Shown here one piece after another: positions 1 to 64,000 of a DNA stretch of 64,000 nt. The stretch lies in NCBI GenBank assembly GCA_016278485.1, contig JADQBT010000003.1:62001-126000 (forward strand), read 5' to 3'. Numbering within the stretch: the first letter of the stretch is position 1; each line of letters begins with the position of its first letter. The position numbers and the translations under genes were made by a program. The notes beneath the pieces were generated by a model. That model worked only from the letters and a program-made list of their open reading frames with translations, did no database searches and was not told the DNA's origin. Source of the DNA: Halanaerobiales bacterium. Lineage in GTDB: Bacteria; Bacillota; Halanaerobiia; Halanaerobiales; Halanaerobiaceae.

Positions 1-628
1 AAACTTTTTCTCCATATTGCTCAATTAAAAATGTAATATATGAATGGCTCATTAATGTAAATGAAAGTTCATTATCCACTACACCTGACGGCTTACCAAT
101 TGCTTCAAATGCCCGTTGACTTAATTTATCAACAAACTGTTTTGAGAGTGGAATAATTGGAGCTCCAAAATTATAAAATGATGAATTTTGACCATAGTAA
201 TCTTGTAAGTAAGCTGCTAGACCTATTGTCAGCGAACCATTTCTTTTTGTGACAAGTCTTGTTAGCAAATTAATAAAAGGTGGGTACCCCAACTGATAAA
301 GATCTTCGTTAATAAGGATTATCTCACGCTCTACTATATAAGATCTAAACTCTTTAGATGGTTTTCTGGTTGTGCCAATTTTAATCGTCTTTTCCGGTAT
401 AGCAAAATTTATTTTATTATTAAGCAATTTTAGTTTCTGGTCAAGCTGATGCAATAGTTCTTCAGCCTTATCTTGATTTTCTTCATTTATCTCTAATCTG
501 CGCCAATGTTCTTCAGTTAAAGAAAAATACTGTGATTCATAATGCCTATCAAATATGAAAAAATAACTTTTTACCAATAAAGGAATCAACAAAATAATTA
601 GTAAAATCCAGTAACTTTTTTTAATCAT
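1..628 (-). CDS. Membrane-anchored protein resembling a degenerate gluzincin peptidase (3' end missing)
   Basis: An open frame begins with ATG at 628, overlapping the end of the sugar kinase gene by 8 nt, and runs off the left edge, so about 209 residues are visible. Residues 4-20 form one hydrophobic anchor; a charged, coiled-coil-like stretch follows (about 40-75). The remainder has the look of the peptidase-MA/gluzincin fold: a GLAAYLQDYYG stretch, and near the edge a SHSYITFLIEQYG stretch like the 'sFvrYLiekYG' segment of that family. The HEXXH zinc motif expected just before the GLAAYL stretch is not there; the equivalent positions read FINLLTRLV. It is probably co-transcribed with the kinase. 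The family link is my pattern recognition only, and no function can be given. Confidence 0.6.
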   Translation of the reverse strand, partial: MIKKSYWILLIILLIPLLVKSYFFIFDRHYESQYFSLTEEHWRRLEINEENQDKAEELLHQLDQKLKLLNNKINFAIPEKTIKIGTTRKPSKEFRSYIVEREIILINEDLYQLGYPPFINLLTRLVTKRNGSLTIGLAAYLQDYYGQNSSFYNFGAPIIPLSKQFVDKLSQRAFEAIGKPSGVVDNELSFTLMSHSYITFLIEQYGEKV

Positions 629-1460
629 AATCCACTCCTTTATGTATCCCCAGAGAACCAACTAATTGACAATATTCTGCAGCAGTTTTAGTTGCTCGTT
701 GCATTATTTTATCTATTATTTTCACTGAAATCTCTTTTCCAGCAAATATTTTATTATTTATCAACTCGGTCAAAAAAGCAGCAATATATGCATCGCCAGC
801 ACCAAGACTATCCACTACATTTATAGGCAAAGCAGATTGATGATAAAAAACTCCTTTATAATAAAGTAAACTTCCCTCACTACCCATCAACATAATAGTT
901 AATTGCGGCCCCTTTTCACTGGCCCAACTTAAGAAATTGCGAACATCCTCCCCACCTGTTTTCGTAAAGAACGCGAAATCAACACATTCTAAAACACGCT
1001 CTAAGTATTTAAGCTCTCTATAAAAAGAAAAATCAAAAGATACGTTAGTCTCTCTTTTTATGCGAGGTAGGTAACGCTCAACATAACTATAAACAGTAGT
1101 ATGAACTAATTTAGCAGAGCAAATTTCTCCCATATCACTTGAGTTTAACTGTAAGTTTTTATAAACACCTTTATCAACTTCATCTATTTTAGTTACACTA
1201 TCTAACTCTCTAATTTTTGCAATAGCATTCATCCCATTTCTTGTAACACAAACTGGACAGTCAACTTTTTCGTTTCTAAGTGTCTCTTTTAAAAAATCTC
1301 CCGCTTCATCACTTCCAAAAATACCATGATAAGCAGATTCTACTCCTAATCTCCTAGCAACAACTGCTACATTCAAAGCACTACCACCAGCAGATATTAA
1401 TTTTCTATCAATATAATAATCCGCTACATTATCTCCTACAGAAAAAAGTTGATAACTCAT
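621..1460 (-). CDS. PfkB-family sugar kinase, fructoselysine-6-kinase-like
   Basis: A 279-residue ribokinase/PfkB-fold kinase that should phosphorylate a sugar or aminosugar with ATP. The N-terminal substrate motif is AGGSALNVAVVARRLG (about 24-39) and the C-terminal anion-hole/base motif is GAGD with Asp223. Overall spacing and the VHTTVYSYVERYLP segment resemble FrlD (fructoselysine 6-kinase) more than fructokinase. The family is usually about 260-330 residues, so it is full length. It lies 35 nt after exbD on the same strand, so it may be read through from the B12-controlled operon; a TATAAT-like box near 1480 could also give it its own promoter. The substrate is not proven. Confidence 0.8.
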   Translation of the reverse strand: MSYQLFSVGDNVADYYIDRKLISAGGSALNVAVVARRLGVESAYHGIFGSDEAGDFLKETLRNEKVDCPVCVTRNGMNAIAKIRELDSVTKIDEVDKGVYKNLQLNSSDMGEICSAKLVHTTVYSYVERYLPRIKRETNVSFDFSFYRELKYLERVLECVDFAFFTKTGGEDVRNFLSWASEKGPQLTIMLMGSEGSLLYYKGVFYHQSALPINVVDSLGAGDAYIAAFLTELINNKIFAGKEISVKIIDKIMQRATKTAAEYCQLVGSLGIHKGVDYD

Positions 1461-1495
1461 AAACCACCCTCACTTCTCTATCTATTATAATACAT

Positions 1496-1909
1496 TTAAG
1501 GGCTTAATTCATTATTTTTTATTCCTTTTATTCGAAAATTAATATCCGCATAACCATATCTCTCTAAAATATCCATCAATTGAATAATTGCCTGAAAATC
1601 TGTTTTCTGATCTGCATAAAAAGCTAGTTCTTTCCTTTTGCTTGCTGAAAGGGACTGTAGCTTTTTTTCTAAGATAATTTCAGTTATTTTATTACCATTA
1701 AAATAATAATTATTTTCCGCATCAACAGAAATACTCATCGCCGTATTTTTCGTGCTGGTAACATAACTTTCTGGAAGATTAATTGTACGAACAGGTTCAT
1801 TAATATTCAAAGTTGAAGAAACCAAAAAAAATATTAACAGTAAAAACACCACATCTATCATCGGAGTCAAATTAATAGCAAGGTTTTCTTTTTTTATTTT
1901 ATATTTCAT
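1496..1909 (-). CDS. exbD: ExbD-type energy-transducing protein
   Basis: A 137-residue inner-membrane protein of the ExbD/TolR family. The single N-terminal membrane helix (about 14-34) carries the proton-conducting Asp19 in the sequence NLTPMIDVVFLLLIF, followed by a periplasmic domain. With ExbB it would convert ion-motive force into TonB movement. Start ATG at 1909; it overlaps the exbB end by 11 nt, indicating translational coupling. Together with tonB and the receptor gene it forms a complete outer-membrane import system, itself evidence for an outer membrane in this organism. Confidence 0.93.
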   Translation of the reverse strand: MKYKIKKENLAINLTPMIDVVFLLLIFFLVSSTLNINEPVRTINLPESYVTSTKNTAMSISVDAENNYYFNGNKITEIILEKKLQSLSASKRKELAFYADQKTDFQAIIQLMDILERYGYADINFRIKGIKNNELSP

Positions 1910-2531
1910 AATTATTGACCTCTGAAGATTCTTTTAGAAAATTTAATAGTTCTATTTTTCTTTTTTCTAAATGTGTGGCAATATTATCTAATCTACTTAT
2001 AAAAAAATAATATGCCGCAAGTGCAGGAATTGAAATAATAAGTCCAGCCGCAGTAGTCAAAAGAGCCTCTGATATGCCTCCAGCTAACTGAGTTGGTTCT
2101 CCATTCAGCGATAAAACATGGAAAATTTTAATCATACCTGCCACAGTACCTAGTAGACCTAAGGTTGGACTTATTTTTCCGAGAAAATTTAATAGGCCTA
2201 ACCTTTTCTCTAATTGAGGAAAACTATCTATTTCCGCCGAAGCCATATACTCTTTTATAATTTCCGGATCTTTTTCAATGTGATTGATTGCCTGCTTTAA
2301 AGTCAACCCAATTGGACCCTTTATTTTATTTAACATTTGATATGCATTTTCTGCTTGATTTAATAATATGTAATTTTTTAATTTCTGCATAAACAAATCT
2401 GATACCGATTTTTTAATAAATAAAAATACAAAAAACCTCTCTAAAATTACTGTAAAAATAATAACCGAAACAATAATTAAAGGGTAGATAAATAAACCAC
2501 CCTGTTCTATTAAATTACTAACTTTTAACAC
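1899..2531 (-). CDS. exbB: ExbB-type proton channel protein (MotA/TolQ/ExbB family)
   Basis: A 210-residue protein with three predicted membrane helices (about 12-35, 115-140 and 155-178) and the conserved cytoplasmic loop typical of ExbB/TolQ. The segment LGKISPTLGLLGTVAGMIKIF and the following LTTAAGLIISIPALAAYYFF are characteristic of the channel helices. GTG start at 2531, with an AAAGGA-type ribosome site inside the end of tonB. It sits between tonB and exbD in the cobalamin-controlled operon. Membership in the TonB system rather than the Tol system is shown by the adjacent TonB and receptor genes. Confidence 0.93.
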   Translation of the reverse strand: MLKVSNLIEQGGLFIYPLIIVSVIIFTVILERFFVFLFIKKSVSDLFMQKLKNYILLNQAENAYQMLNKIKGPIGLTLKQAINHIEKDPEIIKEYMASAEIDSFPQLEKRLGLLNFLGKISPTLGLLGTVAGMIKIFHVLSLNGEPTQLAGGISEALLTTAAGLIISIPALAAYYFFISRLDNIATHLEKRKIELLNFLKESSEVNNYEI

Positions 2532-2532
2532 C

Positions 2533-3486
2533 TCATTCCTTTAGCTTAAATCTAATTGGGAGACTTATTACAGATACTATCTTTTCATCTTGATACAGAG
2601 CAGGCCTAAATTTCCAATCTTTAATTACCTTTACTGCTGCTTGATCAAATAATTTATAACCAGATGACTCAAATACTTTAATTTTCATTAATTTACCCTG
2701 CTGATTAATTGTTAATTTTAATATTACTCTACCTTCAATATTACGTCTCCTAAGCTTTTCTGGATAAAGAGGTGCTTGGTAAAAAGTTATTTTTGGTTTT
2801 TTTGCTCCTTTTATTCCTTTGTTATCAGCAGTAAAATCTATTATCTGTTTATGATTATTAATTATGTCTTTATCATTTATATCTCCATTAATTTCAACTT
2901 GAGTCTTCTTATGCTGAATTTTAATAGTTCTTTCTCTTCTTTTCTCCAATTGAGTAGATTCCGAATGCATTTTTTTAAATTCTTCCTCTGTTTTAGTTGC
3001 TGAATTAGATTTTTCAGCAATTAAATTTTCAGTAAATTGAGCTGAATCAAACATTTTAAACTTCTTTTCGTCTTCTTTTTCTGGTTCTTTTTTTGCTTCT
3101 TTTTTTACTGGTTCCTGCATAACTAATTTATTTTTAATTATATTTTGTTTAATTTTCTTCTTTTTAGATGATTGAATTTTATCTGTTTCGGGTCTATTTG
3201 AATTATTCTCTATTACCCTTGGTTCAATCTTATCTTCTAGAACCGGTCTTTTATTAATACTTTTATCATTAGTAGATAATTTTTTAATTATATCAACTTC
3301 AGGTTGAGGTGAGACCATCTTAATTCTTACAGTCTGCTTTATATTTGTTGTTTCTTTTAAATTTCCTTGCTGCAGATCTATAGTTAATTCTACTCCAGCA
3401 ATAATCCAGCTATGCAAAAACACTGATATGATAAAAGCAAATAATAAAGGACTTAATATCTTATTGAAATTTTTAATGATCAACAC
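2533..3486 (-). CDS. tonB: TonB energy transducer
   Basis: A 317-residue protein: a short cytoplasmic start, one membrane anchor (about 12-30), a long K/E/N-rich periplasmic spacer (about 55-235), and a C-terminal TonB domain (about 235-317) with the YPEKLRRRNIEGRVILKLTI pattern and the VIKDWKFRPA motif. Unlike enterobacterial TonB the spacer has no Pro-Glu/Pro-Lys repeat and is instead highly charged. The start is uncertain: GTG 3486 and TTG 3483 lie very close to the GGGGAGG ribosome site. It is transcribed after the receptor gene, and its stop abuts the exbB start. Confidence 0.92.
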   Translation of the reverse strand: MLIIKNFNKILSPLLFAFIISVFLHSWIIAGVELTIDLQQGNLKETTNIKQTVRIKMVSPQPEVDIIKKLSTNDKSINKRPVLEDKIEPRVIENNSNRPETDKIQSSKKKKIKQNIIKNKLVMQEPVKKEAKKEPEKEDEKKFKMFDSAQFTENLIAEKSNSATKTEEEFKKMHSESTQLEKRRERTIKIQHKKTQVEINGDINDKDIINNHKQIIDFTADNKGIKGAKKPKITFYQAPLYPEKLRRRNIEGRVILKLTINQQGKLMKIKVFESSGYKLFDQAAVKVIKDWKFRPALYQDEKIVSVISLPIRFKLKE

Positions 3487-3514
3487 CTCCCCTATTATTA
3501 AGTTTAATTTTTAA

Positions 3515-5341
3515 CTAAAAGTCTGTACTTACCTCTAGCATATAATTACGACCAGGCATGGGATAACCTGTCTGAACTTCATAATTTTCATTAAACAAAT
3601 TATTAATACTAAACTCTAATGAATAATCATGTTTTCTAAATGCTATATCTTTAATTACAGTTAAATCAAAAACTGTATAAGCTTCTTTATCATCAATGCG
3701 ACCACTAACCTTTTTCCCGCTTAAATTTATTTGATAATTGCTTCTACTATAGGTCAGAGCAATATTGCTTAAATTACTGTCTGTTAACTGATCTCCATTA
3801 TTAATGTTTTCACTATCCAGGTAAGTATAATTAAAATCAAAGAGTATATTATTAGTTATTGCTTTTTGTACAATGAGTTCAAGACCATCTGTTTCAGCTA
3901 AACCAATATTAGCTGGTCTCCATTTACCGTCGGGGCCAGTCGCCCAATTAATTAAATTAGACGTTTTTCGCTTAAAGAAATTAATTTCTAATTTATTATT
4001 ATTAGATTTTATAGTTTTAAAAGCTAACTCAAATGCACGCGAATCTTCTGGAACTAAATTTGGATTCCCTACTGTATAAAAATCTTCAGGCCAATAAAGA
4101 TCATTAAAGGTTGGGACCCTGAATGCGTCAGCTATTGATAACTTCAAAAAACTATCTGCTTTAATTTTATATACTAAACCTAGACGCGGGCTTATTTCAA
4201 AAGGGAATTTTTCATGTTGATCATATCTAATTCCTGTATTTAAAATAATTTTTTGCCCTGAATACCATTTATTATCCAAATAAAGAGATTGTGTAGTAAA
4301 ATCATGTCTTCCATTCTCATTGCTATCTATTTTATCTTCTACTAGTTCCATCCCATAGCTAATATTATTGTTTTCGCAATAATAACTTTGGTTAAAATTA
4401 AGACCCTTGCGATTTGTTTTATGAATACTTGGACCAGAATAATTCCAAAGAGCTGGATTATCATATGTATTTATTTGTTCATGATAATAAACTTTAAAAA
4501 ATGTGTCTTTTAACTCTGCCTGATTGTTCCAGGTTAACGCAAAGTTTCTGTGCAAATCATCTTGGCTGGCCTCAGGAGTTCCATTTGGTGTAAAGGAACT
4601 TATCTGACCTGGTGATTCTTTATCAGAATCATTATAAAGAAAAGTAAAAGCAAGTTCATTGTTTTTATCAATATGATGATCGATTCTTGCAGAGTATAAT
4701 TTTTGCTCTAGTCCACTGTTTTTTCGATGTCCATCAGAATTTTTTTTAGAAACAGTTAAGAATATCTCTGTATCTTCCGATTTAATTCCATGTGATAAAA
4801 CTAAACTTTTTGTAGAATATGAACCCCAATCAATATTTAAATTAGTTCCAATTGCATCATTACCCTTTTTAGTTAGGATATTGATGACACCACCTAAAGC
4901 ATTTGCGCCATAAATAGCAGAAGCTGGCCCTTTCAATACCTCAATCTTTTCAATGTTGTCTAATAAATATTGTCCTAAATCGACGCTGCCATTTTGACTA
5001 CTATTTATCGGATTGCCATCTAATAAAACAAGAATTTGTTCCGCCTTAGCCCCTCTTAGATAGATAGTCTTCTGGCCTGCTGGCCCTCCATAATTTTGAA
5101 TCTGCACACCAGCCACTTGTTTTAAAATATCTGCTATGTTTTGAGCACTGCTATTTTTAATTTCCTCACTTGTAATAACTTCCATACTAACTGGTACTTC
5201 AGAAAGTGGCGTCTCATACTTGCTAGCTGTAACTACTATCTCATCCAATAAAAACTCAGTTACTTCGTCTGCCAAAACAATAAACTCCATTGAAAAAAGC
5301 AAAACCAACATAAACAACAATAAACAAATAATCTTTTTCAT
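3515..5341 (-). CDS. btuB: TonB-dependent outer-membrane receptor, probably cobalamin/corrinoid (BtuB-like)
   Basis: A 608-residue outer-membrane receptor: signal peptide (1-24), TonB box DEIVVTAS (about 33-40), plug domain (about 45-160, with VQIQNYGG and AIYGANALGGVINI), then a 22-strand-type barrel ending in phenylalanine (STDF), the usual signal for outer-membrane insertion. The length matches BtuB (about 600) rather than siderophore receptors (about 700). A cobalamin riboswitch lies directly upstream, which is the reason for the corrinoid assignment. It is the first gene of the receptor-tonB-exbB-exbD operon. Substrate is inferred from regulation, not from barrel residues. Confidence 0.88.
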   Translation of the reverse strand: MKKIICLLLFMLVLLFSMEFIVLADEVTEFLLDEIVVTASKYETPLSEVPVSMEVITSEEIKNSSAQNIADILKQVAGVQIQNYGGPAGQKTIYLRGAKAEQILVLLDGNPINSSQNGSVDLGQYLLDNIEKIEVLKGPASAIYGANALGGVINILTKKGNDAIGTNLNIDWGSYSTKSLVLSHGIKSEDTEIFLTVSKKNSDGHRKNSGLEQKLYSARIDHHIDKNNELAFTFLYNDSDKESPGQISSFTPNGTPEASQDDLHRNFALTWNNQAELKDTFFKVYYHEQINTYDNPALWNYSGPSIHKTNRKGLNFNQSYYCENNNISYGMELVEDKIDSNENGRHDFTTQSLYLDNKWYSGQKIILNTGIRYDQHEKFPFEISPRLGLVYKIKADSFLKLSIADAFRVPTFNDLYWPEDFYTVGNPNLVPEDSRAFELAFKTIKSNNNKLEINFFKRKTSNLINWATGPDGKWRPANIGLAETDGLELIVQKAITNNILFDFNYTYLDSENINNGDQLTDSNLSNIALTYSRSNYQINLSGKKVSGRIDDKEAYTVFDLTVIKDIAFRKHDYSLEFSINNLFNENYEVQTGYPMPGRNYMLEVSTDF

Positions 5342-5370
5342 CTTCTCATCTCCCTGAATTATGTAATAAA

Positions 5371-5450
5371 AAATAAAAAACTACCTTCCCACAGAAAGGT
5401 AGCAATAAATTCAGGTTTAAAAAATAGACCTAGCCTTTATCTTCGCTACC
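5371..5450 (-). terminator. Riboswitch expression platform: terminator with competing antiterminator
   Basis: Read on the minus strand, the 7-bp stem formed by 5381-5387 and 5396-5402 is followed by a U-rich run (5371-5380), giving an intrinsic terminator just before the receptor gene. The segment 5398-5403 can instead pair with 5445-5450 (GGTAGC/GCTACC), and an inner stem 5413-5419/5425-5431 extends that fold. The two folds exclude each other, as expected for transcriptional control by the riboswitch above it. Confidence 0.82.
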
Positions 5451-5477
5451 CCTAAGTCGGAGGTGTTGACGAAGCAT

Positions 5478-5662
5478 ACAATCAAGGCAAGTCTTCTGGC
5501 TCCCGGCATCTAAACATTTTCCTTCCCACATCAGCAGTGAAAAATGTCAACTAAACCGGTTACAGCTGCGACTACAGCAACGGATTCTCACCGTTTTCCT
5601 TATTAATTCTAAATTAGCAGAACAACTAATCATAGAAACCTAAACTGAACACTTATATTAAC
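5478..5662 (-). promoter_or_regulatory. Cobalamin (B12) riboswitch
   Basis: On the minus strand the B12 box appears as AGCCAGAAGACTTGCC (complement of 5487-5502), preceded by the ACGGTGAGAATCCGT core element and the CTGTAGTCGCAGCTG and CACTGCTGATGTGGGAAGG blocks in the order found in the aptamer. It lies between promoter 5674-5702 and the terminator/antiterminator at 5371-5450. Ligand-bound RNA would favour the terminator and lower expression of the receptor-tonB-exbBD operon when corrinoid is plentiful. Confidence 0.93.
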
Positions 5663-5673
5663 TTTTCTATTCT

Positions 5674-5702
5674 ATTTTAACAATCTATACAATCATAGTC
5701 AA
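5674..5702 (-). promoter_or_regulatory. Sigma-A promoter of the B12-receptor operon
   Basis: Minus-strand TTGACT (5697-5702) and TAAAAT (5674-5679) are separated by exactly 17 nt, predicting a start near 5667, just ahead of the riboswitch. The -35 box abuts the U-tract of the terminator that closes the upstream xdh operon, so the two transcription units are packed back to back. Confidence 0.75.
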
Positions 5703-5743
5703 ACAAAAAAAAGTAGCAACCACAAGAATGCAGTTGCTACTTT
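5703..5743 (-). terminator. Intrinsic terminator of the first xdh operon
   Basis: A perfect 11-bp stem (5710-5720 with 5733-5743) is followed on the minus strand by an uninterrupted run of eight U. It sits about 35 nt after the stop of the molybdenum-subunit gene. Confidence 0.92.
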
Positions 5744-5778
5744 ATTAGGATAATATTAAACGGAAGGGAATGATTATC

Positions 5779-8109
5779 CTATTTGTTTTCCAGATGTTCA
5801 ATTATATTTTCTGGAGTAAGAGGTAATTCATCAATTGTAATACCTAGCGCATCTTGAATTGCATTAGCAATTGCCGGTGGAACTGATATCATAGGGTGTT
5901 CCGCCACGCCTCTTGCCCCGTAAGGTCCATCTACCTGTGGTGTTTCCACAATAATTGGTGTGAAGTCTTTCGGAATATCCATAGTTGTTGGTATCTTATA
6001 ATCAGTAAAGGTATTAGTTCTGATATGGCCTTCGCCATCAAATTGATAGCCTTCCATTACAGCAGAACCAAATCCCTGCACCATTCCACCTTGGATCTGT
6101 CCGATAACATTTTGCTTGTTGATAGCTCTACCTAAATCAAAAGCAGAAGCCATCTTAACAACTTCATATTCACCAGTTTCCTTATCTATTTCTACCTCAA
6201 CAGCATGAGCGCCAAAGGTCCAATCCAATGCTGGTAAACCTTGGCCAGTTTCTTTATCCATATTGGTCAGCCCCTGAGCAATATATCTTCCTCTACCCAT
6301 CAGTGGACCGCCAATCCCATTACCATTTGGATAAGTATAACCCATACCAATATCCTTATATTCTATATAGTGATCTGGATGATGATTTACATATATTTTT
6401 TCATCTTCCAAAACAATATGATCTACTGAAGCACGTAATGGCCCTGCCGCAACCTCTTTCATTTGCTTTTTAAGATCCTTACATGCATCTATAACAGCAT
6501 TACCTGATATGAAAAGTCCTTTACTAGCAACTGTCTGCCAATCATATGGTTCAGTTTCTGTATTGTTTTCCCAAACTACATTAACTCTATCGACTGGCAT
6601 GCTTAATTGATCAGCAACTATTTGCGCCAATGCAGTATACGTTCCTTGACCATAATCAACTAAAGATAATGTCAAATTAACTGAGCCATTTTCATTAAAC
6701 TTAAGCAGAGCTCCTGCACCTACATCTGTAGGCATGGCAGGTGCTTTATGCAGTAATGCTAGCCCCCGGCCCCTTGCCTTATGAGGAGCTGATGGCTCTT
6801 CTTTTTTCTGATCCCAATTCAATGCTTTAGCTACTTCATCAAGACACTTACCTACACTACCTGAGTGTTCATAAAGCTTCTCACCAGTAATTGTACGGGA
6901 ACCAGGACGCAAAATATTTTTCTTGCGTAATTCGTAAGGGTCCATGCCAAGTTTTTTAGCAACATGTTCCATCTGACGTTCGGTTGCCCAAAGTACTTCA
7001 AGGTGGCCAAAGCCACGATAAGCAGTACCATAAAGCTTATTAGTATAGACTGTTAAAGAGTCTAGTTTAACATTATCTATTTCATAAGGTCCACATCCAG
7101 CAGCTCCAGCAGCCTTAGTAACATTAACACCATAATCTGCGTTAGCACCACTATCCCATAGAAATTCTATTTCTTGTGCAACGATATTACCATCTTCATT
7201 AACACCAGTTTTAAAGCGAGATAATAACGCTTGGCGAACTGGTACTGAGTTAAATTCTTCTTCACGTGAAGCAACAAATTTAACAGGACGGCCACCTGCT
7301 GCCCGGGAGAGTAATGTTACAAGTGGTTCAAAGTGAATACCAGCTTTTCCACCAAAACCTCCACCTACATATGGAACAACAACCTCAATACTTTCATGGG
7401 GAAGACCTAAACCTTTACCAAGTAAATCTCTAACGGCAAATGGTGACTGAGCACTACTCCAAATCTTAACTTTTCTACCTTTTTTCCAACGGGCAATAGA
7501 AGTATGCGTCTCCATTGCAACATGGTTTACCTGTGGCAAATAAAACTCATTTTCAATTATATGATCTGCTTCTGCAAATCCATCATCTATATCACCTTTA
7601 CGGATTTTAAAGTGATTTGCAATATTAGTACCAGGCTCAGGGAAGAATACTCCTTCCATATGTTCATATTCACCTAAATCTTCATGCACAATAGGAGAAT
7701 CTTTTTCAGTAGCCTTTTTAACGTCTAATACAGGCTCTAACTCATTATATTCAATCTCAATTAATTCAAGTGCATGTTGAGCAATTTCTTCAGTCTCAGC
7801 AGCAACAGCTACAACTGGCTCACCATGATATCTTACTTTATCAACAGCAAGAATAGTCTTATCAACCAGGTAGAGACCAATTTTATATTGTTTAACATCT
7901 TCACCAGTTAAAACTGCCCAAACTCCAGGTAGTTTTTCTGCTTTAGAAGTATCAATGCTTACTATATCAGCAAAAGCATGTGGACTCTTAAGTATTTTCG
8001 CATGTAACATGCCCTGTAATTCAAGATCATGCACATATTGTGCATCACCAGTTACTTTCGCCAAAGCATCAATTCTTTCTACACTTTTTCCAATGATATC
8101 TTCAGCCAT
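5779..8109 (-). CDS. xdhA: Xanthine-dehydrogenase-family molybdopterin-binding subunit (first copy)
   Basis: A 776-residue large subunit of a molybdenum hydroxylase. The N-terminal ald/xan-dehydrogenase domain (about 15-130) leads into the Moco domains with VPYVGGGFGGKAG near 245-257, and the C-terminal GARGVAEHPM (about 725-735) contains the Glu expected to act as base in this family. It would hydroxylate a purine, pyrimidine or similar heterocycle at carbon using water. It is the last gene of FAD subunit-FeS subunit-Mo subunit; its ATG overlaps the FeS stop by 1 nt. Neighbouring nucleobase genes make a nucleobase substrate likely, but sequence alone cannot separate xanthine from other ring substrates. 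Confidence 0.9.
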   Translation of the reverse strand: MAEDIIGKSVERIDALAKVTGDAQYVHDLELQGMLHAKILKSPHAFADIVSIDTSKAEKLPGVWAVLTGEDVKQYKIGLYLVDKTILAVDKVRYHGEPVVAVAAETEEIAQHALELIEIEYNELEPVLDVKKATEKDSPIVHEDLGEYEHMEGVFFPEPGTNIANHFKIRKGDIDDGFAEADHIIENEFYLPQVNHVAMETHTSIARWKKGRKVKIWSSAQSPFAVRDLLGKGLGLPHESIEVVVPYVGGGFGGKAGIHFEPLVTLLSRAAGGRPVKFVASREEEFNSVPVRQALLSRFKTGVNEDGNIVAQEIEFLWDSGANADYGVNVTKAAGAAGCGPYEIDNVKLDSLTVYTNKLYGTAYRGFGHLEVLWATERQMEHVAKKLGMDPYELRKKNILRPGSRTITGEKLYEHSGSVGKCLDEVAKALNWDQKKEEPSAPHKARGRGLALLHKAPAMPTDVGAGALLKFNENGSVNLTLSLVDYGQGTYTALAQIVADQLSMPVDRVNVVWENNTETEPYDWQTVASKGLFISGNAVIDACKDLKKQMKEVAAGPLRASVDHIVLEDEKIYVNHHPDHYIEYKDIGMGYTYPNGNGIGGPLMGRGRYIAQGLTNMDKETGQGLPALDWTFGAHAVEVEIDKETGEYEVVKMASAFDLGRAINKQNVIGQIQGGMVQGFGSAVMEGYQFDGEGHIRTNTFTDYKIPTTMDIPKDFTPIIVETPQVDGPYGARGVAEHPMISVPPAIANAIQDALGITIDELPLTPENIIEHLENK

Positions 8110-8585
8110 TATTTTTTGCCTCCTCTCTTATTAGCGGCATTTTTCACAGCATCAATTATTGTATAATATCCAGTACAACGACAAAGGTTACCTGCTAACG
8201 CAACTCTAATATCTTCATCTGAAGGATTAGGATTCCTTCTTAACAGAGCTTCAGTTGACATTACCATACCAGGTGTACAGAAACCACACTGGACAGCTCC
8301 TTCGTCAATAAATGCCTGTTGTACATCACTAATATCTTCATCTATAGACTGACCTTCAATTGTTTCAATATCAGTACCATCGGCTTCAACAGCAAGGATT
8401 AAGCAACTTGTAACAGCCTGACCATCCATAATTACTGTACAAGCACCGCATTCTCCTTCACCACAGCCTTCTTTTGTACCTGTTAAGCTGAGTCTTTTCC
8501 TTAATACTTCAAGTAATGTTTTACGATCATCTACTTCAAAAGTATATGGGCGATTATTTACAGTTAAGGAAATAGTACGTTTCAT
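8109..8585 (-). CDS. xdhC: Xanthine-dehydrogenase-family 2Fe-2S subunit (first copy)
   Basis: A 158-residue small subunit with two [2Fe-2S] clusters. The plant-type cluster motif CGEGECGACTVIMDG lies around 41-55, with its last Cys in VTSCL; the second cluster uses VQCGFCTPGM (about 98-107) and LCRCTGY (about 133-139). It passes electrons from the Mo centre to the FAD subunit. Start and stop each overlap the neighbouring xdh genes by 1 nt, so the three subunits are translationally coupled. Confidence 0.95.
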   Translation of the reverse strand: MKRTISLTVNNRPYTFEVDDRKTLLEVLRKRLSLTGTKEGCGEGECGACTVIMDGQAVTSCLILAVEADGTDIETIEGQSIDEDISDVQQAFIDEGAVQCGFCTPGMVMSTEALLRRNPNPSDEDIRVALAGNLCRCTGYYTIIDAVKNAANKRGGKK

Positions 8586-9439
8586 TATTTATCACCCTCT
8601 CCCCATAATTCTTCAAGCAGTCTACGTGTATAGACACCGGCTATTCTTCTCCGGTATTTTTCAGTACTTCTAACATCTGTAATCGGACTAATAGATGCAT
8701 CAACTTTTTCCATAAGTTCTTCTTTTGCTGCTTTATAATCCTTCTCAGCAAAAAGATCACTTACATCTAGATAGACTGGAGTCGGAGCGACCGCACCAAA
8801 TGCAAAGCGAACAACACCTTCTTCTCTAGAAGCTAAGCCAGCAACACCCACAGCACTAAGGTCAGGACCTTTAATTCTAGCTTTTTTACTATAATTTGCT
8901 TTATAACCTTTAATAGGAGAAGCAACTTTTAAACCTCTAACAATTTCTCCTTCTTCTAATGCATTTCTCTTCACACCAGTAAAGAAATCAACCAATGGAA
9001 TTAATCTCTCTCCATTAGGACCTACAACATCTACTTCAGTACCAAGTACTAATAAAGCAGGAGCCAGGTCAGCACCAGGAGATGCACCACATATATTGCC
9101 AACAACAGTTGCCCTATTACGAATCTGATGAGAAGAATGTTTTTTACAAGCTTCTACTAAAACAGGGTATTTCTCATTTATCATCTCACTAAAAATTAAC
9201 TGATTACAAGTGACTAATCCTCCAAGATATAGTCCTTCATCCTCACTATATTCAAGTCTCTTCAACTCTTCTATACCTTTAACATCAATAACATTATCTG
9301 GATGGTAAGCATCCTTACGCATATTTACCACCAAGTCTGTACCACCAGCCAGTAAAGAAGTCTTTCCTTCACAAGAACCGAGTAATTCAATTGTTTCCTT
9401 GATAGTATCCGGCTTATGATACGCTAAATCTCTTATCAT
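8585..9439 (-). CDS. xdhB: Xanthine-dehydrogenase-family FAD-binding subunit (first copy)
   Basis: A 284-residue FAD subunit (CO-dehydrogenase medium-chain type). FAD-binding signatures are LLAGGTDLVVNMR near 27-39 and NRATVVGNICGASPGADLAP near 105-124. The frame is open 42 nt further upstream, but ATG 9439 is preferred because GGAGGTGAGAT stands directly before it. First gene of the operon; promoter at 9496-9527. Electron acceptor (NAD or ferredoxin) is not evident. Confidence 0.93.
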   Translation of the reverse strand: MIRDLAYHKPDTIKETIELLGSCEGKTSLLAGGTDLVVNMRKDAYHPDNVIDVKGIEELKRLEYSEDEGLYLGGLVTCNQLIFSEMINEKYPVLVEACKKHSSHQIRNRATVVGNICGASPGADLAPALLVLGTEVDVVGPNGERLIPLVDFFTGVKRNALEEGEIVRGLKVASPIKGYKANYSKKARIKGPDLSAVGVAGLASREEGVVRFAFGAVAPTPVYLDVSDLFAEKDYKAAKEELMEKVDASISPITDVRSTEKYRRRIAGVYTRRLLEELWGEGDK

Positions 9440-9495
9440 TAATATCTCACCTCCGAAAGTCAAACCTACAAAAATCGACAAATGACGACAATAGT

Positions 9496-9527
9496 ATTAT
9501 ATCTGATAACTTGTTCTAAAACAAGTT
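9496..9527 (-). promoter_or_regulatory. Promoter of the first xdh operon with overlapping palindromic operator
   Basis: On the minus strand TTGTTT (9519-9524) and TATAAT (9496-9501) are 17 nt apart, with a predicted start near 9489. A perfect inverted repeat, AACTTGTT-N4-AACAAGTT (9508-9527), covers the -35 box, placing a likely regulator site over it. PucR or another local regulator is a candidate; the binding protein is unknown. Confidence 0.72.
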
Positions 9528-9559
9528 TATATTTCACATTTTTGTATATAATTTGCAAA

Positions 9560-9637
9560 CACATCTTACATGTAACTACTTTCCTCCAACCGTGTTTACT
9601 CTAGCGCGGGCGCAGGATAGCATTACTAACTGCTATC
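9560..9637 (-). other. GC-rich, hairpin-bearing segment upstream of the xdh promoter
   Basis: Within the 319-nt gap between the xdh operon and the cyclase gene, 9601-9616 is strikingly GC-rich for this genome (contains GCGCGGGCGC), next to a perfect 7-bp stem 9616-9622/9631-9637. A further AAACAC...GTGTTT pairing is possible around 9555-9600. It precedes the recognised xdh promoter and follows the cyclase terminator. I cannot assign it to a known RNA family. Confidence 0.35.
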
Positions 9638-9704
9638 TTTTCACTTTCAATCTATTATTATTATGGTAATCCAAATATTATTTATTTTATCAAATTTTAA
9701 CATA

Positions 9705-9744
9705 ATTAAGGGAACTCTGTATGTAAAATACACACAGAATTCCC
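9705..9744 (-). terminator. Probable terminator after the cyclase gene
   Basis: Inverted repeat 9710-9724 with 9730-9744 (outer GGGAA/TTCCC, inner CTGT/ACAG, a few mismatches) lies 15 nt after the cyclase stop on the minus strand. The following sequence is only moderately U-rich, so termination may be leaky and allow read-through toward the xdh genes. Confidence 0.6.
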
Positions 9745-9758
9745 AATTTATTTATTAA

Positions 9759-10517
9759 TTAATCTTCATCAACAAAGGCTACACAACGGCCGATACTTGA
9801 CTCAAGATCGACACCTTTCCATGGGAAGAAACCAACTTTACAACGTTTGTTGAGAAGTTTATCAATCTCTCCACCAAGGTTTTCAGCGTGAATAATGCCT
9901 TCTGGGAATAACTTTGTATGCATAAATTGTCTACTCTCTGGATGAGAGAAAACTTCTTCTAATGAAGCACCAAGATGTTCTTCACATTCTGCTGCTAAAT
10001 CAGGACGTAATTTTTTACATACTGTATTCATTGGGTGATCTGCAGAACCACAATCAACACCAATCCACTTAATTTTCTTTTTCTTTGCCCATTCGCTAAA
10101 TTCATAATTAGGACCAGGATGCTTCATGAAATATCTTTCTTCATCAGCTTCTGGCTGATCCCAAGCATATTTGTGGTAACCAGTATTAATAATTAGGATA
10201 TCGCCTTCTTTAACATCTACCCTTTCTTCTACCATTTCAGAAGTATAAATATCGTAATCTCCTACTGCATCACTTAAATCAACGATTACAGCATCACCAT
10301 AAAGATCTTCTAACGGAATACTAGCCATATCGCGACCGGCAGTCCAGAAGTGTCTTTCACCATCAAGATGAGTACCAATATGGTTACTAGTTTTGATAAT
10401 TTGACCATTAACTCTTTCAGTTGAAAGACGCTTGAAATATTTCAGTTCAAGTGGCTCATAAGTTGGCCAAGGTGGAGTTGAAACACCAATAGGTTGTGTT
10501 AAATCATAAAGTTTCAT
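9759..10517 (-). CDS. Cyclase-family metal-dependent hydrolase (KynB-like fold)
   Basis: A 252-residue member of the cyclase/arylformamidase family, metal-dependent amidohydrolases acting on formyl-amide or cyclic amide bonds. The metal motif HxGTHxDxxxH is present as His46, His50, Asp52 and His56. A tryptophan-degradation role is unlikely because no such genes are near. It is the last gene after fdrA/allF and the DUF1116 gene, 17 nt downstream of the latter, and just before the xdh operon. This position suggests ring opening or hydrolysis of a ureido or amide intermediate in nucleobase breakdown. The exact reaction is inference. Confidence 0.85.
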   Translation of the reverse strand: MKLYDLTQPIGVSTPPWPTYEPLELKYFKRLSTERVNGQIIKTSNHIGTHLDGERHFWTAGRDMASIPLEDLYGDAVIVDLSDAVGDYDIYTSEMVEERVDVKEGDILIINTGYHKYAWDQPEADEERYFMKHPGPNYEFSEWAKKKKIKWIGVDCGSADHPMNTVCKKLRPDLAAECEEHLGASLEEVFSHPESRQFMHTKLFPEGIIHAENLGGEIDKLLNKRCKVGFFPWKGVDLESSIGRCVAFVDED

Positions 10518-10534
10518 TAACTAATCACTCCTCT

Positions 10535-11959
10535 TTAAATTTTATCATTATATTTTTGAGCAAATGCCCTTAAGGCCTTTTTAAAACATGCAACTGGTGG
10601 ATCTACCAGACCAGCACCGATCTGACCAATGCCTGGCTCTTTATGTGCTATACCCGTGTTAATTGTTGGTAAAATACCAGTTTCGATAATTTTTCTTAAA
10701 TCGATACCTGTTGGAGTACCGCGGAAACTAAGTGTAGGAATTGTGAAATTCTGATTCTCATCTAAGGTAATTTCATACATATCTTTGGTAAATTTAATAG
10801 AATCATCAACTGTACCTCCAACAAATCCAACGATAGCTGGAGCAGCAGCCATGGCAAATCCACCAACTGCCGCAGTCTCAGAAATAGTACTATCTCCAAG
10901 ATCTCGACAGGCATCTTCTTCACTATAACCTGGGAAGTAGAGACCGTCAACTTTCTCTGCTGGAGCAGTAAACCATTCTCCTTCAAGTCCACTAATTCTA
11001 ATCCCAAAATCTACACCATTTCTAGCCATTGCTGTAATAACCGTACTATATTCAATCCCATCAGCAGCATCCATAGTTGCTTTAGAAGCAGGCATGGATA
11101 AGTTAAGATAGAAATGTTCATTACCACCCATGAACTCAATTATTTCTTTTAAATCTTCATTTGAGTAATCAGTTTGTAGTAAGTAAGGAATAATCTCTCT
11201 CATAAATAATGAGGTAGCAGCCTTATTACGATTATGAACTTCATCACCCATATGCAGAGCTTGAGCAGTTATGTTTTTTAAATTAATACCATCAGATTTA
11301 GCGAGAGCATCTCCAAGTGCTGGACCAAGAATTTTTTCCATCCACTTTAATTTTTCAATTACATCTGATCCATTTGCACCAAAACGGAGTACTTTTCCTA
11401 AACCTTCATTCAAAGTACAATATGCTTTATTTCCATATGTTTTATTTTCAACAATCCAGACTGGCATTGATGGAGATACAATACCCGTCATTGGACCAAC
11501 AGCATTGTGATGGTGAGCAGCATCAAATGTTACTTCACCTGATTCAATTAATTTTACAGCTTCTTCTTCATCTGCAGCCCAGCCTTCATAAATACATGCT
11601 CCAATAGCAGCACCTTGCATAGGACCAGACATGTTATCCCAAGTATTTGGAGGTGAAGCATGAAGAATCATTTTACCTTCCATACCTGGCAAATCTTTAC
11701 CCGCAACACCTACTCCAATTAATACTGGATCACTTTTTTGTATTTTTTCTACAGCTTTTTTATTTGCATCATCAATTTTTTCAGATTCTACCTCATCAAG
11801 TAATTTGGCCATTTTTTCATCGCCACCAGCAGGTGGACGCCAATCTACCTGAACTGCATCAAAACCTTCACCTTTCAAGTTTTCTGCAAATGATTCAAGA
11901 CCAATATTAATAACCTTCAGTTCTTCTTTAAATAGTTCATGTAGTTTTTTATCTGTCAT
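10535..11959 (-). CDS. allG: DUF1116 protein, AllG (YlbE)-like carbamoyltransferase subunit
   Basis: A 474-residue DUF1116-family protein, the usual size for E. coli YlbE. The motif-rich segments MSGPMQGAAIGA (about 130-141), DAAHHHNAVGPMTGIVS (about 170-186) and NTGIAHKEPGIGQIGAG near the C terminus are typical. In E. coli, FdrA, YlbE and YlbF have been described as the oxamate carbamoyltransferase complex AllFGH, which splits oxalurate to oxamate and carbamoyl phosphate. Here the AllF homologue lies directly upstream (15-nt gap) and an AllH homologue is in the same gene run. No other allantoin-pathway enzyme is visible, so the substrate may be another N-acyl urea. Confidence 0.85.
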   Translation of the reverse strand: MTDKKLHELFKEELKVINIGLESFAENLKGEGFDAVQVDWRPPAGGDEKMAKLLDEVESEKIDDANKKAVEKIQKSDPVLIGVGVAGKDLPGMEGKMILHASPPNTWDNMSGPMQGAAIGACIYEGWAADEEEAVKLIESGEVTFDAAHHHNAVGPMTGIVSPSMPVWIVENKTYGNKAYCTLNEGLGKVLRFGANGSDVIEKLKWMEKILGPALGDALAKSDGINLKNITAQALHMGDEVHNRNKAATSLFMREIIPYLLQTDYSNEDLKEIIEFMGGNEHFYLNLSMPASKATMDAADGIEYSTVITAMARNGVDFGIRISGLEGEWFTAPAEKVDGLYFPGYSEEDACRDLGDSTISETAAVGGFAMAAAPAIVGFVGGTVDDSIKFTKDMYEITLDENQNFTIPTLSFRGTPTGIDLRKIIETGILPTINTGIAHKEPGIGQIGAGLVDPPVACFKKALRAFAQKYNDKI

Positions 11960-11974
11960 ATATATCTCTCCCCC

Positions 11975-13525
11975 CTAATTAATTCCAGAAAGAATTTGAC
12001 TAGCTACACGAACAGCCTGCACGTTTGTGGGGAGAACTTTAGCCCCAGCTTTTCGGAGCTTTTCTTCCTGCATATCTAAATTCTGTGGATCTTTATCAGT
12101 ACCACAAACAGAAGCTATTACAGAAAGGTAGCCACCACGATCAGCAACTGTAGCTTTTGCTTCTTTGATAGCTTCAGCAACTTCGCCAGCAGGGTCCATA
12201 TGCGAACCATAGCCAATTACCACATCTATTAAGATGACACCAACCTCTTCATCTTTTGCTTCTTCTAATAATCTTTCAGATCTCATATAAGGTTCAATCA
12301 TTGGATGTGGCTTTCCTTGAGTAAAATCGTCTTCGCCAAGATCAATTACTGTGTTTTCTATACTTTTTAAATCTTCTTTTAATCCATAACCCTCAGAAAT
12401 AGGGATATTAGAATACATATCACCATATTCATTGGTTAGCTGAATTAAAGCTTCACTACAGAGTGTCCCACCTGTATAAAGTCCGCGTAGATATTTTTGC
12501 TTAGAATTCATATTACTTGTTTCTTCTTTCACAATCTCTTCAATCTCTGATTGACTCATACCACCAGCAGCAACATCTTCACCTTTAATAATTCCTACAG
12601 CTTTAAATGCACCATCTTCTAAAGTATTAGCCCAGATAGCATCTGTACCTTCTACTACAGATGGATCTCCTCCAAGGAAATTAACTACTATTGGTTTTTT
12701 TATCTTTTTAACTTCTTCCATGATTTTCTCAGCAGCCTCTTTAGCCGGTGGCTTAGAAACCAAGACAATTACTTCAGTATCATCATCTTGAGCAAGTGCC
12801 TTTAAATCTTTAATCATCTCAATACCTTTTACTTTAGACTTTAAATCACGACCACCAGTACCAATTACCTGTGATAAGCCAACACCCTGGCGATCTACCA
12901 GACTGGATACTGCTTGAGCACCTGTTCCGGAAGCAGCTACAATACCAACTGGACCTTTGCTTACTACATTAGCGAAGGCAAGTGGAGCTTGATTTACAAT
13001 TGCTGTACCACAATCTGGTCCCATCAATAATAAATCTTTTTCTACTGCAAGTTCTTTAAGTGCAATTTCATCTTCTACAGGAACATTATCACTGAAAAGC
13101 ATAACATGTAAACCATTATTTAGAGCTTTACGTGCTTCACGTGCAGCAAACTGACCTGGAACTGAAATAATTACCAGGTTTGAGTCTGGCTGTGCTTCAA
13201 TAGCTCCTCTTAATGTGGAAGGTTTTTCTTCCGCTTTTCCCCCTCCAGCATTTTTCTTTTCTGCCATCAAGGTTTTGGTAGTTTCAATTGCTTCATCTAA
13301 TACATCTTCTTCACCATCTACTACAATAACTAAATCATTAGCATTGGCAGCTTCGGCTTCTGGTAAAAGCAAATTAGCTTCTTTTAAGATACCTTTATTG
13401 GCATCTGTACCCATAACTACTACAGCTTCTGTTATACCATCTAAACTTTTAACGTCTTTAGCCACAGACATTAAAGTTACAGAATCATAGTATGTTCCCT
13501 CTTTTACAAATACTTTTTTAGCCAT
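11975..13525 (-). CDS. allF: FdrA/AllF family protein, succinyl-CoA-synthetase-like
   Basis: A 516-residue protein of the FdrA family, whose fold resembles succinyl-CoA synthetase alpha and beta parts. Visible features are the Rossmann-like N-terminal region, the phosphate-type loop GPDCGTAI (about 170-177), VAASGTGAQAVSSLVDRQG (about 196-214) and GTGGRDLKSKVKG. Start ATG 13525 has a good AAGGAG site. In E. coli this is the AllF subunit of oxamate carbamoyltransferase; here it is followed by AllG and cyclase genes. It is separated from the upstream gene by a 150-nt gap containing a hairpin. Confidence 0.87.
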   Translation of the reverse strand: MAKKVFVKEGTYYDSVTLMSVAKDVKSLDGITEAVVVMGTDANKGILKEANLLLPEAEAANANDLVIVVDGEEDVLDEAIETTKTLMAEKKNAGGGKAEEKPSTLRGAIEAQPDSNLVIISVPGQFAAREARKALNNGLHVMLFSDNVPVEDEIALKELAVEKDLLLMGPDCGTAIVNQAPLAFANVVSKGPVGIVAASGTGAQAVSSLVDRQGVGLSQVIGTGGRDLKSKVKGIEMIKDLKALAQDDDTEVIVLVSKPPAKEAAEKIMEEVKKIKKPIVVNFLGGDPSVVEGTDAIWANTLEDGAFKAVGIIKGEDVAAGGMSQSEIEEIVKEETSNMNSKQKYLRGLYTGGTLCSEALIQLTNEYGDMYSNIPISEGYGLKEDLKSIENTVIDLGEDDFTQGKPHPMIEPYMRSERLLEEAKDEEVGVILIDVVIGYGSHMDPAGEVAEAIKEAKATVADRGGYLSVIASVCGTDKDPQNLDMQEEKLRKAGAKVLPTNVQAVRVASQILSGIN

Positions 13526-13548
13526 ATTAACAACTCCTTTTTGAAGAA

Positions 13549-13592
13549 GATCCCCATCCTCAAATCACATATGCAATAATCAGATGGGGATT
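13549..13592 (-). other. Intercistronic hairpin before allF
   Basis: A 10-bp stem (13549-13558 with 13583-13592, ATCCCCATC/GATGGGGAT core) stands between the acetyltransferase-like gene and allF. On the minus strand no U-run follows, so it may be a processing or stabilising hairpin; on the plus strand it has a U-run and would act as a terminator against antisense transcription. Confidence 0.55.
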
Positions 13593-13677
13593 TTTCTTAG
13601 CTTAATGAGGACTATACTATCGTTATCTATGTCTTCATCTATATAACTATATTTTAATTTAAAGTAGAAACAATTAC

Positions 13678-14406
13678 TTAGATATTAACGCCATCTGGTA
13701 AACGTAGCTTTTCGTTTTTAGCAAGTAGCTCATCAGAAACATCATAGCTAATTTCATTTCCTACCATTTGACCTACATAATCTTTAACAGCGGCATTCCA
13801 GTACTGCTGATCAACATAAAAGACACGTGCTCCGCCTAATTCATGCTGATATTCTGGGTAAGGATAAGATGGCTGAGCCATTCCTAGACCCCAACGCTTC
13901 CAACCATTATAACTTTCAAATGTAGACCATACTTCTTCATTACCTTGTTCTTCAAAAGCATATACAAGTTTACGGTAATAAAGAGTAGCTCCTACTCTTA
14001 AACCACGTTTGAAAGCCATTGTATGCAAACTAATGTTAATATCTTTATCTCTAACACGACCATTAGCAAAACCAACACATTCTCCGTCAATAGCACCTAC
14101 GAAGAGATATGGGTCTTTCAGACGCTTACGATAATAACCTAAGAGCTCAGCATAAACACGAGCACCAACGATATCATAAAAGTCTTTAGAACCTTTTTCC
14201 ATAAACTTTTTAACATAATCTAAAAGCATAGGAAGTTCTTCATCTTTTACTTCTCTAATCAGCATAGTAGAACCGTCTTTCAATTCAATTTTACAAGGTT
14301 TAGGTTCAGCCATATCAAGTGCAGGTGCACTCAAAAATGGTTCGATTTCCTCTACTTTTATTGTGATTTCCTCTTGAGATACTTCAACTGGTCTTTCTTT
14401 AAACAT
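13678..14406 (-). CDS. GNAT-like acetyltransferase-fold protein of unknown function
   Basis: A 242-residue protein. Residues 50-200 look like a GNAT domain: a beta-strand with DYVKKFMEKG before it, YLFVGAIDGECVGFANGRVRDKDINIS as the central strands, and FKRGLRVGATLYYRKLVYAFEEQG at the position of the CoA-binding loop and helix, though the usual Q/RxxGxG/A loop is altered. Start ATG 14406 has an AGGAGG site. It is the first gene behind its own promoter and a structured leader, and precedes allF-allG-cyclase, suggesting a specific role in that pathway. I do not recognise a named family. Confidence 0.55.
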   Translation of the reverse strand: MFKERPVEVSQEEITIKVEEIEPFLSAPALDMAEPKPCKIELKDGSTMLIREVKDEELPMLLDYVKKFMEKGSKDFYDIVGARVYAELLGYYRKRLKDPYLFVGAIDGECVGFANGRVRDKDINISLHTMAFKRGLRVGATLYYRKLVYAFEEQGNEEVWSTFESYNGWKRWGLGMAQPSYPYPEYQHELGGARVFYVDQQYWNAAVKDYVGQMVGNEISYDVSDELLAKNEKLRLPDGVNI

Positions 14407-14563
14407 TATTAATTCCTCCTAGATTTTATTTGAATTTTTCTTATAAAGTTGACTTGACTACCAAAAACTAAATTACCACTTCAGCTTGGGCAGCACCCCC
14501 TTTAAAAGATACTCCAATTGATTAGGTCCAGGTAAAAAATATCTATGTATTAGCTTTACCTTT
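14407..14563 (-). promoter_or_regulatory. Candidate structured leader RNA (riboswitch-like)
   Basis: The 157-nt leader begins (predicted +1 about 14563) with a stem whose arms are 14555-14560 and 14531-14536 (GGTAAA/TTTACC). The second arm can instead pair with 14473-14477, enclosing a 53-nt G/C-richer core (14478-14530) that contains GGGGGTGCTGCCC and AGCTGAAG. Mutually exclusive pairing around a conserved-looking core is what a ligand-responsive leader shows. It does not fit purine, B12, full TPP or other classes I know. No terminator follows, so control would be at translation or by another route. Confidence 0.4.
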
Positions 14564-14569
14564 TTTTAG

Positions 14570-14598
14570 TTTATATTTTATCAACTCTGTTTATACAA
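14570..14598 (-). promoter_or_regulatory. Promoter for the acetyltransferase-allF-allG-cyclase unit
   Basis: Minus-strand TTGTAT (14593-14598) and TATAAA (14570-14575) with 17-nt spacing; predicted start near 14563, exactly at the first stem of the structured leader. Confidence 0.65.
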
Positions 14599-14673
14599 TT
14601 CTATTTATTGTCGTTATTTACCTTTGTAAAAGTTAACTAAATATCTTGCTTTCTTTTTGTAACAATACTACAA

Positions 14674-15804
14674 TTAAGCGAAAATGGACATCATAACACC
14701 TGCAGCAACCGCTGAACCAATTACCCCTGCTACATTTGGTCCCATGGCATGCATTAATAAAAAGTTAGACGGATCTGCTTTTTGACCCTCTTTTTGTACA
14801 ACTCTAGCTGCCATCGGTACAGCCGAAACACCAGCTGCTCCAATAAGCGGGTTAATTTTACCACCAGATAATCTGTGCATTAATTTACCAAGTAACAACC
14901 CAGCAGCAGTACCAATTGCAAAAGCAATCACACCTAAGAACATGATTTGCAAAGTTTTTACCTGTAAAAATTTATCTGCTGATGCACTAGCACCGACAGA
15001 AATTCCCAGAAAAATAGTAACAATGTTAATAAGAGCATTTTGGGCTGTTTCACTCAAACGGTCTACAACACCAGATTCTTTAAAAAGATTACCCAACATC
15101 AACATCCCAATTAATGGTGCAGCCGGTGGTAGAATTAAAACCACAATTACCGTTACAATAATTGGAAAAAGAACTTTTTCTTTTTTAGAAACCGGTCTAA
15201 GTTGTTCCATTCTAACCTGACGTTCTTCTTCTGTAGTCAACCATTTCATTATTGGAGGTTGAATAACCGGAACAAGTGCCATATAGGAATAGGCAGCTAC
15301 TGCAATTGCACCCAAATACTCAGGTGCCAATTGTGAGGCAAGATAAATTGCTGTTGGTCCATCTGCCCCACCAATTATTCCAATCGGGGCAGCTTGATAC
15401 CCGGCAAAACCAAGTAATATTGCTCCAATAAAAGTAATAAATATACCAAACTGAGCAGCAGCTCCTAAGAGTAAACTTTTGGGATTAGCAATTAATGGTC
15501 CAAAATCTGTCATTGAACCAATCCCAAGAAAAATTATCGGCGGAAAGATACCAAGTTCATCTCCAAAATAAAAATATCTTAATAGACCTGCAGGTTGACC
15601 ATTAGCGGCATGTGCCATTAAGCCTGTCAAAGGAAGATTTACAAGCATCATTCCAAAAGCAATCGGTACTAACAGCAAAGGTTCATATTTCTTCACAATA
15701 CCCAGATAGAGTAGAATAAAGGAAATTAAAAGCATCACTATGTGACCCCATTGTAATGCTGCAATACCTGTTTCATTAAGGAAATCTATAAATACGTTTA
15801 ACAA
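14674..15804 (-). CDS. mmdB: Na+-pumping decarboxylase beta subunit (OadB/MmdB/GcdB family)
   Basis: A 376-residue integral membrane protein with about nine to eleven helices, the Na+-translocating subunit of biotin-dependent decarboxylases. It releases CO2 from carboxybiotin and moves Na+ outward. Diagnostic segments are [19 protein letters not shown] (around 113-131), the [16 protein letters not shown] loop containing the functional Asp (around 143-158), and [19 protein letters not shown] near 325-343. TTG start at 15804 with AAGGAGGT eight nt before. Follows mmdA-oadG-biotin-carrier genes in one run, so the four subunits make a complete pump. Confidence 0.93.
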
Positions 15805-15827
15805 GTTACTGGACCTCCTTCAAAATC

Positions 15828-16244
15828 CTATTCTATTTCGATTAATACCGATCCTGAATCCACTTTATCGTTTGCACTAACATTTACGCTAGCAACTGTT
15901 CCATCGCCTGGAGCATAAATTTCATTTTCCATTTTCATAGCTTCCAGAACTAATAACAAATCACCTGAAGATACACTGTCACCTTCAGCAACTTTAACTT
16001 CTAATATCGTACCTGACATCGGTGCTGTAATACTTCCCGCACCAGATACAGCTGGTTGTTGTCTTTGTTTTTTAACAGGCCTTTTTTTAGGCGTTGGTCT
16101 TGGAGCAGGTTTAGAAGTTGGATTACTCTTTTCAACTACTGGTTCAGAATTAGTTGCTGAACTTGAAGTAGTTCCTCCACCTATTTCTTCCACTTCTACT
16201 TCATATTCATTTCCATTAACTACTACACGATATACTTTATTCAT
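15828..16244 (-). CDS. mmdC: Biotin carboxyl carrier subunit of the Na+-pumping decarboxylase
   Basis: A 138-residue protein: short N-terminal part (1-20), flexible Ser/Thr/Pro/Ala/Lys-rich linker (about 24-68), and a C-terminal biotinyl domain (about 70-138). The biotin-accepting lysine is Lys104 in the EAMKMENE motif. It carries CO2 from the carboxyltransferase subunit to the membrane subunit. Its start overlaps the end of the gamma subunit gene by 8 nt. Biotin demand here fits the BioY gene at 29914-30420. Confidence 0.95.
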
Positions 16245-16677
16245 GATCTACCTCCTTAAAAACTTTCACTAGATTATTGTTATTAATTCCACCACGGGCC
16301 ATTTTACCCCAGATTGGCACATTATCGCCACCAGTCCGTTTAATACTTCTTATTTTATAGCCACCAGAACTCTGATCAATATGATGTCTTAATGCAGCCA
16401 TAATTGAGGCCACAATCTCTTCCTCATACTCATCAACCGAGTCAGTAGTTGCCATTTTAGATTTATTAATTTTTGTAATTGAATGAGCTTCTTCCTTCAC
16501 TTCAAACTCTTCATAAAGAAACTTCTTCATCATTTTTAAAACAAACATCAACAGGATTAATATGAAGAATACAATTCCCATACCCAGCACAGCGACCTGT
16601 GAGCCAGCTATTAATTTCTGACCAACAGTCATGCTTTGACTTAAAGCTGGATCCTGCAATAATTCTAATGCTGTCAT
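16237..16677 (-). CDS. mmdD: Decarboxylase gamma/delta membrane subunit (OadG family)
   Basis: A 146-residue small subunit with one membrane helix (about 30-52, [20 protein letters not shown]) and a long cytoplasmic tail ending near [21 protein letters not shown]. OadG-type subunits assemble the soluble carboxyltransferase and membrane beta subunit of oxaloacetate and methylmalonyl-CoA decarboxylases. It lies between mmdA (43-nt gap) and the biotin carrier gene (8-nt overlap). Confidence 0.87.
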
Positions 16678-16720
16678 CGTTTGCAGACCTCCTTGCTTAT
16701 TATGTTAATATCTGACATTT

Positions 16721-18265
16721 TTAGAGTGGAATGTTACCGTGTTTTTTCTGCGGTCTATCTTCTCTTTTGCCGATGACAGATTCTAAAGCCATGATAACTC
16801 TCTTTCTGGTTTCTTCAGGTAAAATTACATCATCTACATAACCATCTTTAGCTGCCTGATATGGATTAGCAAATTTTTCACGATATTCTTCAATTTTCTT
16901 TGCTCTTGTTTCAGCAGGATCATCAGAGGCTTTAATCTCTCTTCTAAAGATAATATTCGCAGCACCACCAGGTCCCATAACTGCAATTTCGGCAATTGGC
17001 CATGCAAAAACATAATCTGCCCCAACATGCCTACTGCTCATAGCAATATATGCTCCACCATATGCTTTTCTTGTAATCACATTGATTTTTGGTACACTAG
17101 CTTCAGAATATGCATAAAGCAACTTAGCACCATGTCTAATTACTCCCCCATACTCTTGATCTACACCAGGTAAGTAACCAGGTACATCTGTTAATGTTAA
17201 AATTGGAATATTGAAAGCATCGCAAAATCTAATAAAGCGAGCAGCCTTATCAGATGAATCAATATCTAAACAACCAGCTTTAAACTTAGGTTGATTTGCA
17301 ACAATACCAACAGATCTGCCACCCATTCTTGCAAAACCAATAACAATATTTTTTGCAAAAAATGGCTGAACCTCAAAGAAATCCTGATCATCAACAATTT
17401 GATTGATTACATCTCTAACGTCATAAGGTTTATTAGGATTATCTGAAACAATTTCCCTTAACTCCTCAGCACTTCTTTCAAAAGAATCAGCTGTTTCTTT
17501 AACAGGAGCTCCTTCTAAGTTGTTGTTTGGAATAAAGCTGATTAGTTTTTTAATTTGATCAAAACAAGCTTCTTCATTTTGAGCCAAGAATTGGGCAACC
17601 CCACTAATTTCATTATGAGTCATTCCGCCACCTAATTCTTCTGCACTAACCTCTTCACCTGTTACAGATTTAATAACCTGTGGACCAGTAATGAACATCT
17701 TACTAGTATCATCTACCATAAATACAAAATCAGTAAGGGCTGGAGAATATACAGCACCACCAGCACAAGGTCCTAAGATTACAGAAATTTGTGGAATAAC
17801 ACCAGAATTATGAGTATTTCTACTAAAAATACCACCATAACCTGCTAGTGAACCCACTCCTTCTTGAATACGAGCACCACCTGAATCATTTAAACCAATG
17901 ATTGGTACACCAGCTTTAGCAGCCATATCCATAACTTTCCATATCTTTTTAGCATGCATTTCACCAAGTGATCCACCCATTGCTGTAAAATCCTGAGCAT
18001 ATACAAAAACATTTCTACCACCAATAGTTCCTTGCCCAGTTACTACACCTTCAGCTGGTATTTCTTTATCAGCCATACCCAGACTTTGAGCGTGATGTTC
18101 AACATACATGCCTATTTCTTGAAAACTTTCAGCATCTAACAGCGCGTCTATTCTTTCTCTGGCAGTCTTTTTGCCTTTAGCGTGCTGTTTTTCAATTCTT
18201 TTCTCGCCACCGCCAAGTTTTATCTTCTTGCGTCGTTCATGAAGATCTTTAATTTTTTCTTCCAA
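16721..18265 (-). CDS. mmdA: Acyl-CoA carboxyltransferase subunit, methylmalonyl-CoA decarboxylase alpha type
   Basis: A 514-residue crotonase-fold carboxyltransferase, matching methylmalonyl-CoA decarboxylase alpha and propionyl-CoA carboxylase beta in length. It has an N-terminal half with SGGARIQEGVGSLAGYGGIF (about 128-147) and GPCAGGAVYSPALTDF, and a C-terminal half with the DVPGYLPGVDQEYGG motif and AYGGAYIAMSSR. The adjacent biotin, gamma and beta subunit genes show it works as a Na+-pumping decarboxylase rather than a carboxylase. The acyl group (methylmalonyl, malonyl or glutaconyl) cannot be fixed from sequence; methylmalonyl is the closest look. TTG start, AAAGGAGG site. Confidence 0.9.
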   Translation of the reverse strand: MEEKIKDLHERRKKIKLGGGEKRIEKQHAKGKKTARERIDALLDAESFQEIGMYVEHHAQSLGMADKEIPAEGVVTGQGTIGGRNVFVYAQDFTAMGGSLGEMHAKKIWKVMDMAAKAGVPIIGLNDSGGARIQEGVGSLAGYGGIFSRNTHNSGVIPQISVILGPCAGGAVYSPALTDFVFMVDDTSKMFITGPQVIKSVTGEEVSAEELGGGMTHNEISGVAQFLAQNEEACFDQIKKLISFIPNNNLEGAPVKETADSFERSAEELREIVSDNPNKPYDVRDVINQIVDDQDFFEVQPFFAKNIVIGFARMGGRSVGIVANQPKFKAGCLDIDSSDKAARFIRFCDAFNIPILTLTDVPGYLPGVDQEYGGVIRHGAKLLYAYSEASVPKINVITRKAYGGAYIAMSSRHVGADYVFAWPIAEIAVMGPGGAANIIFRREIKASDDPAETRAKKIEEYREKFANPYQAAKDGYVDDVILPEETRKRVIMALESVIGKREDRPQKKHGNIPL

Positions 18266-18361
18266 GGTTAAACCTCCTTTAAAAGGTATCTAAAATAAGT
18301 TTTTTTCTGTTTCCGTTACTATATATTCTTTGATATTATAGCTAATACCTTTGTGAATATT

Positions 18362-19312
18362 CTACAAATCAATACGCATTTCATTAGTGATATACATGAA
18401 AATGGACCAAATTAATCCACTAAGCATATCTGAACCAGAACTACTTCCAATTTTTTGCAGGTTATAAGCAGAATCTCTTATTTCTGTCACATTATTATTT
18501 AATTTTTCTACCAATTTAATTAAATATTCATTATATCCACCTTCTGCAGCAGCTTGTAACTGTATGCCACTTTCAAATGTTGTTAAATTAGAAAAACTAA
18601 CTCTCTGCAAAAAATTACGGATAGTATAGTCAGGTGTTGTCATACCAATTTTCTCGCCACAGGCCCAGCCTGTTAAAAAATCATCTCCAGCTGGGGTCAA
18701 ACCAGGACCAAGACCAATTAATTTAATTAAGCACTTGTCTTTTTCACTTTTATCTTCTGCTACTAGAAAACTCTCTAAAGATTGCAAAGCAACTCGCAGA
18801 AGATAATTTTTGCTATTACTAGCCGAGTTACAATAAATAGTATTTCCTCGCAAGTAGTTATAAATTCCTCCCAGCCCTTCTAATGAACCATTTTCTAAAA
18901 GTTCCGCCAAAAGAGCATCTTTAAATATGCTTAGTTGGTGTTTATTTTCACAATGCTTATCTGCCACTTTTACTTGCGGGCAACTCTCCCACCCAACCGC
19001 CTCTGAAAAATCTAAGTGGATATTTTTAGCTGGAAAAATTATTTCTTTTTTAGTTAGTTTAACTTTCATGCCTGTCTTTAAAGCAAGTTTTTTTATACTA
19101 AAACGCGCATGACTCTTAATACGCAAATGATATGGTGCCATAATCACCGACTTATCTATTAAGGAAAATCCCAAATTATCATTTATCACTTTAATGTTTG
19201 CCACATGGTCAAAAACACTTTTGACTTCACATTCTATATCTTCAAGTACAGAAAGTTTATTTAATATAAAATCTCCTGCCTGATCAATTTTAAAGTCAAA
19301 CTCAAGTTGCAT
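18362..19312 (-). CDS. allH: DUF2877 protein, AllH (YlbF)-like carbamoyltransferase subunit
   Basis: A 316-residue protein with the DUF2877 signature GLGPGLTPAGDDFLTGW (about 198-214) and the C-terminal SSSGSDMLSGLIWSIF segment. E. coli YlbF (AllH) of this family is the third subunit of oxamate carbamoyltransferase with FdrA (AllF) and YlbE (AllG). All three homologues occur here, but allH stands apart, 1 nt after the pucR-type regulator and ahead of the decarboxylase genes. It is probably co-transcribed with both. No substitute function is evident. Confidence 0.85.
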   Translation of the reverse strand: MQLEFDFKIDQAGDFILNKLSVLEDIECEVKSVFDHVANIKVINDNLGFSLIDKSVIMAPYHLRIKSHARFSIKKLALKTGMKVKLTKKEIIFPAKNIHLDFSEAVGWESCPQVKVADKHCENKHQLSIFKDALLAELLENGSLEGLGGIYNYLRGNTIYCNSASNSKNYLLRVALQSLESFLVAEDKSEKDKCLIKLIGLGPGLTPAGDDFLTGWACGEKIGMTTPDYTIRNFLQRVSFSNLTTFESGIQLQAAAEGGYNEYLIKLVEKLNNNVTEIRDSAYNLQKIGSSSGSDMLSGLIWSIFMYITNEMRIDL

Positions 19313-19313
19313 T

Positions 19314-20993
19314 TCACCAACTACTTTCCATCTCTGCCAAACTCATTAATTTTAAAGCAACCTCAAGATTTAATCTATCATTGGCATCATTCATTTCAAA
19401 ACCCGTTATTTTCTCTATTCTTTGCAATCTATAAAGAGCAGTATTATAATGAATGAATAATTTTTTGGCAATATTTGTTAGGTTGCCGTTTTCTTCAAAA
19501 TATGCTTGTAATGTTTTTACTAGTTCTGTATTATGGTCTTCATCATATTTAATTAAAGGATTAATAGTATTAATCAAAAACGAACGCAAATCATCTTCTT
19601 CAACATTATAAAGTAATTTATAAACACCGAGTTTATCAAAAAAGTAAATGAGCTTATCCTCATCTTTTAATTTATAAGATACACTAATTGCTCTTTTGGC
19701 TTGATAATAGCCTTGTTTAATATTAACAATGTTATCAATAAAAGTACCTACACCTACTTTAATTAATGATCTATCCTCTTTTTTATTAAAAATAGCAAGC
19801 ACATTATTTATGTAATCAACAATCTCTTTTTGACAGTACTCATTGTCATCAACGTCACCTGGGTATAATAAGACAACATATGTACCAATATCACCAGTAA
19901 TCAGATCAGGCCCATCCAGGACAGATATTCGATTCAGAACAGTTTTTTGGATATTCTGGCTTAGTACTTTTTTCTTCATTTCTCTATTAATTAATTTCTT
20001 TAAGTCAATTAAAACAACCATATACCCCTTATCAAAATTCCAACCTATTCTTTCGCCCCTTTTAAGTAAGGTGTCACGTTCCTCTATCTTACCTTTTAAA
20101 ATATCATAAAGGAGTTCATTTTTATATCTTCTTTCAACTTCAGAAATTGCCTGTTGATTTAAGATATCAAGTGCCGCAATTGTACTTGCCCATTTTAAAG
20201 TAGCCAGATCTAATATATTAATCTCAGAACAAATATCCCACGCATAAAGGTAACCATAAAAGCTATTACTTGTAATAATTGGTATAGCATGCAGATTATA
20301 TATTTCCCCATTAATTTTAATGTTTTTTTGTTTTGAACTTGGTGTTTCTACATTTGAAAAACTAAAACCTTCCTGCCTCTCAATTGTAGCATAAAGCTCT
20401 TCCTCATTAACCTCCTCGCTGATCTCCAGAGGAATGTTAATGGATAATATATTATTATTATTATCAGTTATCATGATCGGATTATCAATCATTTCCGCTA
20501 AAACATCTGCCAACTTTTCTAGTCCCTCTCTATAAAGAATAATATCAGTTAACTCTTCATGAATATTTAGCGTTTTTCGTAAAAATTCAGTCTGCACATC
20601 AAGTATTTTACTTGAGACCGAATTTATTAATTCAGAATAAGAGAAAGAGTAAGGCACCTGTAGAAGAGGAAAATTATATTCTTCAGCCTGTTTTATCATA
20701 AAACTAGGTATTTCCTTTATATAGCGTCCTGGTTTAATTGCTAATCCTGCTAACTCTTTTTTTACCAATGAAGGAATCAAGGTTCGTAGAGCAATTTCAT
20801 CATCTTTAATAGAATAAAGAGTAGTGAAAAGCAACTCACCCTTTTCCACCCAATCAACGATATCTGGTACTTCCATGATATTTAGTTTTGTAATTCTTCT
20901 TTCTACACCATCTGCGCCAGCCAATAATTTGATTTTTTTCATATTATCCAGATCTAACGCTTCACGAACAGTTATACCTATTAACTCCTTCAT
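19314..20993 (-). CDS. pucR: PucR-family transcriptional regulator
   Basis: A 559-residue regulator with the three-part PucR plan: N-terminal PucR (purine catabolism) domain (about 1-125, beginning ELIGITVREALDLDNMKK), a central GGDEF-like/CdaR middle domain (about 285-430) and a C-terminal helix-turn-helix of the PucR/CdaR type (about 490-550; LFIHYNTALYRLQRIEKITG). In Bacillus, PucR controls purine catabolism in response to allantoin-type intermediates. Position next to allH and the decarboxylase implies local control of the 9-24 kb cluster. It has its own promoter and a 5'-end hairpin leader, suggesting autoregulation or attenuation. Confidence 0.9.
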   Translation of the reverse strand: MKELIGITVREALDLDNMKKIKLLAGADGVERRITKLNIMEVPDIVDWVEKGELLFTTLYSIKDDEIALRTLIPSLVKKELAGLAIKPGRYIKEIPSFMIKQAEEYNFPLLQVPYSFSYSELINSVSSKILDVQTEFLRKTLNIHEELTDIILYREGLEKLADVLAEMIDNPIMITDNNNNILSINIPLEISEEVNEEELYATIERQEGFSFSNVETPSSKQKNIKINGEIYNLHAIPIITSNSFYGYLYAWDICSEINILDLATLKWASTIAALDILNQQAISEVERRYKNELLYDILKGKIEERDTLLKRGERIGWNFDKGYMVVLIDLKKLINREMKKKVLSQNIQKTVLNRISVLDGPDLITGDIGTYVVLLYPGDVDDNEYCQKEIVDYINNVLAIFNKKEDRSLIKVGVGTFIDNIVNIKQGYYQAKRAISVSYKLKDEDKLIYFFDKLGVYKLLYNVEEDDLRSFLINTINPLIKYDEDHNTELVKTLQAYFEENGNLTNIAKKLFIHYNTALYRLQRIEKITGFEMNDANDRLNLEVALKLMSLAEMESSW

Positions 20994-21012
20994 AATTTAC
21001 CGCCCTTCCTAA

Positions 21013-21079
21013 AACAAAATAAAAATAGAGAACCCTTATGTAATTTTTACATAAAAAAACATAAATATGCGGGCTCTCT
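21013..21079 (-). terminator. Terminator-like hairpin at the 5' end of the pucR transcript
   Basis: Stem 21071-21079 with 21027-21035 (one G-U pair) encloses a second inverted repeat (21037-21055, TTATGTAA/TTACATAA) and is followed by a U-rich run (21013-21026) on the minus strand. The predicted transcription start (about 21077) lies at the base of the stem, so almost the whole leader is a terminator-like structure. Confidence 0.6.
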
Positions 21080-21082
21080 TGT

Positions 21083-21111
21083 ATAATATCTCAAAAACAT
21101 TTTTAAATCAA
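21083..21111 (-). promoter_or_regulatory. Promoter of pucR operon
   Basis: Minus-strand TTGATT (21106-21111) and TATTAT (21083-21088), spacing 17 nt. Confidence 0.65.
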
Positions 21112-21137
21112 GTCAATGTTTAAGGAAAGATGCTTTA

Positions 21138-22730
21138 TTAAATTTTTGAAAGAGATTCTAATGCTAATCCTATCTCAACAATTCCTTTTCCGTTAATTCT
21201 AGGAATCATAGCAAATTTAAATAAACGATTATCTTCTATCCGACGATGCATTGGCGTAATAACACTATCATTTAGGTCAGACAAATCTAATTTAGCTGCC
21301 CATTCATTAATTTCAAATAAATTTTCACCTAAAATTTCATCGATTGTTGTTAAAGTGAATTCACCAGAATCATTTGTAATAAATATATCATCTATTGCTG
21401 TCTCTTGTTTTATCTTTTCTAATAAATCCTTAGTAAAAGCTTCATCTTCCTCTATATCTCTTATCCTTCTACATAGGTTTATCATTGTTTTATCCATAAT
21501 CTTACTAGTTAAAAGCATTTCAGAATCTACCGAATCTTTATACAAAACGTTAGACATCTCATCAATTTCAGAAAGAAATTCACATTGATTATCTACCGAA
21601 CTTGCCACTTCTTCACCACTTGCTGCATTAGTTTCTGCTATTGAAAGTATAGTATTTAAAGTACCTTCCGATTGGTTAATTACTACAGCAGCTTCTTCAG
21701 AAGCTTGGTTTAACTCATGCATCAAAGTGAAATTATTTGAGACTATCTGATTGACATTCTTAATCATTTCTCCTACTTGAATAGTATTAGTTGTCTGTTG
21801 TTCAATAATTACAACATTTTCTTTCATCTGATTGTGAATAGATACCACCAAACTATTTACATTCTCTAGCAATTCACTTATTTGTTTTGCAGAACTATCA
21901 ACTTCCTGGGCCAGATCTCTAATCTGATTTGCTACAACTCCAAAGCTCTGCCCCTCAGCGCCAGCACGTGCAGCTTCAATAGATGCATTTAAAGCCAATA
22001 AATTAGTCTGTTTAGCTATGCCTGTTATAATATTGACAATATCAGTTACTTCCTTTGATCTTTCTGTGAGTTCTTCAATATTATGCATTGTCTTAGTTAC
22101 CATTTGATTATTTCTTTTCGATTCATCAATCAGTTCATTTACCAATTGATCCCCTTTATGGGCAATATTAGTCGCTTTTTCAGAAGCAGAAGCAACTTTT
22201 TCGGTATCGTTATTGGTTTTACTTATATAATCGTATATTTTCTGAAATGCTTTTTCTGTTTCATCTAACTTCACCGCCTGTGTTTCAGCACCTTCGGCTA
22301 CTTCATTAATTGCATTGGCTATGTCAGTAGTCATCCCAAAAATATCTTTGACATTTTTTTGTAAATTTTCTGCTTTCTCTGCAGTATGTACAGATGAACC
22401 AATGACTTGTTCAAAAAGTGATCTCAAATTAGATAAAATTTCATTCAATTTATTTGTTATGAAATAATAACTGCTATTTTGGTTAACCTCAAATCTCTGG
22501 CCAAAATCACCTTCGATAATCATATTCAAAGTTGTCTTAATTTTCTTCTGCTCATCTTTTTTCTGATACTCATATAAAGCCATGCACAACAATCCTAATA
22601 TAAGGTTCAAAATAATAATTGTTGAGAGAAAGCCCCATTGATACATACCAACGAGATAATTAGTTAACAACGGATTAATAAAAACGATCATTGTTAAAAA
22701 TATAATCAATAAATTACGACTCCTCTTCAT
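21138..22730 (-). CDS. Methyl-accepting chemotaxis protein with C-terminal sensor-like domain
   Basis: A 530-residue chemoreceptor. Two adjacent membrane helices (about 7-26 and 33-52) with almost no periplasmic loop are followed by a HAMP-like linker, the methylation and signalling coiled coil with the tip motif LLALNASIEAARAGAEG (about 248-264), and an extra C-terminal domain of about 120 residues (about 405-530). The last part resembles a small sensory (Cache/PAS-like) fold and would be cytoplasmic. ATG 22730 is chosen over the 21-codon longer frame because AGGAGG precedes it. Placement between the nucleobase permease and pucR suggests taxis to nucleobases. Confidence 0.88.
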   Translation of the reverse strand: MKRSRNLLIIFLTMIVFINPLLTNYLVGMYQWGFLSTIIILNLILGLLCMALYEYQKKDEQKKIKTTLNMIIEGDFGQRFEVNQNSSYYFITNKLNEILSNLRSLFEQVIGSSVHTAEKAENLQKNVKDIFGMTTDIANAINEVAEGAETQAVKLDETEKAFQKIYDYISKTNNDTEKVASASEKATNIAHKGDQLVNELIDESKRNNQMVTKTMHNIEELTERSKEVTDIVNIITGIAKQTNLLALNASIEAARAGAEGQSFGVVANQIRDLAQEVDSSAKQISELLENVNSLVVSIHNQMKENVVIIEQQTTNTIQVGEMIKNVNQIVSNNFTLMHELNQASEEAAVVINQSEGTLNTILSIAETNAASGEEVASSVDNQCEFLSEIDEMSNVLYKDSVDSEMLLTSKIMDKTMINLCRRIRDIEEDEAFTKDLLEKIKQETAIDDIFITNDSGEFTLTTIDEILGENLFEINEWAAKLDLSDLNDSVITPMHRRIEDNRLFKFAMIPRINGKGIVEIGLALESLSKI

Positions 22731-22767
22731 GATGAAAGTCCTCCTTTGACCAAATAATACCATAAAT

Positions 22768-22801
22768 AATGAATAGTGTCCATAATTGGACACTATTCAT
22801 T
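22768..22801 (-). terminator. Perfect 14-bp inverted repeat between permease and chemoreceptor genes
   Basis: AATGAATAGTGTCC (22768-22781) and its exact complement (22788-22801) flank a 6-nt loop, 25 nt after the permease stop. The downstream minus-strand sequence (ATTTATGGTATTATTT) is only partly U-rich, so it may be a leaky terminator, an mRNA stabiliser, or an operator for the chemoreceptor gene. Confidence 0.6.
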
Positions 22802-22825
22802 ACTAAATCTTATGTTATTTGTTAC

Positions 22826-24061
22826 TTATAGCTCATCTGGATGTGGTAATACTTGATTAAGCACAATACCTACTAAAGCAGCAAGTGCCATACCTGCAAA
22901 TTCAAGATCCCACAGTTTTAGAGTAGCGCCACCAAGACCAAGCACTAAAATAGTAGCTGCAATAATCAAGTTTCTAGAAATTTTAAGATCTGTCTGGTTT
23001 TCTACAACTGTTCTGACACCAATAGCAGCAATCATACCAAAGAGTAAGATTGAAATACCACCAATAACTGGTTGTGGAATTGTTTCAATAAATCCACCCA
23101 ATTTAGGAACAAGTGCCAGAATAATAGCAAATGTAGCAGCAATTCTCATTACAAGCGGATCAAATACCTTTGTAAGAGCTAATACACCAGTGTTTTCACC
23201 ATATGTTGTGTTTGGTGGACCACCGAAAAGTCCAGCAAAAGCTGTTGCTAGACCATCACCAAGCATTGTTCTATGAATACCTGGGTCTTCAACAAACTCT
23301 GATCCTTTACCAACAGTATTACTAATTGCCAAGATATCTCCAACATGTTCAACCATTGAAACAATAGCAACTGGCGCAATAATGGAGATTGCTGTAAGAT
23401 CAAATTTAGGTACTGTAAATGCTGGTAAACCAAACCATGGCGCATTTATAATTGGGGCAAAGTCAACAATACCTGCCACAACAGCTGCCAGATAACCAGC
23501 AACTAAACCAACAATAACCGGTACAATTTTAAAGAATCCTTTTGCAAATACTGCAGCAATAGTTGCACCAAGCAGTGCAGTAGCTGCAACAATTACACCA
23601 GCCGCTCCAGTGCCAGAAGCTTGATCAATAGCAACCGGTGCAAGATTAAGACCAATTACCATAATGATTGGACCTGTAACGATTGGCGGGAATACACTTC
23701 TAATTAAACTAGGACCTATTTTATATATTAAAAAGGCCACAAGTGCATATATGATACCAGCAGCAATAATCCCACCTTGAGCAAATGGAATACCCTGCTT
23801 TTCTACTACCAATGCAATAGGTGCAATAAAAGCAAATGAAGAACCTAGATAAGCAGGCACCTTCTTCTTAGTAATAAAATGAAAAAGCCAAGTTCCTACA
23901 CCAGCAGTAAACAAAGCAACAGAAATATTAAGTCCAGTCAAGATAGGCACAAGAATTGTAGCTCCAAACATTGCAAAAGCATGTTGTAATCCTAATAAAT
24001 ACTTTTGAGTTGATGGAAGTTCATTAACATCCCATATACCCGGTACTTTTTTCTCATCCAT
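22826..24061 (-). CDS. NCS2-family nucleobase (uracil/xanthine) permease
   Basis: A 411-residue transporter with about 14 membrane helices of the uracil-xanthine (UraA-like, NCS2) family. N-terminal YLLGLQHAFAMFGATILVPIL is diagnostic, as is the central motif GDGLATAFAGLFGGPPNTTYGENTG (about 270-294), whose NTTYGENTG form is of the uracil type rather than the 'P.TTFSQN' urate/xanthine type. It would import a pyrimidine or purine base with H+ or Na+. First gene of the catabolic run; promoter at 24192-24220. The uracil-type motif supports a pyrimidine substrate. Confidence 0.92.
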   Translation of the reverse strand: MDEKKVPGIWDVNELPSTQKYLLGLQHAFAMFGATILVPILTGLNISVALFTAGVGTWLFHFITKKKVPAYLGSSFAFIAPIALVVEKQGIPFAQGGIIAAGIIYALVAFLIYKIGPSLIRSVFPPIVTGPIIMVIGLNLAPVAIDQASGTGAAGVIVAATALLGATIAAVFAKGFFKIVPVIVGLVAGYLAAVVAGIVDFAPIINAPWFGLPAFTVPKFDLTAISIIAPVAIVSMVEHVGDILAISNTVGKGSEFVEDPGIHRTMLGDGLATAFAGLFGGPPNTTYGENTGVLALTKVFDPLVMRIAATFAIILALVPKLGGFIETIPQPVIGGISILLFGMIAAIGVRTVVENQTDLKISRNLIIAATILVLGLGGATLKLWDLEFAGMALAALVGIVLNQVLPHPDEL

Positions 24062-24404
24062 AAATTTTAACTCCTCCTTATTAATAATAAAAATAATGAC
24101 AAATAAAGATCTACACTTCTTCTATAGACTTCACCTCCCTCAAAATAGCTTGTTGATTGAAAAGTTAGAATTTTACCACTCTTTTTATCTAATTATAAAT
24201 TGACATAATATGCATGTCCACTTCTTAGTTTAATTTCTTCTTAATAACTATATTCTATGCATATGCATATTTACCTTTGTGAAATTTTACAAAATTAGGC
24301 ATCCCGATTGTTAATATCTAATAATTTTATTTCTACTGATTCACTTTACTTTTAAAACACTTTTCGTTACCATAATATAGGAATAGAAGATTAAAGGAGG
24401 AATA
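24062..24404. other. Divergent intergenic region, permease and nitroreductase
   Basis: 343 nt, very AT-rich. It holds the permease promoter (24192-24220) and a roughly 125-nt permease leader with a short TCTA...TAGA hairpin. No purine riboswitch core was found. A near-palindromic ATGCATATGCAT lies around 24255-24266. No gene is seen. Confidence 0.6.
24192..24220 (-). promoter_or_regulatory. Promoter of the NCS2 permease gene
   Basis: Minus-strand TGGACA (24215-24220) and TATAAT (24192-24197) with 17-nt spacing; start predicted near 24185. Confidence 0.7.
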
Positions 24405-24890
24405 ATGATGAATTTGATTAATTTATTAAAAGAAAGACGCTCCATCCGTAAATTCACTGACAAAAAGGTAGATAAAAGCTCATTAGAAAAAATGGTCGAA
24501 GTTGCTAGATATGCTCCAACAGCTAACAATGTTCAGCCCTGGGATTTTATTGTAGTCACTGATAAAAATAAGTTGAATAAAATCACAAACTTAATAGACC
24601 AAGGAAAAGATTTTCCAGCCTGCATAGTCGTCTTCACTGATAAAGTAAAACATGCTCTTGAAGATGGTGCAAATGCAAGCACCTATTTGCTTTTAGCAGC
24701 CAAAGCTTTGGGACTAGGTACTTGTTGGATAGCAGGTTATAATAAACCTTTTGCCAATGAATTAAAAAGTACATTAGCTGTGCCTGAGGACAAAATATTA
24801 ATTTCTATTATATCTATCGGCCATCCTAATGAAAATCCTAAACCCGAAAAGAAAGAATTAGAAACTACTATTCACTGGGAAAATTATTAA
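24405..24890 (+). CDS. Nitroreductase-family FMN protein
   Basis: A 161-residue protein of the short nitroreductase group. It begins with the FMN-binding RRSIRKFTDKKV (about 12-23) and RYAPTANNVQPWDFIVV (about 36-52), and later has LLLAAKALGLGTCWIAGY (about 92-109). It would reduce nitro or quinone compounds, or act as an FMN-dependent dehydrogenase, with NAD(P)H. Two adjacent ATG codons follow GGAGG; the second (24408) has the better spacing. Transcribed divergently from the permease. No specific link to nucleobase breakdown is visible. Confidence 0.88.
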   Translation: MMNLINLLKERRSIRKFTDKKVDKSSLEKMVEVARYAPTANNVQPWDFIVVTDKNKLNKITNLIDQGKDFPACIVVFTDKVKHALEDGANASTYLLLAAKALGLGTCWIAGYNKPFANELKSTLAVPEDKILISIISIGHPNENPKPEKKELETTIHWENY

Positions 24891-24945
24891 ACTACCTTGA
24901 TACTACTGACATTATAACATATCACTTCAATTATTTCTACAATGT

Positions 24946-24974
24946 TCGACTTTTTTCTTATACCATGTTATAAT
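24946..24974 (+). promoter_or_regulatory. Promoter of the BMP-type nucleoside importer operon
   Basis: TCGACT (24946-24951) and a perfect TATAAT (24969-24974), spacing 17 nt. The predicted start lies within the first arm of the hairpin described next. Confidence 0.62.
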
Positions 24975-24975
24975 A

Positions 24976-25020
24976 AAGGCAGAAAATTATTACTCTGATA
25001 ATTATCTGCCTTTATTTAAT
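24976..25020 (+). terminator. Terminator-like hairpin at the 5' end of the importer transcript
   Basis: GGCAGA-A-AATTAT (24978-24990) pairs with ATAATT-A-TCTGCC (24998-25010) with one mismatch, followed by TTTATTTAATATTATTTTTTT. It may end transcription from the nitroreductase gene, or act as an attenuator for the importer because it overlaps the predicted start, as does the hairpin ahead of pucR. Confidence 0.6.
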
Positions 25021-25127
25021 ATTATTTTTTTGAAAATTTTACAGATAATTGTCTAAATTAGCACAACAGGAGGTGAGTTTTTTAGTATCTCTTTTTATTT
25101 CAACTAAAACAAGGAGGTAATATTAAA

Positions 25128-26132
25128 ATGATTAAAACTAGATTTACAATGATCTTTACTTTATCTTTACTATTAATTTTTGTTGTCGGTGCCTTCACAA
25201 TTCATGCAGCTGACGAAAGAATGGCTGTTATCTTTCCAGGGTCTATTCAAGATGCTGACTATAATGCAACTGGCTATATAACCATGCAAGAAATTAAAGA
25301 AGAACTTGATATTGATGTTGCTTTTTCTGAAAAAGTTGCCGTACCAGATGCTGCTCGTGCACTTTCTGAATATGCTGAGTCAGGTTTTGGTATTATCTGG
25401 GCACATGGTGCTCAGTTTAATCAAGCTGTTTTGGAGGTTGCACCAGACTATCCTGAAGCAACATTTATTATTGAAGGTGATGCTAAACTTAAAGACGATT
25501 ATAGTAATGTAATTTTACTTGAGAGAAACTATTATCTTGGTTTCTACGTTCTTGGTGCTTTAGCTGCTAAAACAACAGAAACTAATCAGATTGGTTATGT
25601 TGGTGGGTTACAACTACCTTTCACCTATGCTGAAATTAATGCAATTGACCAGGCTTTAAATGAATATAATCCAGATGCTGAGTTCCATTATATATATGTC
25701 GGCGACTTTAACGATCCTCTTAAAACCCGACAAGCAGCTGAATCATTAATTTCTAAAGGTGTTGACTTTATTATTAGTGGAGTTAACCTTGGTAATTATG
25801 GTCTCTTTAAAGCAGTTCAAAATGCTGAACGTCAAGTATATGTTACTACAACTTATACAGACAAAAATCACTTAGCTCCAGAACACCATGTTACTTCAGA
25901 TCTATTCCGTTACAAAAGACCTGTATTTCAAGCAATTGAGTATATTCGTAATGGTACAACAAGTGCTTTCATTCCCATGGAATTTGGTGCTGATGCTGGG
26001 CGTTATTTGAAATTCCCATTAGATAATGTTTCAGAAGAAATAAATCAAGAAATAAAGGCAATTGCTGAAAAAGTAGCTTCTGGAGAAATTAAAGTTGAAA
26101 AGAAATTAGATGGACTTAATTTAGAGAATTAA
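25128..26132 (+). CDS. BMP/PnrA-family nucleoside-binding protein
   Basis: A 334-residue solute-binding protein of the basic-membrane-protein (BMP/PnrA) family, which bind purine or pyrimidine nucleosides. A signal peptide (1-28, ending TIHAA) is followed by AVIFPGSIQDADYNATGY, a typical BMP start, and the domain motif QIGYVGGLQLPF. There is no lipobox cysteine, so the protein would be free in a periplasm, consistent with an outer membrane. First gene of a four-gene ABC importer; AGGAGG precedes ATG 25128. Confidence 0.9.
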   Translation: MIKTRFTMIFTLSLLLIFVVGAFTIHAADERMAVIFPGSIQDADYNATGYITMQEIKEELDIDVAFSEKVAVPDAARALSEYAESGFGIIWAHGAQFNQAVLEVAPDYPEATFIIEGDAKLKDDYSNVILLERNYYLGFYVLGALAAKTTETNQIGYVGGLQLPFTYAEINAIDQALNEYNPDAEFHYIYVGDFNDPLKTRQAAESLISKGVDFIISGVNLGNYGLFKAVQNAERQVYVTTTYTDKNHLAPEHHVTSDLFRYKRPVFQAIEYIRNGTTSAFIPMEFGADAGRYLKFPLDNVSEEINQEIKAIAEKVASGEIKVEKKLDGLNLEN

Positions 26133-26149
26133 TTCTGATTTAAAAATAT

Positions 26150-26177
26150 ATTACTGCTCGAGCTATCGGGCAGTAAT
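26150..26177 (+). other. Intercistronic hairpin after the binding-protein gene
   Basis: An 11-bp stem (26150-26160 with 26167-26177, one G-U) lies 18 nt after the binding-protein stop, with little U-run. Such hairpins typically protect the highly expressed binding-protein mRNA 3' end while allowing reduced downstream expression. Confidence 0.6.
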
Positions 26178-26229
26178 CTTATTATGTTATATTATGAAAT
26201 TTTTATTATAAAGAAGAGAGTGAGTGCAT

Positions 26230-27765
26230 ATGGATAAAAATATTACTGTTCTAGAGACAAAAAACATCAGTAAATCATTTGGTAAAGTAAAAGCACTAAA
26301 AGATGTTAACTTCTCTCTATACCGTGGCGAAATACATGGACTACTAGGGGAAAATGGTGCTGGAAAATCTACCCTTATGAAAGTTCTCTATGGTTTGTAT
26401 AGCGCAGATCAAGGCGATATATTTATCAATGATAATAAAGTTAATATTTCTTCACCTCTTGATTCAATAAAACTTGGTATAGGTATGATACATCAAAGTT
26501 CAACACTTGTTCCAGAATTTACGGCTCTTGAAAATGTTATTTTAGGTATAGAAGGAAAGAAACTATCACTTGACTTATCTGGGGAAAGAATAAAAGTTAA
26601 AAAATTAGCCAATGAATTTGGTCTTGATTTCCCACTTGATGTGAAAGTAAAAAATCTTTCTGCTGGTATTAAACAAAAAGTTGAGATAATAAGAGCACTC
26701 TATCGTGGGGCAAAAATATTGATTCTTGATGAACCAACAACTTCGTTAGTAGAAAACGAATTTGATCAATTATTAAAATCAATTAAAGCCTTAGTTGCTG
26801 AAGGAGTTACCGTTGTTTTTATTACTCATAAAATAAGAGAAGTCCTGCAGGCCTGTGATCGGGCAAGTGTACTAAAAGATGGCGAAATGATGGGGACAGT
26901 TAGTACTACAAATACAACTAAAGAAGAATTAGTAGAATTTATGTTTCAAAATAAAGATATAGATGTTACAGATAGTGCTCTACCTGTTATTGAATTGCCA
27001 GAAGTAAAACTAAGTAAAGAACCAGTCTGTAGTGTGAAAAATATTAGTGTCAAAGCTCAAGACAAGGATGGCGTCAATTTACAAGATATCTCTTTTGATA
27101 TCTACAAAGGTGAAATTTTTGGCATTGCTGGCATTTCTGGTAATGGTCAGAAAGAAATTGCTGAAGCAATTATTAACCCTAGACGAATAAACCAGGGTGA
27201 TATTTTTATAAACGGTGAATCTATCGCAAAACTTAAAACAATAGAAGTCTTCGAAAAGGGCCTTTTTTATACCCCTGAAGATAGAAAAAAAGAAGCTATA
27301 CTTCCCAGTGGAACTATTACTGAAAATATGTTACTGGGCCATCACCGTGAAAAAAGATTCCAACATAATGGTATTTTAAACTGGAATAAAATAACTAAAG
27401 AAGCCCAGCAATCAATTAGAGAATTTCAAGTTAAAACTCCAGATGAAAAGACTCCAATTGGCGACTTATCTGGTGGAAATATTCAACGTGTTGTTATTGG
27501 CCGTGCCTTAATTAATGAATTAAATCTTCTTATAACCCATAACCCTACTTCAGGTCTTGATATGGGTTCCGTAGAGTTTGTTTTTAATAAATTAGTCGAG
27601 TTAAAAGAAAACAACTGCGGCGTTTTATATATTAATGAAGATCTTGATGAATTAATGTTAATTAGTGATAGAATAGGTGTTGTCCATGCTGGGAAGTTAG
27701 TCGCTATCTTTACACGTGAACAATATGATAAATATAAAATCGGTTCACTCATGATCGGAGGTTAG
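26230..27765 (+). CDS. Nucleoside ABC transporter ATP-binding protein (double ATPase)
   Basis: A 511-residue protein with two fused ABC domains, as in YufO/NupO and related sugar importers. Domain 1 has Walker A GLLGENGAGKST (about 36-47) and signature LSAGIKQ; domain 2 has the degenerate loop GIAGISGNGQKE (about 300-311) and LSGGNIQRVVIGRAL. The Walker B of domain 2 reads THNPTSGLD. The frame also has a GTG two codons earlier (26224); ATG 26230 is preferred for its spacing to AAGAGAG. It powers import with the two permeases that follow. Confidence 0.92.
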   Translation: MDKNITVLETKNISKSFGKVKALKDVNFSLYRGEIHGLLGENGAGKSTLMKVLYGLYSADQGDIFINDNKVNISSPLDSIKLGIGMIHQSSTLVPEFTALENVILGIEGKKLSLDLSGERIKVKKLANEFGLDFPLDVKVKNLSAGIKQKVEIIRALYRGAKILILDEPTTSLVENEFDQLLKSIKALVAEGVTVVFITHKIREVLQACDRASVLKDGEMMGTVSTTNTTKEELVEFMFQNKDIDVTDSALPVIELPEVKLSKEPVCSVKNISVKAQDKDGVNLQDISFDIYKGEIFGIAGISGNGQKEIAEAIINPRRINQGDIFINGESIAKLKTIEVFEKGLFYTPEDRKKEAILPSGTITENMLLGHHREKRFQHNGILNWNKITKEAQQSIREFQVKTPDEKTPIGDLSGGNIQRVVIGRALINELNLLITHNPTSGLDMGSVEFVFNKLVELKENNCGVLYINEDLDELMLISDRIGVVHAGKLVAIFTREQYDKYKIGSLMIGG

Positions 27766-27769
27766 TAAA

Positions 27770-28831
27770 GTGGTTGATAATACAAAAAAAATTCAAAACG
27801 ACACTCAAATGACCCGGTTTTGGCAATCTGCTAAACCATATTTACTGGCTGTCATTATTTCATTTAGTGTTTCCGGAATTCTGATCGGGATTCTCGGATA
27901 TAATGTACCCCGAGCTTTTCAAGCTCTATTATTAAAGTCATTTTCTTCTCAACGAGGTTTTATTCAAACATTGCAGAAATTTATTCCATTAACATTAGCA
28001 ACATATGCTTTTGCAATCCCATTTAGAATTAAGTTTTTTAATATTGGTGGATGGGGCCAAATGCTTTTTGGTGGATCTATGGTTGCTATTGTAGGTATAG
28101 CTCTTGCAAGTTTTAATCTGCCTGCTATAATTATGATTCCAATACTTTTGCTTGTAGCAATGGCTGCAGGTGCATTTCTTTCACTAATTGCAGGTGCTTT
28201 AAAGACCTATTATAATATTAATCCAATTATATCCACAATTATGCTTAATTTTGTTGCTTATTATTTTGTTAACTTTGTAGCTACTACTAATCCCTGGAAA
28301 GCAAGCCTTGGTCATCCTATGACATTAAAAATCCCTGAGAGTGGTCGGCTACCAGAATTACTACCTGGTCTGCATATGGGAATCCTTATTGTTTTATTGA
28401 TAATATTTATTATTCACTTTATGACAAATAAAATGGTCCTAGGTTATGAAATAAATGCAACAGGCATTAATCAACATGCTGCAAAAGTTTATGGTATTAA
28501 TATGGAAAGAACGTTAATGCTTACTTTCCTGATGGGTGGTGCAATGGCTGGTCTTGGTGGTGGTATTGAAGTTATGGGAGTTCACCATAGATTAATTGAA
28601 GGATTTGCTCTAACTAGTGGCGCTCAATATGGAATTTTTGGGATTCTTACTGCACTTATATGTAAGGGTAATCCGCTTGGTGTTCCTGTATCTGCATTAT
28701 TTATTTCCGCTTTATTGGTAGGTGCTGACGCTATGCAAAGAACAGCTCAGGTTCCTGTAGAAATTGTATTTGTTACTCAAGCACTGGTCGTATTACTAAT
28801 TGTAGTTTTTAGAAGCACTGGTAATAAATAA
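27770..28831 (+). CDS. Nucleoside ABC transporter permease (YufP/NupP-like)
   Basis: A 353-residue BPD_transp_2-family membrane protein with about 9-10 helices. The conserved coupling motif region is GYEINATGINQHAAKVYGIN (about 225-244), followed by TLMLTFLMGGAMAGLGGGIEVMG. GTG start at 27770, nine nt after GGAGG, 4 nt after the ATPase stop. It pairs with the next permease as a heterodimer. Substrate is inferred from the BMP-type binding protein. Confidence 0.9.
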   Translation: MVDNTKKIQNDTQMTRFWQSAKPYLLAVIISFSVSGILIGILGYNVPRAFQALLLKSFSSQRGFIQTLQKFIPLTLATYAFAIPFRIKFFNIGGWGQMLFGGSMVAIVGIALASFNLPAIIMIPILLLVAMAAGAFLSLIAGALKTYYNINPIISTIMLNFVAYYFVNFVATTNPWKASLGHPMTLKIPESGRLPELLPGLHMGILIVLLIIFIIHFMTNKMVLGYEINATGINQHAAKVYGINMERTLMLTFLMGGAMAGLGGGIEVMGVHHRLIEGFALTSGAQYGIFGILTALICKGNPLGVPVSALFISALLVGADAMQRTAQVPVEIVFVTQALVVLLIVVFRSTGNK

Positions 28832-28853
28832 TCAATAGAAAGGATGTGTACTC

Positions 28854-29768
28854 ATGGGACAATTAACTGAATTAATTAGCCAGATTATAACTTATACCGC
28901 AATTTATGCTTTAACTAGTATTGGTATTGTCATAGGTGGCAGAACTGGTATTTTTAATATATCTGGTGAAGGTATTATGTTAACTGCTGCATCAGCAGGT
29001 TTTATAAGTGCCTATACTACTGGTAGTTGGTTTATCGGTTTTCTAGTTGGAGCAATAGTCGGAGGGCTTTTCGGCCTAATACTAATTGCTTTGCATGAAA
29101 CACTTGAAATAAATCAATTTATTTTGGGAATCACACTGGTTATCCTAGGAACTGGTATCTCTGATTTACTTTATAAGATTATTATTGGTGTACAATTATT
29201 TGCACCAGAAGCTCCACCTGTACCACAAATTTCTATTCCATTATTGAGTCAAATTCCAATAATTGGAACACTATTCAACCAAAATGTCATTGTCTATTTC
29301 ACTTATCTTATTACTGCTGCAGCCTATTATTTCTTTTATCATACACGTCTAGGTCTTGAGACAAGGGCTATCGGAGAAGATCCTCAATCAGCAGACGTAG
29401 TCGGTATTAATGTTAAAAAAAGAAGATATATTGCTACAATTGTTGGGGGAATGTTAATGGGCATGGCTGGCACATATTTGCCAATGATTATTACCGGAAC
29501 CTATACAACAAATATAGCAAATGGTCGTGGTTTTATGGCGATTGGTATTGCCATTTTTGCAAGTTGGCGTCCAGAAAGAGCCTTTTTAGGTGCATTTATC
29601 TTTGCTACTATTGAAATACTTGCTTTCCAACAACAATTAAGTGGTTCTGATTTTCCCTATCAGTTTCTCTTAATGATACCCTTTATTTCTGTATTAATTA
29701 TCATGTGGTTGTTTAGAAAGAAAGTAGAATTTCCTGCCTCACTTGGTCAAGCTTATAGTAGAGAATAA
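28854..29768 (+). CDS. Nucleoside ABC transporter permease (YufQ/NupQ-like)
   Basis: A 304-residue BPD_transp_2-family membrane protein. It carries GGRTGIFNISGEGIMLTAASAGF (about 23-45) and the coupling segment LETRAIGEDPQSADVVGINV (about 167-186), both typical of the second permease of BMP-type nucleoside importers. AAAGGA precedes ATG 28854, 22 nt after the first permease. A terminator at 29801-29840 closes the operon. Confidence 0.9.
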   Translation: MGQLTELISQIITYTAIYALTSIGIVIGGRTGIFNISGEGIMLTAASAGFISAYTTGSWFIGFLVGAIVGGLFGLILIALHETLEINQFILGITLVILGTGISDLLYKIIIGVQLFAPEAPPVPQISIPLLSQIPIIGTLFNQNVIVYFTYLITAAAYYFFYHTRLGLETRAIGEDPQSADVVGINVKKRRYIATIVGGMLMGMAGTYLPMIITGTYTTNIANGRGFMAIGIAIFASWRPERAFLGAFIFATIEILAFQQQLSGSDFPYQFLLMIPFISVLIIMWLFRKKVEFPASLGQAYSRE

Positions 29769-29800
29769 GAAGTTATTAGCATAATTTTATGATTTCCCTC

Positions 29801-29840
29801 AAATAGCCAGTTAATTACCTGGCTATTTTTTGTGGTTTTT
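29801..29840 (+). terminator. Terminator of the nucleoside importer operon
   Basis: A 10-bp stem (29801-29810 with 29819-29828) followed by two U-rich runs. Confidence 0.9.
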
Positions 29841-29842
29841 TG

Positions 29843-29871
29843 TTGTAACTTTATACAGTGAATGTTATAAT
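29843..29871 (+). promoter_or_regulatory. bioY promoter with BirA-like operator
   Basis: TTGTAA (29843-29848) and TATAAT (29866-29871) are 17 nt apart. The same stretch forms TTGTAAC-N14-GTTATAA (29843-29849 and 29864-29870), resembling the Firmicute BirA box (TTGTnAAC-type half-sites separated by about 14-16 nt). A biotin-bound BirA would therefore cover the whole core promoter. Confidence 0.65.
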
Positions 29872-29913
29872 CTATTGTGTATCTTTACATCATAATAAAG
29901 GAGTTCTCTAATC

Positions 29914-30420
29914 ATGCAGACTAAAAATTTAATTCTTACAGCACTCTTTGCCTCACTAACTGCAGTCGGTGCTTTTCTCTTTTTACCTTTACCCTTTAGT
30001 CCAGTCCCCATTACCCTGCAGTTGCTTTTTACCTTTTTAGCAGGAGGAATATTAGGCAGCAAATACGGTTCTTTAAGTCAGATTATTTATATCTTGTTAG
30101 GAGCGGCTGGCTTACCTGTCTTTGCCGGTGGTAGAGCAGGTCTTTCGGTGTTAGTTGGTCCAACAGCTGGATTTATTTACGGATTTGTAATAGCTGCCTG
30201 GATTGCAGGTAAAATGAAAGGTAATTTCTTCAACAGAATGATCTATTTATTAACCGGACTAATAATTGTATATATCTTGGGAACTGGTAGTTTAATGATC
30301 ACAACAGGAATGGGTTTTACTAAAGCATTAACTGTAGGAACTTTACCTTTTCTAATAGGTGACTTATTTAAAGTTTTTGCGGCAGTCTATTTAATACCAA
30401 TTTTAAAAAAACACGTTTAA
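29914..30420 (+). CDS. bioY: Biotin transporter BioY (ECF S component)
   Basis: A 168-residue membrane protein with six helices. The family motifs PFSPVPITLQLLFTFLAGGILG (about 28-49) and GGRAGLSVLVGPTAGFIYGF (about 70-89) are clear. It binds and imports biotin with the ECF energising module encoded elsewhere. AAGGAG precedes ATG 29914. The BirA-like promoter supports the substrate. Imported biotin is needed by the carrier subunit of the Na+-pumping decarboxylase at 15828-16244. Confidence 0.95.
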   Translation: MQTKNLILTALFASLTAVGAFLFLPLPFSPVPITLQLLFTFLAGGILGSKYGSLSQIIYILLGAAGLPVFAGGRAGLSVLVGPTAGFIYGFVIAAWIAGKMKGNFFNRMIYLLTGLIIVYILGTGSLMITTGMGFTKALTVGTLPFLIGDLFKVFAAVYLIPILKKHV

Positions 30421-30422
30421 TA

Positions 30423-30462
30423 CTAAAAGACCTTAGTTTTATTCTCAACTAAGGTCTTTTAG
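30423..30462. terminator. Bidirectional terminator between bioY and the DUF1540 gene
   Basis: A perfect 16-bp stem (30423-30438 with 30447-30462) with A/T-rich flanks serves two convergent genes. Confidence 0.85.
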
Positions 30463-30464
30463 AT

Positions 30465-30710
30465 CTAATAACCCGGCAGATAACTAGGAGCCGCATCTGA
30501 TGAATTAGCTTTTACAAAAGTTTTACAACAAGTTTCTATACTATTATTAGTTGGGGTTTTTAAAGAGCTGGTAATGGTCCCCGTATCATATCTAGATGGA
30601 TTCGCCCCTCCAACATGATTACTAGTAACAACAATTTGCTCTGCATGACATTCATTTCCTTCTGCCCAATAGTGACAATTATTTACTGAACATTTAACTT
30701 CTAAATGCAT
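30465..30710 (-). CDS. DUF1540 cysteine-rich protein
   Basis: An 81-residue protein beginning VKCSVNNCHYWAEGNECHAEQIVV, the DUF1540 signature, with four Cys in the first 22 residues and a later TCCKTF pair, probably binding a metal. AAAGGGGG precedes ATG 30710. Function of the family is not established; members often occur in anaerobic and spore-forming Firmicutes. It is convergent with bioY and divergent from the yteA-like gene. Confidence 0.85.
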   Translation of the reverse strand: MHLEVKCSVNNCHYWAEGNECHAEQIVVTSNHVGGANPSRYDTGTITSSLKTPTNNSIETCCKTFVKANSSDAAPSYLPGY

Positions 30711-30842
30711 ATTTGCCCCCTTTTAACTAATTATATCTATATTATTTTCATTAATAAGCAAAATAAAACATCCAATTTGTGACAAGTAATATTTATCTTA
30801 GTGGTTATAATAATAGAAACATATAAAGGGGGTGAATTTTGA

Positions 30843-31289
30843 TTGGATAGAAGGTTACTGGATAAATATCATAATATATTAATTGAAGAAAAAAGAGGAC
30901 TTATGCATAATTTAAAAAGATTTACTGATGATAATCATTTAAGCCAAAAAGAATCAACCGGTGAATTGTCAAGTTATGATAACCATCCCGCTGATACCGC
31001 ATCTGCTACTTTCTCTAGAGAACTTGATGAAGGCCTTAAAGATTCAACTATCTTACAACTAAAGGAAGTTGAAAATGCACTTCAGAATATCGAAAATGGG
31101 TCTTATGGAGAATGTAAAGTCTGTGGGGAAGATATAAGTGAAGAAAGATTAGAAGCACTTCCTGCAGCAAGCTTATGTGAAGATTGCAAACTTGGCGAGG
31201 AAGAAAAAATGAAGGGTATGGAAATTAGACCAATTGAACAAGATTATTTAACCCCGCCTTATATGGGAATAAGGAAGATGATGGTATAA
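30843..31289 (+). CDS. yteA: TraR/DksA-type zinc-finger protein, YteA-like (C terminus frameshifted)
   Basis: A 148-residue protein with an N-terminal helical region, an HPADTASATFSRELDEGL segment (about 49-66) typical of YteA, and a four-Cys zinc finger CKVC...CEDC (about 97-118). TTG start 30843 lies eight nt after GGGGGTG; an in-frame stop just upstream fixes it. Family members carry a further C-terminal tail. That tail is present here but in another frame after about residue 142 (see the next entry). Role: likely stress or sporulation-linked RNA polymerase-binding or zinc protein; unknown in detail. Confidence 0.8.
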   Translation: MDRRLLDKYHNILIEEKRGLMHNLKRFTDDNHLSQKESTGELSSYDNHPADTASATFSRELDEGLKDSTILQLKEVENALQNIENGSYGECKVCGEDISEERLEALPAASLCEDCKLGEEEKMKGMEIRPIEQDYLTPPYMGIRKMMV

Positions 31290-31366
31290 CTGACTATGGC
31301 CGGGAAAATGCTTGGGAAGACGTAGAAAGATATGGAACTTCTTCTAATGAAGAAGAAGACTACTAA
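31269..31366 (+). pseudogene. Out-of-frame C-terminal tail of the yteA-like gene
   Basis: In the frame shifted by one base, about 31274-31366 encodes an acidic tail including DYGRENAWEDVERYGTS before TAA at 31364-31366. This ENAWEDVxRYGTS pattern is the expected end of YteA-family proteins. Restoring one base near 31271-31275 (within GGAATAAGGAAG) would join it to the main frame. It is either a true mutation or a sequencing error. Confidence 0.7.
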
Positions 31367-31370
31367 AATG

Positions 31371-31418
31371 AAAAAGCCCTGACTTATTGATATATTTCTT
31401 TATCAATAAGTCAGGGCT
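31371..31418. terminator. Bidirectional terminator, yteA and second xdh operon
   Basis: A perfect 17-bp stem (31375-31391 with 31402-31418). The minus strand shows a U-run, so it mainly ends the second xdh operon. Confidence 0.88.
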
Positions 31419-31422
31419 AAAT

Positions 31423-31878
31423 CTATTTTACTAACTTTTTAATAGCTCGATAAATTGCTTCATAACCTGTGCATCTACAAAGATGTCCTCCCAAGGCCTC
31501 TTTAATATCTTCGTCTGTTGGCTCACTAGTCCTATTAAGAAGTGCCTGAACTGCCATCACAAAGCCTGGAGTACAATACCCGCATTGGACAGCATCCTCT
31601 GCTATAAAAGCCTCCTGAATAGGATTAGTCCCATCTGGGTTACTTAACCCTTCAATAGTGGTTACTTCACTTTTATCAGCTTCGACAGCAAGTACCAGAC
31701 AACTACGTACTGGTTCACCATCAAACAGCACTGTACAAGCACCACATTCTCCATTACCACAACCTTCTTTGGAACCAGTTAGATTAAGCTTTTCTCTAAG
31801 CATTTCTAATAAACTCATATAAGGAGGAACTGTCAGTGTATATTCTTTACTGTTAACTGTAATATTGATTTCTTGCAT
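31423..31878 (-). CDS. xdhC: Xanthine-dehydrogenase-family 2Fe-2S subunit (second copy)
   Basis: A 151-residue iron-sulfur subunit with CGNGECGACTVLFDG (about 41-55) and its closing Cys in VRSCL for the first cluster, and VQCGYCTPGF (about 98-107) plus LCRCTGY (about 133-139) for the second. It is clearly homologous to the 8109-8585 gene but diverged, so the two enzyme sets are old paralogues rather than a recent duplication. Last gene of its operon; gene order here is Mo-FAD-FeS, different from the first set (FAD-FeS-Mo). Confidence 0.95.
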   Translation of the reverse strand: MQEINITVNSKEYTLTVPPYMSLLEMLREKLNLTGSKEGCGNGECGACTVLFDGEPVRSCLVLAVEADKSEVTTIEGLSNPDGTNPIQEAFIAEDAVQCGYCTPGFVMAVQALLNRTSEPTDEDIKEALGGHLCRCTGYEAIYRAIKKLVK

Positions 31879-32748
31879 TTACTCACCCTCCTCTAATAAA
31901 CCAAGTTCTAGCAATGCTTGTTCTGTCAAATTACCAACCATTGCTTTCTTATAGGCGGGTTTAGCCCGAAGGCTAGATGAGCGTGGTGCGATACTATCAC
32001 TCAATTTTTCTTTAACTGAAACCAATAATTCATTAGTTATTTTTACCCCACTCAGCATTGTTTCAACTTCTTTGTTACGAAACGGTATTCTTGCCACAGC
32101 TCCCATTGCAATTTTCACTTCTCTTTTTTCAATATTTGCTGGATCTAAAGCAAGAACAGATACCCCTACGATTGCTAAATCCATCCCTTTCACACGACTT
32201 AAACGATGATAGCGACTTACCATTTTTTCATAATAAGGTAACCTAATGGCAGCTAATACTTCATTATCTTTTAAATCAACTTGATAAACATCCTGCCAAA
32301 ATTCATGAATAGGAATCACCCGGGTTCCATCTGGACCAATTACTTCTGCCTCTGCTGCCAGGACAAAAAGTGGTGTGCCAAATTCAGCACCTGGGGATGC
32401 ATGGACTATATTACCACCAATAGTCGCTCTATTCCTGATTTCCAGACAACCAAACGATTTCGCTGCATCATACAAAGCAGTATATTTTTCTCTAATAATT
32501 TTACTAGCCTGTATTTCACGAATAGTTGTTAACGCACCCATTCTAAGATAACCATCTTTTGTTTCTATCCCTCTAAAATTGTCTAATTTTTTTATATCAA
32601 TCAACATTTTATGGGGAGTAGTCTTTTCTCTTAATTTAAGCAAAAGATCAGTTCCTCCTGCCAAAATTTGTGCTTCGTTATTCTCATTTGTTAATTCAAA
32701 TAGCTCAGCCAACGTCTTAGGCGCATAATAATCAAATTTTTTAAACAA
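31879..32748 (-). CDS. xdhB: Xanthine-dehydrogenase-family FAD-binding subunit (second copy)
   Basis: A 289-residue FAD subunit with QILAGGTDLLLKLREK (about 31-46) and NRATIGGNIVHASPGAEFGT (about 104-123). It accepts electrons from the 2Fe-2S subunit. Its start overlaps the Mo-subunit gene by 8 nt, and its stop abuts the FeS gene. Confidence 0.93.
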   Translation of the reverse strand: MFKKFDYYAPKTLAELFELTNENNEAQILAGGTDLLLKLREKTTPHKMLIDIKKLDNFRGIETKDGYLRMGALTTIREIQASKIIREKYTALYDAAKSFGCLEIRNRATIGGNIVHASPGAEFGTPLFVLAAEAEVIGPDGTRVIPIHEFWQDVYQVDLKDNEVLAAIRLPYYEKMVSRYHRLSRVKGMDLAIVGVSVLALDPANIEKREVKIAMGAVARIPFRNKEVETMLSGVKITNELLVSVKEKLSDSIAPRSSSLRAKPAYKKAMVGNLTEQALLELGLLEEGE

Positions 32749-35074
32749 CTAAATCACCTGCTTTTGTCATTTCCATAAATACTTTTTCATTATAAATTGG
32801 TAGATTGAAAATTTCTATATTAAGTGCATCACTAATTGCATTACCCACAGCAGCAGCTATCCCTACTGTACCATGTTCTGCTATACCCCTAGCGCCAAAT
32901 GGTCCAATCGGTTCAGGTGTTTCAAAGAAATATACTTCCATCTTTGTTTCTGCAACATCTTCTGGAGTAGGTATTTTGAAATCTGTAAAGTTATTATTTC
33001 TCATCTTTCCATCTTCAGCATAGACTAACTCTTCTGTCAATGCGCCTCCTAGTTCCTGCACCATAGCACCAACTAGTTGGTTACGTGCTAACACAGGATT
33101 AATAACTTTACCAGCATCAAGTGCTGTGATTAAATTATGAACTGTAATTTCACCTGTGTTTTTATTAATGGAAAGTACAACTCCCTGAGCACCAAAAGTC
33201 CACTCGGCTGCACAATTCCCCTGGCCTGTTTCTGGATCAGGATGGGTCAGCTCAGGCGGAACATAGGTTCCATAAGCTTGGACAGGTTGGCCTAGTAAGT
33301 AACCATTCCCCCGCATATAACCAAAGCAGACTTCCTCTGTTGTTAATATTTTGTCTGGATCGCTCGACAGGTATAGCTTATTATCAGCATATTCTACCTC
33401 TGTAACAGCAACATCAAAAACAGCTGCTGCATTTGCTTTTAGCTGATCTATTGCTTTTTGTACAGCATCTAAGACAGCCATACCGCCTTTCCAGGAGGTG
33501 GTGCTACCAATAGTTTGCCAACCATAAGGAGAATTATCTGTACTAATATCTTCTTTAATTTTTATCCTCTCCAAAGGCAGCTCTAACCCACCTGCAGCTA
33601 CCTGCCGCATGGCTGTCTTTGTCCCTTGGCCCATCTCAACACCACTTACAGCCAGATCAACAGAACCACTTTCATTAAAGCGTAGCGTCGCTGAAGCTGC
33701 AGAATTAGTTGCCATCACAGGAGATTTCATCATAGCAGCCATGCCTTTACCATATACTAAATTATCAGTTTCTGCTGGTAATTCAATCTCTCCCAGCCTT
33801 TCTGCTACTTTATCAACACATCCTGCTAGATCTCCATTTTCTAATTCAATCTCTTGACCAAGTGCATTAATAGAACCAGGTTTTAGTAAATTTATCTTTC
33901 GTACTTTTAAAGGATCGATTCCTAATTCTTTAGCTATTAAATTAATTTGTCTCTCTTTTGCCCAGTGTACTTCAGGGTGACCATAACCTCTAAACGCCCC
34001 GACTGGCGGATTGTTCGTATATACTCCATAAGCATCTACTTCCATATTATCTATTTCATATGGGCCTGAACTATTATGGCCAGCTGCGGTAACTATATGG
34101 AGTGAGCAACTGCCATAAGCGCCAGAATTAAAATATATCTTCACTTTTTCTCCTAAAATTTTTCCCTCTTTTGAAACAGCTGTTTTTAACTCAACAGCAG
34201 CCCCTCTAGCTATGACTGAACCCGTAAAGGCTTCTTCCCGGCCCAAAGTTAGTTTAACATACTTACCTGGAACAAATCTAGAAATAGCAGCAAGCAATGG
34301 TTCAATTGTAACATCAGATTTTCCACCAAAACCGCCACCAAGATAACCCGCTTTGACTATAATGTTAGCTGGGTCAATAGCAAACATATCTGCAAGACAG
34401 GTTCTCACAAAAAAGGGCGACTGAGTACTAGAATACATCTCCATCTCACTCTCATTAGTCCAGAAGGCAATTGCTCCATGTGGTTCAATCTGAGTATGTG
34501 AACGATGTGGATAAACAAAAGAGTTCTCCAAAACTAGATCGGCTTTTTCAAAAATATCTTCTAACTTTCCTTTTCTTAGTTTATAATGAGAGAAAACATT
34601 TGTTCCTGCTGTAAAGTTTGTCTCACCATGTCTTTTATAATCTTCCTGTTTTTCATGTAAGATAGGACTATCTTCTTTCATTGCTTCTCTAGCATCTGTC
34701 ACGGCAGGTAATATTTCATATTCAACTTTAATTAAATCGACTGCTTCTGCTGCTTTCCATTTATCATCTGCCAACACAGCTGCTACTGGTTCACCCATAA
34801 ATCTTACTTTATCAACAGCAATAGGTTGCTGATCGCCAATATCAATATTAATTACTAAGTCTGCAACATCCTTACCTGTAATTATTGCTTCAATACCTGA
34901 TATTTTTTTTGCCTCACTAATATCAATCGAATTAATGAGGGCATGGCCATGCGGCGATCTTAAGATCACCGCATGGAGCATACCAGGGAAGGTAAGGTCT
35001 GCAACAAATTTAGCTTTGCCACTTGTTTTTTTCCTAGCATCAAGTCTTTCGCTAGGTTGTGGTATTGTTGCCAT
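32741..35074 (-). CDS. xdhA: Xanthine-dehydrogenase-family molybdopterin-binding subunit (second copy)
   Basis: A 777-residue Mo subunit starting MATIPQPSERLDARKK. ATG 35074 is chosen over a 15-codon longer frame because GGGGGT stands before it and the longer frame would overlap the deaminase gene. Moco motif AGYLGGGFGGKSD (about 240-252), and the C-terminal catalytic segment GARGIAEHGT. Four nt after the CodA-like gene, it probably hydroxylates the deaminase product or a related ring. Divergence from the first copy suggests a different substrate. Confidence 0.9.
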   Translation of the reverse strand: MATIPQPSERLDARKKTSGKAKFVADLTFPGMLHAVILRSPHGHALINSIDISEAKKISGIEAIITGKDVADLVINIDIGDQQPIAVDKVRFMGEPVAAVLADDKWKAAEAVDLIKVEYEILPAVTDAREAMKEDSPILHEKQEDYKRHGETNFTAGTNVFSHYKLRKGKLEDIFEKADLVLENSFVYPHRSHTQIEPHGAIAFWTNESEMEMYSSTQSPFFVRTCLADMFAIDPANIIVKAGYLGGGFGGKSDVTIEPLLAAISRFVPGKYVKLTLGREEAFTGSVIARGAAVELKTAVSKEGKILGEKVKIYFNSGAYGSCSLHIVTAAGHNSSGPYEIDNMEVDAYGVYTNNPPVGAFRGYGHPEVHWAKERQINLIAKELGIDPLKVRKINLLKPGSINALGQEIELENGDLAGCVDKVAERLGEIELPAETDNLVYGKGMAAMMKSPVMATNSAASATLRFNESGSVDLAVSGVEMGQGTKTAMRQVAAGGLELPLERIKIKEDISTDNSPYGWQTIGSTTSWKGGMAVLDAVQKAIDQLKANAAAVFDVAVTEVEYADNKLYLSSDPDKILTTEEVCFGYMRGNGYLLGQPVQAYGTYVPPELTHPDPETGQGNCAAEWTFGAQGVVLSINKNTGEITVHNLITALDAGKVINPVLARNQLVGAMVQELGGALTEELVYAEDGKMRNNNFTDFKIPTPEDVAETKMEVYFFETPEPIGPFGARGIAEHGTVGIAAAVGNAISDALNIEIFNLPIYNEKVFMEMTKAGDLVV

Positions 35075-35078
35075 ATTT

Positions 35079-36323
35079 TTACCCCCTAAATAGTTGAGAC
35101 TTTCTACTATTTTGTGCAATTATTTTTCCTTCTTTCATAACATATAGACAATCTGGCTGTAGTCTAATTGCATCTCTGGCAGTATACGCATCTAAAATAA
35201 CCAGATCTGCTCTTGCTCCAACTTTAATACCATAATCACTTAATTTTAAAATTTTCGCAGCATTATAAGTTGGCATATCAAATAGATACTCTATTTCATC
35301 AGGAAGAGTTAGTTGTGCAGCATGTGCTGTCACTAAAGCAACTTCCATAAGGTCACATTGTCCATATGGATAAAATGTATCTTTAACACAATCCTGGCCA
35401 TAACTTACATTAATATTTCTGGCCATCAATTCTTTAACTCTGGTGATACCTCTTCTAATAGGCTGGTTATCCTTTCTACCCTGCAAAACAAGATTTGTCA
35501 CTGGATTTGTTATCATATGAATACCTGCAGCCTTAACTTTATCCATTACATATTCTGCATAATGATCATCATAAGCAGCCAGTGCACAAGTATGGCCAGC
35601 AGTTACTCTACCTTCCCAACCATATTCGATAGTTTTATCTGCTACCATTTCTAGTGTTCGATAAAAAGGATCATCAGTTTCATCAACATGCATATCTATA
35701 TCTGCATCATATTCTTTGGCTATTTCAAAAGCTATCTCTACATGACGCAGACTGTCTGCAGGTGTCTTTTCGTTTGCTGGCATTCCTCCGACAATATCTG
35801 CTCCTTTTTCCATCGCTTCCCACATTAATTCTTCTGTTCCAGGATCCTGAATAATTCCTTCTTGCGGAAAAGATATAATCTCAATATCCATAATATCCTG
35901 ATATTTTTCTCTCGTTTTGATTAAGCCTTCCAATGGTAGCAGACCACCAATCGTATCTACATCGACATGGGTCCGCATTCTTGTTGTTCCATTTTTAACT
36001 CCCATTTCAATGGCTTTACCTGCTCTCTCAACAATATCATCAATAGTATAATTCTTCTTTTTATCCCAGATGATTTCAATTGCTTCCTTAAGCGTCCCTG
36101 ACTCATTTGCACGCACAACATCATCTATCATAGTCTTATCAAGATGAATATGCGGATCAATAAAAGCCGGGCTAACAAGCTTACCTGTTGCATCAATTAC
36201 TTTAGTTTGCTTATCGGATTCAATTTCCTCTGCTAACTCAATAATTTTTCCATCTTTAACTTTTATATCCCATTTCTGATAGTTTTTTTCTCGCAATAAA
36301 CAGTTCTTCAACAATAGCTCCAT
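35079..36323 (-). CDS. CodA-like cytosine deaminase-family amidohydrolase
   Basis: A 414-residue metal-dependent hydrolase of the cytosine/isoguanine deaminase group. Metal ligands and catalytic positions match E. coli CodA: His58 and His60 (DPHIHLDK), His212 with DETDD, His244 (TAGHT) and Asp311. The residue after this Asp is Cys312; in CodA it is Asp314, a substrate-preference position, and the preceding His is Gln. NLVLQGRKDNQPIRRGITRV is strongly CodA-like. It likely deaminates a pyrimidine or similar ring, but the changed pocket means cytosine is not assured. Between the transporter and the second Mo hydroxylase. Confidence 0.85.
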   Translation of the reverse strand: MELLLKNCLLREKNYQKWDIKVKDGKIIELAEEIESDKQTKVIDATGKLVSPAFIDPHIHLDKTMIDDVVRANESGTLKEAIEIIWDKKKNYTIDDIVERAGKAIEMGVKNGTTRMRTHVDVDTIGGLLPLEGLIKTREKYQDIMDIEIISFPQEGIIQDPGTEELMWEAMEKGADIVGGMPANEKTPADSLRHVEIAFEIAKEYDADIDMHVDETDDPFYRTLEMVADKTIEYGWEGRVTAGHTCALAAYDDHYAEYVMDKVKAAGIHMITNPVTNLVLQGRKDNQPIRRGITRVKELMARNINVSYGQDCVKDTFYPYGQCDLMEVALVTAHAAQLTLPDEIEYLFDMPTYNAAKILKLSDYGIKVGARADLVILDAYTARDAIRLQPDCLYVMKEGKIIAQNSRKSQLFRG

Positions 36324-36348
36324 AGTGTAAACCTCCTGAGGTCAAAAT

Positions 36349-37668
36349 TTATATATTTTTGTCAATTTTTATCGGCATCTGTGGATTGTCCATGTTATTA
36401 AATATATTTTGTACAATTGGCATAAATACTGCTGCACCAATAATACCATTTAACGGTGCAATACCAATACCTGCTCTATTACCTAAATAAGCAGCTAAAG
36501 TTCCTATCAGATAAGCGATAACAGCTGCCCAGCGTACTTGGGGGAATTCTACCTCATCAAGACGTGGTAACTTTCCTTTCCAGACAAAGAAGTAATCTCC
36601 TAAAATTACCCCACCAAGTGGTGGAATGAAAATACCTAACATAGTCAACCAGGAAATCAAATAATTATATATACCTGTTACAGCCAGTAATGTTGCAATT
36701 ATTACTCCACCAACAACAAAAGGTTTTTTGTTATTAACATTAAACAGTTCTGCACCAGCCACTCCAAAAGCATAAGCTGCATTATCATTAGTTGTCCAGA
36801 GATTAAGAGCCATTAAAATTACGCCCCAGAAAATGAGTCCCATTTTATAAAGAATCATCGCAAAATCGCCTTCTTGATAAGTTGCTGCACCAATAGCACC
36901 AAAGAATAACATAAGACCATTACCAATTAAAAATGCAATTAAAGCAGCCCAGAAAGCAGTTTTAGCATTTTTAGCAAAGCGTGTCCAGTTCGGAGCTTGA
37001 GTACCACCACTAGCAAAGGTCCCAACTATAACAGTTATAGCAGTTGCGATTGTCATTGTACCCGTTGGTTTAATTAAGGATAACTGACTCCAGCCACCAA
37101 CGTGCCCAACAGATTTAAAGGTAATCCAAGTACCAAGTATTAAGATCATTGGCACTGCGATATAACTTAAAATTTCCATGCCTTTGTAACCAAAATACGC
37201 GGTAATTCCCATTAATATACTCCAAAAAATCATAAGTGGAATAATATACTCTTCCCAGCCTACTGCCTGCGCAAAAAGATGAGCCATAGTAGCTGCTGTT
37301 ACACCATACCAACCAATTTGCGTACCACCTAAAATAATATCCGCCCATTTTGCACCAGCTTTACCAAGTGTATAACGACTCAACAAAACGGTTGTTAATC
37401 CAGTTCGAGCACCAATTACAGATAATAAGGCCACATAAAGTCCAAGGATTAAACTACCACCAGCCAAGACTAGGAAAAAATCAGGCCAAAAAGTAAAGGA
37501 AGCTCCTACTTCAGCCCCAGCCAGCATTGTCGGTCCAAAAAAAGTAAATCCTAAAAGTACTGCACTGATTGAAAAAATACTAACTCTTGCACTTTTGGGT
37601 ACATGTTCAAGCGGGTAATCATGGTCAAATCCCAATTTCTCTTCTACTACATTTTTATTTTCGCTCAT
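36349..37668 (-). CDS. NCS1-family nucleobase transporter (CodB-like)
   Basis: A 439-residue membrane protein with about 12 helices of the nucleobase-cation-symport-1 family. Recognisable parts are FTFFGPTMLAGAEVGASF near 41-58, GGTQIGWYGVTAATMAHLFAQAVG (about 114-137), NWTRFAKNAK and ALNLWTTNDNAAYAFGVAGAELF. These match the cytosine permease (CodB) branch. It lies 25 nt upstream of the CodA-like gene, giving a codB-codA-like pair followed by a Mo hydroxylase. Probably H+- or Na+-coupled. Confidence 0.9.
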   Translation of the reverse strand: MSENKNVVEEKLGFDHDYPLEHVPKSARVSIFSISAVLLGFTFFGPTMLAGAEVGASFTFWPDFFLVLAGGSLILGLYVALLSVIGARTGLTTVLLSRYTLGKAGAKWADIILGGTQIGWYGVTAATMAHLFAQAVGWEEYIIPLMIFWSILMGITAYFGYKGMEILSYIAVPMILILGTWITFKSVGHVGGWSQLSLIKPTGTMTIATAITVIVGTFASGGTQAPNWTRFAKNAKTAFWAALIAFLIGNGLMLFFGAIGAATYQEGDFAMILYKMGLIFWGVILMALNLWTTNDNAAYAFGVAGAELFNVNNKKPFVVGGVIIATLLAVTGIYNYLISWLTMLGIFIPPLGGVILGDYFFVWKGKLPRLDEVEFPQVRWAAVIAYLIGTLAAYLGNRAGIGIAPLNGIIGAAVFMPIVQNIFNNMDNPQMPIKIDKNI

Positions 37669-37958
37669 TTAAATACCTCCTGTTAGTTGTCTTCTAAAGT
37701 TTTCCTGTTTAGCAATGGAAATGACAATTTACTTTCTCCTCTTGGAATCACTTCCTCTCTTTAGCAAGAAAATTGATATTAATTTCATATTATGAATTTT
37801 GCATTATCTATTATGAATAATTCTTTAAAGATTTTAAGATTCCTGCTAAATTAGACTATAATAGTTTACAAATTTTTAATATTTTCATTATTTAGTTTAT
37901 ACAAAGAACAAAAAAACCCACCATCTCTGGCAGGTTAATTAGTTAATTTATCTCTTTT
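37669..37958 (-). promoter_or_regulatory. Intergenic region upstream of the codB-like operon, with IclR-gene terminator
   Basis: 290 nt. At 37915-37936 a 9-bp stem with two G-U pairs and a U-run (37908-37916 on the minus strand) ends the IclR gene. Further down, the motif TTCATAAT (minus strand) occurs twice about 23 nt apart around 37792-37825, a possible operator or weak promoter for the transporter operon. No gene is visible. Confidence 0.55.
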
Positions 37959-38729
37959 TTAGTATGATTTACCACTTAATGCTGCACCTATTTGGTTTGC
38001 CTTAGACAAAACTAATTTTTCTATATCTTCCATTTTATCATCTGTAAGTCTCATTGCTGGCCCAACGATAGACATAGTTGCTATTACTTGCCCATCTTTA
38101 TTAAAGATGGGAACTCCAAAAGCATTAATCAACTCTTCAAACTCCTCTTTATCTTCTGTAAAACCTCTTTCTTTACTTTTTTTCAATTGAGCAATTAGTT
38201 GATCTACATCAGTAATTGTGTTTCGCAAATAACTTTTCATCCCTGAATATTTTAATATTTCACGTACTTTTTCTTCAGGCATGTAAGCTAAAAAAGCTTT
38301 TCCAGCAGCTGTACAATGTAAAGGTACTCTGCGGCCAATCATTAAATATGCTTTTAACATCTTATCTGACTCTTCACCCAAGATACAGACTGCCTGTTCT
38401 TCCTCTCTAACAAAAATATTAGTAGTTTCTCCTGTTTCTTCAGAGAGTTCTTTAAGCAATGGGTAGGCCCGCAAAAAATAGTTTTTTGCTTCTCTATATT
38501 TTAACCAGACATTAAATAATTCTGGACCAATATCATATTTCTTAGAAGAAGAATTTTGGCTTACAAAACCCTCCATATTAAGTGTTTTTAACATATGATG
38601 AATAGTACTCTGATTATAACCAAATTCTTGTTCTAACTCAACGATTGATACTTCCTCATCTGCTACAGTAATATATTTTAATATTTTAAGACTTTTTTGT
38701 ACAGATTTAATAATTCCATTTTTGGCCAA
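37959..38729 (-). CDS. IclR-family transcriptional regulator
   Basis: A 256-residue regulator: N-terminal winged helix-turn-helix (about 8-70; VQKSLKILKYITVADEEVSIVELEQEFG, NQSTIHHMLKTL) and a C-terminal effector-binding IclR domain (about 80-250; LHCTAAGKAFLAYMPEEKV). IclR proteins sense small organic acids or ring-cleavage products. It is located between the EI gene and the codB-like operon on the same strand, with a terminator after it, so it could control the downstream deaminase/hydroxylase operon. Target is inference. Confidence 0.9.
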   Translation of the reverse strand: MAKNGIIKSVQKSLKILKYITVADEEVSIVELEQEFGYNQSTIHHMLKTLNMEGFVSQNSSSKKYDIGPELFNVWLKYREAKNYFLRAYPLLKELSEETGETTNIFVREEEQAVCILGEESDKMLKAYLMIGRRVPLHCTAAGKAFLAYMPEEKVREILKYSGMKSYLRNTITDVDQLIAQLKKSKERGFTEDKEEFEELINAFGVPIFNKDGQVIATMSIVGPAMRLTDDKMEDIEKLVLSKANQIGAALSGKSY

Positions 38730-38777
38730 ATTGATTACCTACTTTCTGATTTTTTTAGACAGTAAGTATATTCTATC

Positions 38778-40484
38778 TTATTTGGCAACCATTTGTAAAT
38801 ACTCTTTTACTTCTTTAATAGTTTTACACCTTAAAACATGGTGCATTACTCCAACCGCTTCATCTCGAGTCCATTTTGTTAGCAACTCTTTAACCTTCAG
38901 GATAGAAAAAGCGCTCATGCTAAATTCGTCTAAACCAGCACCAAGTAAAAACGGCAACAACAATTCATCAGCTGCTGCTTCTCCACACATTCCTACCCAG
39001 ATACCCTGCCGATGTCCGGACTCAATTGTTTGTCTTATTAACCTCAGTACTGCCGGATGGTATGGAGTATGCATTTTGCTGATTTTCTCATTAGTACGAT
39101 CAACTGCTACTGTATATTGTATTAGATCATTTGTCCCTATACTAAAAAAATCAACCTCTTCTGCCAGTAAATCAGCTATTACCACTGCTGCTGGAACTTC
39201 AATCATAATCCCAACTTTCATATTTTTAGCAAAGGATACTTTTTCTTTATCAAGCTCAGCTCTCACTTCATTTAGTATTTTTTTAGCAGCTTGAAGTTCA
39301 CTCAGACTAGAAATCATCGGAAACATTATCTTTAGATTACCATATTGACTAGCACGAAGTATAGCCCTCAGCTGTGTCTTAAAAATATCCTTTTTATCAA
39401 GTGTCATCCGAATAGCTCTATAGCCAAGAAATGGATTCATCTCTACAGGTAGATCTAAGTAAGGCAAGTCTTTATCTCCACCAATATCTAATGTCCTTAC
39501 TAGAACAGGCTTGTCCATATATAACTCTGCTACTTCTTTATAAACATTATATTGTTCTTCTTCTGTAGGTAGGCTTTGCCTATTCATATATAAAAATTCA
39601 GTCCGGAAAAGTCCTATTCCTTCTCCTCCATTTTTAATAACACTTTTTGCATCTGCTATATTCCCGATGTTACCAACAACTTCTACCTTTTCTCCAGTAG
39701 CAGTCTGAGCTTTTTGATTAAGATATTTTTCTAACTTTTTTTCTGCAACCTGCTGTTTTTGTAACTTATCTTGATAATTATTTAATATTTTTTGAGTAGG
39801 ATCAATTAATACTTTACCCTCATCTCCATCAACTATCACTTTCTGACCAGAGCTAAGTTCTTGATAGTTTGCACCTAATCCAACTATAGCCGGAATCCCC
39901 AAAGAACGGGCCATAATTGCTGTATGAGAAGTCCGCGAACCATCTCTAGTTAGAAACGCTTTTACTTTATCTGTATCAATCTGAGCTGTATCAGAAGGAG
40001 TTAAATCTTCAGCTGCTAGAATTACCTCTTCTGTTAGTTTTTCTAATCGATTGTTTTTACCCAGCAAAATTTTTAGCACTCTTTCACCTACGTCTTTAAT
40101 ATCAACTGCTCTGGCCTGCATATATTCGTCTTCCATATTAGTAAAAATTTGTGAATACTCATCAACCGCTTTAGCAACAGCTGATTCTGCATTCATCTTT
40201 TCTATCTCGATCTTCTGTTCAACACTCTTTTTTAGTTCAGGATCATTTAATATAGAAAGATGGGCTGCAAATATATCCGCTTCACCCTTACCAAATTTTT
40301 CAGCGGTTTTTTTCTTTACTTCTTTAAGCTCAGTTTCAGCTTTCAGTAGGGCTTTTTCTAATTTGTTAATTTCTTGACTAACATCAACGTTTTTTATTTT
40401 TTCATCACTTATTTCAATTTTCTCTGAAGACCTTATCATTAATTTTCCCATTGCAATACCCGGTGATGCAGCTATTCCTAGCAT
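38778..40484 (-). CDS. ptsI: PTS enzyme I
   Basis: A 568-residue phosphoenolpyruvate-protein phosphotransferase. The phosphohistidine is His187 in DGSRTSHTAIMARSLGIPA; the PEP-binding C-terminal domain has GEGIGLFRTEFLYM (about 292-305) and the catalytic GMCGEAAAD near 505-513. It transfers phosphate from PEP to HPr in the cytosol. Placed 2 nt after the HPr gene within a sugar-specific operon, suggesting a dedicated PTS rather than only a general ptsHI locus. Confidence 0.96.
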   Translation of the reverse strand: MLGIAASPGIAMGKLMIRSSEKIEISDEKIKNVDVSQEINKLEKALLKAETELKEVKKKTAEKFGKGEADIFAAHLSILNDPELKKSVEQKIEIEKMNAESAVAKAVDEYSQIFTNMEDEYMQARAVDIKDVGERVLKILLGKNNRLEKLTEEVILAAEDLTPSDTAQIDTDKVKAFLTRDGSRTSHTAIMARSLGIPAIVGLGANYQELSSGQKVIVDGDEGKVLIDPTQKILNNYQDKLQKQQVAEKKLEKYLNQKAQTATGEKVEVVGNIGNIADAKSVIKNGGEGIGLFRTEFLYMNRQSLPTEEEQYNVYKEVAELYMDKPVLVRTLDIGGDKDLPYLDLPVEMNPFLGYRAIRMTLDKKDIFKTQLRAILRASQYGNLKIMFPMISSLSELQAAKKILNEVRAELDKEKVSFAKNMKVGIMIEVPAAVVIADLLAEEVDFFSIGTNDLIQYTVAVDRTNEKISKMHTPYHPAVLRLIRQTIESGHRQGIWVGMCGEAAADELLLPFLLGAGLDEFSMSAFSILKVKELLTKWTRDEAVGVMHHVLRCKTIKEVKEYLQMVAK

Positions 40485-40486
40485 AA

Positions 40487-40756
40487 TTATTCCTCCTCAG
40501 CTATAAAGTCATTTTCTATAAAATCAACCAGATCTATAACTGCTTTTTCGGCATCATCACCTTCAGCCCTTATAATAATCTCCGTACCTTTTTTGGCACC
40601 AAGGCTCATAACACCCATAATAGATTTTCCATTTACTATTTTCTCATCTAACAATAATTCAATCCTTGCTTGATACTGGCTTGCTTTATGAACAAAGATA
40701 GAAGCTGGTCTTGCATGGAGGCCTGTCTTATTGTTAATAATAACATTTTTTTTCAT
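40487..40756 (-). CDS. ptsH: PTS phosphocarrier HPr
   Basis: An 89-residue HPr with the EI-phosphorylated His14 (TGLHARPAS) and a regulatory Ser45 in GKSIMGVMSL, equivalent to Ser46 of Bacillus HPr. That residue implies HPr kinase control of carbon catabolite repression. It relays phosphate to the IIA protein encoded upstream at 41702-42199. Confidence 0.96.
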   Translation of the reverse strand: MKKNVIINNKTGLHARPASIFVHKASQYQARIELLLDEKIVNGKSIMGVMSLGAKKGTEIIIRAEGDDAEKAVIDLVDFIENDFIAEEE

Positions 40757-40770
40757 TATAAAACCCCTTT

Positions 40771-41685
40771 TTAGCTAGTTTTTGCAATTTGATTAACAAT
40801 CATTTCACAGATGCGATGTGTTTCAAATGCATCTTCACTAATCTGTCCTTTTATTTTATTATCTCTTGCTAGTTCAATAAAATTACTTATTATATTATGA
40901 AAACCTCGGTTATAAAGCATTGGCTGCCAGGCTTCTGCTCTCTTTTTTGAAATTTGATCATCCTTATAATATTCTATCTCGGTTAACTCCCGGACAATTT
41001 TCTTTTCTTTAAAACCCATTACTTCGACCTGTTCTTCTGTAATACCACTATCTCGATTCATAATGCCAATTGCCACTCTTCCTTGTTGGCGTAAAGTAAG
41101 CATAATTCTTTTTAAAAAATTATCCTCTAATATATAATCAATTTCAAAATCAAAATTTTCTTTAAAATCACCCAAATAACGAATCGTATCAACAACATGA
41201 ATAAAGTCATCAAAAACTACTTCTCGGATTGAACCAGGGGTAAAAGTACGGTTTTTTTCCATTAAAATAAAATTTTTATTTTTTGTTTCTTTTAATTCCT
41301 GGTACATAGGCACAAAACGCCGATTAAAACCTACCATCAAATTCCGCTTATTTTTTTCAGCCAATTTTACTAGGTGTTTCACTTCATGCAGATGGTAGGC
41401 AACGGGTTTATCAACATATACATGAATCTTATTTTCTAATAGTCTTTCAACAATTTTAAAATGGGCGACTGTAGCAGCATTCACGAAAACTGCCTCAACT
41501 CCACTTGCAATTAAATCATCCAGATCTGTTAGCAGATGCCCAGTTTTATATTTCCGACCTAATGTATTAAGAACAGATTCATTCCTAGTGGCCAGAACCA
41601 ACTCTATGTCTGCTCTAACACCTAAAACAGGAAGATATGCCTTTTGAGCTATATTGCCAAGTCCAATTACACCTATTTTCATCAA
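40771..41685 (-). CDS. Gfo/Idh/MocA-family oxidoreductase
   Basis: A 304-residue NAD(P)-dependent dehydrogenase: Rossmann fold with GVIGLGNIAQKAYLPVL (about 5-21), the VYVDKPVAYHL motif containing the catalytic Lys of the EKP type (about 91-101), and a C-terminal alpha/beta domain. Its location between IIA and HPr genes suggests it converts the imported sugar phosphate or a derivative, for example an oxidation step in aminosugar or uronate metabolism. Substrate unknown. Confidence 0.88.
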   Translation of the reverse strand: MMKIGVIGLGNIAQKAYLPVLGVRADIELVLATRNESVLNTLGRKYKTGHLLTDLDDLIASGVEAVFVNAATVAHFKIVERLLENKIHVYVDKPVAYHLHEVKHLVKLAEKNKRNLMVGFNRRFVPMYQELKETKNKNFILMEKNRTFTPGSIREVVFDDFIHVVDTIRYLGDFKENFDFEIDYILEDNFLKRIMLTLRQQGRVAIGIMNRDSGITEEQVEVMGFKEKKIVRELTEIEYYKDDQISKKRAEAWQPMLYNRGFHNIISNFIELARDNKIKGQISEDAFETHRICEMIVNQIAKTS

Positions 41686-41701
41686 AAATCACCTGCTACT
41701 A

Positions 41702-42199
41702 TTATTTTTTTATAATTACCTCTAAAACATCTTCTCCAGCCATTATTGGACCATTTGCATGAAATTTGATTTTCTCAACACTTTTCATGTTTGTAATTAC
41801 CACTGGAGAAATTTTCGATTTTCCTCGCTTAGCAATTAGTTGCCAATCGATTTCAATTAACTTATCCCCTACTTGAATCTTTTCTCCTTCTTCTACCAAA
41901 GCTTTAAAACCAGCACCAGCTAATTCAACTGTATCTATTCCTAAATGAATCAATACTTCCAATCCTTCCGGAGTTTTTATACCTAAAGCATGATGAGTTG
42001 AAAACAATTGAATTATTTCACCCTGCACAGGGGCTTGTAAGTACTCATCAGTAGGTTCAATGGCAAATCCGTCTCCCACCATTTTTTGAGAAAAAACTGG
42101 ATCTGGTGTTTCTTCAATAGGAATAATTGTTCCATTAAAAGGTGATTTAATAATTATAGAATTTGTTTTTTCATCTCCAAAATTGAATAAATTAAACAT
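41702..42199 (-). CDS. PTS glucose-type IIA component
   Basis: A 165-residue IIA-Glc/Crr-family protein. The phosphorylated His85 is in LEVLIHLGIDTVEL, paired with His69/His70 (STHHALGI). The final segments GPIMAGEDVLEVI are typical. It passes phosphate from HPr to the IIB domain of the IICB transporter, which lacks a IIA domain of its own. Confidence 0.94.
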   Translation of the reverse strand: MFNLFNFGDEKTNSIIIKSPFNGTIIPIEETPDPVFSQKMVGDGFAIEPTDEYLQAPVQGEIIQLFSTHHALGIKTPEGLEVLIHLGIDTVELAGAGFKALVEEGEKIQVGDKLIEIDWQLIAKRGKSKISPVVITNMKSVEKIKFHANGPIMAGEDVLEVIIKK

Positions 42200-42220
42200 A
42201 AGATCATCTCCTCATTGTTA

Positions 42221-43117
42221 CTAACGGTTTACCGAAATAGCCATTCTTTTATAGGTATGTCTTTTACCCCGAATTGCAATAGACATAGTCATAATGTTTT
42301 CTAAAATAGCAATCCCACTATAACCAGCATCTCCAATATGATGCAAATCAGCCCCTGCCATTTTGCTAGATATTGCAATATGTTTTATAGTCTCTGGATC
42401 TGCACTTTCTTGTGATGTACCAAGAGTATTCATAACCAAGGCTCCTGCTTGATGTATTTGTCTTGTTAACCTTTTCTGGTCTTCTATAGTTATGCCTGGC
42501 ACTGTGCCTGGCATAGGTAAAAGGATAACATCAGCACCTACCTTTATCAAGTGTTCTAGCATCAGTTGGTCAAGATTATCATCAATTACACCTGACATAT
42601 GCATTTTTCCGGCCATTATTATAATTTTTTCTTTAACCTCATTTGGTAGCTTTCTAATTGTCTCTAGGATTGCTTGATTAGATACACCCGTAGCAGGATT
42701 CCCGGTCAAACAGATAAAATCAAATCCTAGTTCAATTGCCTTAGCCACTGTTTCTAGACTTGCCCTTCTACCTACAGGAATACTTCTTAACTCACTCATA
42801 TTATCATCAACCGGCTCCAGATTTAACCCAACCAGACAGCCGCATAATTTCTTGATTTTATGTACAACACTACCTGAGATATTTTCCGTTATATTAGCAA
42901 AAAAGGGATTGTGTACATCAAACATATTTAATAAAATAATATCTGCCCCAAAGGCAGTTGCTAATTCTGAATTACTTACCTGTTGAAAAAGTGGCTTTTT
43001 GCCAATAACTTCACTGGCAATCACTCTACCTTCAGATAATTTAATACTTTCTAAAAGCTCACTTTTACTCATTTGTAGCATCTGTGAAGGTTTTGCATCT
43101 AATATTCGCGTAATCAT
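42221..43117 (-). CDS. TIM-barrel-like protein of unknown function in a PTS operon
   Basis: A 298-residue protein with repeated beta-alpha features: SELATAFGADIILLNMFDVHNP (about 50-71), FICLTGNPATGVSN (about 134-147), VKEKIIIMAGKMHMSG, VGADVILLPMPGTVPGITIED and GADLHHIGDAGYSG. This looks like a (beta/alpha)8 barrel, distantly similar to aldolase or PEP-mutase folds. Genes of this kind are found in sugar PTS operons, but I know no proven activity. It lies directly after nagE and could process the imported phosphosugar. Confidence 0.65.
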   Translation of the reverse strand: MITRILDAKPSQMLQMSKSELLESIKLSEGRVIASEVIGKKPLFQQVSNSELATAFGADIILLNMFDVHNPFFANITENISGSVVHKIKKLCGCLVGLNLEPVDDNMSELRSIPVGRRASLETVAKAIELGFDFICLTGNPATGVSNQAILETIRKLPNEVKEKIIIMAGKMHMSGVIDDNLDQLMLEHLIKVGADVILLPMPGTVPGITIEDQKRLTRQIHQAGALVMNTLGTSQESADPETIKHIAISSKMAGADLHHIGDAGYSGIAILENIMTMSIAIRGKRHTYKRMAISVNR

Positions 43118-43138
43118 TACTTTACCTCCATTAAATGG

Positions 43139-43160
43139 GCCGAAGGGTTACCCCTCCGGC
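43139..43160 (-). other. Intercistronic hairpin with tetraloop after the IICB gene
   Basis: A 9-bp GC-rich stem (43139-43147 with 43152-43160) capped on the minus strand by GUAA, a GNRA tetraloop. No U-run follows, so it is more likely an mRNA stabiliser or processing site than a terminator. Confidence 0.6.
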
Positions 43161-43174
43161 AATTATTTCTACCT

Positions 43175-44614
43175 TTATTTTAATTCTTTTTTAATTTGGT
43201 CTGCTATCATTTCTGCTCTGGTACCAACTACTACTTGAACATTATGTGCTGTTAATTTCATAACACCCAAAGCACCTAATTTTTTTAACCCTTCTTCATC
43301 AATTTTTTCATTATCTTCAATTTCAAGGCGTAATCTGGTAATACATGCATCTAACTTTTTAATATTTTCTGCTCCACCTAAATAATCTATATATTTACGT
43401 GCTCGCAAAGATTCTTGACTATCTGAACTTGCTGTATCAGAATTTTGGCTTTGATTACTTCTTTGTGATTCTGGCATAATATCCATACCAGCCCCAACGC
43501 CTTCTGCTCCAAAGCGACCAGGTGTAGCTATATCAAATTTCTCAATAAAGAACTTAAATAGGAAATAATATATTACAAAGGCTACAATTCCTAATGGAAT
43601 CAACAATAACGCCTTTGAAGCTAGACCAAAGTTTAAGAAATAATCAATTGCACCAGCTGAAAACCCAAAACCATGTTTAATACCAAATAAATATGTCAAA
43701 GCCAATGAAGCTCCGGTTAATAGAGCATGAATAAGATATAAAATTGGTGCTAGAAACATAAAACTAAATTCGATTGGTTCAGTGATTCCAGTTAAAAATG
43801 AAGTTAAAGCCAGACTCATAAATACTCCGGAAAGAGCTTTCTTATTTTCAGGTTTTGCTGCATGAAACATAGCCAATGCTGCTGCAGGAAGGCCAAACAT
43901 AAAAATTGGATAAAAGCCTGCCATAAATATTCCAGCAGAAGGATCCCCCGCAAAGAAACGAGAAAGGTCACCTGTAACTACTTCACCTGCCGCATTGGTA
44001 AACTCACCAAAAACAAACCAAATAAAGCTATTAAGTACATGATGTAAGCCTAATGGTATAAGTAAACGATTGAGAAATCCATAAACTGCTACCCCTAAAG
44101 AACCTGCCCCAATTAACCAATTACCAACACTATGAATTCCTAACTGGATTGGAGGCCAGGCATAACCAAAAATGCCAGCTAAAACAACACAAGCTGCTCC
44201 AGTTACAATTGGTACAAATCGTTTTCCCCCAAAAAATCCTAGATAATCAGGTAGTTTAATATCATGGTAGCGGTTATATAATGCACCCGCGGTTAGACCA
44301 GCAATAATACCAGCCAATACCCCCATATTTATTTCACTATCAATTGCCTTTGCACCATTTGTCAGTACAAAATAACCAACTACCCCAGCCAAACCTGCTG
44401 CTCCACTTCCATCATGAGCTATTCCAACAGCAACACCTATTGCAAACAGTATTGCCAAATTGCTGAAAATAGCATCACCTGCTGCCATCACAAATGGAAT
44501 GTCCAGTACATCACCTGCACCCAACCTTAACAACAAAGCAGCTGCTGGCAAAACTGCAATTGGAAGCATTAAAGCTTTACCAATACGTTGCAATTGTCCT
44601 AAAAATTTTCTCAT
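43175..44614 (-). CDS. nagE: PTS IICB transporter, N-acetylglucosamine type
   Basis: A 479-residue permease. The IIC domain (about 1-365) matches NagE of E. coli closely in LQRIGKALMLPIAVLPAAAL, INMGVLAGIIAGL, LPDYLGFFGGKRFVPI and NRLLIPLGLHHVLN; the IIB domain (about 405-479) has the phosphocysteine Cys424 in LDACITRLRLE. It would import GlcNAc or a close aminosugar as the 6-phosphate. The IIA is separate. Expression is governed by the RAT/terminator just upstream. Confidence 0.9.
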   Translation of the reverse strand: MRKFLGQLQRIGKALMLPIAVLPAAALLLRLGAGDVLDIPFVMAAGDAIFSNLAILFAIGVAVGIAHDGSGAAGLAGVVGYFVLTNGAKAIDSEINMGVLAGIIAGLTAGALYNRYHDIKLPDYLGFFGGKRFVPIVTGAACVVLAGIFGYAWPPIQLGIHSVGNWLIGAGSLGVAVYGFLNRLLIPLGLHHVLNSFIWFVFGEFTNAAGEVVTGDLSRFFAGDPSAGIFMAGFYPIFMFGLPAAALAMFHAAKPENKKALSGVFMSLALTSFLTGITEPIEFSFMFLAPILYLIHALLTGASLALTYLFGIKHGFGFSAGAIDYFLNFGLASKALLLIPLGIVAFVIYYFLFKFFIEKFDIATPGRFGAEGVGAGMDIMPESQRSNQSQNSDTASSDSQESLRARKYIDYLGGAENIKKLDACITRLRLEIEDNEKIDEEGLKKLGALGVMKLTAHNVQVVVGTRAEMIADQIKKELK

Positions 44615-44663
44615 TCTTTAAAGCCCTCCTTTTTTTAACAAAGAAATCCACTAAACATCTATA

Positions 44664-44736
44664 AGAAAAAAAGCATAAACTCACTAAGGATTAAGAAATC
44701 CTCAATAAGTTTATGCCTGATTTAACAGTTACACAC
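44664..44736 (-). promoter_or_regulatory. RAT-like antiterminator site overlapping a terminator, upstream of the IICB gene
   Basis: Read on the minus strand, 44708-44736 (GTGTGTAACTG...CAGGCATAAACT) resembles the ribonucleic antiterminator of LicT/BglG systems, and its 3' part is also the first arm of the terminator stem 44673-44692/44697-44716 followed by a U-run (44664-44672). Binding of the antiterminator would prevent termination into nagE. Confidence 0.78.
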
Positions 44737-45585
44737 TTAAATATTATTTTTTAATCTTTGCAAATGTAAAGCAATATAGCCTTTTTCAGCTTCACCTGGA
44801 TAGACACCTAGTCTATTTTCGATTTCAGTTCCAATTTTACTTGCCAGTCTATAAGACGAAACAAACTCTTCTTTGATCTTAGGTAATAATGGATTAGTAA
44901 CTTTCTTATCATTAGTAATTCTATCAATGCTAAATCTAAAATGATTTAGCAACCTTATATAACTTAGTTCACCAGGTTCTAATTTAATATTCAGTCCAAT
45001 TTCAACCATTTCAATTAAATCCTTCAATAAAGATGTATAACGCACCGTATCCTTCACTACTTTATTTTGTCTTGCAGCATGAAAATGCATTGTTATAAAA
45101 CCAATCTCTGATTCTGGGAGTTGTACTTTTAATCTCTTATTTATAATATGTACTACTTGGAATGCTACTTTATACTCTTCATTATACAATACTTTGATTT
45201 CTTCCAAAAAGGGATTATTTACTTTTAAATCTGCTTCTAACCTCTCAATAGCAAAACCAATGTGATCAGTTAAAGCAATATGTATATGAGAGTTTAAATT
45301 ACCTAATTTATTTTCTGCCATTAATATTATTTCTTCACAGAGTCCTATTACATTACCATCAAGGTCATTAACTAACTGAAAATAATCCTTTTTATTTTTT
45401 TCATCATATGCTATAAATGACTTTTCAATTATAGCAGGATCAATCCCGATTCGTTGTCCTTGCTTTTTTGCAAAGCCAAGCCCTTTACCAACTAGAACTT
45501 CTTCCTGTTTACTTTCATATTTACTGGCAAGAATCACATTATTATTTAAAACTTTATTAATAACATAAGTAATATTGTCAGCCAT
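44737..45585 (-). CDS. BglG/LicT-family transcriptional antiterminator
   Basis: A 282-residue RNA-binding regulator: CAT domain (about 1-60; ITYVINKVLNNNVILASKY, VLVGKGLGFAKKQG) and two PRD domains (about 70-170 and 175-282) with His residues in NSHIHIALTDH and MHFHAARQ that are targets of PTS phosphorylation. It should bind the two RAT sites flanking its gene and allow transcription when inducer sugar is present. It autoregulates itself and controls the whole PTS operon. Confidence 0.94.
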   Translation of the reverse strand: MADNITYVINKVLNNNVILASKYESKQEEVLVGKGLGFAKKQGQRIGIDPAIIEKSFIAYDEKNKKDYFQLVNDLDGNVIGLCEEIILMAENKLGNLNSHIHIALTDHIGFAIERLEADLKVNNPFLEEIKVLYNEEYKVAFQVVHIINKRLKVQLPESEIGFITMHFHAARQNKVVKDTVRYTSLLKDLIEMVEIGLNIKLEPGELSYIRLLNHFRFSIDRITNDKKVTNPLLPKIKEEFVSSYRLASKIGTEIENRLGVYPGEAEKGYIALHLQRLKNNI

Positions 45586-45614
45586 TCCTGCCTCCTTCTA
45601 ATTAGATACCCAAT

Positions 45615-45680
45615 TAAAAAAACCAGGTAAAGATAGATTGTCCTCTTTCACCTGGTTTATGCCTGCTCAATCAGTAACAC
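45615..45680 (-). promoter_or_regulatory. RAT site and overlapping terminator upstream of the antiterminator gene
   Basis: On the minus strand 45654-45680 reads GTGTTACTG...GCAGGCATAAACC, very close to known LicT/SacY-class RATs. Its end overlaps the terminator stem 45650-45658/45620-45628 followed by U7. This gives autoregulation of the antiterminator gene. Confidence 0.88.
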
Positions 45681-45713
45681 ACCAATTAAATTGAATATTC
45701 ATTTATTAATTTT

Positions 45714-45742
45714 ATTATATTTGAAAAAAATTTTTTTGTCAA
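45714..45742 (-). promoter_or_regulatory. Consensus promoter of the PTS operon
   Basis: Minus-strand TTGACA (45737-45742) and TATAAT (45714-45719), 17-nt spacing, both perfect; the A7T7-type spacer may bend. A strong promoter followed by a RAT-controlled terminator is the standard design. Confidence 0.88.
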
Positions 45743-45789
45743 ATAATTTTATATTTAGGTTTTTTTAGATTTTATATTTAGAAAAATTT

Positions 45790-46359
45790 TTATTTATCGC
45801 AAAACCAAGTATACCACATAGATGCAATATCTTTTGGATTCAAAAATAGTACTTTATCTTGCCCCAAAAATGTTATTAACTTTGCATCCTGTCGAAAAAT
45901 AAGTGTTTCTTTTTTTATTTCTGTTTCCTTCACAAAATTATCATTCTCCCTTAAATCAGTTAAAGACCTGTAAAGCGCAAAATCAATTAAATGCTCTTTC
46001 ATAGTTTTATTTTTTTCATATAAAATTACATATTTTTTACATACAAATAAATCTTTCTCAATATCTTTTCTGAGTTTTACTTCAACCTCAAAATCAACTA
46101 TTAATAGAAGATAAACTTCCCGAATAACATAATCATTAGTAAAATTATCTTTCAGAAAGCCAAATTTGTCTTGAAAATAACCAGCAACCATATACTCGAG
46201 TTCTTCGCATCTTTTCTTTAAAATTTTTTCGTCATCTATTTTACTAATTATAAAGATTGCATAATTGTTGTAATATATTTCAGAAAATAGTTTTTTTACT
46301 TTTGCAGGAAAAGGATACTCAAACTTTTTTAAATCAGTTAGCTTTTTCACCCCAATCAT
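45790..46359 (-). CDS. Unknown protein, possibly ABC-three-component middle-component-like
   Basis: A 189-residue soluble protein, rich in Lys, Glu and aromatic residues, without a signal peptide. The stretch REVYLLLIVDFEVEVKLRKD followed by IEKDLFVCKKYVILYEKN recalls the middle component (MC1) of some ABC-three-component systems ('...LR..IE.D...CrKyvi'). No AAA/ABC ATPase gene is beside it, so if that relation is real this is an orphan. Start ATG 46359 has a GAGGAT site. Flanked by promoter and terminator regions of other operons. Function unknown. Confidence 0.55.
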   Translation of the reverse strand: MIGVKKLTDLKKFEYPFPAKVKKLFSEIYYNNYAIFIISKIDDEKILKKRCEELEYMVAGYFQDKFGFLKDNFTNDYVIREVYLLLIVDFEVEVKLRKDIEKDLFVCKKYVILYEKNKTMKEHLIDFALYRSLTDLRENDNFVKETEIKKETLIFRQDAKLITFLGQDKVLFLNPKDIASMWYTWFCDK

Positions 46360-46456
46360 CCTCTCAAAATAATCTAATATTCAGTATTCTTATTATATAT
46401 TCGCTATTTAATTCCATTTTCCTGCTAATTATTTAAATATTTTACATAATTTAACA

Positions 46457-46491
46457 TAAAAGACCTTTACCACGTATTAGCAGTAAAGGTC
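46457..46491 (-). terminator. Terminator of the glycyl-radical enzyme operon
   Basis: A 9-bp stem (46462-46470 with 46483-46491) followed by a short U-rich run on the minus strand, seven nt after the phosphatase stop. Confidence 0.7.
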
Positions 46492-46497
46492 AGCTCC

Positions 46498-46980
46498 TTA
46501 CATCAAACCTTTTTCAGTTAAAATATGTTCAACTATCTCTCGTACAGCACCATTTCCACCATCATTATTTGAAACCATATCTACTTCTTTAATTACCTGA
46601 CTTGCTGCATCGCGAGGACAAGCAGCAAAACCTGCTCTTTTTATTACCTCTAAATCATTAATATCATCACCGATATAACATATATTTTGATAGCTAATCT
46701 TTTTTTCAATTAAAATTTCATCAACTTTACTTACCTTATCACCAATTCCTTGATAAACATCTTTAATACCAAGTTCAGCAGCTCTAATATCAACTAATTT
46801 TGATTTTCTTCCAGTAATAATTATTACATCCAGACCAGCTCTCAATGCAACAAAAACAATCATGCCATCTTTTACATCAAAAGCCTTCATTTCATTACCA
46901 TGATTATCAATATATAGTTTTCCATCAGTCATTGTTCCATCAACATCTAAAAATATTGTATTTATTTTTTCTAGACCCAT
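46498..46980 (-). CDS. KdsC-like HAD phosphatase (YrbI family)
   Basis: A 160-residue HAD hydrolase without a cap domain, the architecture of KDO-8-phosphate phosphatase. Motif I is FLDVDGTMTDG (about 10-20), motif II ITGRKSKLV (about 55-63), motif III/IV CYIGDDINDLEV near 101-112. KdsC would be part of Kdo synthesis for lipopolysaccharide, fitting an outer membrane, but no other Kdo gene is nearby. Here it is the last gene after a glycyl-radical enzyme and an ECF S component (10-nt overlap), so it may dephosphorylate a different metabolite. Confidence 0.82.
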   Translation of the reverse strand: MGLEKINTIFLDVDGTMTDGKLYIDNHGNEMKAFDVKDGMIVFVALRAGLDVIIITGRKSKLVDIRAAELGIKDVYQGIGDKVSKVDEILIEKKISYQNICYIGDDINDLEVIKRAGFAACPRDAASQVIKEVDMVSNNDGGNGAVREIVEHILTEKGLM

Positions 46981-47534
46981 TTACTATCAGATCCAACTGT
47001 TCTCATATTTTCACTAAATTGTTTAACTGGTCTGATCCTTTCTACAAAGAGCGGTAGGAAAAGCAACTGAATAATGACCGCCGGAACCGCAGAAGCAACT
47101 ACTCCTTGCATAAACATCCAGAAAGGTGGGTTAAATCCAAATACCGGGCCAGCAATTAAAAGTGCAAAACCAAAAGCCACTCTTCCCACTAACATACTAA
47201 TAATTAATGAAATAAAAATATTTTTCCTTAGTTTAGAGTAAAGAAACCCACTTAACAGTCCATATGCACCTAACTCAAATGCCATCATAAAGAAAATAGG
47301 TGGCATCATCGGCGGCATACCAGTTAAAAAAGTACTAAAAAGAGGAGTAACAACCCCAACTATTAAACCCCATAATGGACCAAGCGTTAAGCCTGCCAGC
47401 AAAACAGGAATATGCATCGGTGATATCCAACTGCTTAACATCTGACCACCTAGCATATGTATAATTTGTGGAAAAATAATACCTAATATAATAAAAAAAC
47501 TTGACCAAACTAATTTTCTAGTGCGAATATTCAT
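46971..47534 (-). CDS. ECF transporter S component, substrate unknown
   Basis: A 187-residue membrane protein with six predicted helices: WSSFFIILGIIFPQIIHMLGG, SPMHIPVLLAGLTLGPLWGLIVG, then MPPIFFMMAFELGAYGLLSGFLY and others. These features fit the substrate-binding subunit of an energy-coupling-factor vitamin or metabolite importer that shares an ECF module encoded elsewhere. Immediately after the YjjW-type activase gene and overlapping the phosphatase gene, which suggests a substrate or cofactor related to the glycyl-radical enzyme. Confidence 0.8.
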   Translation of the reverse strand: MNIRTRKLVWSSFFIILGIIFPQIIHMLGGQMLSSWISPMHIPVLLAGLTLGPLWGLIVGVVTPLFSTFLTGMPPMMPPIFFMMAFELGAYGLLSGFLYSKLRKNIFISLIISMLVGRVAFGFALLIAGPVFGFNPPFWMFMQGVVASAVPAVIIQLLFLPLFVERIRPVKQFSENMRTVGSDSKWV

Positions 47535-47563
47535 TATAATTGCTCCTTTATAATTTAATTATT

Positions 47564-48424
47564 TTATACTAAAACAACATTTTGACAACCATTTTTCTCA
47601 GCAATAGATACCAATTCTAACATATACTCTTGCTCAGGAGAAATACTTTCTAACTTTTCTTTCCTAACACCCATTGCCCTGTACTTAATCAATTTATACC
47701 TTATTTTCGAGTCAAGTCCAGCCAATAATTTGCTTATTTGATCTACATTAAAATAGTTGTCTAGCAGATTAGGTACAATCACTGTCCTTACCTCATATAA
47801 CTTATCAACTTTGGCCATAAACTTGACATTTTTCATTACATTAATATTATCCAAACCTGTCAGTCTTCTATGCTCAGCTGATTTAAACGATTTAAAGTCA
47901 ATCATTGCCATATCGAGATTCTCTAATAAGAGCGGTTTATCTTCCAACAGAACCGAACCATTAGTATCTAAAAAATTACTTAATCCTAATTTTTTAACTT
48001 CTCTAAATAAATCTGTTAAAAAATCAGTCTGTAAGGTCGCTTCACCCCCTGAAACAGTTATCCCTGAGATAAACGGCTTTAATTTTCTTACTTTCCTAAT
48101 TATCTCTTCTAGACCCATTATTTTTACGCGGGGTGAACTATCTCGCAAACAGGCTTCTAAACATTTGTCACATGCAATACATAACTCTTCTTGCCAACTA
48201 ACTTGATCTCTTTCATTAATAGTAAGTGCACCTTTTGGACATACGGCTAGACAGTTACCACAATTATTACAGATATTAATTGTCTCTGGATTATGGCAAT
48301 ATAGACAATCAAAATTACACCCTTGTAAAAAAATCACTGTCCTATTTCCAGGACCATCTACTGAACTAAAAGGTATAATTTTATTTACTATAACTTCTTT
48401 CTTCTTCTTACTTTGCCTTTGCAT
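47564..48424 (-). CDS. yjjW: Glycyl-radical enzyme activating protein (YjjW-like radical SAM)
   Basis: A 286-residue radical-SAM activase. The S-adenosylmethionine cluster motif is QGCNFDCLYCHNP (about 33-45); a ferredoxin-like insert with two CxxCxxC motifs follows (CNNCGNCLAVCPKG and CIACDKCLEAC, about 50-95), and GGEATLQ is near 127. ATG 48424 is chosen, one nt after the stop of the enzyme gene and behind GGAAAG; a frame eight codons longer is possible. It would install the glycyl radical on the neighbouring enzyme. Confidence 0.92.
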   Translation of the reverse strand: MQRQSKKKKEVIVNKIIPFSSVDGPGNRTVIFLQGCNFDCLYCHNPETINICNNCGNCLAVCPKGALTINERDQVSWQEELCIACDKCLEACLRDSSPRVKIMGLEEIIRKVRKLKPFISGITVSGGEATLQTDFLTDLFREVKKLGLSNFLDTNGSVLLEDKPLLLENLDMAMIDFKSFKSAEHRRLTGLDNINVMKNVKFMAKVDKLYEVRTVIVPNLLDNYFNVDQISKLLAGLDSKIRYKLIKYRAMGVRKEKLESISPEQEYMLELVSIAEKNGCQNVVLV

Positions 48425-48425
48425 T

Positions 48426-49916
48426 TCATCTTTCCTTTCGCCCAGCAAGATCCTGATTTTCCATTGTTTCTACCCCAAGTAAAGTTGTATCACGCAAAAC
48501 AGCTTTACCTTTTTTAAGTTTCTCCATCTCTGAGCGCTTTACGAGATAACCGGTTATTCTTATTAACTCACTATCCTTTGTATAAAAAGCAAACATTCTT
48601 AACCCAGACTGCATTGCTCCTTTAATAATATCTAGCACTGCTGCTGGGTTCCTTTTGTTTGTCCTAGCAAATGCAAAAATATCACTCACACCAGTCGGAA
48701 AGTAACTATGAAATTGACCTGCCTGTAAAATATGTTCATAGATATCAGGTTCTTCTCCAATCGGAATCCGGCAACCTGGTGTTGTATCCTCATCTGGTCC
48801 AATCCCTGATTGTGCATGTAAAAGAAACTTTTGCTGAGAAACGGAACAATATTTATTCTTATGTCCAGCAACTTGCTCAGCTATTTTCTCAATAATTTGT
48901 AATCCTAATTCATCTGCCAATTCTGACTGACCATATCTTAGCTCTTTACCTTCTTTTTTCATAAAATGATTTACTGCTTCAGCCAAACCAAATATGCCAA
49001 ACATAGCAGTATATCTTTTGAGATTAAGTAACCCTTCCTGCACTAAGAAATTCGATCTGAAAAAACCACTTTCTTCCACTAGAAAGCGAATTCTTTTATC
49101 CATCAAACTTAACATTATCCTAACTGTTTGAGGCAATTTTTCCTCTAGCAACTCTTTTCTACTGACAGCTTTTTCTGCCAATGCTTTCAAATTAAGTCTT
49201 ACTAAAGTAAAACTTCCTCCTCCAATCGGCAATCCATTGTAACAACTGGCCAGGCCATATTTTTCACCAAAATCATTTACAAACATTTCATGATTAGCAA
49301 AATATGGTTTAGAAACAGCTAGCCCTGTTTTGACCGCCTCCACGGCAAATGCATCGGCAGTTAGCTCTTGACTATACTTTAATGAAAGATTAGGGACCGG
49401 ATTTTCTAATTCTCTTTCAGCTTGTAAAATTAGTCTACCTGCTTTTGTCTCTTCTGGCCCAATATTTGCATGGACAAAAGAATCAGTCAAAGTGCGATCA
49501 ATATGTGTTAAAAATAATTTTATTAAGGCAAGTGCTTCAGATTCATCTTCAATAAAAGGATTTAATAGTTTATCAATATTACCAAGATAAACAGGAAATG
49601 TTGTAACAGAAGGGATATGTTTATACAAAATTAAAAGACTATTAATTGCTTCCTGCAAATTACGAGGTGGATCTAACTCAAGAAAGTCGCTCCCCTGCTG
49701 CATGAATTTTTCAAAATCTACTAGATTATAGCGTGGCCTAAAAGGAGCATTTCCTTCTTTCAAATCGCAAATAATTCCCTCATTTAAATGCTGTTTTTCA
49801 TTTATACTTAAATCTAGCACATCCAGGCTATTCTCAGCCGCTCTGGCCAAGGCTATTACTTTCTGATACTGTTCTAATGATCTGTTTTTAATGATCTCAA
49901 GAATCTCTTTCTGCAT
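48426..49916 (-). CDS. yjjI: YjjI-family glycyl-radical enzyme
   Basis: A 496-residue enzyme of the short YjjI (DUF3029) branch of the glycyl-radical superfamily. The thiyl-radical cysteine is likely Cys225 in GLASCYNGLP and the radical glycine Gly456 in RITGYLVKRS, 40 residues from the C terminus. YjjI has no established reaction to my knowledge. It is first in an operon with its activase, an ECF S component and a HAD phosphatase. An anaerobic lifestyle follows from oxygen sensitivity of this enzyme type. Confidence 0.9.
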   Translation of the reverse strand: MQKEILEIIKNRSLEQYQKVIALARAAENSLDVLDLSINEKQHLNEGIICDLKEGNAPFRPRYNLVDFEKFMQQGSDFLELDPPRNLQEAINSLLILYKHIPSVTTFPVYLGNIDKLLNPFIEDESEALALIKLFLTHIDRTLTDSFVHANIGPEETKAGRLILQAERELENPVPNLSLKYSQELTADAFAVEAVKTGLAVSKPYFANHEMFVNDFGEKYGLASCYNGLPIGGGSFTLVRLNLKALAEKAVSRKELLEEKLPQTVRIMLSLMDKRIRFLVEESGFFRSNFLVQEGLLNLKRYTAMFGIFGLAEAVNHFMKKEGKELRYGQSELADELGLQIIEKIAEQVAGHKNKYCSVSQQKFLLHAQSGIGPDEDTTPGCRIPIGEEPDIYEHILQAGQFHSYFPTGVSDIFAFARTNKRNPAAVLDIIKGAMQSGLRMFAFYTKDSELIRITGYLVKRSEMEKLKKGKAVLRDTTLLGVETMENQDLAGRKER

Positions 49917-49945
49917 AAAAAATGCCTCCTTTAATAGATACCTTC

Positions 49946-49974
49946 ATTATATATTAATTATGATTAACACGCAA
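49946..49974 (-). promoter_or_regulatory. Promoter of the yjjI operon
   Basis: Minus-strand TTGCGT (49969-49974) and TATAAT (49946-49951), spacing 17 nt. Confidence 0.68.
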
Positions 49975-50045
49975 AAACAAAAAAAAGCTAGAAACAAAGC
50001 AAAAATAAGTTGACTAATAATTGTTTTGCAAATTGTCTTACTTAA

Positions 50046-50074
50046 TTGACAATTAATAAAAAAAGTAATATAAT
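50046..50074 (+). promoter_or_regulatory. Promoter of the UgpB-type importer operon
   Basis: Perfect TTGACA (50046-50051) and TATAAT (50069-50074), 17-nt spacing, start near 50081 and an untranslated leader of about 110 nt. The AATTGT motif repeats several times around 50016-50056, a possible operator. Confidence 0.85.
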
Positions 50075-50193
50075 AATTGTGCTAATCTCAATAAAATATT
50101 TACTAGTGTTCAAAATAAACAGCCTTTTTAATACTTAATAAAACTGTGTTAGATAGGTTTTTTATTTGCATTTAAAAAAGGAGGATTTAATTA

Positions 50194-51081
50194 ATGCAGA
50201 GCAAATTTTCAAAGAAATATAATTTCCTAGCTTATCTATTATTATCACCATCTATTATTATTGTTATTACTTTTTTGATTTACCCTTCACTTGAATCACT
50301 ATACTTAAGTTTCTTTCGTTCAACACCATTTGGTAACCGGCAAATATTTGTTGGGTTAGAGAATTTTGCGCGATTATTGACTTCTGAAACATATTGGAAT
50401 AGTTTAGGTCGCTCTCTAATTTTTACCGCTATAACAGTTTTCATTTCTATTTCATTTTCACTTCTTTTAGCAGTTCTAACCAATAAAAATATTAGAGGAG
50501 TAAAGATTTACAAAAGTCTTTTAATCTGGCCTTTTGCTTTTTCTTTTGCTTTTTCAGGCATCATCTGGGGTGTATTAATGCATCCAAATGTCGGTATTAT
50601 GTCTTATTACATTCAATTATTAACAGGTTTTGAATTTAACTGGGTCAATAGTGGATCAGCCGCTTTTATATTACTAATTATAGCATCCAGTTGGCGTATG
50701 TTAGGCTATAATTTCATATTCTTTATTGCAGCCTTACAGAATGTTTCTCCTTCACTCTTGGAATCAGCTGAAATTGACGGCGCAAATCCTTTTATTAAAT
50801 TTTGGAAGATTACTTTCCCCCTCATATCACCTATAACATTCTTCTTACTTATTATGAATACACTCCAGGTTTTCTTTTTAACTTTTGGAATAGTTGATGT
50901 TTTAACAAAAGGTGGACCAGCCCGAGCAACAGATATTGTAACTTATAAATTGTTTAGAGATGCTTTTTTAAGTATGCGGACTGGCTATGCATCTGCTCAA
51001 TCAATAATTTTATTTGTAATTGTTGCTGGGATAACAATTTTCCAGTTCAAATATGCCGGAAAAAAAGTCTTTTATCAATAA
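50194..51081 (+). CDS. Sugar ABC transporter permease (MalF/UgpA type)
   Basis: A 295-residue inner-membrane protein with six predicted helices; the EAA-type coupling loop is LLESAEIDGANPFIKFWKITFPLISP (split here: ESAEIDGAN and FWKITFPLI, about 188-213). AGGAGG precedes ATG 50194. Starts the operon permease-permease-binding protein-phosphatase. Related to UgpA/MalF permeases for glycerol-3-phosphate or oligosaccharides. Confidence 0.92.
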   Translation: MQSKFSKKYNFLAYLLLSPSIIIVITFLIYPSLESLYLSFFRSTPFGNRQIFVGLENFARLLTSETYWNSLGRSLIFTAITVFISISFSLLLAVLTNKNIRGVKIYKSLLIWPFAFSFAFSGIIWGVLMHPNVGIMSYYIQLLTGFEFNWVNSGSAAFILLIIASSWRMLGYNFIFFIAALQNVSPSLLESAEIDGANPFIKFWKITFPLISPITFFLLIMNTLQVFFLTFGIVDVLTKGGPARATDIVTYKLFRDAFLSMRTGYASAQSIILFVIVAGITIFQFKYAGKKVFYQ

Positions 51082-51099
51082 TATAGAGGAGCAGATGAA

Positions 51100-51927
51100 A
51101 TGAAAAAAATTAAAGTCAGCAGATTATTTTTGCATTTATTCTTAATAATATCAGTATCTTTGATTGCCTTCCCTATTGTTTATGCATTTCTGGTAAGTAC
51201 ACTGGACGTTAATCAAGTATATACCTCTCCGCCCCAGTTAAGATTTGGGAGCAATTTAATAAATAATTACAGAGAAGCATGGGTCAGCTCCAATATGGGA
51301 AGATTACTATTAAATAGTGGATTCATTTCCATTGTAACTGCTTTAGGAAAAATAGTTCTTTCAATTTGTGCCGCTTTTGCTTTCACTTATTTTGGTAATT
51401 TCAAAGGAAAAAATATATTATTTTTAATTATTTTAATTACTCATATGCTACCCTTGCCTATCCGTATTGTTCCTACTTATCAATTAATGGACAATCTGAA
51501 TTGGCTTGATAGCTATTATGCACTAACCGTTCCTTTCTTTGCCAGTGCAACTGGGGTATTACTATTTAGGCAATTCTATATGACGATACCACATTCATTA
51601 CTTGAAGCAAGCTTAATTGATGGTATTACACCGATGCGCTTTTTATGGTCTATTTTACTTCCTTTATCTAAAAGTAATATAGTCGCCCTTTTTACAATAG
51701 AATTTATCTGGGTCTGGAATCAGTATCTATGGCCATTAGTAGTAACTAATAGTGAACGCGTTAGAGTTGTCCAGATTGGTTTAAAAATGTTGATTCCTTC
51801 TGATGCACAGCCAGAATGGAATGTGATTATGGCTGCTTTAATTATTGGGGTTATTCCACCCTTAGTTGTCTATCTAACCTTACAAAAAAGCCTGGTTGAA
51901 GGTTTCGCCTTACAGCAGGATAAATAA
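51100..51927 (+). CDS. Sugar ABC transporter permease (MalG/UgpE type)
   Basis: A 275-residue inner-membrane protein, six helices, with coupling loop LLEASLIDGITPMRFLWSIL (about 167-186) typical of MalG/UgpE. 18 nt after the first permease with GAGGAG before ATG 51100. Forms the translocation pore with the preceding protein. No ATPase gene is in the operon; a shared MsmX/UgpC-type ATPase elsewhere is presumably used. Confidence 0.92.
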   Translation: MKKIKVSRLFLHLFLIISVSLIAFPIVYAFLVSTLDVNQVYTSPPQLRFGSNLINNYREAWVSSNMGRLLLNSGFISIVTALGKIVLSICAAFAFTYFGNFKGKNILFLIILITHMLPLPIRIVPTYQLMDNLNWLDSYYALTVPFFASATGVLLFRQFYMTIPHSLLEASLIDGITPMRFLWSILLPLSKSNIVALFTIEFIWVWNQYLWPLVVTNSERVRVVQIGLKMLIPSDAQPEWNVIMAALIIGVIPPLVVYLTLQKSLVEGFALQQDK

Positions 51928-52016
51928 AGTATTAATGATTCATAATTTATTACTTTAGGAGGTGAAAGTTCAAGTAAAAATAGTTAGAGATTTTGTTTGA
52001 TAGATTCTTAAATTTT

Positions 52017-52062
52017 AAAGGAGGTGTCAAATCTCAGTTTGCCAAGTTTGGTATCCTGAGAT
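52017..52062 (+). promoter_or_regulatory. Distant ribosome site with bridging hairpin before the binding-protein gene
   Basis: A near-perfect Shine-Dalgarno AAAGGAGGTG (52017-52026) has no usable in-frame start nearby. Between it and ATG 52068 lies a hairpin: ATCTCAG (52031-52037) pairs exactly with CTGAGAT (52056-52062), with an inner GCCA/TGGT-type stem. With the hairpin folded, the effective distance between site and ATG is 9 nt, close to optimal. This supports ATG 52068 as start and suggests structure-assisted initiation. Confidence 0.6.
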
Positions 52063-52067
52063 CACTA

Positions 52068-53363
52068 ATGAGAAAAAAAATTATTTTTTTGGTAGCTTTA
52101 TTTAGTCTTTTACTAATTGGTTCAATGTCTGTATCTGCTGAAGTAATTGAAATTGAATTCTGGCATGCAATGAGTGGTGGTAGAACAGCAGCAGTAGAAA
52201 GAATTGTAAATAATTTTAATGCAGAGCATCCAAATATTAAGGTTAATGCACAGTTTACAGGTAGTTATGCTGAAACACTTACACAGGGAATTTCTGCTGT
52301 AAGAGCTGGAAATCCACCTCATATTATTCAAGTTTATGAAGTAGGTACACAAACTATGTTAGATAGTCAAGCAATTGTACCTGTTCATGAAATCGTAGGT
52401 GACCAAATTGATTTTGGTAGTGTAATCCAACCTATTTTAAATTATTATAGTGTTGATGGCAAACTTTATTCTATGCCATTTAACTCCTCTACTGCCATGC
52501 TTTATTACAACAAAGATGCTTTTGCTAAAGCTGGTATAGATTCACCTCCAGAAACTTGGGCAGATGTTGAAGAAATGGGATTAAAGTTAATTGAAAGTGG
52601 TGCTGCAAACCACGGGCTTTCTTTTGGCTGGCCAGCCTGGATTATGGAGCAGATGTTTGCTTATCATAACCAACCTTATGCAAATAATATGAACGGTCGC
52701 GATGCTAGAGCAACTGAAATATATTTAAACAGCGATTTCGGTAAACATGTTTTAGGAACTTGGACTGACCTTGTTGAAAAGAACGTCATTGCATATGGCG
52801 GTCGCGAATATTCAGCTAACCAAGATTTCTTAGCAGGAGAAGTAGCTATGTTAATTCAATCAACTTCTTCTTTAAGCTCTATGGAAAAAACTGCTGACTT
52901 TGAAGTTGGAACTTCTTTCCTACCTAGATTTGAAGGGCAAGGAATTGGTAACTCTGTTATCGGCGGTGCATCCTTATGGGTTATGCAGGGTCATGATGAT
53001 AAAGAATACCAAGCTGTAGTCGAGTTCTTTAAGTTTCTAAATAGAACAGATGTTACTATCCAATGGCATAAAGATACTGGCTATTTCCCTTCCACTAATA
53101 GTGCAGTTAAACAATTAATGGATAATCGTTGGTTTAGTGAAAAACCAAATTATCTTACAGCTTTCTTGCAGGTCTTAAGTGGAGTTGCTACTCCAGCTTC
53201 CAACGGTGTCCTACTTGGTAACTTCGTGGAAATACGAAACATTACTGATACAGCTGTTGAACAAGCCTTTACTGGTGTCTTATCACCAGAAGAAGCACTT
53301 GAAGAAGCAACAGATAAGGCAAATCAAGTTCTAGAAGATTATACTGAGCTATTTGGTAACTAG
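52068..53363 (+). CDS. Extracellular solute-binding protein, UgpB-like (sugar or sn-glycerol-3-phosphate)
   Basis: A 431-residue periplasmic binding protein of the MalE/UgpB family. ATG 52068 gives a clean signal peptide (about 1-24, cleaved near SVSA-EV) and no lipobox, so the protein is free in a periplasm. EIEFWHAMSGGRTAAVERIV at the mature N terminus is typical of UgpB-type proteins, which bind sn-glycerol-3-phosphate; NYYSVDGKLYSMPFNSSTAM is the hinge-region motif. A longer frame to TTG 51993 exists but adds a charged stretch before the signal peptide. Substrate is suggested, not fixed. Confidence 0.88.
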   Translation: MRKKIIFLVALFSLLLIGSMSVSAEVIEIEFWHAMSGGRTAAVERIVNNFNAEHPNIKVNAQFTGSYAETLTQGISAVRAGNPPHIIQVYEVGTQTMLDSQAIVPVHEIVGDQIDFGSVIQPILNYYSVDGKLYSMPFNSSTAMLYYNKDAFAKAGIDSPPETWADVEEMGLKLIESGAANHGLSFGWPAWIMEQMFAYHNQPYANNMNGRDARATEIYLNSDFGKHVLGTWTDLVEKNVIAYGGREYSANQDFLAGEVAMLIQSTSSLSSMEKTADFEVGTSFLPRFEGQGIGNSVIGGASLWVMQGHDDKEYQAVVEFFKFLNRTDVTIQWHKDTGYFPSTNSAVKQLMDNRWFSEKPNYLTAFLQVLSGVATPASNGVLLGNFVEIRNITDTAVEQAFTGVLSPEEALEEATDKANQVLEDYTELFGN

Positions 53364-53402
53364 AATCTTAACTTAGTTAATCTTTTTAATAGCAACAATA
53401 AT

Positions 53403-53430
53403 GAAGGGTAGAGAATATTCTCTACCCTTC
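53403..53430 (+). other. Intercistronic 12-bp hairpin after the binding-protein gene
   Basis: GAAGGGTAGAGA (53403-53414) and its exact complement (53419-53430) with a 4-nt loop, without a strong U-run. It parallels the hairpin after the BMP-type binding protein at 26150-26177 and likely protects the 3' end of the abundant binding-protein message. Confidence 0.62.
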
Positions 53431-53455
53431 AATTTATCTTCAGGGGGACAATAAA

Positions 53456-54256
53456 ATGAAGAAACTAAATGAGATTAAATTATTTATACTTGATATGGAT
53501 GGAACAATTTACCTAGGTGATGAATTGATTGAAGGTGTTATTACTTTCTTGAGAAAAGTAGAATCATTGGGTAGTGATTACATTTTTTTAACTAATAACT
53601 CTTCTAAAAATTCCCATGACTATCAGGAGAAACTAAAAGCTTTAGGAATTGAAGTGTCATTAGACAAAATTGTCACTTCAGGTGAAGTAACTGCAGCCTA
53701 CCTAGCTAAAATGGCAGAAAACGAAGAAAAAAATGTTTATGTTGTTGGTACTGAATCTTTAAAAGAAAATATCGAACAATATAATTTCAATATTGTTGAA
53801 AACACAGCAGAGAAAGTTGACTATCTTGTATTGGGTTTTGATACAACTTTAACCTATCAAAAATTATGGGATGCTCATAAACTAATCAATAGCGGTGTTA
53901 ATTATATTGCCACACATCCAGATTTAGTCTGTCCTCTTGGTGATAATCAATCTATGCCTGACTGTGGTGCTATGATCAGCCTTCTAGAAGCATCTACAGG
54001 AGAAACTCCATTTGTTGTTGGTAAACCAAATGACATTATGGTTGAATATATAGCTGATAAATTTAATGTTCCTCGTTCATCTTTGGCGATGGTAGGGGAT
54101 AGATTATACACGGACATGAAGATGGCTCATGACACTAAAATAACCGGCATACTTGTTTTAAGCGGAGAAACCAAGGCGACTGATCTTAAAGATGTTAAAA
54201 CACAACTACCTGATTATGTTTTTGAAAGTGTAAAAGAATTAACAGATGAATTATAA
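53456..54256 (+). CDS. HAD-IIA family phosphatase (NagD/AraL-like)
   Basis: A 266-residue HAD hydrolase with a C2 cap. Motif I FILDMDGTIYLGDELIEG (about 9-26), motif II FLTNNSSKNS (about 45-54), motif III/IV with GKPND...MVGDRLYTDMKMA (about 193-224). NagD-type enzymes dephosphorylate sugar phosphates, nucleotides or glycerol phosphates. AGGGGGA precedes ATG 53456. Last gene of the UgpB-type import operon, so a link to imported phosphorylated substrate such as glycerol-3-phosphate is plausible. Confidence 0.9.
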   Translation: MKKLNEIKLFILDMDGTIYLGDELIEGVITFLRKVESLGSDYIFLTNNSSKNSHDYQEKLKALGIEVSLDKIVTSGEVTAAYLAKMAENEEKNVYVVGTESLKENIEQYNFNIVENTAEKVDYLVLGFDTTLTYQKLWDAHKLINSGVNYIATHPDLVCPLGDNQSMPDCGAMISLLEASTGETPFVVGKPNDIMVEYIADKFNVPRSSLAMVGDRLYTDMKMAHDTKITGILVLSGETKATDLKDVKTQLPDYVFESVKELTDEL

Positions 54257-54290
54257 AAAATTTTTCATAAATTTGGTTTTAACAATTAAT

Positions 54291-54325
54291 AAAGCCCTAA
54301 GGGATTTTCCTTAGGGCTTTATTTT
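54291..54325 (+). terminator. Terminator of the UgpB-type importer operon
   Basis: A 12-bp stem (54291-54302 with 54309-54320) followed by ATTTTAT. Confidence 0.88.
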
Positions 54326-54340
54326 ATAGCTAGTAAACCA

Positions 54341-54384
54341 TTTTTAGATAAAACTTCACTTCAATTAAGAAATGAGGTTTTATC
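54341..54384 (-). terminator. Terminator of the NhaC-type antiporter gene
   Basis: Stem 54347-54354 with 54377-54384 (GATAAAAC/GTTTTATC), extended inward with one mismatch and one G-U, ten nt after the antiporter stop; a short U-rich stretch follows on the minus strand. Confidence 0.6.
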
Positions 54385-54393
54385 TTCATATAT

Positions 54394-55998
54394 CTAAAAT
54401 CCTACCTGCTCCATATCAAAAATTTCTTTATTATTAAGAGCTTCAATTTCCTCTGCTGTAAAGTTCTTCTTTTGATAGTAATTACCGACCCATTTAAAGA
54501 TAAAGTATTGGGCCACAATTCCAATCAATAAAAGAACGATTCCAGTCTGAATTTGAGATGAAAATAAATATAAGACACCGGCAATACCAGCGGGTATTAA
54601 TGCATAAGGAATCTGGGTTTTAACATGAGCAATATGATCAGAACCAGCAAAAATAGAAGCCATTACAGTAGTATCAGAAATAGGTGAGCAATGGTCTCCA
54701 AAAATCGCGCCAGCAAAAACTGCTCCAATTATAATATGTACTAAAGGCAATCCACCAATTTCATAAGCCAAAGGAATTCCAATAGGTGTCATAATAGCCA
54801 TCGTTCCCCAGGAAGTTCCAGTTGCAAAAGACATAAACATACAGATTACAAAAATTAAAAACGGTAAGATTCCTGCTGTCATCCAACCTTCGGTTAGACC
54901 TACAACAAAATCTGCAGTACCTAATACATCAGTTACTGTACCTATCGACCAGGCCAGTACAATAATCACTAAAGCTGGTAACATCGTCCTAAAACCAGCC
55001 AGCATTGTTTCTTCAATCTCAGAAAAGCTCATCTTTTGTTTGAAAGCAAATATAATACCAACAAAAGTCATTGCAAAGGCAGCCCAAGTTAATGCAATTG
55101 AAACATCAGTATCTGCCAGAGCATCCATCACTGGTTTCCCTGCTGGTCCACCACCTGTATACCAAAGGGCCCAGATACCTACTCCGACCAAAGTAACTAG
55201 TGGTGTAACAAAATACCAGATATTCGCACTATCCGGTCTAACTGGTTCACCGAGGTCATTTTCAACAGATGAAAGAGGAGTAGCATCATCCGCAATCAGT
55301 TTACCAGTCCGCATTGCCCGCAACTCCGCTTTAGCCATTGGACCAAAATCTTTACCCCAAATTATCATTGGTACAGCAATTAAAGATAATATACTGTAAA
55401 AATTCCAGGGAATTGATTTAAGAAAAGCAAAATATGGTTTCGCTCCCACCAGACTAATTGAAGCAAAAGCTGCTGCTATTAAGGATACTTGAAAACCAAT
55501 CCAGTCAGAAACAGGACCAATTGTCGCCATTGGTGCTGCAGTTGCATCAAGAATATAAGCTAATTTTTCACGAGATACGTTATATTTAGCATTAATATCT
55601 TTTGATGCATTTCCAGCAATTACAGAGTTAACATAATCATTAAAGAAAACAACTATACCTAATACCCAGCCTAACATCTGAGCTCGACGTCGATTAGTCA
55701 ATTTTTTCTCTAGAGCTTTTGTAAGAGCATATGAACCACCAATTTTAAACATAAAGGCAGCACCTGCACCCAATAGCGCTGTCAATGCAATAAAGCGAGC
55801 ATTCCAGGGATCTGTCATAACATCTTTCATCCAAGTAAAAGTTAGAGCAACTGCTGCAAAAGGATTACCACCAGCATAGATCAATCCCCCTACCCAAATA
55901 CTAATAAACAATGAAATCAATACTCTTTTGGTGTAAATGGCCAGTCCAATCGCAACTAATGGAGGAACAATAGACCATATTCCAAACAAACTTATCAC
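54394..55998 (-). CDS. NhaC-family Na+/H+ antiporter
   Basis: A 534-residue membrane protein with about 12-13 helices of the NhaC/Na_H_antiporter family. Conserved patches include VVFFNDYVNSVIAGNASKD (about 116-134), LDATAAPMATIGPVSDWIG (about 150-168), and FATGTSWGTMAIMTPIGIPLAYEIGG with GAIFGDHCSPISDTTVMASI near 400-460. It would exchange cytosolic Na+ for H+, or an organic acid pair in some members. This matches a salt-adapted organism with a Na+ cycle. Monocistronic. Confidence 0.9.
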   Translation of the reverse strand: MISLFGIWSIVPPLVAIGLAIYTKRVLISLFISIWVGGLIYAGGNPFAAVALTFTWMKDVMTDPWNARFIALTALLGAGAAFMFKIGGSYALTKALEKKLTNRRRAQMLGWVLGIVVFFNDYVNSVIAGNASKDINAKYNVSREKLAYILDATAAPMATIGPVSDWIGFQVSLIAAAFASISLVGAKPYFAFLKSIPWNFYSILSLIAVPMIIWGKDFGPMAKAELRAMRTGKLIADDATPLSSVENDLGEPVRPDSANIWYFVTPLVTLVGVGIWALWYTGGGPAGKPVMDALADTDVSIALTWAAFAMTFVGIIFAFKQKMSFSEIEETMLAGFRTMLPALVIIVLAWSIGTVTDVLGTADFVVGLTEGWMTAGILPFLIFVICMFMSFATGTSWGTMAIMTPIGIPLAYEIGGLPLVHIIIGAVFAGAIFGDHCSPISDTTVMASIFAGSDHIAHVKTQIPYALIPAGIAGVLYLFSSQIQTGIVLLLIGIVAQYFIFKWVGNYYQKKNFTAEEIEALNNKEIFDMEQVGF

Positions 55999-56152
55999 CT
56001 CTCCTTTTATTGATAATGTATATTAGTATAATAATTCAAGCTTTTACTTTATATTCCTGCATATTAAATTGATAATTTATAATATTTGGATAATTAACTC
56101 TAGAAAAACATTACAGGACCTACTACATTATTTTGTTATATTTGCGATTTTA

Positions 56153-57208
56153 TTATTTTTCTATCACTAAATTTTTAACTAAAATTCTTAATACCACATA
56201 AATGGGAACTGCAAATAGTGCACCTAAAAAACCAAATAAATAAACTGCAATTAACACAATAAATATTACAATCAAAGGATGAATTTCAAGACTTTTTCCT
56301 TGCACTAATGGTCTGATCCAATTTCCTTCTAAATATTGAGCTGTAGCTAAGACAACCAAAACACCAATAACTAATGCATAAGTTTTAGTTAAAGCCACAA
56401 ATAAGGCAGGTAATATTCCTAAGATCGGACCAAGCATCGGAATTAATGATAATACCATAGCTATTAGTGCCAAGGCAAGCGCATTTGGCAGACCAATTAT
56501 TAAAAATGCAGCAAACATGTAAATTCCTAAAATTAGTGCTACCAATAATTGTGACCCTATAAAAGTCGCAAGTACCTGGTCTATTTCATGACCAATCTTA
56601 TCTGCTCTCTCTTGCTTATCCTCTGGAAAAATATTTAAGATTTTTTGATATGTTTTTTCATCATCCTTGAGCAAATAATATAAGACAAAAGGAATAAGAA
56701 TTATAATCATACCAAAATTTGTAATAGATGAAAAAGCACCTGTATAATTATATCTTGTAAGTCTGCTCAATAATTCATTTGCAAAATTGATTATTCTCTC
56801 TTGAATATTAAATTCTTGCAAAAAATCTAAATTAACATTATCAAAATTCTTTAATTTATTTAAATTCTTTATAATCAGTTCATAATTTATCGAATAATAT
56901 TTTGTTAATTCTCTAATCTCATTAAAAATAATGCTTCCCCCAAAATAAAAAATTAGGGCCAGAAACGAAATTACTAAAAATATACTAAATATAATAGCAA
57001 AAGACCTACTACTTAATCTCTCTGCAAAAAATCTAACAAGAGGCCGTAATAGATAATATAAAAAGCCACCCAGTAATATTGGAAGTATTAATAACGATAA
57101 TACACTTGAAATTGGTTCCATAATATAAGGAACCTGACTAGCTAGAAATATTATTAACAGGACTAATAAAATACCAAATGCTATTTGAAAAAATTTATTA
57201 TTAAACAT
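56153..57208 (-). CDS. AI-2E (PerM) family membrane protein
   Basis: A 351-residue protein with seven to eight helices: two near the N terminus, a periplasmic or cytosolic middle region, and the conserved C-terminal block with LGPILGILPALFVAL (about 253-267), AQYLEGNWIRPLVQGKSLEIHP and FGFLGALFAVPIYVVLRI. Some family members act as Na+(Li+)/H+ antiporters or peptide/AI-2 exporters. ATG 57208 is chosen over TTG 57217 for spacing to GGGAGA. It stands alone between the antiporter and V-ATPase operons. Confidence 0.88.
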   Translation of the reverse strand: MFNNKFFQIAFGILLVLLIIFLASQVPYIMEPISSVLSLLILPILLGGFLYYLLRPLVRFFAERLSSRSFAIIFSIFLVISFLALIFYFGGSIIFNEIRELTKYYSINYELIIKNLNKLKNFDNVNLDFLQEFNIQERIINFANELLSRLTRYNYTGAFSSITNFGMIIILIPFVLYYLLKDDEKTYQKILNIFPEDKQERADKIGHEIDQVLATFIGSQLLVALILGIYMFAAFLIIGLPNALALALIAMVLSLIPMLGPILGILPALFVALTKTYALVIGVLVVLATAQYLEGNWIRPLVQGKSLEIHPLIVIFIVLIAVYLFGFLGALFAVPIYVVLRILVKNLVIEK

Positions 57209-57582
57209 CCTTATCAATCTCCCTTATTAAATTAAGATTATCTCTTTAATTCTCACTTTTTTTAGTTTTTCTTTTTACTCTAATCGAGAGATATTTGAGC
57301 CTACTTTAAGTCTCAGTCTTAAATACTACCATTCATTCAGAAAAGCAATTAGTCTTACTACGGCTGAATTTTAGTATTTATCCTGATTAAATTTTTATTA
57401 ATTCTTTTCATTAAATTCTTTTTTCTATTTAAAAATCATTTTTCCTGCAAAAAATAGAGTTTTAAAATATATTTTTCTGAATGTCTTTTTTTACTATTAT
57501 ATTCTTCCATTAAAATCAAATGAACTTCGCCCAAGCACCCAAAATAACAATATTAGCTGAAACAAAAGAATTTTAATAAACT
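57209..57582. other. AT-rich intergenic region, nothing recognised
   Basis: About 370 nt between the AI-2E gene and the V-ATPase operon end. No open frame with a ribosome site, no repeat and no convincing promoter was found; the promoter of the AI-2E gene should lie here. Confidence 0.5.
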
Positions 57583-57611
57583 AAAACCTCTCTTAAACGA
57601 AGAGAGGTTTT
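57574..57611 (-). terminator. Terminator of the V-type ATPase operon
   Basis: An 11-bp stem (57583-57593 with 57601-57611) lies four nt after the subunit D stop, followed by a U-rich stretch. Confidence 0.88.
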
Positions 57612-57614
57612 AAT

Positions 57615-58235
57615 TTATATTTTTTCTTTAAACAGTTTAATTCTAAAAAATTCCTCTCTCTCTTTTTCTTCAAGCCTTTCTTCAATAAATTTTACTGTAT
57701 TTTCATAGCGTGGTATTAAAATATTTTCTAATGCATTAGCTCTTTTCTGTGTTTTCTTAATTGAGGTTGCCAATCTGTAAACAGAAGTCTCAATTTCAGC
57801 AAGCCTACTGATTAGATCAACAACTTTATGGAAATTTTTATAAGCTCTATCTAGTGCAAGATTAGTTTTATAAAAACTATAGTGAGGAGATATTTCCTGA
57901 GACAATTCTTCTACCTCCGGAATCTCAACTCCCATTACACTATAAGATCTAATTTTTAAATTATCTATTAAATCAATCCCAGCTGCTATCTCTTCTACCG
58001 TTTTGATGCCCTGAGTAATATCAACAATCTGCAACGCTTCATAAGCATTATAAAAGTACTGATTAATTTGGGACTGTATTTCTTTAGCCTCATCTATTCG
58101 TTCCATCATCTCTTTGATTAAAACATTCCTTTTTTTATCAAGCAATTCATAACCCTCTTCAGCTAATTCAAGTGAACTTTTTGTAGATAATAGATTGCTT
58201 TTAGTTGGAGATATTTTAAGTTTCTCCATCTTCAT
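57615..58235 (-). CDS. atpD: V-type ATPase subunit D
   Basis: A 206-residue central-stalk subunit. N-terminal [29 protein letters not shown] and the C-terminal [20 protein letters not shown] segment are family hallmarks; both ends form the long coiled coil inside the A3B3 head. Start ATG 58235 overlaps the B-subunit gene by 20 nt. Last gene of the operon. Confidence 0.95.
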
Positions 58236-59610
58236 CTTTCCTCCTATAATATTTATCGAGCATTTCCTCAGACACTCTATCTAATTCATGTTCTGGAAGA
58301 TCAGATATTAAATCCCAAGCTAAGTCAAGAGTTTCTTCAATATCTCGATTAGTATCTTTATCTTGATCAAGAAATAACTTTTCAAATTTACTACCAAATT
58401 CAAGAAATTTTTGATCTAATTCTGAAAGTTCATCTTCTCCAATCACTGAAGCTAAAGATTTAACTTCTTTAACATGAGAATAAGAAGCATATAATTGACT
58501 TGAAATATCGGGATGATCTTCTCTAGTATATTCAGACCCTATACCATCTTTCATTAATCTTGAAAGGGAAGGAAGAATATTAATTGGAGGATAAACATCT
58601 CTCTGAAATAAATCTCGTTCTAAAACTATTTGACCTTCTGTTATATAACCAGTCAAATCTGGAATAGGATGTGTTATATCATCATTAGGCATAGTTAAAA
58701 TTGGAATTTGAGTTATTGATCCTTCTCTTCCTTTTAACATTCCTGCTCTTTCGTAAAGACTGGCCAAATCACTATAAAGATAACCTGGATATCCTTTTCG
58801 TCCTGGAACCTCTCCTCTTCTGGAGGATAATTCTCTTAAAGCTTCAGAATAACTTGTCATATCTGTCATAACAACTAAAATATGCATATTTTCTTCAAAT
58901 GCAAGATACTCAGCAGCTGTGAGCGCGACCCTGGGAGCAATAATTCTTTCTACTGAAGGATCATCAGCTAAATTAACATACATAACTACATTTTGTAAAA
59001 CTCCACTCTCTTCAAAACTATTAATAAAATACCTAGCTTCATCATGTTTAATTCCCATCGCTACAAAAACCACTGCAAATTTTTTGTCTTCTTTACCCAA
59101 TTTTGCCTGTCTGGTTATCTGAGCAGCTAATTGATTATGGGGAAGACCATTTCCAGAAAAAATTGGCAGTTTCTGACCTCTAATTAAAGTCATTAAACCA
59201 TCTATTGCAGAAACTCCAGACTGAATATAATTACGAGGATACTTTCTTGAATAAGGATTAATTGGGTTAGAATTAATATCAAATTTATTTTCAGAATAAA
59301 TTTGACCACCACCATCAGTTGCCTCCCCAACTCCATTAAAAACTCTTCCTAAAATATCTTTACTGAGTGCTACTTTCATTGATTCTTTTAAAAATTTAAC
59401 TCTAGTTTCATTAATATTTAAACCTGTACTACCTTCAAAAACTTGAACAACCGCTTTATTTGAACTAACCTGTAATACTCTACCCTTTTTTACTTCGCCA
59501 TTAGGTGTTGTTATCTGTACCATCTCATCATAGGCTACATCATCAATATTTTCTACAACTATTAAAGGACCATTAATATTAGCAAGTCCAGTATATTCTT
59601 TTTTTAACAT
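58216..59610 (-). CDS. atpB: V-type ATPase subunit B (non-catalytic)
   Basis: A 464-residue nucleotide-binding but non-catalytic head subunit. It has the N-terminal beta barrel, [21 protein letters not shown] (about 133-153) lacking a Walker A GKT, and the [18 protein letters not shown] segment (about 347-364). It alternates with subunit A in the hexameric head. 25 nt after the A-subunit gene. Confidence 0.96.
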
Positions 59611-59635
59611 TATATACTATACTCCCCCACTAGTT

Positions 59636-61402
59636 TTAATAATTATCAGCAAGATGCTGATAAAAATCACTAATCTCATTTTTAAAATCTTTAATCTTAT
59701 CTATTTCTTCATTTGGAACAGTATTTTTTAATCGCAATAGCTTATTAAACAATTTATTATTTTTAAGCTGACTAATCGGTACGTTTTTCTTTACTAAAGG
59801 CTGAGCTTGATCATACAAATGCAAAATAACTTTTAAAATCCAATATTGTTTATTGATATCTGAATACTTATCTATATTATCAAAAGCACTTTGCTGTAAA
59901 AAACCAATTTTTATTAACCTTGCAATTTCTAAAATCAAACGTTGATTATCTGGTAATACATCTTCTCCAACCAGTTTAACTATATCCTGCAGTCGTGATT
60001 CTTCTTTTAATAATGACATAGCGCTATTTCTCAAATCAAGCCATTCCTGGTTTACATTTTTTTTAAACCATGGTTCCAGTTCATTTAAATATTCACTATA
60101 ACTATCAAGCCAATTTATTGCAGGAAAATGTCTTGAAGCTGCAAGTGATTTATCAAGCGCCCAAAAACAGCGGACAAATCTTTTAGTATTTTGAGTAACT
60201 GGTTCTGAAAAATCAGCCCCTGGAGGCGATACTGCACCAATTAATGTTATTGAACCTTCACTTTCTCCAGCTAAAGTTTTCACATAACCTGCTCTTTCGT
60301 AAAATTCAGCTAATCTGGTTGGTAAATAAGCAGGAAAGCCCTCTTCAGCTGGCATTTCTTCTAAACGGCCCGATATTTCTCTTAAAGCTTCTGCCCAGCG
60401 AGAAGTAGAATCTGCCATTATTGCAATATTATAACCCATATCTCGATAATATTCGCCCAAAGTAATACCTGTATATATACTTGCCTCTCTTGCTGAAACA
60501 GGCATATTTGATGTATTGGCAATTAAAACTGTCCTTTCCATCATAGACTTACCTGTTTCTGGATCTGTTAATTCGGGAAATTCCTCCAGAACATCTGTCA
60601 TTTCATTTCCCCGTTCACCACAACCAATATAAATTATTAAGTCTGCATCTGACCATTTTGCCAGCTGATGCTGAGTCATAGTTTTCCCAGCACCAAATCC
60701 CCCGGGTATAGCGGCAGTACCACCTTTAGCAATGGGGAAAAATGTATCTAGAACACGCTGACCAGTCAATAATGGCTCACTTAATTCTAATCTATCCTCA
60801 TATGGACGAGCTTTTCTAATTGGCCATTCCTGATAAAGTTTTATTTCATAAATATTGTCTTCTTTATCTTTTATTTTAGCAATAATGTGTTCAATAGAAT
60901 ATCTTCCATCAGGTACTAATTCAATAACTTCTCCTTCTTTATCAGGGGGAACCATAATTTTATGGACAATAACTGAAGTTTCATCAATTTCAGCTATTAA
61001 CTGTCCGGACTTAAGGTAGTCTCCCTTTTCAACTTTAATTTTTAATTCCCATTCTTTTTCCGGATTTAAAGAATTTACTTTAACACCTCTTTTTATAAAT
61101 GAGCCACTCTTTTTTTCCAAAAATGGTAAAGGCCTTTGAATACCATCAAAAATATTCCCTATTATTCCCGGTCCAAGTTGAACTGAAAGGGGATGACCGG
61201 TAGAAAACACAGGTTCACCAGGTTTCATACCACTCGTTTCTTCATAAACTTGAATTGTAGCCTGATCACGATCAAGTTCTATAATTTCTCCAACTAATTT
61301 AATCTCTCCTACATAAACTAACTCTCTCATAATATAGCCAGTCATATTTTCTGCTTTAACTACCGGGCCATTTATAAAAGTTATTCTACCCTGTTTCGTC
61401 AT
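59636..61402 (-). CDS. atpA: V-type ATPase subunit A (catalytic)
   Basis: A 588-residue catalytic subunit with the V-type non-homologous region (about 115-185), Walker A GGFGAGKTMTQ (about 233-243), GCGERGNEMTDVL and the ADSTSRWAEALREISGR signature. ATG 61402 is chosen over a TTG three codons earlier because AGGAG stands nine nt before it. It hydrolyses or makes ATP, coupled to ion flow through the I/K membrane part. Confidence 0.96.
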   Translation of the reverse strand: MTKQGRITFINGPVVKAENMTGYIMRELVYVGEIKLVGEIIELDRDQATIQVYEETSGMKPGEPVFSTGHPLSVQLGPGIIGNIFDGIQRPLPFLEKKSGSFIKRGVKVNSLNPEKEWELKIKVEKGDYLKSGQLIAEIDETSVIVHKIMVPPDKEGEVIELVPDGRYSIEHIIAKIKDKEDNIYEIKLYQEWPIRKARPYEDRLELSEPLLTGQRVLDTFFPIAKGGTAAIPGGFGAGKTMTQHQLAKWSDADLIIYIGCGERGNEMTDVLEEFPELTDPETGKSMMERTVLIANTSNMPVSAREASIYTGITLGEYYRDMGYNIAIMADSTSRWAEALREISGRLEEMPAEEGFPAYLPTRLAEFYERAGYVKTLAGESEGSITLIGAVSPPGADFSEPVTQNTKRFVRCFWALDKSLAASRHFPAINWLDSYSEYLNELEPWFKKNVNQEWLDLRNSAMSLLKEESRLQDIVKLVGEDVLPDNQRLILEIARLIKIGFLQQSAFDNIDKYSDINKQYWILKVILHLYDQAQPLVKKNVPISQLKNNKLFNKLLRLKNTVPNEEIDKIKDFKNEISDFYQHLADNY

Positions 61403-61428
61403 TCTCACCAACTCCTAATACAATTATC

Positions 61429-62046
61429 CTACTTTTGTGCCAGAATATTCTTTTTCAGTTCAATAGCTATTTCTTCTCTGGATGAATCAATAAGAGCAGC
61501 AAAAGTATTTTCAAGTAATTGCTGTTTATTTTTTGTTTTAATAATAAAACCACCAGATTTTATTTTATCTGTTAATTTAATTTCAAAATAATAATTATTC
61601 ATTTCCTTCTGCAAACGATTTTCTAAGTCAGATTTCAAGTTTTCATCCTTAGCTCTTATAAAAACTATGAATTCATTATCGGGAAGTTCAAGAACCGCTT
61701 CTTTGAGAGAATTATAAATGAACAAATAATAATCATTTTCTGCAGTAAAATTTTCTAATTCTTTCTTTAATTCTTGAATGAAATTATTCATACATTCATT
61801 TAATTTCTTTCTTCGATCACTTTTCTTCTCCAGTATTGCTCTCGATATTATTTGCTCCCTTTTCTGTTCGGCCTTATTTTTATAAGATTTTAATATATTT
61901 TCTTTTTTGCTTTCTAATTTATTTTGAAACCTATTATACTTTTTTATTAGCTCTTCTCTTTTCTTTTCAATTCTTTTAGTGTTTTCTTCCTTTACTTCTT
62001 CTATAATCTCAGTTTTAATAGCCATTATTTTTTCTGCAACATCCAC
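61429..62046 (-). CDS. atpE: V-type ATPase subunit E (peripheral stalk)
   Basis: A 205-residue stalk subunit: a highly charged N-terminal coiled coil (about 1-105) and a globular C-terminal domain ending in LIDSSREEIAIELKKNILAQ, with the GGFIIKTKNKQQLLENTFAAL strand-helix typical of subunit E. GTG start 62046 follows GAGGTG by eight nt. It is located after F, not directly after K as in many operons. Confidence 0.85.
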   Translation of the reverse strand: MDVAEKIMAIKTEIIEEVKEENTKRIEKKREELIKKYNRFQNKLESKKENILKSYKNKAEQKREQIISRAILEKKSDRRKKLNECMNNFIQELKKELENFTAENDYYLFIYNSLKEAVLELPDNEFIVFIRAKDENLKSDLENRLQKEMNNYYFEIKLTDKIKSGGFIIKTKNKQQLLENTFAALIDSSREEIAIELKKNILAQK

Positions 62047-62141
62047 TCATTTTTCACCTCATTTGCTCAGAGTTTTCTTTTAAAATGCACACGGTCTACT
62101 CTGCATAAAATATATCGAGTATTCTATGCTAAGCTATAAAA

Positions 62142-62453
62142 CTAAATTTTTATACCTATAGATTCCTGAACATATTTTGTTATATACTCCTGATCTTGAT
62201 TAGGATCAACATGTCGATCAGGTATTTCTAAAATTAACGGCAGACCTGCTGAAAGTTTAAGTTCATCAACTAAATCAGGCACTAATTTAGCCAATTTTCT
62301 TGTGATTAATATTAAACCTATATCTTTTTGCTTCTTGACTCGATTAATTTCTTCTATTACTTTTTCTTTTTCATGAACTACCTTCCCGTTAATACCAACT
62401 AGCCTTAAACCAATATTGGTATCAATATTATCACTTATACTATATATTTTCAT
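62142..62453 (-). CDS. atpF: V-type ATPase subunit F
   Basis: A 103-residue subunit of the central shaft with a CheY-like fold: short strands ISDNIDTNIGLRLVG, DIGLILITRKLA and LPLILEIPDR, matching archaeal/V-type subunit F in length and order. It binds subunit D. Located between K and E, with a 95-nt gap before E. Confidence 0.88.
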   Translation of the reverse strand: MKIYSISDNIDTNIGLRLVGINGKVVHEKEKVIEEINRVKKQKDIGLILITRKLAKLVPDLVDELKLSAGLPLILEIPDRHVDPNQDQEYITKYVQESIGIKI

Positions 62454-62463
62454 AAACTACCAC

Positions 62464-62892
62464 CTATAATCTTCCCAATATCATAATAGAAATTATTAAA
62501 CCATAGATTGCAATTCCCTCTCCTAACCCAATAATAATTAAAGCCCTTCCTAAAATTTCAGGCTTTTCACTAATAGCACCTATAGCTGCTGAGCCAGCAA
62601 TACCAACAGCAATACCTGCTCCAATTGAAGCAATTCCTACAGCAAGGCCTGCTGCAAGATAACCAAGTCCTAATCCTAAATTAGGATTGGAATTAACAGT
62701 TGTATCTGCAGCAGCATATACCTTTGCTGGCAGAGCGAAATTTGAACCCAGAATCACTAAAGTTAATAATACTACCAAATTAATACTTAAAATTAAATAA
62801 TTTAACCATTTCTTATTAGTTTTCTTAAACATAATTATTCCTCCTATAAAAATAGTAACCAATAAACTAAATAATGATAATGTAAAGATCAT
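62464..62892 (-). CDS. atpK: V-type ATPase subunit K (rotor ring)
   Basis: A 142-residue proteolipid. Two extra N-terminal helices (about 2-22 and 32-52) precede a standard two-helix hairpin (about 75-142) with GIASIGAGIAVGIAGSAAIG and the ion-binding Glu in GLGEGIAIYGLIISIMILG. Clostridial-type K proteins share this long form. The residues that usually mark Na+ binding (a Gln in the first helix and Ser/Thr next to the Glu) are not evident, so ion choice is open. Confidence 0.92.
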   Translation of the reverse strand: MIFTLSLFSLLVTIFIGGIIMFKKTNKKWLNYLILSINLVVLLTLVILGSNFALPAKVYAAADTTVNSNPNLGLGLGYLAAGLAVGIASIGAGIAVGIAGSAAIGAISEKPEILGRALIIIGLGEGIAIYGLIISIMILGRL

Positions 62893-62925
62893 CTTATTTC
62901 TCCCCCTATAATATATTTAATAAGA

Positions 62926-64000
62926 TTATTTAAATTCTACCGGCTCAAATTCTCTACCTGTGCCGCTATAGAATTTTGCAAAAATCTCAAAAAACTCTAA
63001 CCTTAATATTTGAATTCCTACTACAACCCCCTCTAAAATCATAATAACTATGTTACCAGCAATTAACACCAGCAGACTTCCAGCATTATTGCTTATCATC
63101 TCAGATAGAATAATGACCGCCATTGATAAACCTACATGATTTAATGTAAAGGCTCCAACCCTTAAAAAAGATAAAGTATTACTCAAAAAACCTAAAACTG
63201 TATCAAAAAGTTCAAAAATGGACTCAAGTATATATTCCGAAATTTTTTTATCAATAGTAAATTTTTTTTCTATTAATAAATTTCCAAGTGGTTCCTTAAA
63301 GAAAATTAATAATAATAATATAACAGCTAAAAATATTGTAAATGGTACTGGTAATAATAATCTGCTCTTAAATCCGTAAAAAGCCAAATTGCTGAGCATA
63401 AACAAATATAATATCAAACCACTTAAGCCACTATCTGAAAATAAAGCTTCTGTATAATTTTTATCTTTAAAAGCATTAAATAAATTTAAAACCATTGATA
63501 TGATTAATAAAACAATTCCAATCAACACTGTAAAACCAAGCCAGAACATTATATTTTCCATTGGCCTAATTACTAAAGCAGGTATCAAATCTTCCAATCC
63601 AAAAAAACTTCCATAAAATATACCAAAAACCATCGAAGACAATCCAAGAGACATCAAAATATAGGATATATCTTTATTTTTAATAAATTTTATTCTTTTT
63701 TTATAAATAGCAAATCCAAGTAGTGCAAAAACTAATCCCTGTCCTAAGTCACCAAACATTATCCCAAATAACAGAATATAACTTAGAGCAAAAAATAATG
63801 ATGGATCAATTTCATCATATTTAGGTAACCCGTATAGTTTAACTAAAGAGGAAAAAGAAATAACCCAATTTGGATTTTCTATAATTGTTGGTGGGTTTTC
63901 TGCTTTAACATCTTTAACATCTTGACTATTATATATAATCTTTGGATATTTTTTTAAGATTAGACTCTTAAATTCTTTTTCATTTTCCTCGCTTATCCAG
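62926..64000 (-). CDS. atpI: V-type ATPase subunit I (5' end beyond window)
   Basis: The frame stays open to the right edge, so the coding region extends beyond 64000; an internal Met at 63759 is not the start. About 358 residues of the C-terminal part are visible. Upstream of that Met the frame encodes PPTIIENPNWVISF, KLYGLPKYDEIDPSLFFA and LSYILLFGIMFGDLGQG, which are hallmark subunit-I sequences, followed by the seven or eight helices of the membrane domain with SFLRVGAFTLNHVGLSMAVI. It forms the stator channel against ring K. Confidence 0.94.
   Translation of the reverse strand, partial: WISEENEKEFKSLILKKYPKIIYNSQDVKDVKAENPPTIIENPNWVISFSSLVKLYGLPKYDEIDPSLFFALSYILLFGIMFGDLGQGLVFALLGFAIYKKRIKFIKNKDISYILMSLGLSSMVFGIFYGSFFGLEDLIPALVIRPMENIMFWLGFTVLIGIVLLIISMVLNLFNAFKDKNYTEALFSDSGLSGLILYLFMLSNLAFYGFKSRLLLPVPFTIFLAVILLLLIFFKEPLGNLLIEKKFTIDKKISEYILESIFELFDTVLGFLSNTLSFLRVGAFTLNHVGLSMAVIILSEMISNNAGSLLVLIAGNIVIMILEGVVVGIQILRLEFFEIFAKFYSGTGREFEPVEFK

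Follow-up and report, generated by a model that had tools for sequence, protein, structure and literature searches.

A gene run in a Halanaerobiales bacterium that may encode an energy-conserving catabolic pathway for pyrimidine bases

The window, i.e. the whole stretch of 64,000 nucleotides analysed here, originates from a Halanaerobiales bacterium, a member of a salt-loving anaerobic group. It contains a run of genes in a single orientation (minus strand, as are all genes below unless indicated), and the genes that the original prediction had named were all recovered on that strand and where it had placed them. Neighbouring genes in the run are separated by -8 to 277 bp, the longest gaps being those between MmdB and a GNAT-fold protein (267 bp) and between the cyclase and XdhB (277 bp). 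The latter gap holds a terminator-like hairpin (9744-9710, minus strand; 16-pair stem, poor T tract), so that the Mo hydroxylase genes may be transcribed separately, uncoupled from the rest of the run.

The proposed ring opener (of barbiturate) is a cyclase-family metal hydrolase (9759-10517; PF04199, 117 bits, cut-off 23.1). Its HxGTHxD motif, the metal motif of the family, is conserved without exception in the 24 aligned rows. Next in ascending coordinates come the carbamoyltransferase subunits AllG (10535-11959; PF06545, 329 bits, cut-off 27; the sole match in the genome) and AllF or FdrA (11975-13525; NF004760, 501.5 bits, cut-off 433), and with AllH (18362-19312; PF11392, 73.8 bits, cut-off 25) all three subunits are present, each over its curated cut-off. 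The mmdA/D/C/B genes are placed between allH and allF, and encode a putative Na+-translocating (methyl)malonyl-CoA decarboxylase. As had been predicted, this enzyme is complete: the Na+-pumping carboxybiotin decarboxylase subunit MmdB (14674-15804; TIGR01109, 523.6 bits, cut-off 190.6) and the MmdD/OadG-like membrane subunit (16237-16677; TIGR01195 of the OadG family, 57.1 bits, cut-off 36.05) score over the cut-offs, and the biotin carrier MmdC with its EAMKMEN motif (15828-16244; NF047903, 101.5 bits, cut-off 200) and the carboxyltransferase MmdA (16721-18265) below. Given that MmdA scored 884.9 bits with TIGR01117, under the cut-off of 998.8, malonyl- and methylmalonyl-CoA are not told apart by this match. 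It is the sole MmdA match that the genome gave at E 1e-30 or below.

Next to the ring opener (together 5779-10517) lies a Mo hydroxylase, proposed to act on C6 of uracil or thymine. It consists of an XdhA-type large subunit (5779-8109; NCBIfam XDH family, 545 bits, cut-off 780), a [2Fe-2S] subunit (8109-8585; NF043084, 208.9 bits, cut-off 217) and an FAD subunit (8585-9481; NF043083, 166 bits, cut-off 310), all below the respective cut-offs. The FAD subunit counts 298 residues versus 284 in its relative in locus L064, and its true start may thus lie downstream. The glutamate aligned with the motif Glu of E. coli XdhA was found in 59 of 60 XdhA rows, the remaining row having a gap. A second Mo hydroxylase of three subunits (31423-35119), likely connected to a cytosine branch and with a large subunit 39% identical to the first, forms an operon with a cytosine-deaminase-like amidohydrolase (35079-36323; NF005748, 402 bits, below the cut-off of 438) and a cytosine permease (36349-37668; NF008241, 435 bits, cut-off 326). 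This operon (31423-37668), which starts 7 kb from the run, had been overlooked before.

At the upstream end of the run, the NCS2 permease (22826-24061) scored over the cut-off of the NCS2 superfamily model (385.9 bits, cut-off 291.8) and below that of the uracil permease model (406.8 bits, cut-off 477). Its similarity to solved uracil permease chains (326.7 bits) is much higher than to uric acid-xanthine permease chains (81.8 bits). The EHVG and YGEN motifs align with uracil permease, the His of EHVGH being Asp here, and the aligned Glu residues (TM8 and TM10) are presumably those that bind uracil in UraA. A methyl-accepting chemotaxis protein (21138-22793; PF00015) and a PucR-type regulator (19314-20993; matching NF045769, the N-terminal part of PmfR, and NF058503, AdeR, both below cut-off) follow. 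On the plus strand, and likewise missed before (24405-29768), there is a nitroreductase-family flavoprotein (24405-24890; relatives in L035, L044 and L050) and a four-gene BMP-type ABC transporter (25128-29768). The latter, whose four genes all match putative B6 ABC transporter models best but score below the cut-offs, is a possible base or nucleoside importer; NupB/NupC-like permease genes occurred in 15 of 80 loci that were found by the cyclase.

When the window was searched by tblastn with family queries, nothing was recovered for allantoate amidohydrolase, ureidoglycolate dehydrogenase (AllD), AllE, AllA or AtzD (8 AtzD queries), nor for class III CoA-transferase, C-N hydrolase or carbamate kinase. 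The queries for allantoinase gave a weak match to the cytosine-deaminase-like gene and no other. Elsewhere in the genome, where carbamate kinase and CoA-transferase genes were to be looked for, the former is present over its cut-off (L203:7146-8066), and neither a class III CoA-transferase nor a C-N hydrolase was found at E 1e-15. The genome holds no allantoinase over cut-off (best match 232 bits, cut-off 357.85) and no PreA over cut-off. This best allantoinase match comes from a gene of the dihydropyrimidinase type (431.6 bits, cut-off 393.25), which may be part of some other route.

The survey covered 398 genomes of the phylum. The cyclase was found in 41 and AllG in 59, with both in 38; AllG thus accompanied the cyclase in 38/41 genomes, versus 21/357 genomes that lack it. 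The linkage of the genes in the run is beyond local chance. The 60 AllG neighbourhoods that were fetched contained the cyclase in 33 cases, a cyanuric acid hydrolase-like ring opener of the AtzD type in 8 and allantoinase in 5. The cyclase never shared a stretch with an AtzD-type opener or with allantoinase (AllB; both 0/60), AllD (E. coli query) was found in 0/60 neighbourhoods, and allantoinase, allantoate amidohydrolase, AllD and AllE were each found in none of the 33 cyclase loci. When these three labels were mapped on the AllG tree only 4 changes were needed, compared to a mean of 13.9 and a minimum of 10 for shuffles, which ignore kinship. The cyclase-linked AllGs do not form one clade; the AllG of the window falls among them, apart from that of E. 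coli. Among 80 loci found by the cyclase alone, many of them contig fragments, 45 had AllG within the stretch.

The 33 cyclase loci also carry genes for PucR-type relatives (28), XdhA (22), carbamate kinase (20), NCS2 permeases (18), C-N hydrolase (16), class III CoA-transferase (8) and MmdA (7). For the other 27 AllG loci the counts were one for XdhA and zero for C-N hydrolase. The module-linked Mo hydroxylases are diverse (identity down to 31%), which implies that substrates may differ between loci. Cytosine-deaminase-like genes were present in 3/33 cyclase loci besides the window, and in L040 a gene 68% identical to that of the window comes after the cyclase; as they also occur in 4/8 AtzD loci, they are not specific to the proposed pathway. 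In L035, XdhC, XdhB, MmdB, C, (D) and A, nitroreductase, C-N hydrolase, carbamate kinase, cyclase, CoA-transferase, AllG, F and H, and PucR form one run on one strand; XdhA was not seen within the fetched stretch and may lie beyond it. In 8 of 23 genomes MmdA and AllG lay no more than 20 kb apart, versus 0.5 expected; together with the lack of shared cyclase and allantoinase stretches, this means that the check on co-occurrence proposed in the original prediction came out in its favour. Fewer than half of the loci showed the decarboxylase (7/33, and 12/80 of those found by cyclase alone), which is therefore not essential to the module. Cyclase loci without it have a thiolase pair, or nothing in view; a thiolase was present in 27/110 loci, and Mmd in none of those 27.

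Considering these gene families, their linkage and their co-occurrence, from which we infer every reaction and substrate below, the run probably serves to break down a pyrimidine base anaerobically and with conservation of energy: oxidation and ring opening would be followed by energy gain from both halves of the molecule. The NCS2 permease would import uracil (or thymine), and the Mo hydroxylase would oxidise C6 to yield barbiturate (or 5-methylbarbiturate). The cyclase-family hydrolase would open the ring to ureidomalonate, an N-acyl urea, of which phosphorolysis by AllFGH would give carbamoyl phosphate and malonamate. Carbamate kinase, encoded outside the run, would then form ATP from carbamoyl phosphate, and malonamate would be converted to malonyl-CoA. 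Finally, MmdA-D would decarboxylate (methyl)malonyl-CoA and pump Na+. For uracil the sum would be: uracil + 4 H2O -> acetate + 2 CO2 + 2 NH3 + 2[H]. Cytosine would reach the same ring-opening step by way of the second operon, with its cytosine permease, deaminase-like enzyme and Mo hydroxylase.

The earlier interpretation as one module is thus retained, but its carbon branch needs amendment: as AllFGH acting on ureidomalonate would release an amide, malonamate, two extra steps are required, from amide to acid and from acid to CoA-ester. The linked C-N hydrolase and class III CoA-transferase of the relatives fit these steps. The CoA-transferase was accompanied by an amide hydrolase in 26/28 loci, and on the tree the two went in the same direction in 6.5 of 8 independent pairs (median p 0.016). 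In the window, the step may well be assigned to the GNAT-fold protein (13678-14406), a gene absent from the original prediction. It has no Pfam or NCBIfam match, and the fold was assigned from a predicted structure (pLDDT 83; Foldseek E 7.9e-7), whose nearest folds include CoA-bound ones, like 1yre (a CoA-bound GNAT; VIA-align Z 15.6, rmsd 2.8, 172 aligned). The family was found in 10/398 genomes, and all 10 have the cyclase. We tentatively propose, while considering it rather doubtful, that it could be a catabolic enzyme of a new kind, one that catalyses acyl transfer in reverse (malonamate + CoA -> malonyl-CoA + NH3) and replaces amidase plus CoA-transferase. If so, the energy of the amide would be saved, the pull would come from Na+-pumping decarboxylation or, in other loci, from the thiolase pair, and energy would be saved at carbamate kinase, the Na+ pump and acetyl-CoA.

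The same enzymes would equally do for thymine, with 5-methylbarbiturate, ureidomethylmalonate, methylmalonamate and methylmalonyl-CoA as intermediates and propionyl-CoA formed by the Na+ pump. The MmdA of the window is nearest to the methylmalonyl-CoA decarboxylase alpha model, but the cytosine permease and deaminase-like genes point to uracil, and we hold thymine to be possible rather than probable. It is improbable that the decarboxylase belongs to general propionate/succinate metabolism and owes its place in the AllFGH run to chance. As the genome has no second MmdA match, a housekeeping role is conceivable, and most cyclase loci have no decarboxylase within 10 kb; nevertheless, mmdADCB is found between allH and allF in L064, L113 and L114 as well as here, and the linkage recurs in distant genera (6/21 genomes when G000 and G251 are left out; P 4e-6).

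Two other readings concern the substrate of AllFGH. In the first, the ring opened by the cyclase would be that of a C3 ureide, for instance parabanate. AllFGH would then release carbamoyl phosphate and oxamate, from which the C-N hydrolase would make oxalate, to be activated to oxalyl-CoA by the class III CoA-transferase. The E. coli AllFGH acts on oxalurate (PMC11326118). Among curated models, the CoA-transferase matches CoA:oxalate CoA-transferase best, at 423 bits and thus below the cut-off of 522. Biotin-dependent MmdA-type decarboxylases, as present here, and thiolases, as in the pair found elsewhere, fit malonyl and not oxalyl thioesters. Moreover, E. coli Gcl, the sole TPP-enzyme query, matched one stretch (L050), and allantoin genes were not seen in the 33 cyclase loci, which makes the oxalurate reading unlikely. 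Highly improbable, finally, is a cyanurate- or biuret-type pathway, with a triazine-like ring as the target of the cyclase and biuret or carboxybiuret as the substrate of AllFGH. The AtzD-type openers in sister AllG loci (6/8 exceed the 360 bits required for cyanuric acid hydrolase, and the other two score 359.3 and 348.7) do suggest that biuret-like N-acyl ureas may be substrates of the AllFGH in those loci. Yet the cyclase is in none of the 8 AtzD stretches, these lack a near-full XdhA and MmdA/B (L069 has an XdhA piece of about 137 residues, L060 has XdhB and XdhC), and triazines leave no malonyl part for the CoA-transferase and MmdA.

The pyrimidine pathway that we favour would be assembled from known enzyme classes, with the GNAT-fold protein as one possibly new activity; no description of such a route was found in the literature. 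If true, at least three phyla (loci named Halanaerobiales, Chloroflexi/Anaerolineae and Spirochaetes) could use pyrimidine bases oxidatively and phosphorolytically, with a yield of both ATP and a sodium gradient. To our knowledge, none of the uracil routes described for bacteria (reductive, Rut, URC and barbiturase/ureidomalonase) saves comparable energy in these steps. A widespread cyclase subfamily, an unnamed GNAT family and those AllFGH sets that come without allantoin genes would each gain an activity, and the pathway would be relevant to how nucleic acids are turned over in hypersaline and subsurface sediments.

Comparison with known systems clarifies what is shared. Kim and Kim 2024 (PMC11326118) identify E. 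coli oxamic transcarbamylase as AllFGH, which works with the carbamate kinase AllK. The cyclase loci share with that system the three subunit families, a carbamate kinase (in 20/33) and the conservation of energy as carbamoyl phosphate, but in place of allantoin genes they have a cyclase, a Mo hydroxylase, a permease of the uracil type and a decarboxylase. In nitrifier genomes, allFGHK sets with a biuret hydrolase were interpreted as belonging to oxalurate users, and these also lack upstream allantoin genes (PMC12625717); the part of that text consulted has no mention of cyclase, barbitur- or hydantoin. The anaerobic reductive uric acid pathway is likewise a base pathway with an XDH homologue, a carbamoyltransferase and carbamate kinase, but its carbamoyltransferase is YgeW-type and it ends in the C3 compound diaminopropionate (PMC12507026, of which the part consulted does not mention AllF or barbitur-). 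The survey itself yielded the AtzD/AllFGH loci (L058, L060, L061, L069, L071, L075, L080 and L084), which similarly combine AllFGH with a ring-opening amidohydrolase, PucR (8/8) and often carbamate kinase (5/8), but in which the opener is AtzD-type and a near-full XdhA, MmdA and MmdB are lacking.

The actinobacterial oxidative pyrimidine pathway consists of uracil/thymine dehydrogenase, a barbiturase of the AtzD fold family and ureidomalonase, which hydrolyses ureidomalonate to urea and malonate. The groups that carry the present module are mostly anaerobes. The proposed intermediates (barbiturate, ureidomalonate and a malonate unit) are alike, but here the proposed opener is a PF04199 cyclase and not an AtzD-fold barbiturase (AtzD in 0/33 cyclase loci and none in the window), phosphorolysis to carbamoyl phosphate would replace hydrolysis to urea, and the carbon end would reach malonyl-CoA and the Na+ pump. 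That pump resembles the Na+-translocating (methyl)malonyl-CoA decarboxylase MmdABCD of Veillonella and Propionigenium in having all four subunits, with MmdB over its cut-off, and differs from it in being embedded in a run of base-degradation genes.

On the minus strand, in order of transcription from 24061 to 5779, the window carries genes for an NCS2 permease, a chemoreceptor, a PucR-type regulator, AllH, the decarboxylase subunits MmdA, MmdD, MmdC and MmdB, a GNAT-fold protein (13678-14406), AllF, AllG, the PF04199 cyclase (9759-10517) and a three-subunit Mo hydroxylase. Every gene of the run that had been described from the sequence (permease, chemoreceptor, PucR, AllFGH, cyclase, mmdA/D/C/B and Mo hydroxylase) was thus recovered on one strand. 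The decarboxylase genes are placed within the AllFGH set, adjacent genes are 1-277 bp apart or overlap by at most 8 bp, and most start codons are, as judged by eye, preceded by purine-rich stretches that resemble ribosome-binding sites. The last three genes, those of the Mo hydroxylase, may represent a separate transcription unit, because a hairpin of 16 pairs with a strong stem and a weak T tract (9710-9744) intervenes after the cyclase gene. Directly downstream of the Mo hydroxylase lies a TonB-dependent receptor-like gene (3515-5341; judged by eye), and at 24405-24890 a small nitroreductase-family flavoprotein is encoded, which is found in or adjoining the module also at loci L035, L044 and L050. 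The genome, assembled to 2.86 Mb in 39 contigs and 96% complete, has its closest named relatives at this locus in Halanaerobiales MAGs, with a cyclase that is 89% identical. It contains a second cyclase gene (locus L211, contig C29, about 188.4 kb; 80% identity by tblastn) beside the gene for a BMP-type binding protein that is 70% identical to that of the window; AllFGH is absent from this 20 kb stretch.

The associations of AllG and the cyclase were assessed in 398 genomes sampled evenly across the phylum. AllG was found in 59 of these and the cyclase in 41, with both present in 38 (Fisher p 2e-34; kinship ignored). Within the family of the window only one of 14 genomes, the window genome itself, contained AllG, and the module is therefore patchily distributed. 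Gene classes were assigned by tblastn in 60 AllG neighbourhoods, each up to 20 kb. The cyclase was present in 33, an AtzD-type ring opener in eight and an allantoinase in five (two of them together with AtzD), while the remainder had none of the three; no stretch among the 60 combined the cyclase with AtzD or with allantoinase. The expectation that allFGH and the cyclase would co-occur elsewhere without allantoin genes was thereby borne out, and the absence of allantoinase, originally noted for the window, extends to the whole genome at the curated cut-off. Some loci scored as cyclase-less belong to cyclase-bearing genomes, for instance G136, G191 and G241, where the cyclase lies elsewhere with a Mo hydroxylase, a C-N hydrolase and an NCS2 permease. 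When the ring-opener labels were mapped onto the AllG tree four changes were required, against a mean of 13.9 and a minimum of 10 in 200 shuffles, although kinship aids such clustering; the cyclase-linked AllG proteins form at least two groups and no single clade. Since both the kinds of locus and the AllG tree track the ring opener, AllFGH may be a general device for N-acyl-urea phosphorolysis that is partnered with various ring openers.

The 33 cyclase loci contained PucR (28), AllH (23), XdhA (22), carbamate kinase (20), the NCS2 permease (18) and a C-N hydrolase (16) as common partners (tblastn), and more rarely a class III CoA-transferase (8), MmdA (7), MmdB (5), GNAT (3), a cytosine-deaminase-like enzyme (3) and a cytosine permease (2). 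The corresponding numbers for the 27 non-cyclase loci were XdhA 1, C-N hydrolase 0, CoA-transferase 2, MmdA 2 (L087 and L088, 43-44% identical) and MmdB 0. The original prediction lacked two activities, which the C-N hydrolase and the CoA-transferase in the clusters of relatives would fit; one of each, taken from cyclase clusters, was run against Pfam. In the 32 cyclase genomes that were searched whole, the C-N hydrolase subfamily (at least 55% identity) had 16 copies in 14 genomes, each within 10 kb of AllG; G150 holds an additional piece of 46 residues that is not among the 16. Of 23 genomes, eight had an MmdA-like gene (at least 58% identity) no more than 20 kb from AllG, where 0.5 was expected; without G000 and G251 the count was 6 of 21 (P 4e-6). 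Locus L035 contains almost the entire predicted pathway in a single same-strand run. At L043, L051 and L213 (genomes G345, G366 and G254) an M42-peptidase-like gene is situated between the cyclase and a MmdB homologue and no C-N hydrolase was seen; its product may be an alternative amide hydrolase.

A scan of the cyclase alignment against named genome contigs yielded at least 584 relatives, the best 80 of which belonged to Halanaerobia, Chloroflexi (mostly Anaerolineae), Spirochaetes and a few others. The partners within the stretches of these best 80 included AllG (45), XdhA (40), GNAT (31), CoA-transferase (21), NupB/NupC-like ABC permeases (15) and MmdA (12). Both the cyclase and the GNAT gene are present in the cultured relative Bellilinea caldifistulae GOMI-1 (L177). 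An amidase-signature protein occurred in 10 loci, mostly of Spirochaetes and usually directly after the CoA-transferase. Of the 28 loci with a CoA-transferase among 110, 26 also had an amide hydrolase of either sort, and a comparison on the cyclase tree gave concordance of the two for 6.5 of the 8 independent pairs (median p 0.016). This is what a conversion of amide to acid to CoA ester would look like.

The window genome has neither a C-N hydrolase nor a class III CoA-transferase at E 1e-15. Carbamate kinase and CoA-transferase genes had been looked for elsewhere in this genome: the kinase scores over its cut-off on another contig (L203), and a class I CoA-transferase-like gene is present, below its cut-off (306.7 against 674.8 bits). 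The genes around the kinase (ABC transporter, aminotransferase, LarA-like, alanine dehydrogenase) show no tie to the module. The GNAT protein of the window, 242 residues long, had no match in Pfam and NCBIfam and no relative in a PDB sequence search, but its predicted fold is that of GNAT (pLDDT 83 with 34 sequences; Z 15.6 against a CoA-bound member); an earlier prediction from 5 sequences (pLDDT 47) was discarded. Ten of the 398 genomes have the family, and each of them also has the cyclase; the gene lies within 15 kb of AllG in nine, the copy of G279 being at a contig end. Among the 32 genomes searched, those with GNAT and those with the C-N hydrolase did not overlap (0/9 versus 14/23, p 0.002; kinship ignored); among the best 80 cyclase loci a single one, L153, contains both, on opposite strands. 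None of 34 GNAT loci contained the CoA-transferase (p 4.5e-6). Strict exclusion of the two was rejected, as only about 2 of 10 kinship-aware pairs differed, too small a number (median p 0.5), and G390 has both, far apart; their mutual exclusion is only suggestive. A thiolase, in many cases paired with an OB-fold protein, was present in 20 of the same 34 loci and Mmd in nine; no locus had both, in samples too small for kinship-aware confirmation (decarboxylase versus thiolase, median p 0.5; GNAT with thiolase, median p 0.06). It is chiefly in Chloroflexi loci that the thiolase (e.g. L168:11605-12795), often accompanied by an OB-fold/zinc-ribbon protein (e.g. L145:3190-3543), is encoded next to the GNAT protein, and none of these loci has the Na+ pump; the thiolase may reflect an alternative use of malonyl-CoA. 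Our guess is that the GNAT protein replaces amidase and CoA-transferase, which would be a new activity.

With respect to the substrate, a pyrimidine is favoured, short of certainty, because the permease resembles uracil permeases, cytosine genes are nearby and MmdA and the CoA-transferase call for a malonyl or methylmalonyl unit, such as barbiturate or 5-methylbarbiturate would yield. The NCS2 permease scores 326.7 bits to solved uracil permease chains versus 81.8 to the uric acid-xanthine permease and retains the EHVG and YGEN motifs. Genes for a cytosine permease (over its cut-off), a cytosine-deaminase-like enzyme and a second Mo hydroxylase form an operon-like run at 31423-37668. The gene after the cyclase at L040 encodes a deaminase 68% identical to that of the window, and CodA-like and Mo hydroxylase genes occur together in cyclase loci L040, L056, L062 and L142, which suggests a cytosine branch feeding the module. 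The window genome has a dihydropyrimidinase-type gene and no PreA dihydropyrimidine dehydrogenase over cut-off. Against certainty count the divergence of the Mo hydroxylases of module loci (71% down to 31% identity to that of the window), the CoA-transferase, which is nearest to an oxalate enzyme but below the cut-off of the latter, and the presence of CodA-like genes in four of the eight AtzD loci as well.

In these eight loci (L058, L060, L061, L069, L071, L075, L080 and L084) the AtzD-type enzyme adjoins AllFGH. The curated cut-off for cyanuric acid hydrolase (360 bits) was passed by six of the enzymes, with L080 at 359.3 and L084 at 348.7, and the L069 enzyme scored 664 bits against a cyanuric acid hydrolase chain versus 318 against a barbiturase chain. 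On the basis of these scores a role as barbiturase was mostly dropped, except for L075, L080 and L084, which score near the cut-off and have an adjacent CodA-like gene. These three loci also contain a tandem AllG pair. It is possible that the AtzD-type loci specify a phosphorolytic cyanurate/biuret route giving carbamoyl phosphate.

The intermediates of the proposed route would be those of the oxidative pyrimidine pathway, which has its own ring opener and proceeds by hydrolysis; here the ring opener is another one and phosphorolysis would take the place of hydrolysis. Searches of open papers, by title and abstract opening, listed none tying AllFGH or a cyclase to barbiturate or uracil and none proposing the present route. 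AllFGH is the enzyme of the allantoin pathway (PMC11326118) and is common to both systems, the remainder of that pathway not being used here. A nitrifier survey (PMC12625717) describes allFGHK without upstream genes, from which its authors infer the use of oxalurate, unlike the route proposed here. Compared with these systems, we rate the module as a putative new, widespread and energy-saving combination of known enzyme classes, with one candidate new activity.

Follow-up and report, generated by a model that had tools for sequence, protein, structure and literature searches.

Organization and conservation of the operon

Within the window, as we term the whole stretch of 64,000 nucleotides analyzed here, five genes on the minus strand occupy positions 31423-37668. 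The first encodes a CodB-type NCS1 permease (36349..37668), which passes the cut-off of the cytosine permease profile PRK11017 (NF008241; 435 bits versus 326) and is predicted to import cytosine or a similar base. It is followed by a CodA-type deaminase (35079..36323) and by the three subunits of a molybdenum hydroxylase: the molybdenum-cofactor subunit, hereafter Mo2 (32741..35074; MoCoBD_1, MoCoBD_2 and Ald_Xan_dh_C), the FAD subunit (31879..32748; FAD_binding_5 and CO_deh_flav_C) and the 2Fe-2S subunit (31423..31878; Fer2_2 and Fer2). All three subunits match Pfam domains of Mo hydroxylases far above the gathering scores, and the ATG of Mo2, at 35074, lies exactly 4 nt past the deaminase stop. 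A strong intrinsic-terminator-like site (31375..31418, minus strand), with an 18-bp stem, an 8-nt loop and a T run, closes the operon. Upstream, an IclR-family gene on the same strand (37959..38729; Pfam IclR_C and HTH_IclR) encodes its probable regulator, and another terminator-like site (37915..37936, minus strand), a 9-bp stem followed by a T run, marks the boundary between the two.

The order IclR-CodB-deaminase-Mo-FAD-FeS is identical in three further genomes of the same taxonomic order (G021, G024 and G027), at 47-75% identity, and this recurrence argues that the arrangement is not due to chance. A genome from a different family of the same phylum, G136, has the operon split in two, with CodB in the opposite direction. 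The IclR gene adjoins the operon in all four of these genomes and at locus L008. The preliminary description had read the transporter, the deaminase and the Mo hydroxylase as one operon at these positions, and coordinates, strand, spacing, terminators and conservation all agree with it. It was also right that the gene order differs between the two hydroxylase sets of the window, Mo-FAD-FeS here and FAD-FeS-Mo in the first (9481-5779). Its picture left out the IclR regulator, a Cys-for-Asp change in the deaminase and the downstream enzymes encoded elsewhere in the window.

The first gene cluster of the window

About 10 kb from the operon, a first cluster (5779-20993) comprises a Mo hydroxylase set, a cyclase, AllG, AllF, an orphan gene, a decarboxylase complex, AllH and a PucR-family regulator. 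The hydroxylase set (Mo1, FeS and FAD; 5779..9481, minus strand, as are the features that follow) is a candidate uracil dehydrogenase by virtue of its membership in Mo2's clade and the context of its relatives, which adjoin uracil permease, cyclase, AllFG, carbamate kinase and MmdA genes. Next to it lies a PF04199 cyclase-family hydrolase (9759..10517), for which we propose the opening of the barbiturate ring. AllG (10535..11959; PF06545, 329 bits), AllF/FdrA (11975..13525; PRK06091, 501 bits versus a cut-off of 433) and AllH (18362..19312; PF11392, 73.8 bits) bring all three subunit families of the AllFGH carbamoyltransferase into the window. A Na+-pumping (methyl)malonyl-CoA decarboxylase-type complex (14674..18265) has a beta subunit (TIGR01109, 524 bits), a biotin carrier, an OAD_gamma subunit and an MmdA alpha subunit that scores 885 bits against TIGR01117 (cut-off 999). 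Beside the cluster is a uracil-permease-like NCS2 transporter (22826..24061), with 407 bits against the uracil permease profile PRK10720 (cut-off 477) and 386 bits against the NCS2 profile (cut-off 292).

The carbamate kinase of this genome is encoded on another contig; in G018, G021, G027 and G132 it lies between the cyclase and the Mo1 set. No gene of the window was identified as encoding a malonamate amidase or an enzyme of CoA activation. The nitrilase-family amidase whose gene comes after the carbamate kinase in G136 (L187 12319-13200) is a candidate malonamate amidase. The orphan gene between AllF and the decarboxylase genes (13678-14406; 242 residues) belongs to no Pfam family, and its predicted structure (pLDDT 40) is unusable; it is conserved in G018, G021, G027 and L017 at 59-88% identity and is a candidate for a missing step.

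A BMP-type nucleoside-like ABC transporter lies between the two clusters (25128-29768), and similar ones flank the deaminase in L018, L050, L070, L071 and L078. YqeC, a MobA-like NTP transferase and an XdhC-family gene stand within the uracil-type cluster of G136 (L187 3601-5739), which suggests a selenium-dependent Mo enzyme in that genome. YqeC was not found in the genome of the window, and a selenium-dependent cofactor was rejected there.

The deaminase and its specificity position

The deaminase is a member of the CodA family as judged by profile, residues and predicted fold. Its best profile match is PRK07572 (402 bits, slightly below the cut-off of 438), and the metal-binding and catalytic residues of CodA are all present (H58, H60, Q154, H212, E215, H244 and D311). 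The AF2 model (pLDDT 93) most closely matches E. coli cytosine deaminase (3o7u; Z 55.3, rmsd 1.9, 410 residues), followed by a 5-methylcytosine deaminase (Z 54) and AtzC.

CodA in the strict sense has an Asp directly after the metal Asp, whereas this enzyme has Cys312. Cys at this position (CodA Asp315, Met-counted) is common to nearly all close relatives (most of those with at least 47% identity), and a second Cys, C246, close to the catalytic His244, is invariant among 29 aligned relatives. The Asp of CodA controls specificity: 5-methylcytosine deaminase carries a Ser in its place, and an Asp-to-Ala change gives CodA activity on 5-methylcytosine (PMC6186785). Because a Cys occupies the specificity position, plain cytosine is an uncertain substrate for the predicted deaminase, and 5-methylcytosine is a serious candidate. 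The base handled by the operon may be cytosine, 5-methylcytosine or another 4-aminopyrimidine.

Two characterized systems frame this assignment. E. coli CodBA consists of the same two protein families with the same fold, and its catalytic residues are all retained here. It differs from the present operon in the Asp at the specificity position and in having no Mo hydroxylase downstream; since such an enzyme follows the deaminase here, we take the operon to be catabolic rather than to serve salvage as in E. coli. The Klebsiella 5-methylcytosine deaminase (PDB 4r7w, 4r88) also has this fold (Z 54), at about 36% identity; its small specificity residue is Ser, compared with Cys here.

Two related molybdenum hydroxylases

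In a tree of 54 Mo subunits, in which several references are long or partial and the outgroup placements are unsure, Mo1 and Mo2 fall into one clade of 28 rows (support 100/99). E. coli XdhA and XdhD, two Mo enzymes from a purine cluster of the same genome, nicotinate dehydrogenase, CoxL, KDH and 4-hydroxybenzoyl-CoA reductase all lie outside it. The nicotinate dehydrogenase entry, 3hrd_A (large subunit only), sits in the other branch of a 100/99 split. The Mo subunits of nicotinate dehydrogenase and 4-hydroxybenzoyl-CoA reductase are the nearest solved relatives of Mo2 by sequence, yet neither joins the Mo1/Mo2 clade. The preliminary description had proposed phylogeny against characterized enzymes as a check. 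The tree separates both Mo subunits from the xanthine/purine, nicotinate, CO and 4-hydroxybenzoyl-CoA enzymes; it has no uracil/thymine dehydrogenase reference, as no gene sequence for one was found in the literature searched. The operon hydroxylase is thus a candidate uracil/thymine dehydrogenase assigned from gene context.

The Mo, FAD and FeS domains, together with the motif GIAE at the position of bovine Glu1261, place this enzyme in the xanthine dehydrogenase family. It is not a xanthine dehydrogenase in the strict sense: Mo2 scores 481 bits against an XdhA cut-off of 780, belongs to a separate clade and has Ser and Ala at the equivalents of Glu802 and Arg880. Mo2 and Mo1 also differ from each other in the pocket: bovine Arg880 corresponds to Ala/Gly in Mo2 and to Arg in Mo1, and Phe914 to Tyr and Phe, respectively. 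The catalytic Glu is unchanged. These differences around a conserved Glu suggest that the substrate of Mo2 is related but probably not identical to that of Mo1, and Mo2 may not use uracil.

Mo2 belongs to a subclade of eight rows (100/100), each of which adjoins a deaminase gene. Three of these rows were found through the deaminase and four by the Mo search alone, so the unbiased linkage is that of four rows plus the window. Both Mo1 and Mo2 are present in G000, G021, G024, G027, G136, G151 and G153. G136 holds only these two Mo hydroxylases, Mo2 beside the deaminase and Mo1 within a run of UraA, AllH, FdrA, AllG, cyclase, carbamate kinase and amidase genes, all in about 30 kb. The most economical division assigns uracil to Mo1 and thymine to Mo2, but the genome of L007, where no clade member other than the deaminase-linked Mo enzyme was found, warns against certainty. 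The genome of the window encodes one more enzyme of the pyrimidine-type Mo clade, its third (L113 6374-10012, contig C17), near Mo-cofactor genes.

Neighbors of related deaminases

Eighty loci were found through the deaminase alone, and neighbors were counted within 7 kb. A Mo subunit occurs at 20 loci, AllF/G/H at 17, the PF04199 cyclase at 15, uridine phosphorylase at eight and uracil permease at six; nucleoside-type ABC transporters also recur. Three of the 80 loci, all from Chloroflexota/Dormibacterota, have a malonyl-CoA-synthetase-like gene. At L007, AllH, FdrA, AllG, cyclase, deaminase, permease and Mo genes form a single run.

Ring-opening genes of the AtzD/barbiturase family are present at 19 of the 80 loci. 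Five positions separate cyanuric acid hydrolases from barbiturase, whose signature is N195 H321 K325 V345 S/A346 (PMC3758960). Among the 17 readable sequences, those of 14 loci have N195, H321, K325 and V345 and a partial fifteenth has the first three, with Asp rather than Ser/Ala at position 346 in the signature-bearing sequences; those at L050 and L068 have cyanuric-acid-type residues. The four residues present in 14 neighbors, an independent line of evidence, point to barbiturate as the intermediate. A first count had found no overlap between cyclase and AtzD genes, but strict mutual exclusion was discarded, as L074 and L076 carry both.

Other loci suggest variations. At L017 (466-2385), L019 (6953-8845) and L021 (6915-8810), AllG and the deaminase flank an aldehyde-ferredoxin-oxidoreductase-type enzyme; a cyclase is also nearby, and the flanked enzyme possibly replaces the Mo hydroxylase as the ring oxidase. 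L009, L011, L013, L015, L016 and L066 combine this type of deaminase with a PreA-like dihydropyrimidine/dihydroorotate dehydrogenase. Five of these six loci also have a Mo enzyme that clusters in the tree with one from a purine cluster, and we regard them as a different use of the deaminase type.

AllG, present in 25 of 151 relatives, was found in 29 of the 33 deaminase-bearing genomes and in 20 of 145 relatives without a close deaminase (Fisher p=4e-16). The association persists after dropping loci with adjacent AllF/G/H (p=2e-11) and among the relatives only (5/6 versus 20/145, p=5e-4); as the genomes share kinship and the set of 33 had been chosen by hand from the 80 loci, these p-values are guides rather than exact values.

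A proposed oxidative route and its alternatives

From the observed gene content, conserved order, catalytic residues, clade membership and co-occurrence, we propose substrates, an order of reactions, and amidase and CoA-activation steps for a catabolic route. With a probability of roughly 70%, the operon is an IclR-controlled one in which a cytosine-type base is deaminated and its ring oxidized, the product then being broken down by the first cluster to yield ATP and a Na+ gradient. CodB would take in cytosine and/or a 5-substituted cytosine, and the CodA-type enzyme would deaminate it to uracil or thymine. The Mo-FAD-FeS hydroxylase would convert these to barbiturate or 5-methylbarbiturate, with water as the oxygen donor, and the PF04199 cyclase would open the ring to ureido(methyl)malonate. 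An AllFGH-type enzyme would phosphorolyze this product to carbamoyl phosphate and (methyl)malonamate, and carbamate kinase would use the carbamoyl phosphate to form ATP. The remaining acid would be activated to its CoA ester and decarboxylated by the Na+-pumping complex, malonyl-CoA giving acetyl-CoA. Genes are predicted for the whole chain apart from two steps, amide hydrolysis and CoA activation, where no certain candidate emerged. Several observations weigh against this reading: the Cys at the specificity position of the deaminase, the pocket differences between Mo2 and Mo1, the deaminase loci with other Mo enzymes or a PreA-like dehydrogenase, the cyanuric-acid-type residues at L050 and L068, the location of the carbamate kinase gene on another contig and the two gaps in the chain.

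The chemistry from uracil to malonate and from thymine to methylmalonate has been described (PMC3758960, PMC7662398). The known oxidative pathway, comprising uracil/thymine dehydrogenase, barbiturase and ureidomalonase, has been reported in a few bacteria and ends in urea and malonate. The route proposed here shares its predicted intermediates, and barbiturase-signature enzymes adjoin relatives of the deaminase. It differs in the predicted replacement of barbiturase by the PF04199 cyclase and of ureidomalonase by an AllFGH-type enzyme with carbamate kinase, in the addition of a Na+-pumping decarboxylase and in its occurrence in an apparent anaerobe. AllFGH, the oxamate transcarbamoylase of anaerobic allantoin use, converts oxalurate to oxamate and carbamoyl phosphate (PMC11326118). 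Its three subunit families are those of the window, but their context here is pyrimidine-like, and by analogy the predicted substrate would be ureidomalonate, the product of barbiturase. An allantoin role was not favored, the best allantoinase-like match in the genome scoring 232 bits against a cut-off of 358. A hydroxymethylpyrimidine role, raised by CytX-like permeases at L007 and L008, was rejected, as these fall below the CytX cut-off and a 2-methyl ring is unfit for AllFGH chemistry.

Malonyl-CoA, as well as methylmalonyl-CoA, is generally regarded as a substrate of MmdA-type decarboxylases. This bears on a narrower reading, in which the operon is specific for 5-methylcytosine and thymine: the deaminase would form thymine, Mo2 would be a thymine dehydrogenase yielding 5-methylbarbiturate, and Mo1 would be the uracil dehydrogenase. 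Such a module would explain why a second Mo enzyme is present and why the decarboxylase complex is of the methylmalonyl-CoA type. The Cys at the CodA position, by comparison with the Ser enzyme and the Asp-to-Ala variant (PMC6186785), the divergent pocket of Mo2 and the joint presence of Mo1 and Mo2 in the genomes listed above are consistent with it. However, pocket residues by themselves give no substrate, the decarboxylase may equally act on malonyl-CoA, and the only clade member found in the L007 genome stands beside a complete AllFGH-cyclase run. We consider this specificity somewhat unlikely.

A reversed order of reactions, with the Mo enzyme hydroxylating cytosine at C6 and the deaminase turning 6-hydroxycytosine into barbiturate, would fit the deaminase linkage of all eight Mo2 subclade members (four found by the Mo search alone), the Mo2 pocket and the altered specificity residue. 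It appears improbable, as most deaminase relatives have no Mo2-type gene nearby and no precedent was found in the literature searched.

The preliminary description had suggested an oxidative route for pyrimidines or for an unusual purine such as isoguanine. Neighborhoods, the barbiturase signature, the Mo tree and co-occurrence favor the first. Deamination of isoguanine to xanthine, followed by oxidation to urate, is very unlikely and was set aside as the main reading. CodA-type enzymes can use isoguanine, E. coli CodA being annotated as a cytosine/isoguanine deaminase, and the window includes a PucR-family regulator. Nevertheless, Mo2 stands apart from purine-type Mo enzymes in the tree, and a separate purine cluster on contig C9 of the genome encodes two Mo enzymes of its own, SsnA-like hydrolases, a xanthine-permease-like transporter and YgeW/YgeY-like genes. 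G136 has no further Mo hydroxylase, and the barbiturase, uridine phosphorylase and malonyl-CoA synthetase neighbors are non-purine genes. Equally remote is action on another amino ring (creatinine or the triazine ammelide) with the Mo enzyme incidental: the AtzC structure is nearly as close as CodA (Z 53 versus 55), hydantoinase A/B-type genes occur at L061 and L063, and two AtzD-family neighbors have cyanuric-acid-type residues, but 14-15 of the 17 readable ones have the barbiturase signature, uracil permease, uridine phosphorylase and malonyl-CoA synthetase genes are among the neighbors, and the CodB-type permease is conserved.

Described from a few bacteria in the 1950s, the oxidative pyrimidine route has been termed rare (PMC3758960), and the literature searched names no gene for uracil/thymine dehydrogenase, the enzyme of its first step. 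Nothing on an anaerobic version was found there either; as that literature was thin on subscription journals, this is weak evidence of novelty. The window and its relatives thus yield candidate genes for the breakdown of pyrimidines by this "barbiturate" route, of which little is known: candidate uracil/thymine dehydrogenases, a deaminase whose specificity residue is altered and a predicted energy-conserving ending. More tentatively, and with the odds leaning against it, the window may encode in full a so far undescribed way of fermenting cytosine/5-methylcytosine, uracil and thymine by anaerobic oxidation: Mo1 would serve as the uracil dehydrogenase and Mo2 as a separate thymine dehydrogenase, phosphorolytic carbamoyl transfer would provide ATP, and (methyl)malonyl-CoA would undergo Na+-pumping decarboxylation.

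Bacillota, Elusimicrobia and Hadesarchaea have parts of the gene set, and in Alphaproteobacteria the deaminase is accompanied by a barbiturase-type enzyme. This spread suggests that the oxidative pyrimidine route may be commoner than believed.

At the Hadesarchaea loci L031, L032, L037, L038, L043, L083 and L190, the deaminase adjoins AllF. The genome of L031 also has a Mo1-type enzyme (55%) near cyclase-, AllF-, AllG- and AllH-like genes, and the route may therefore reach the archaea.
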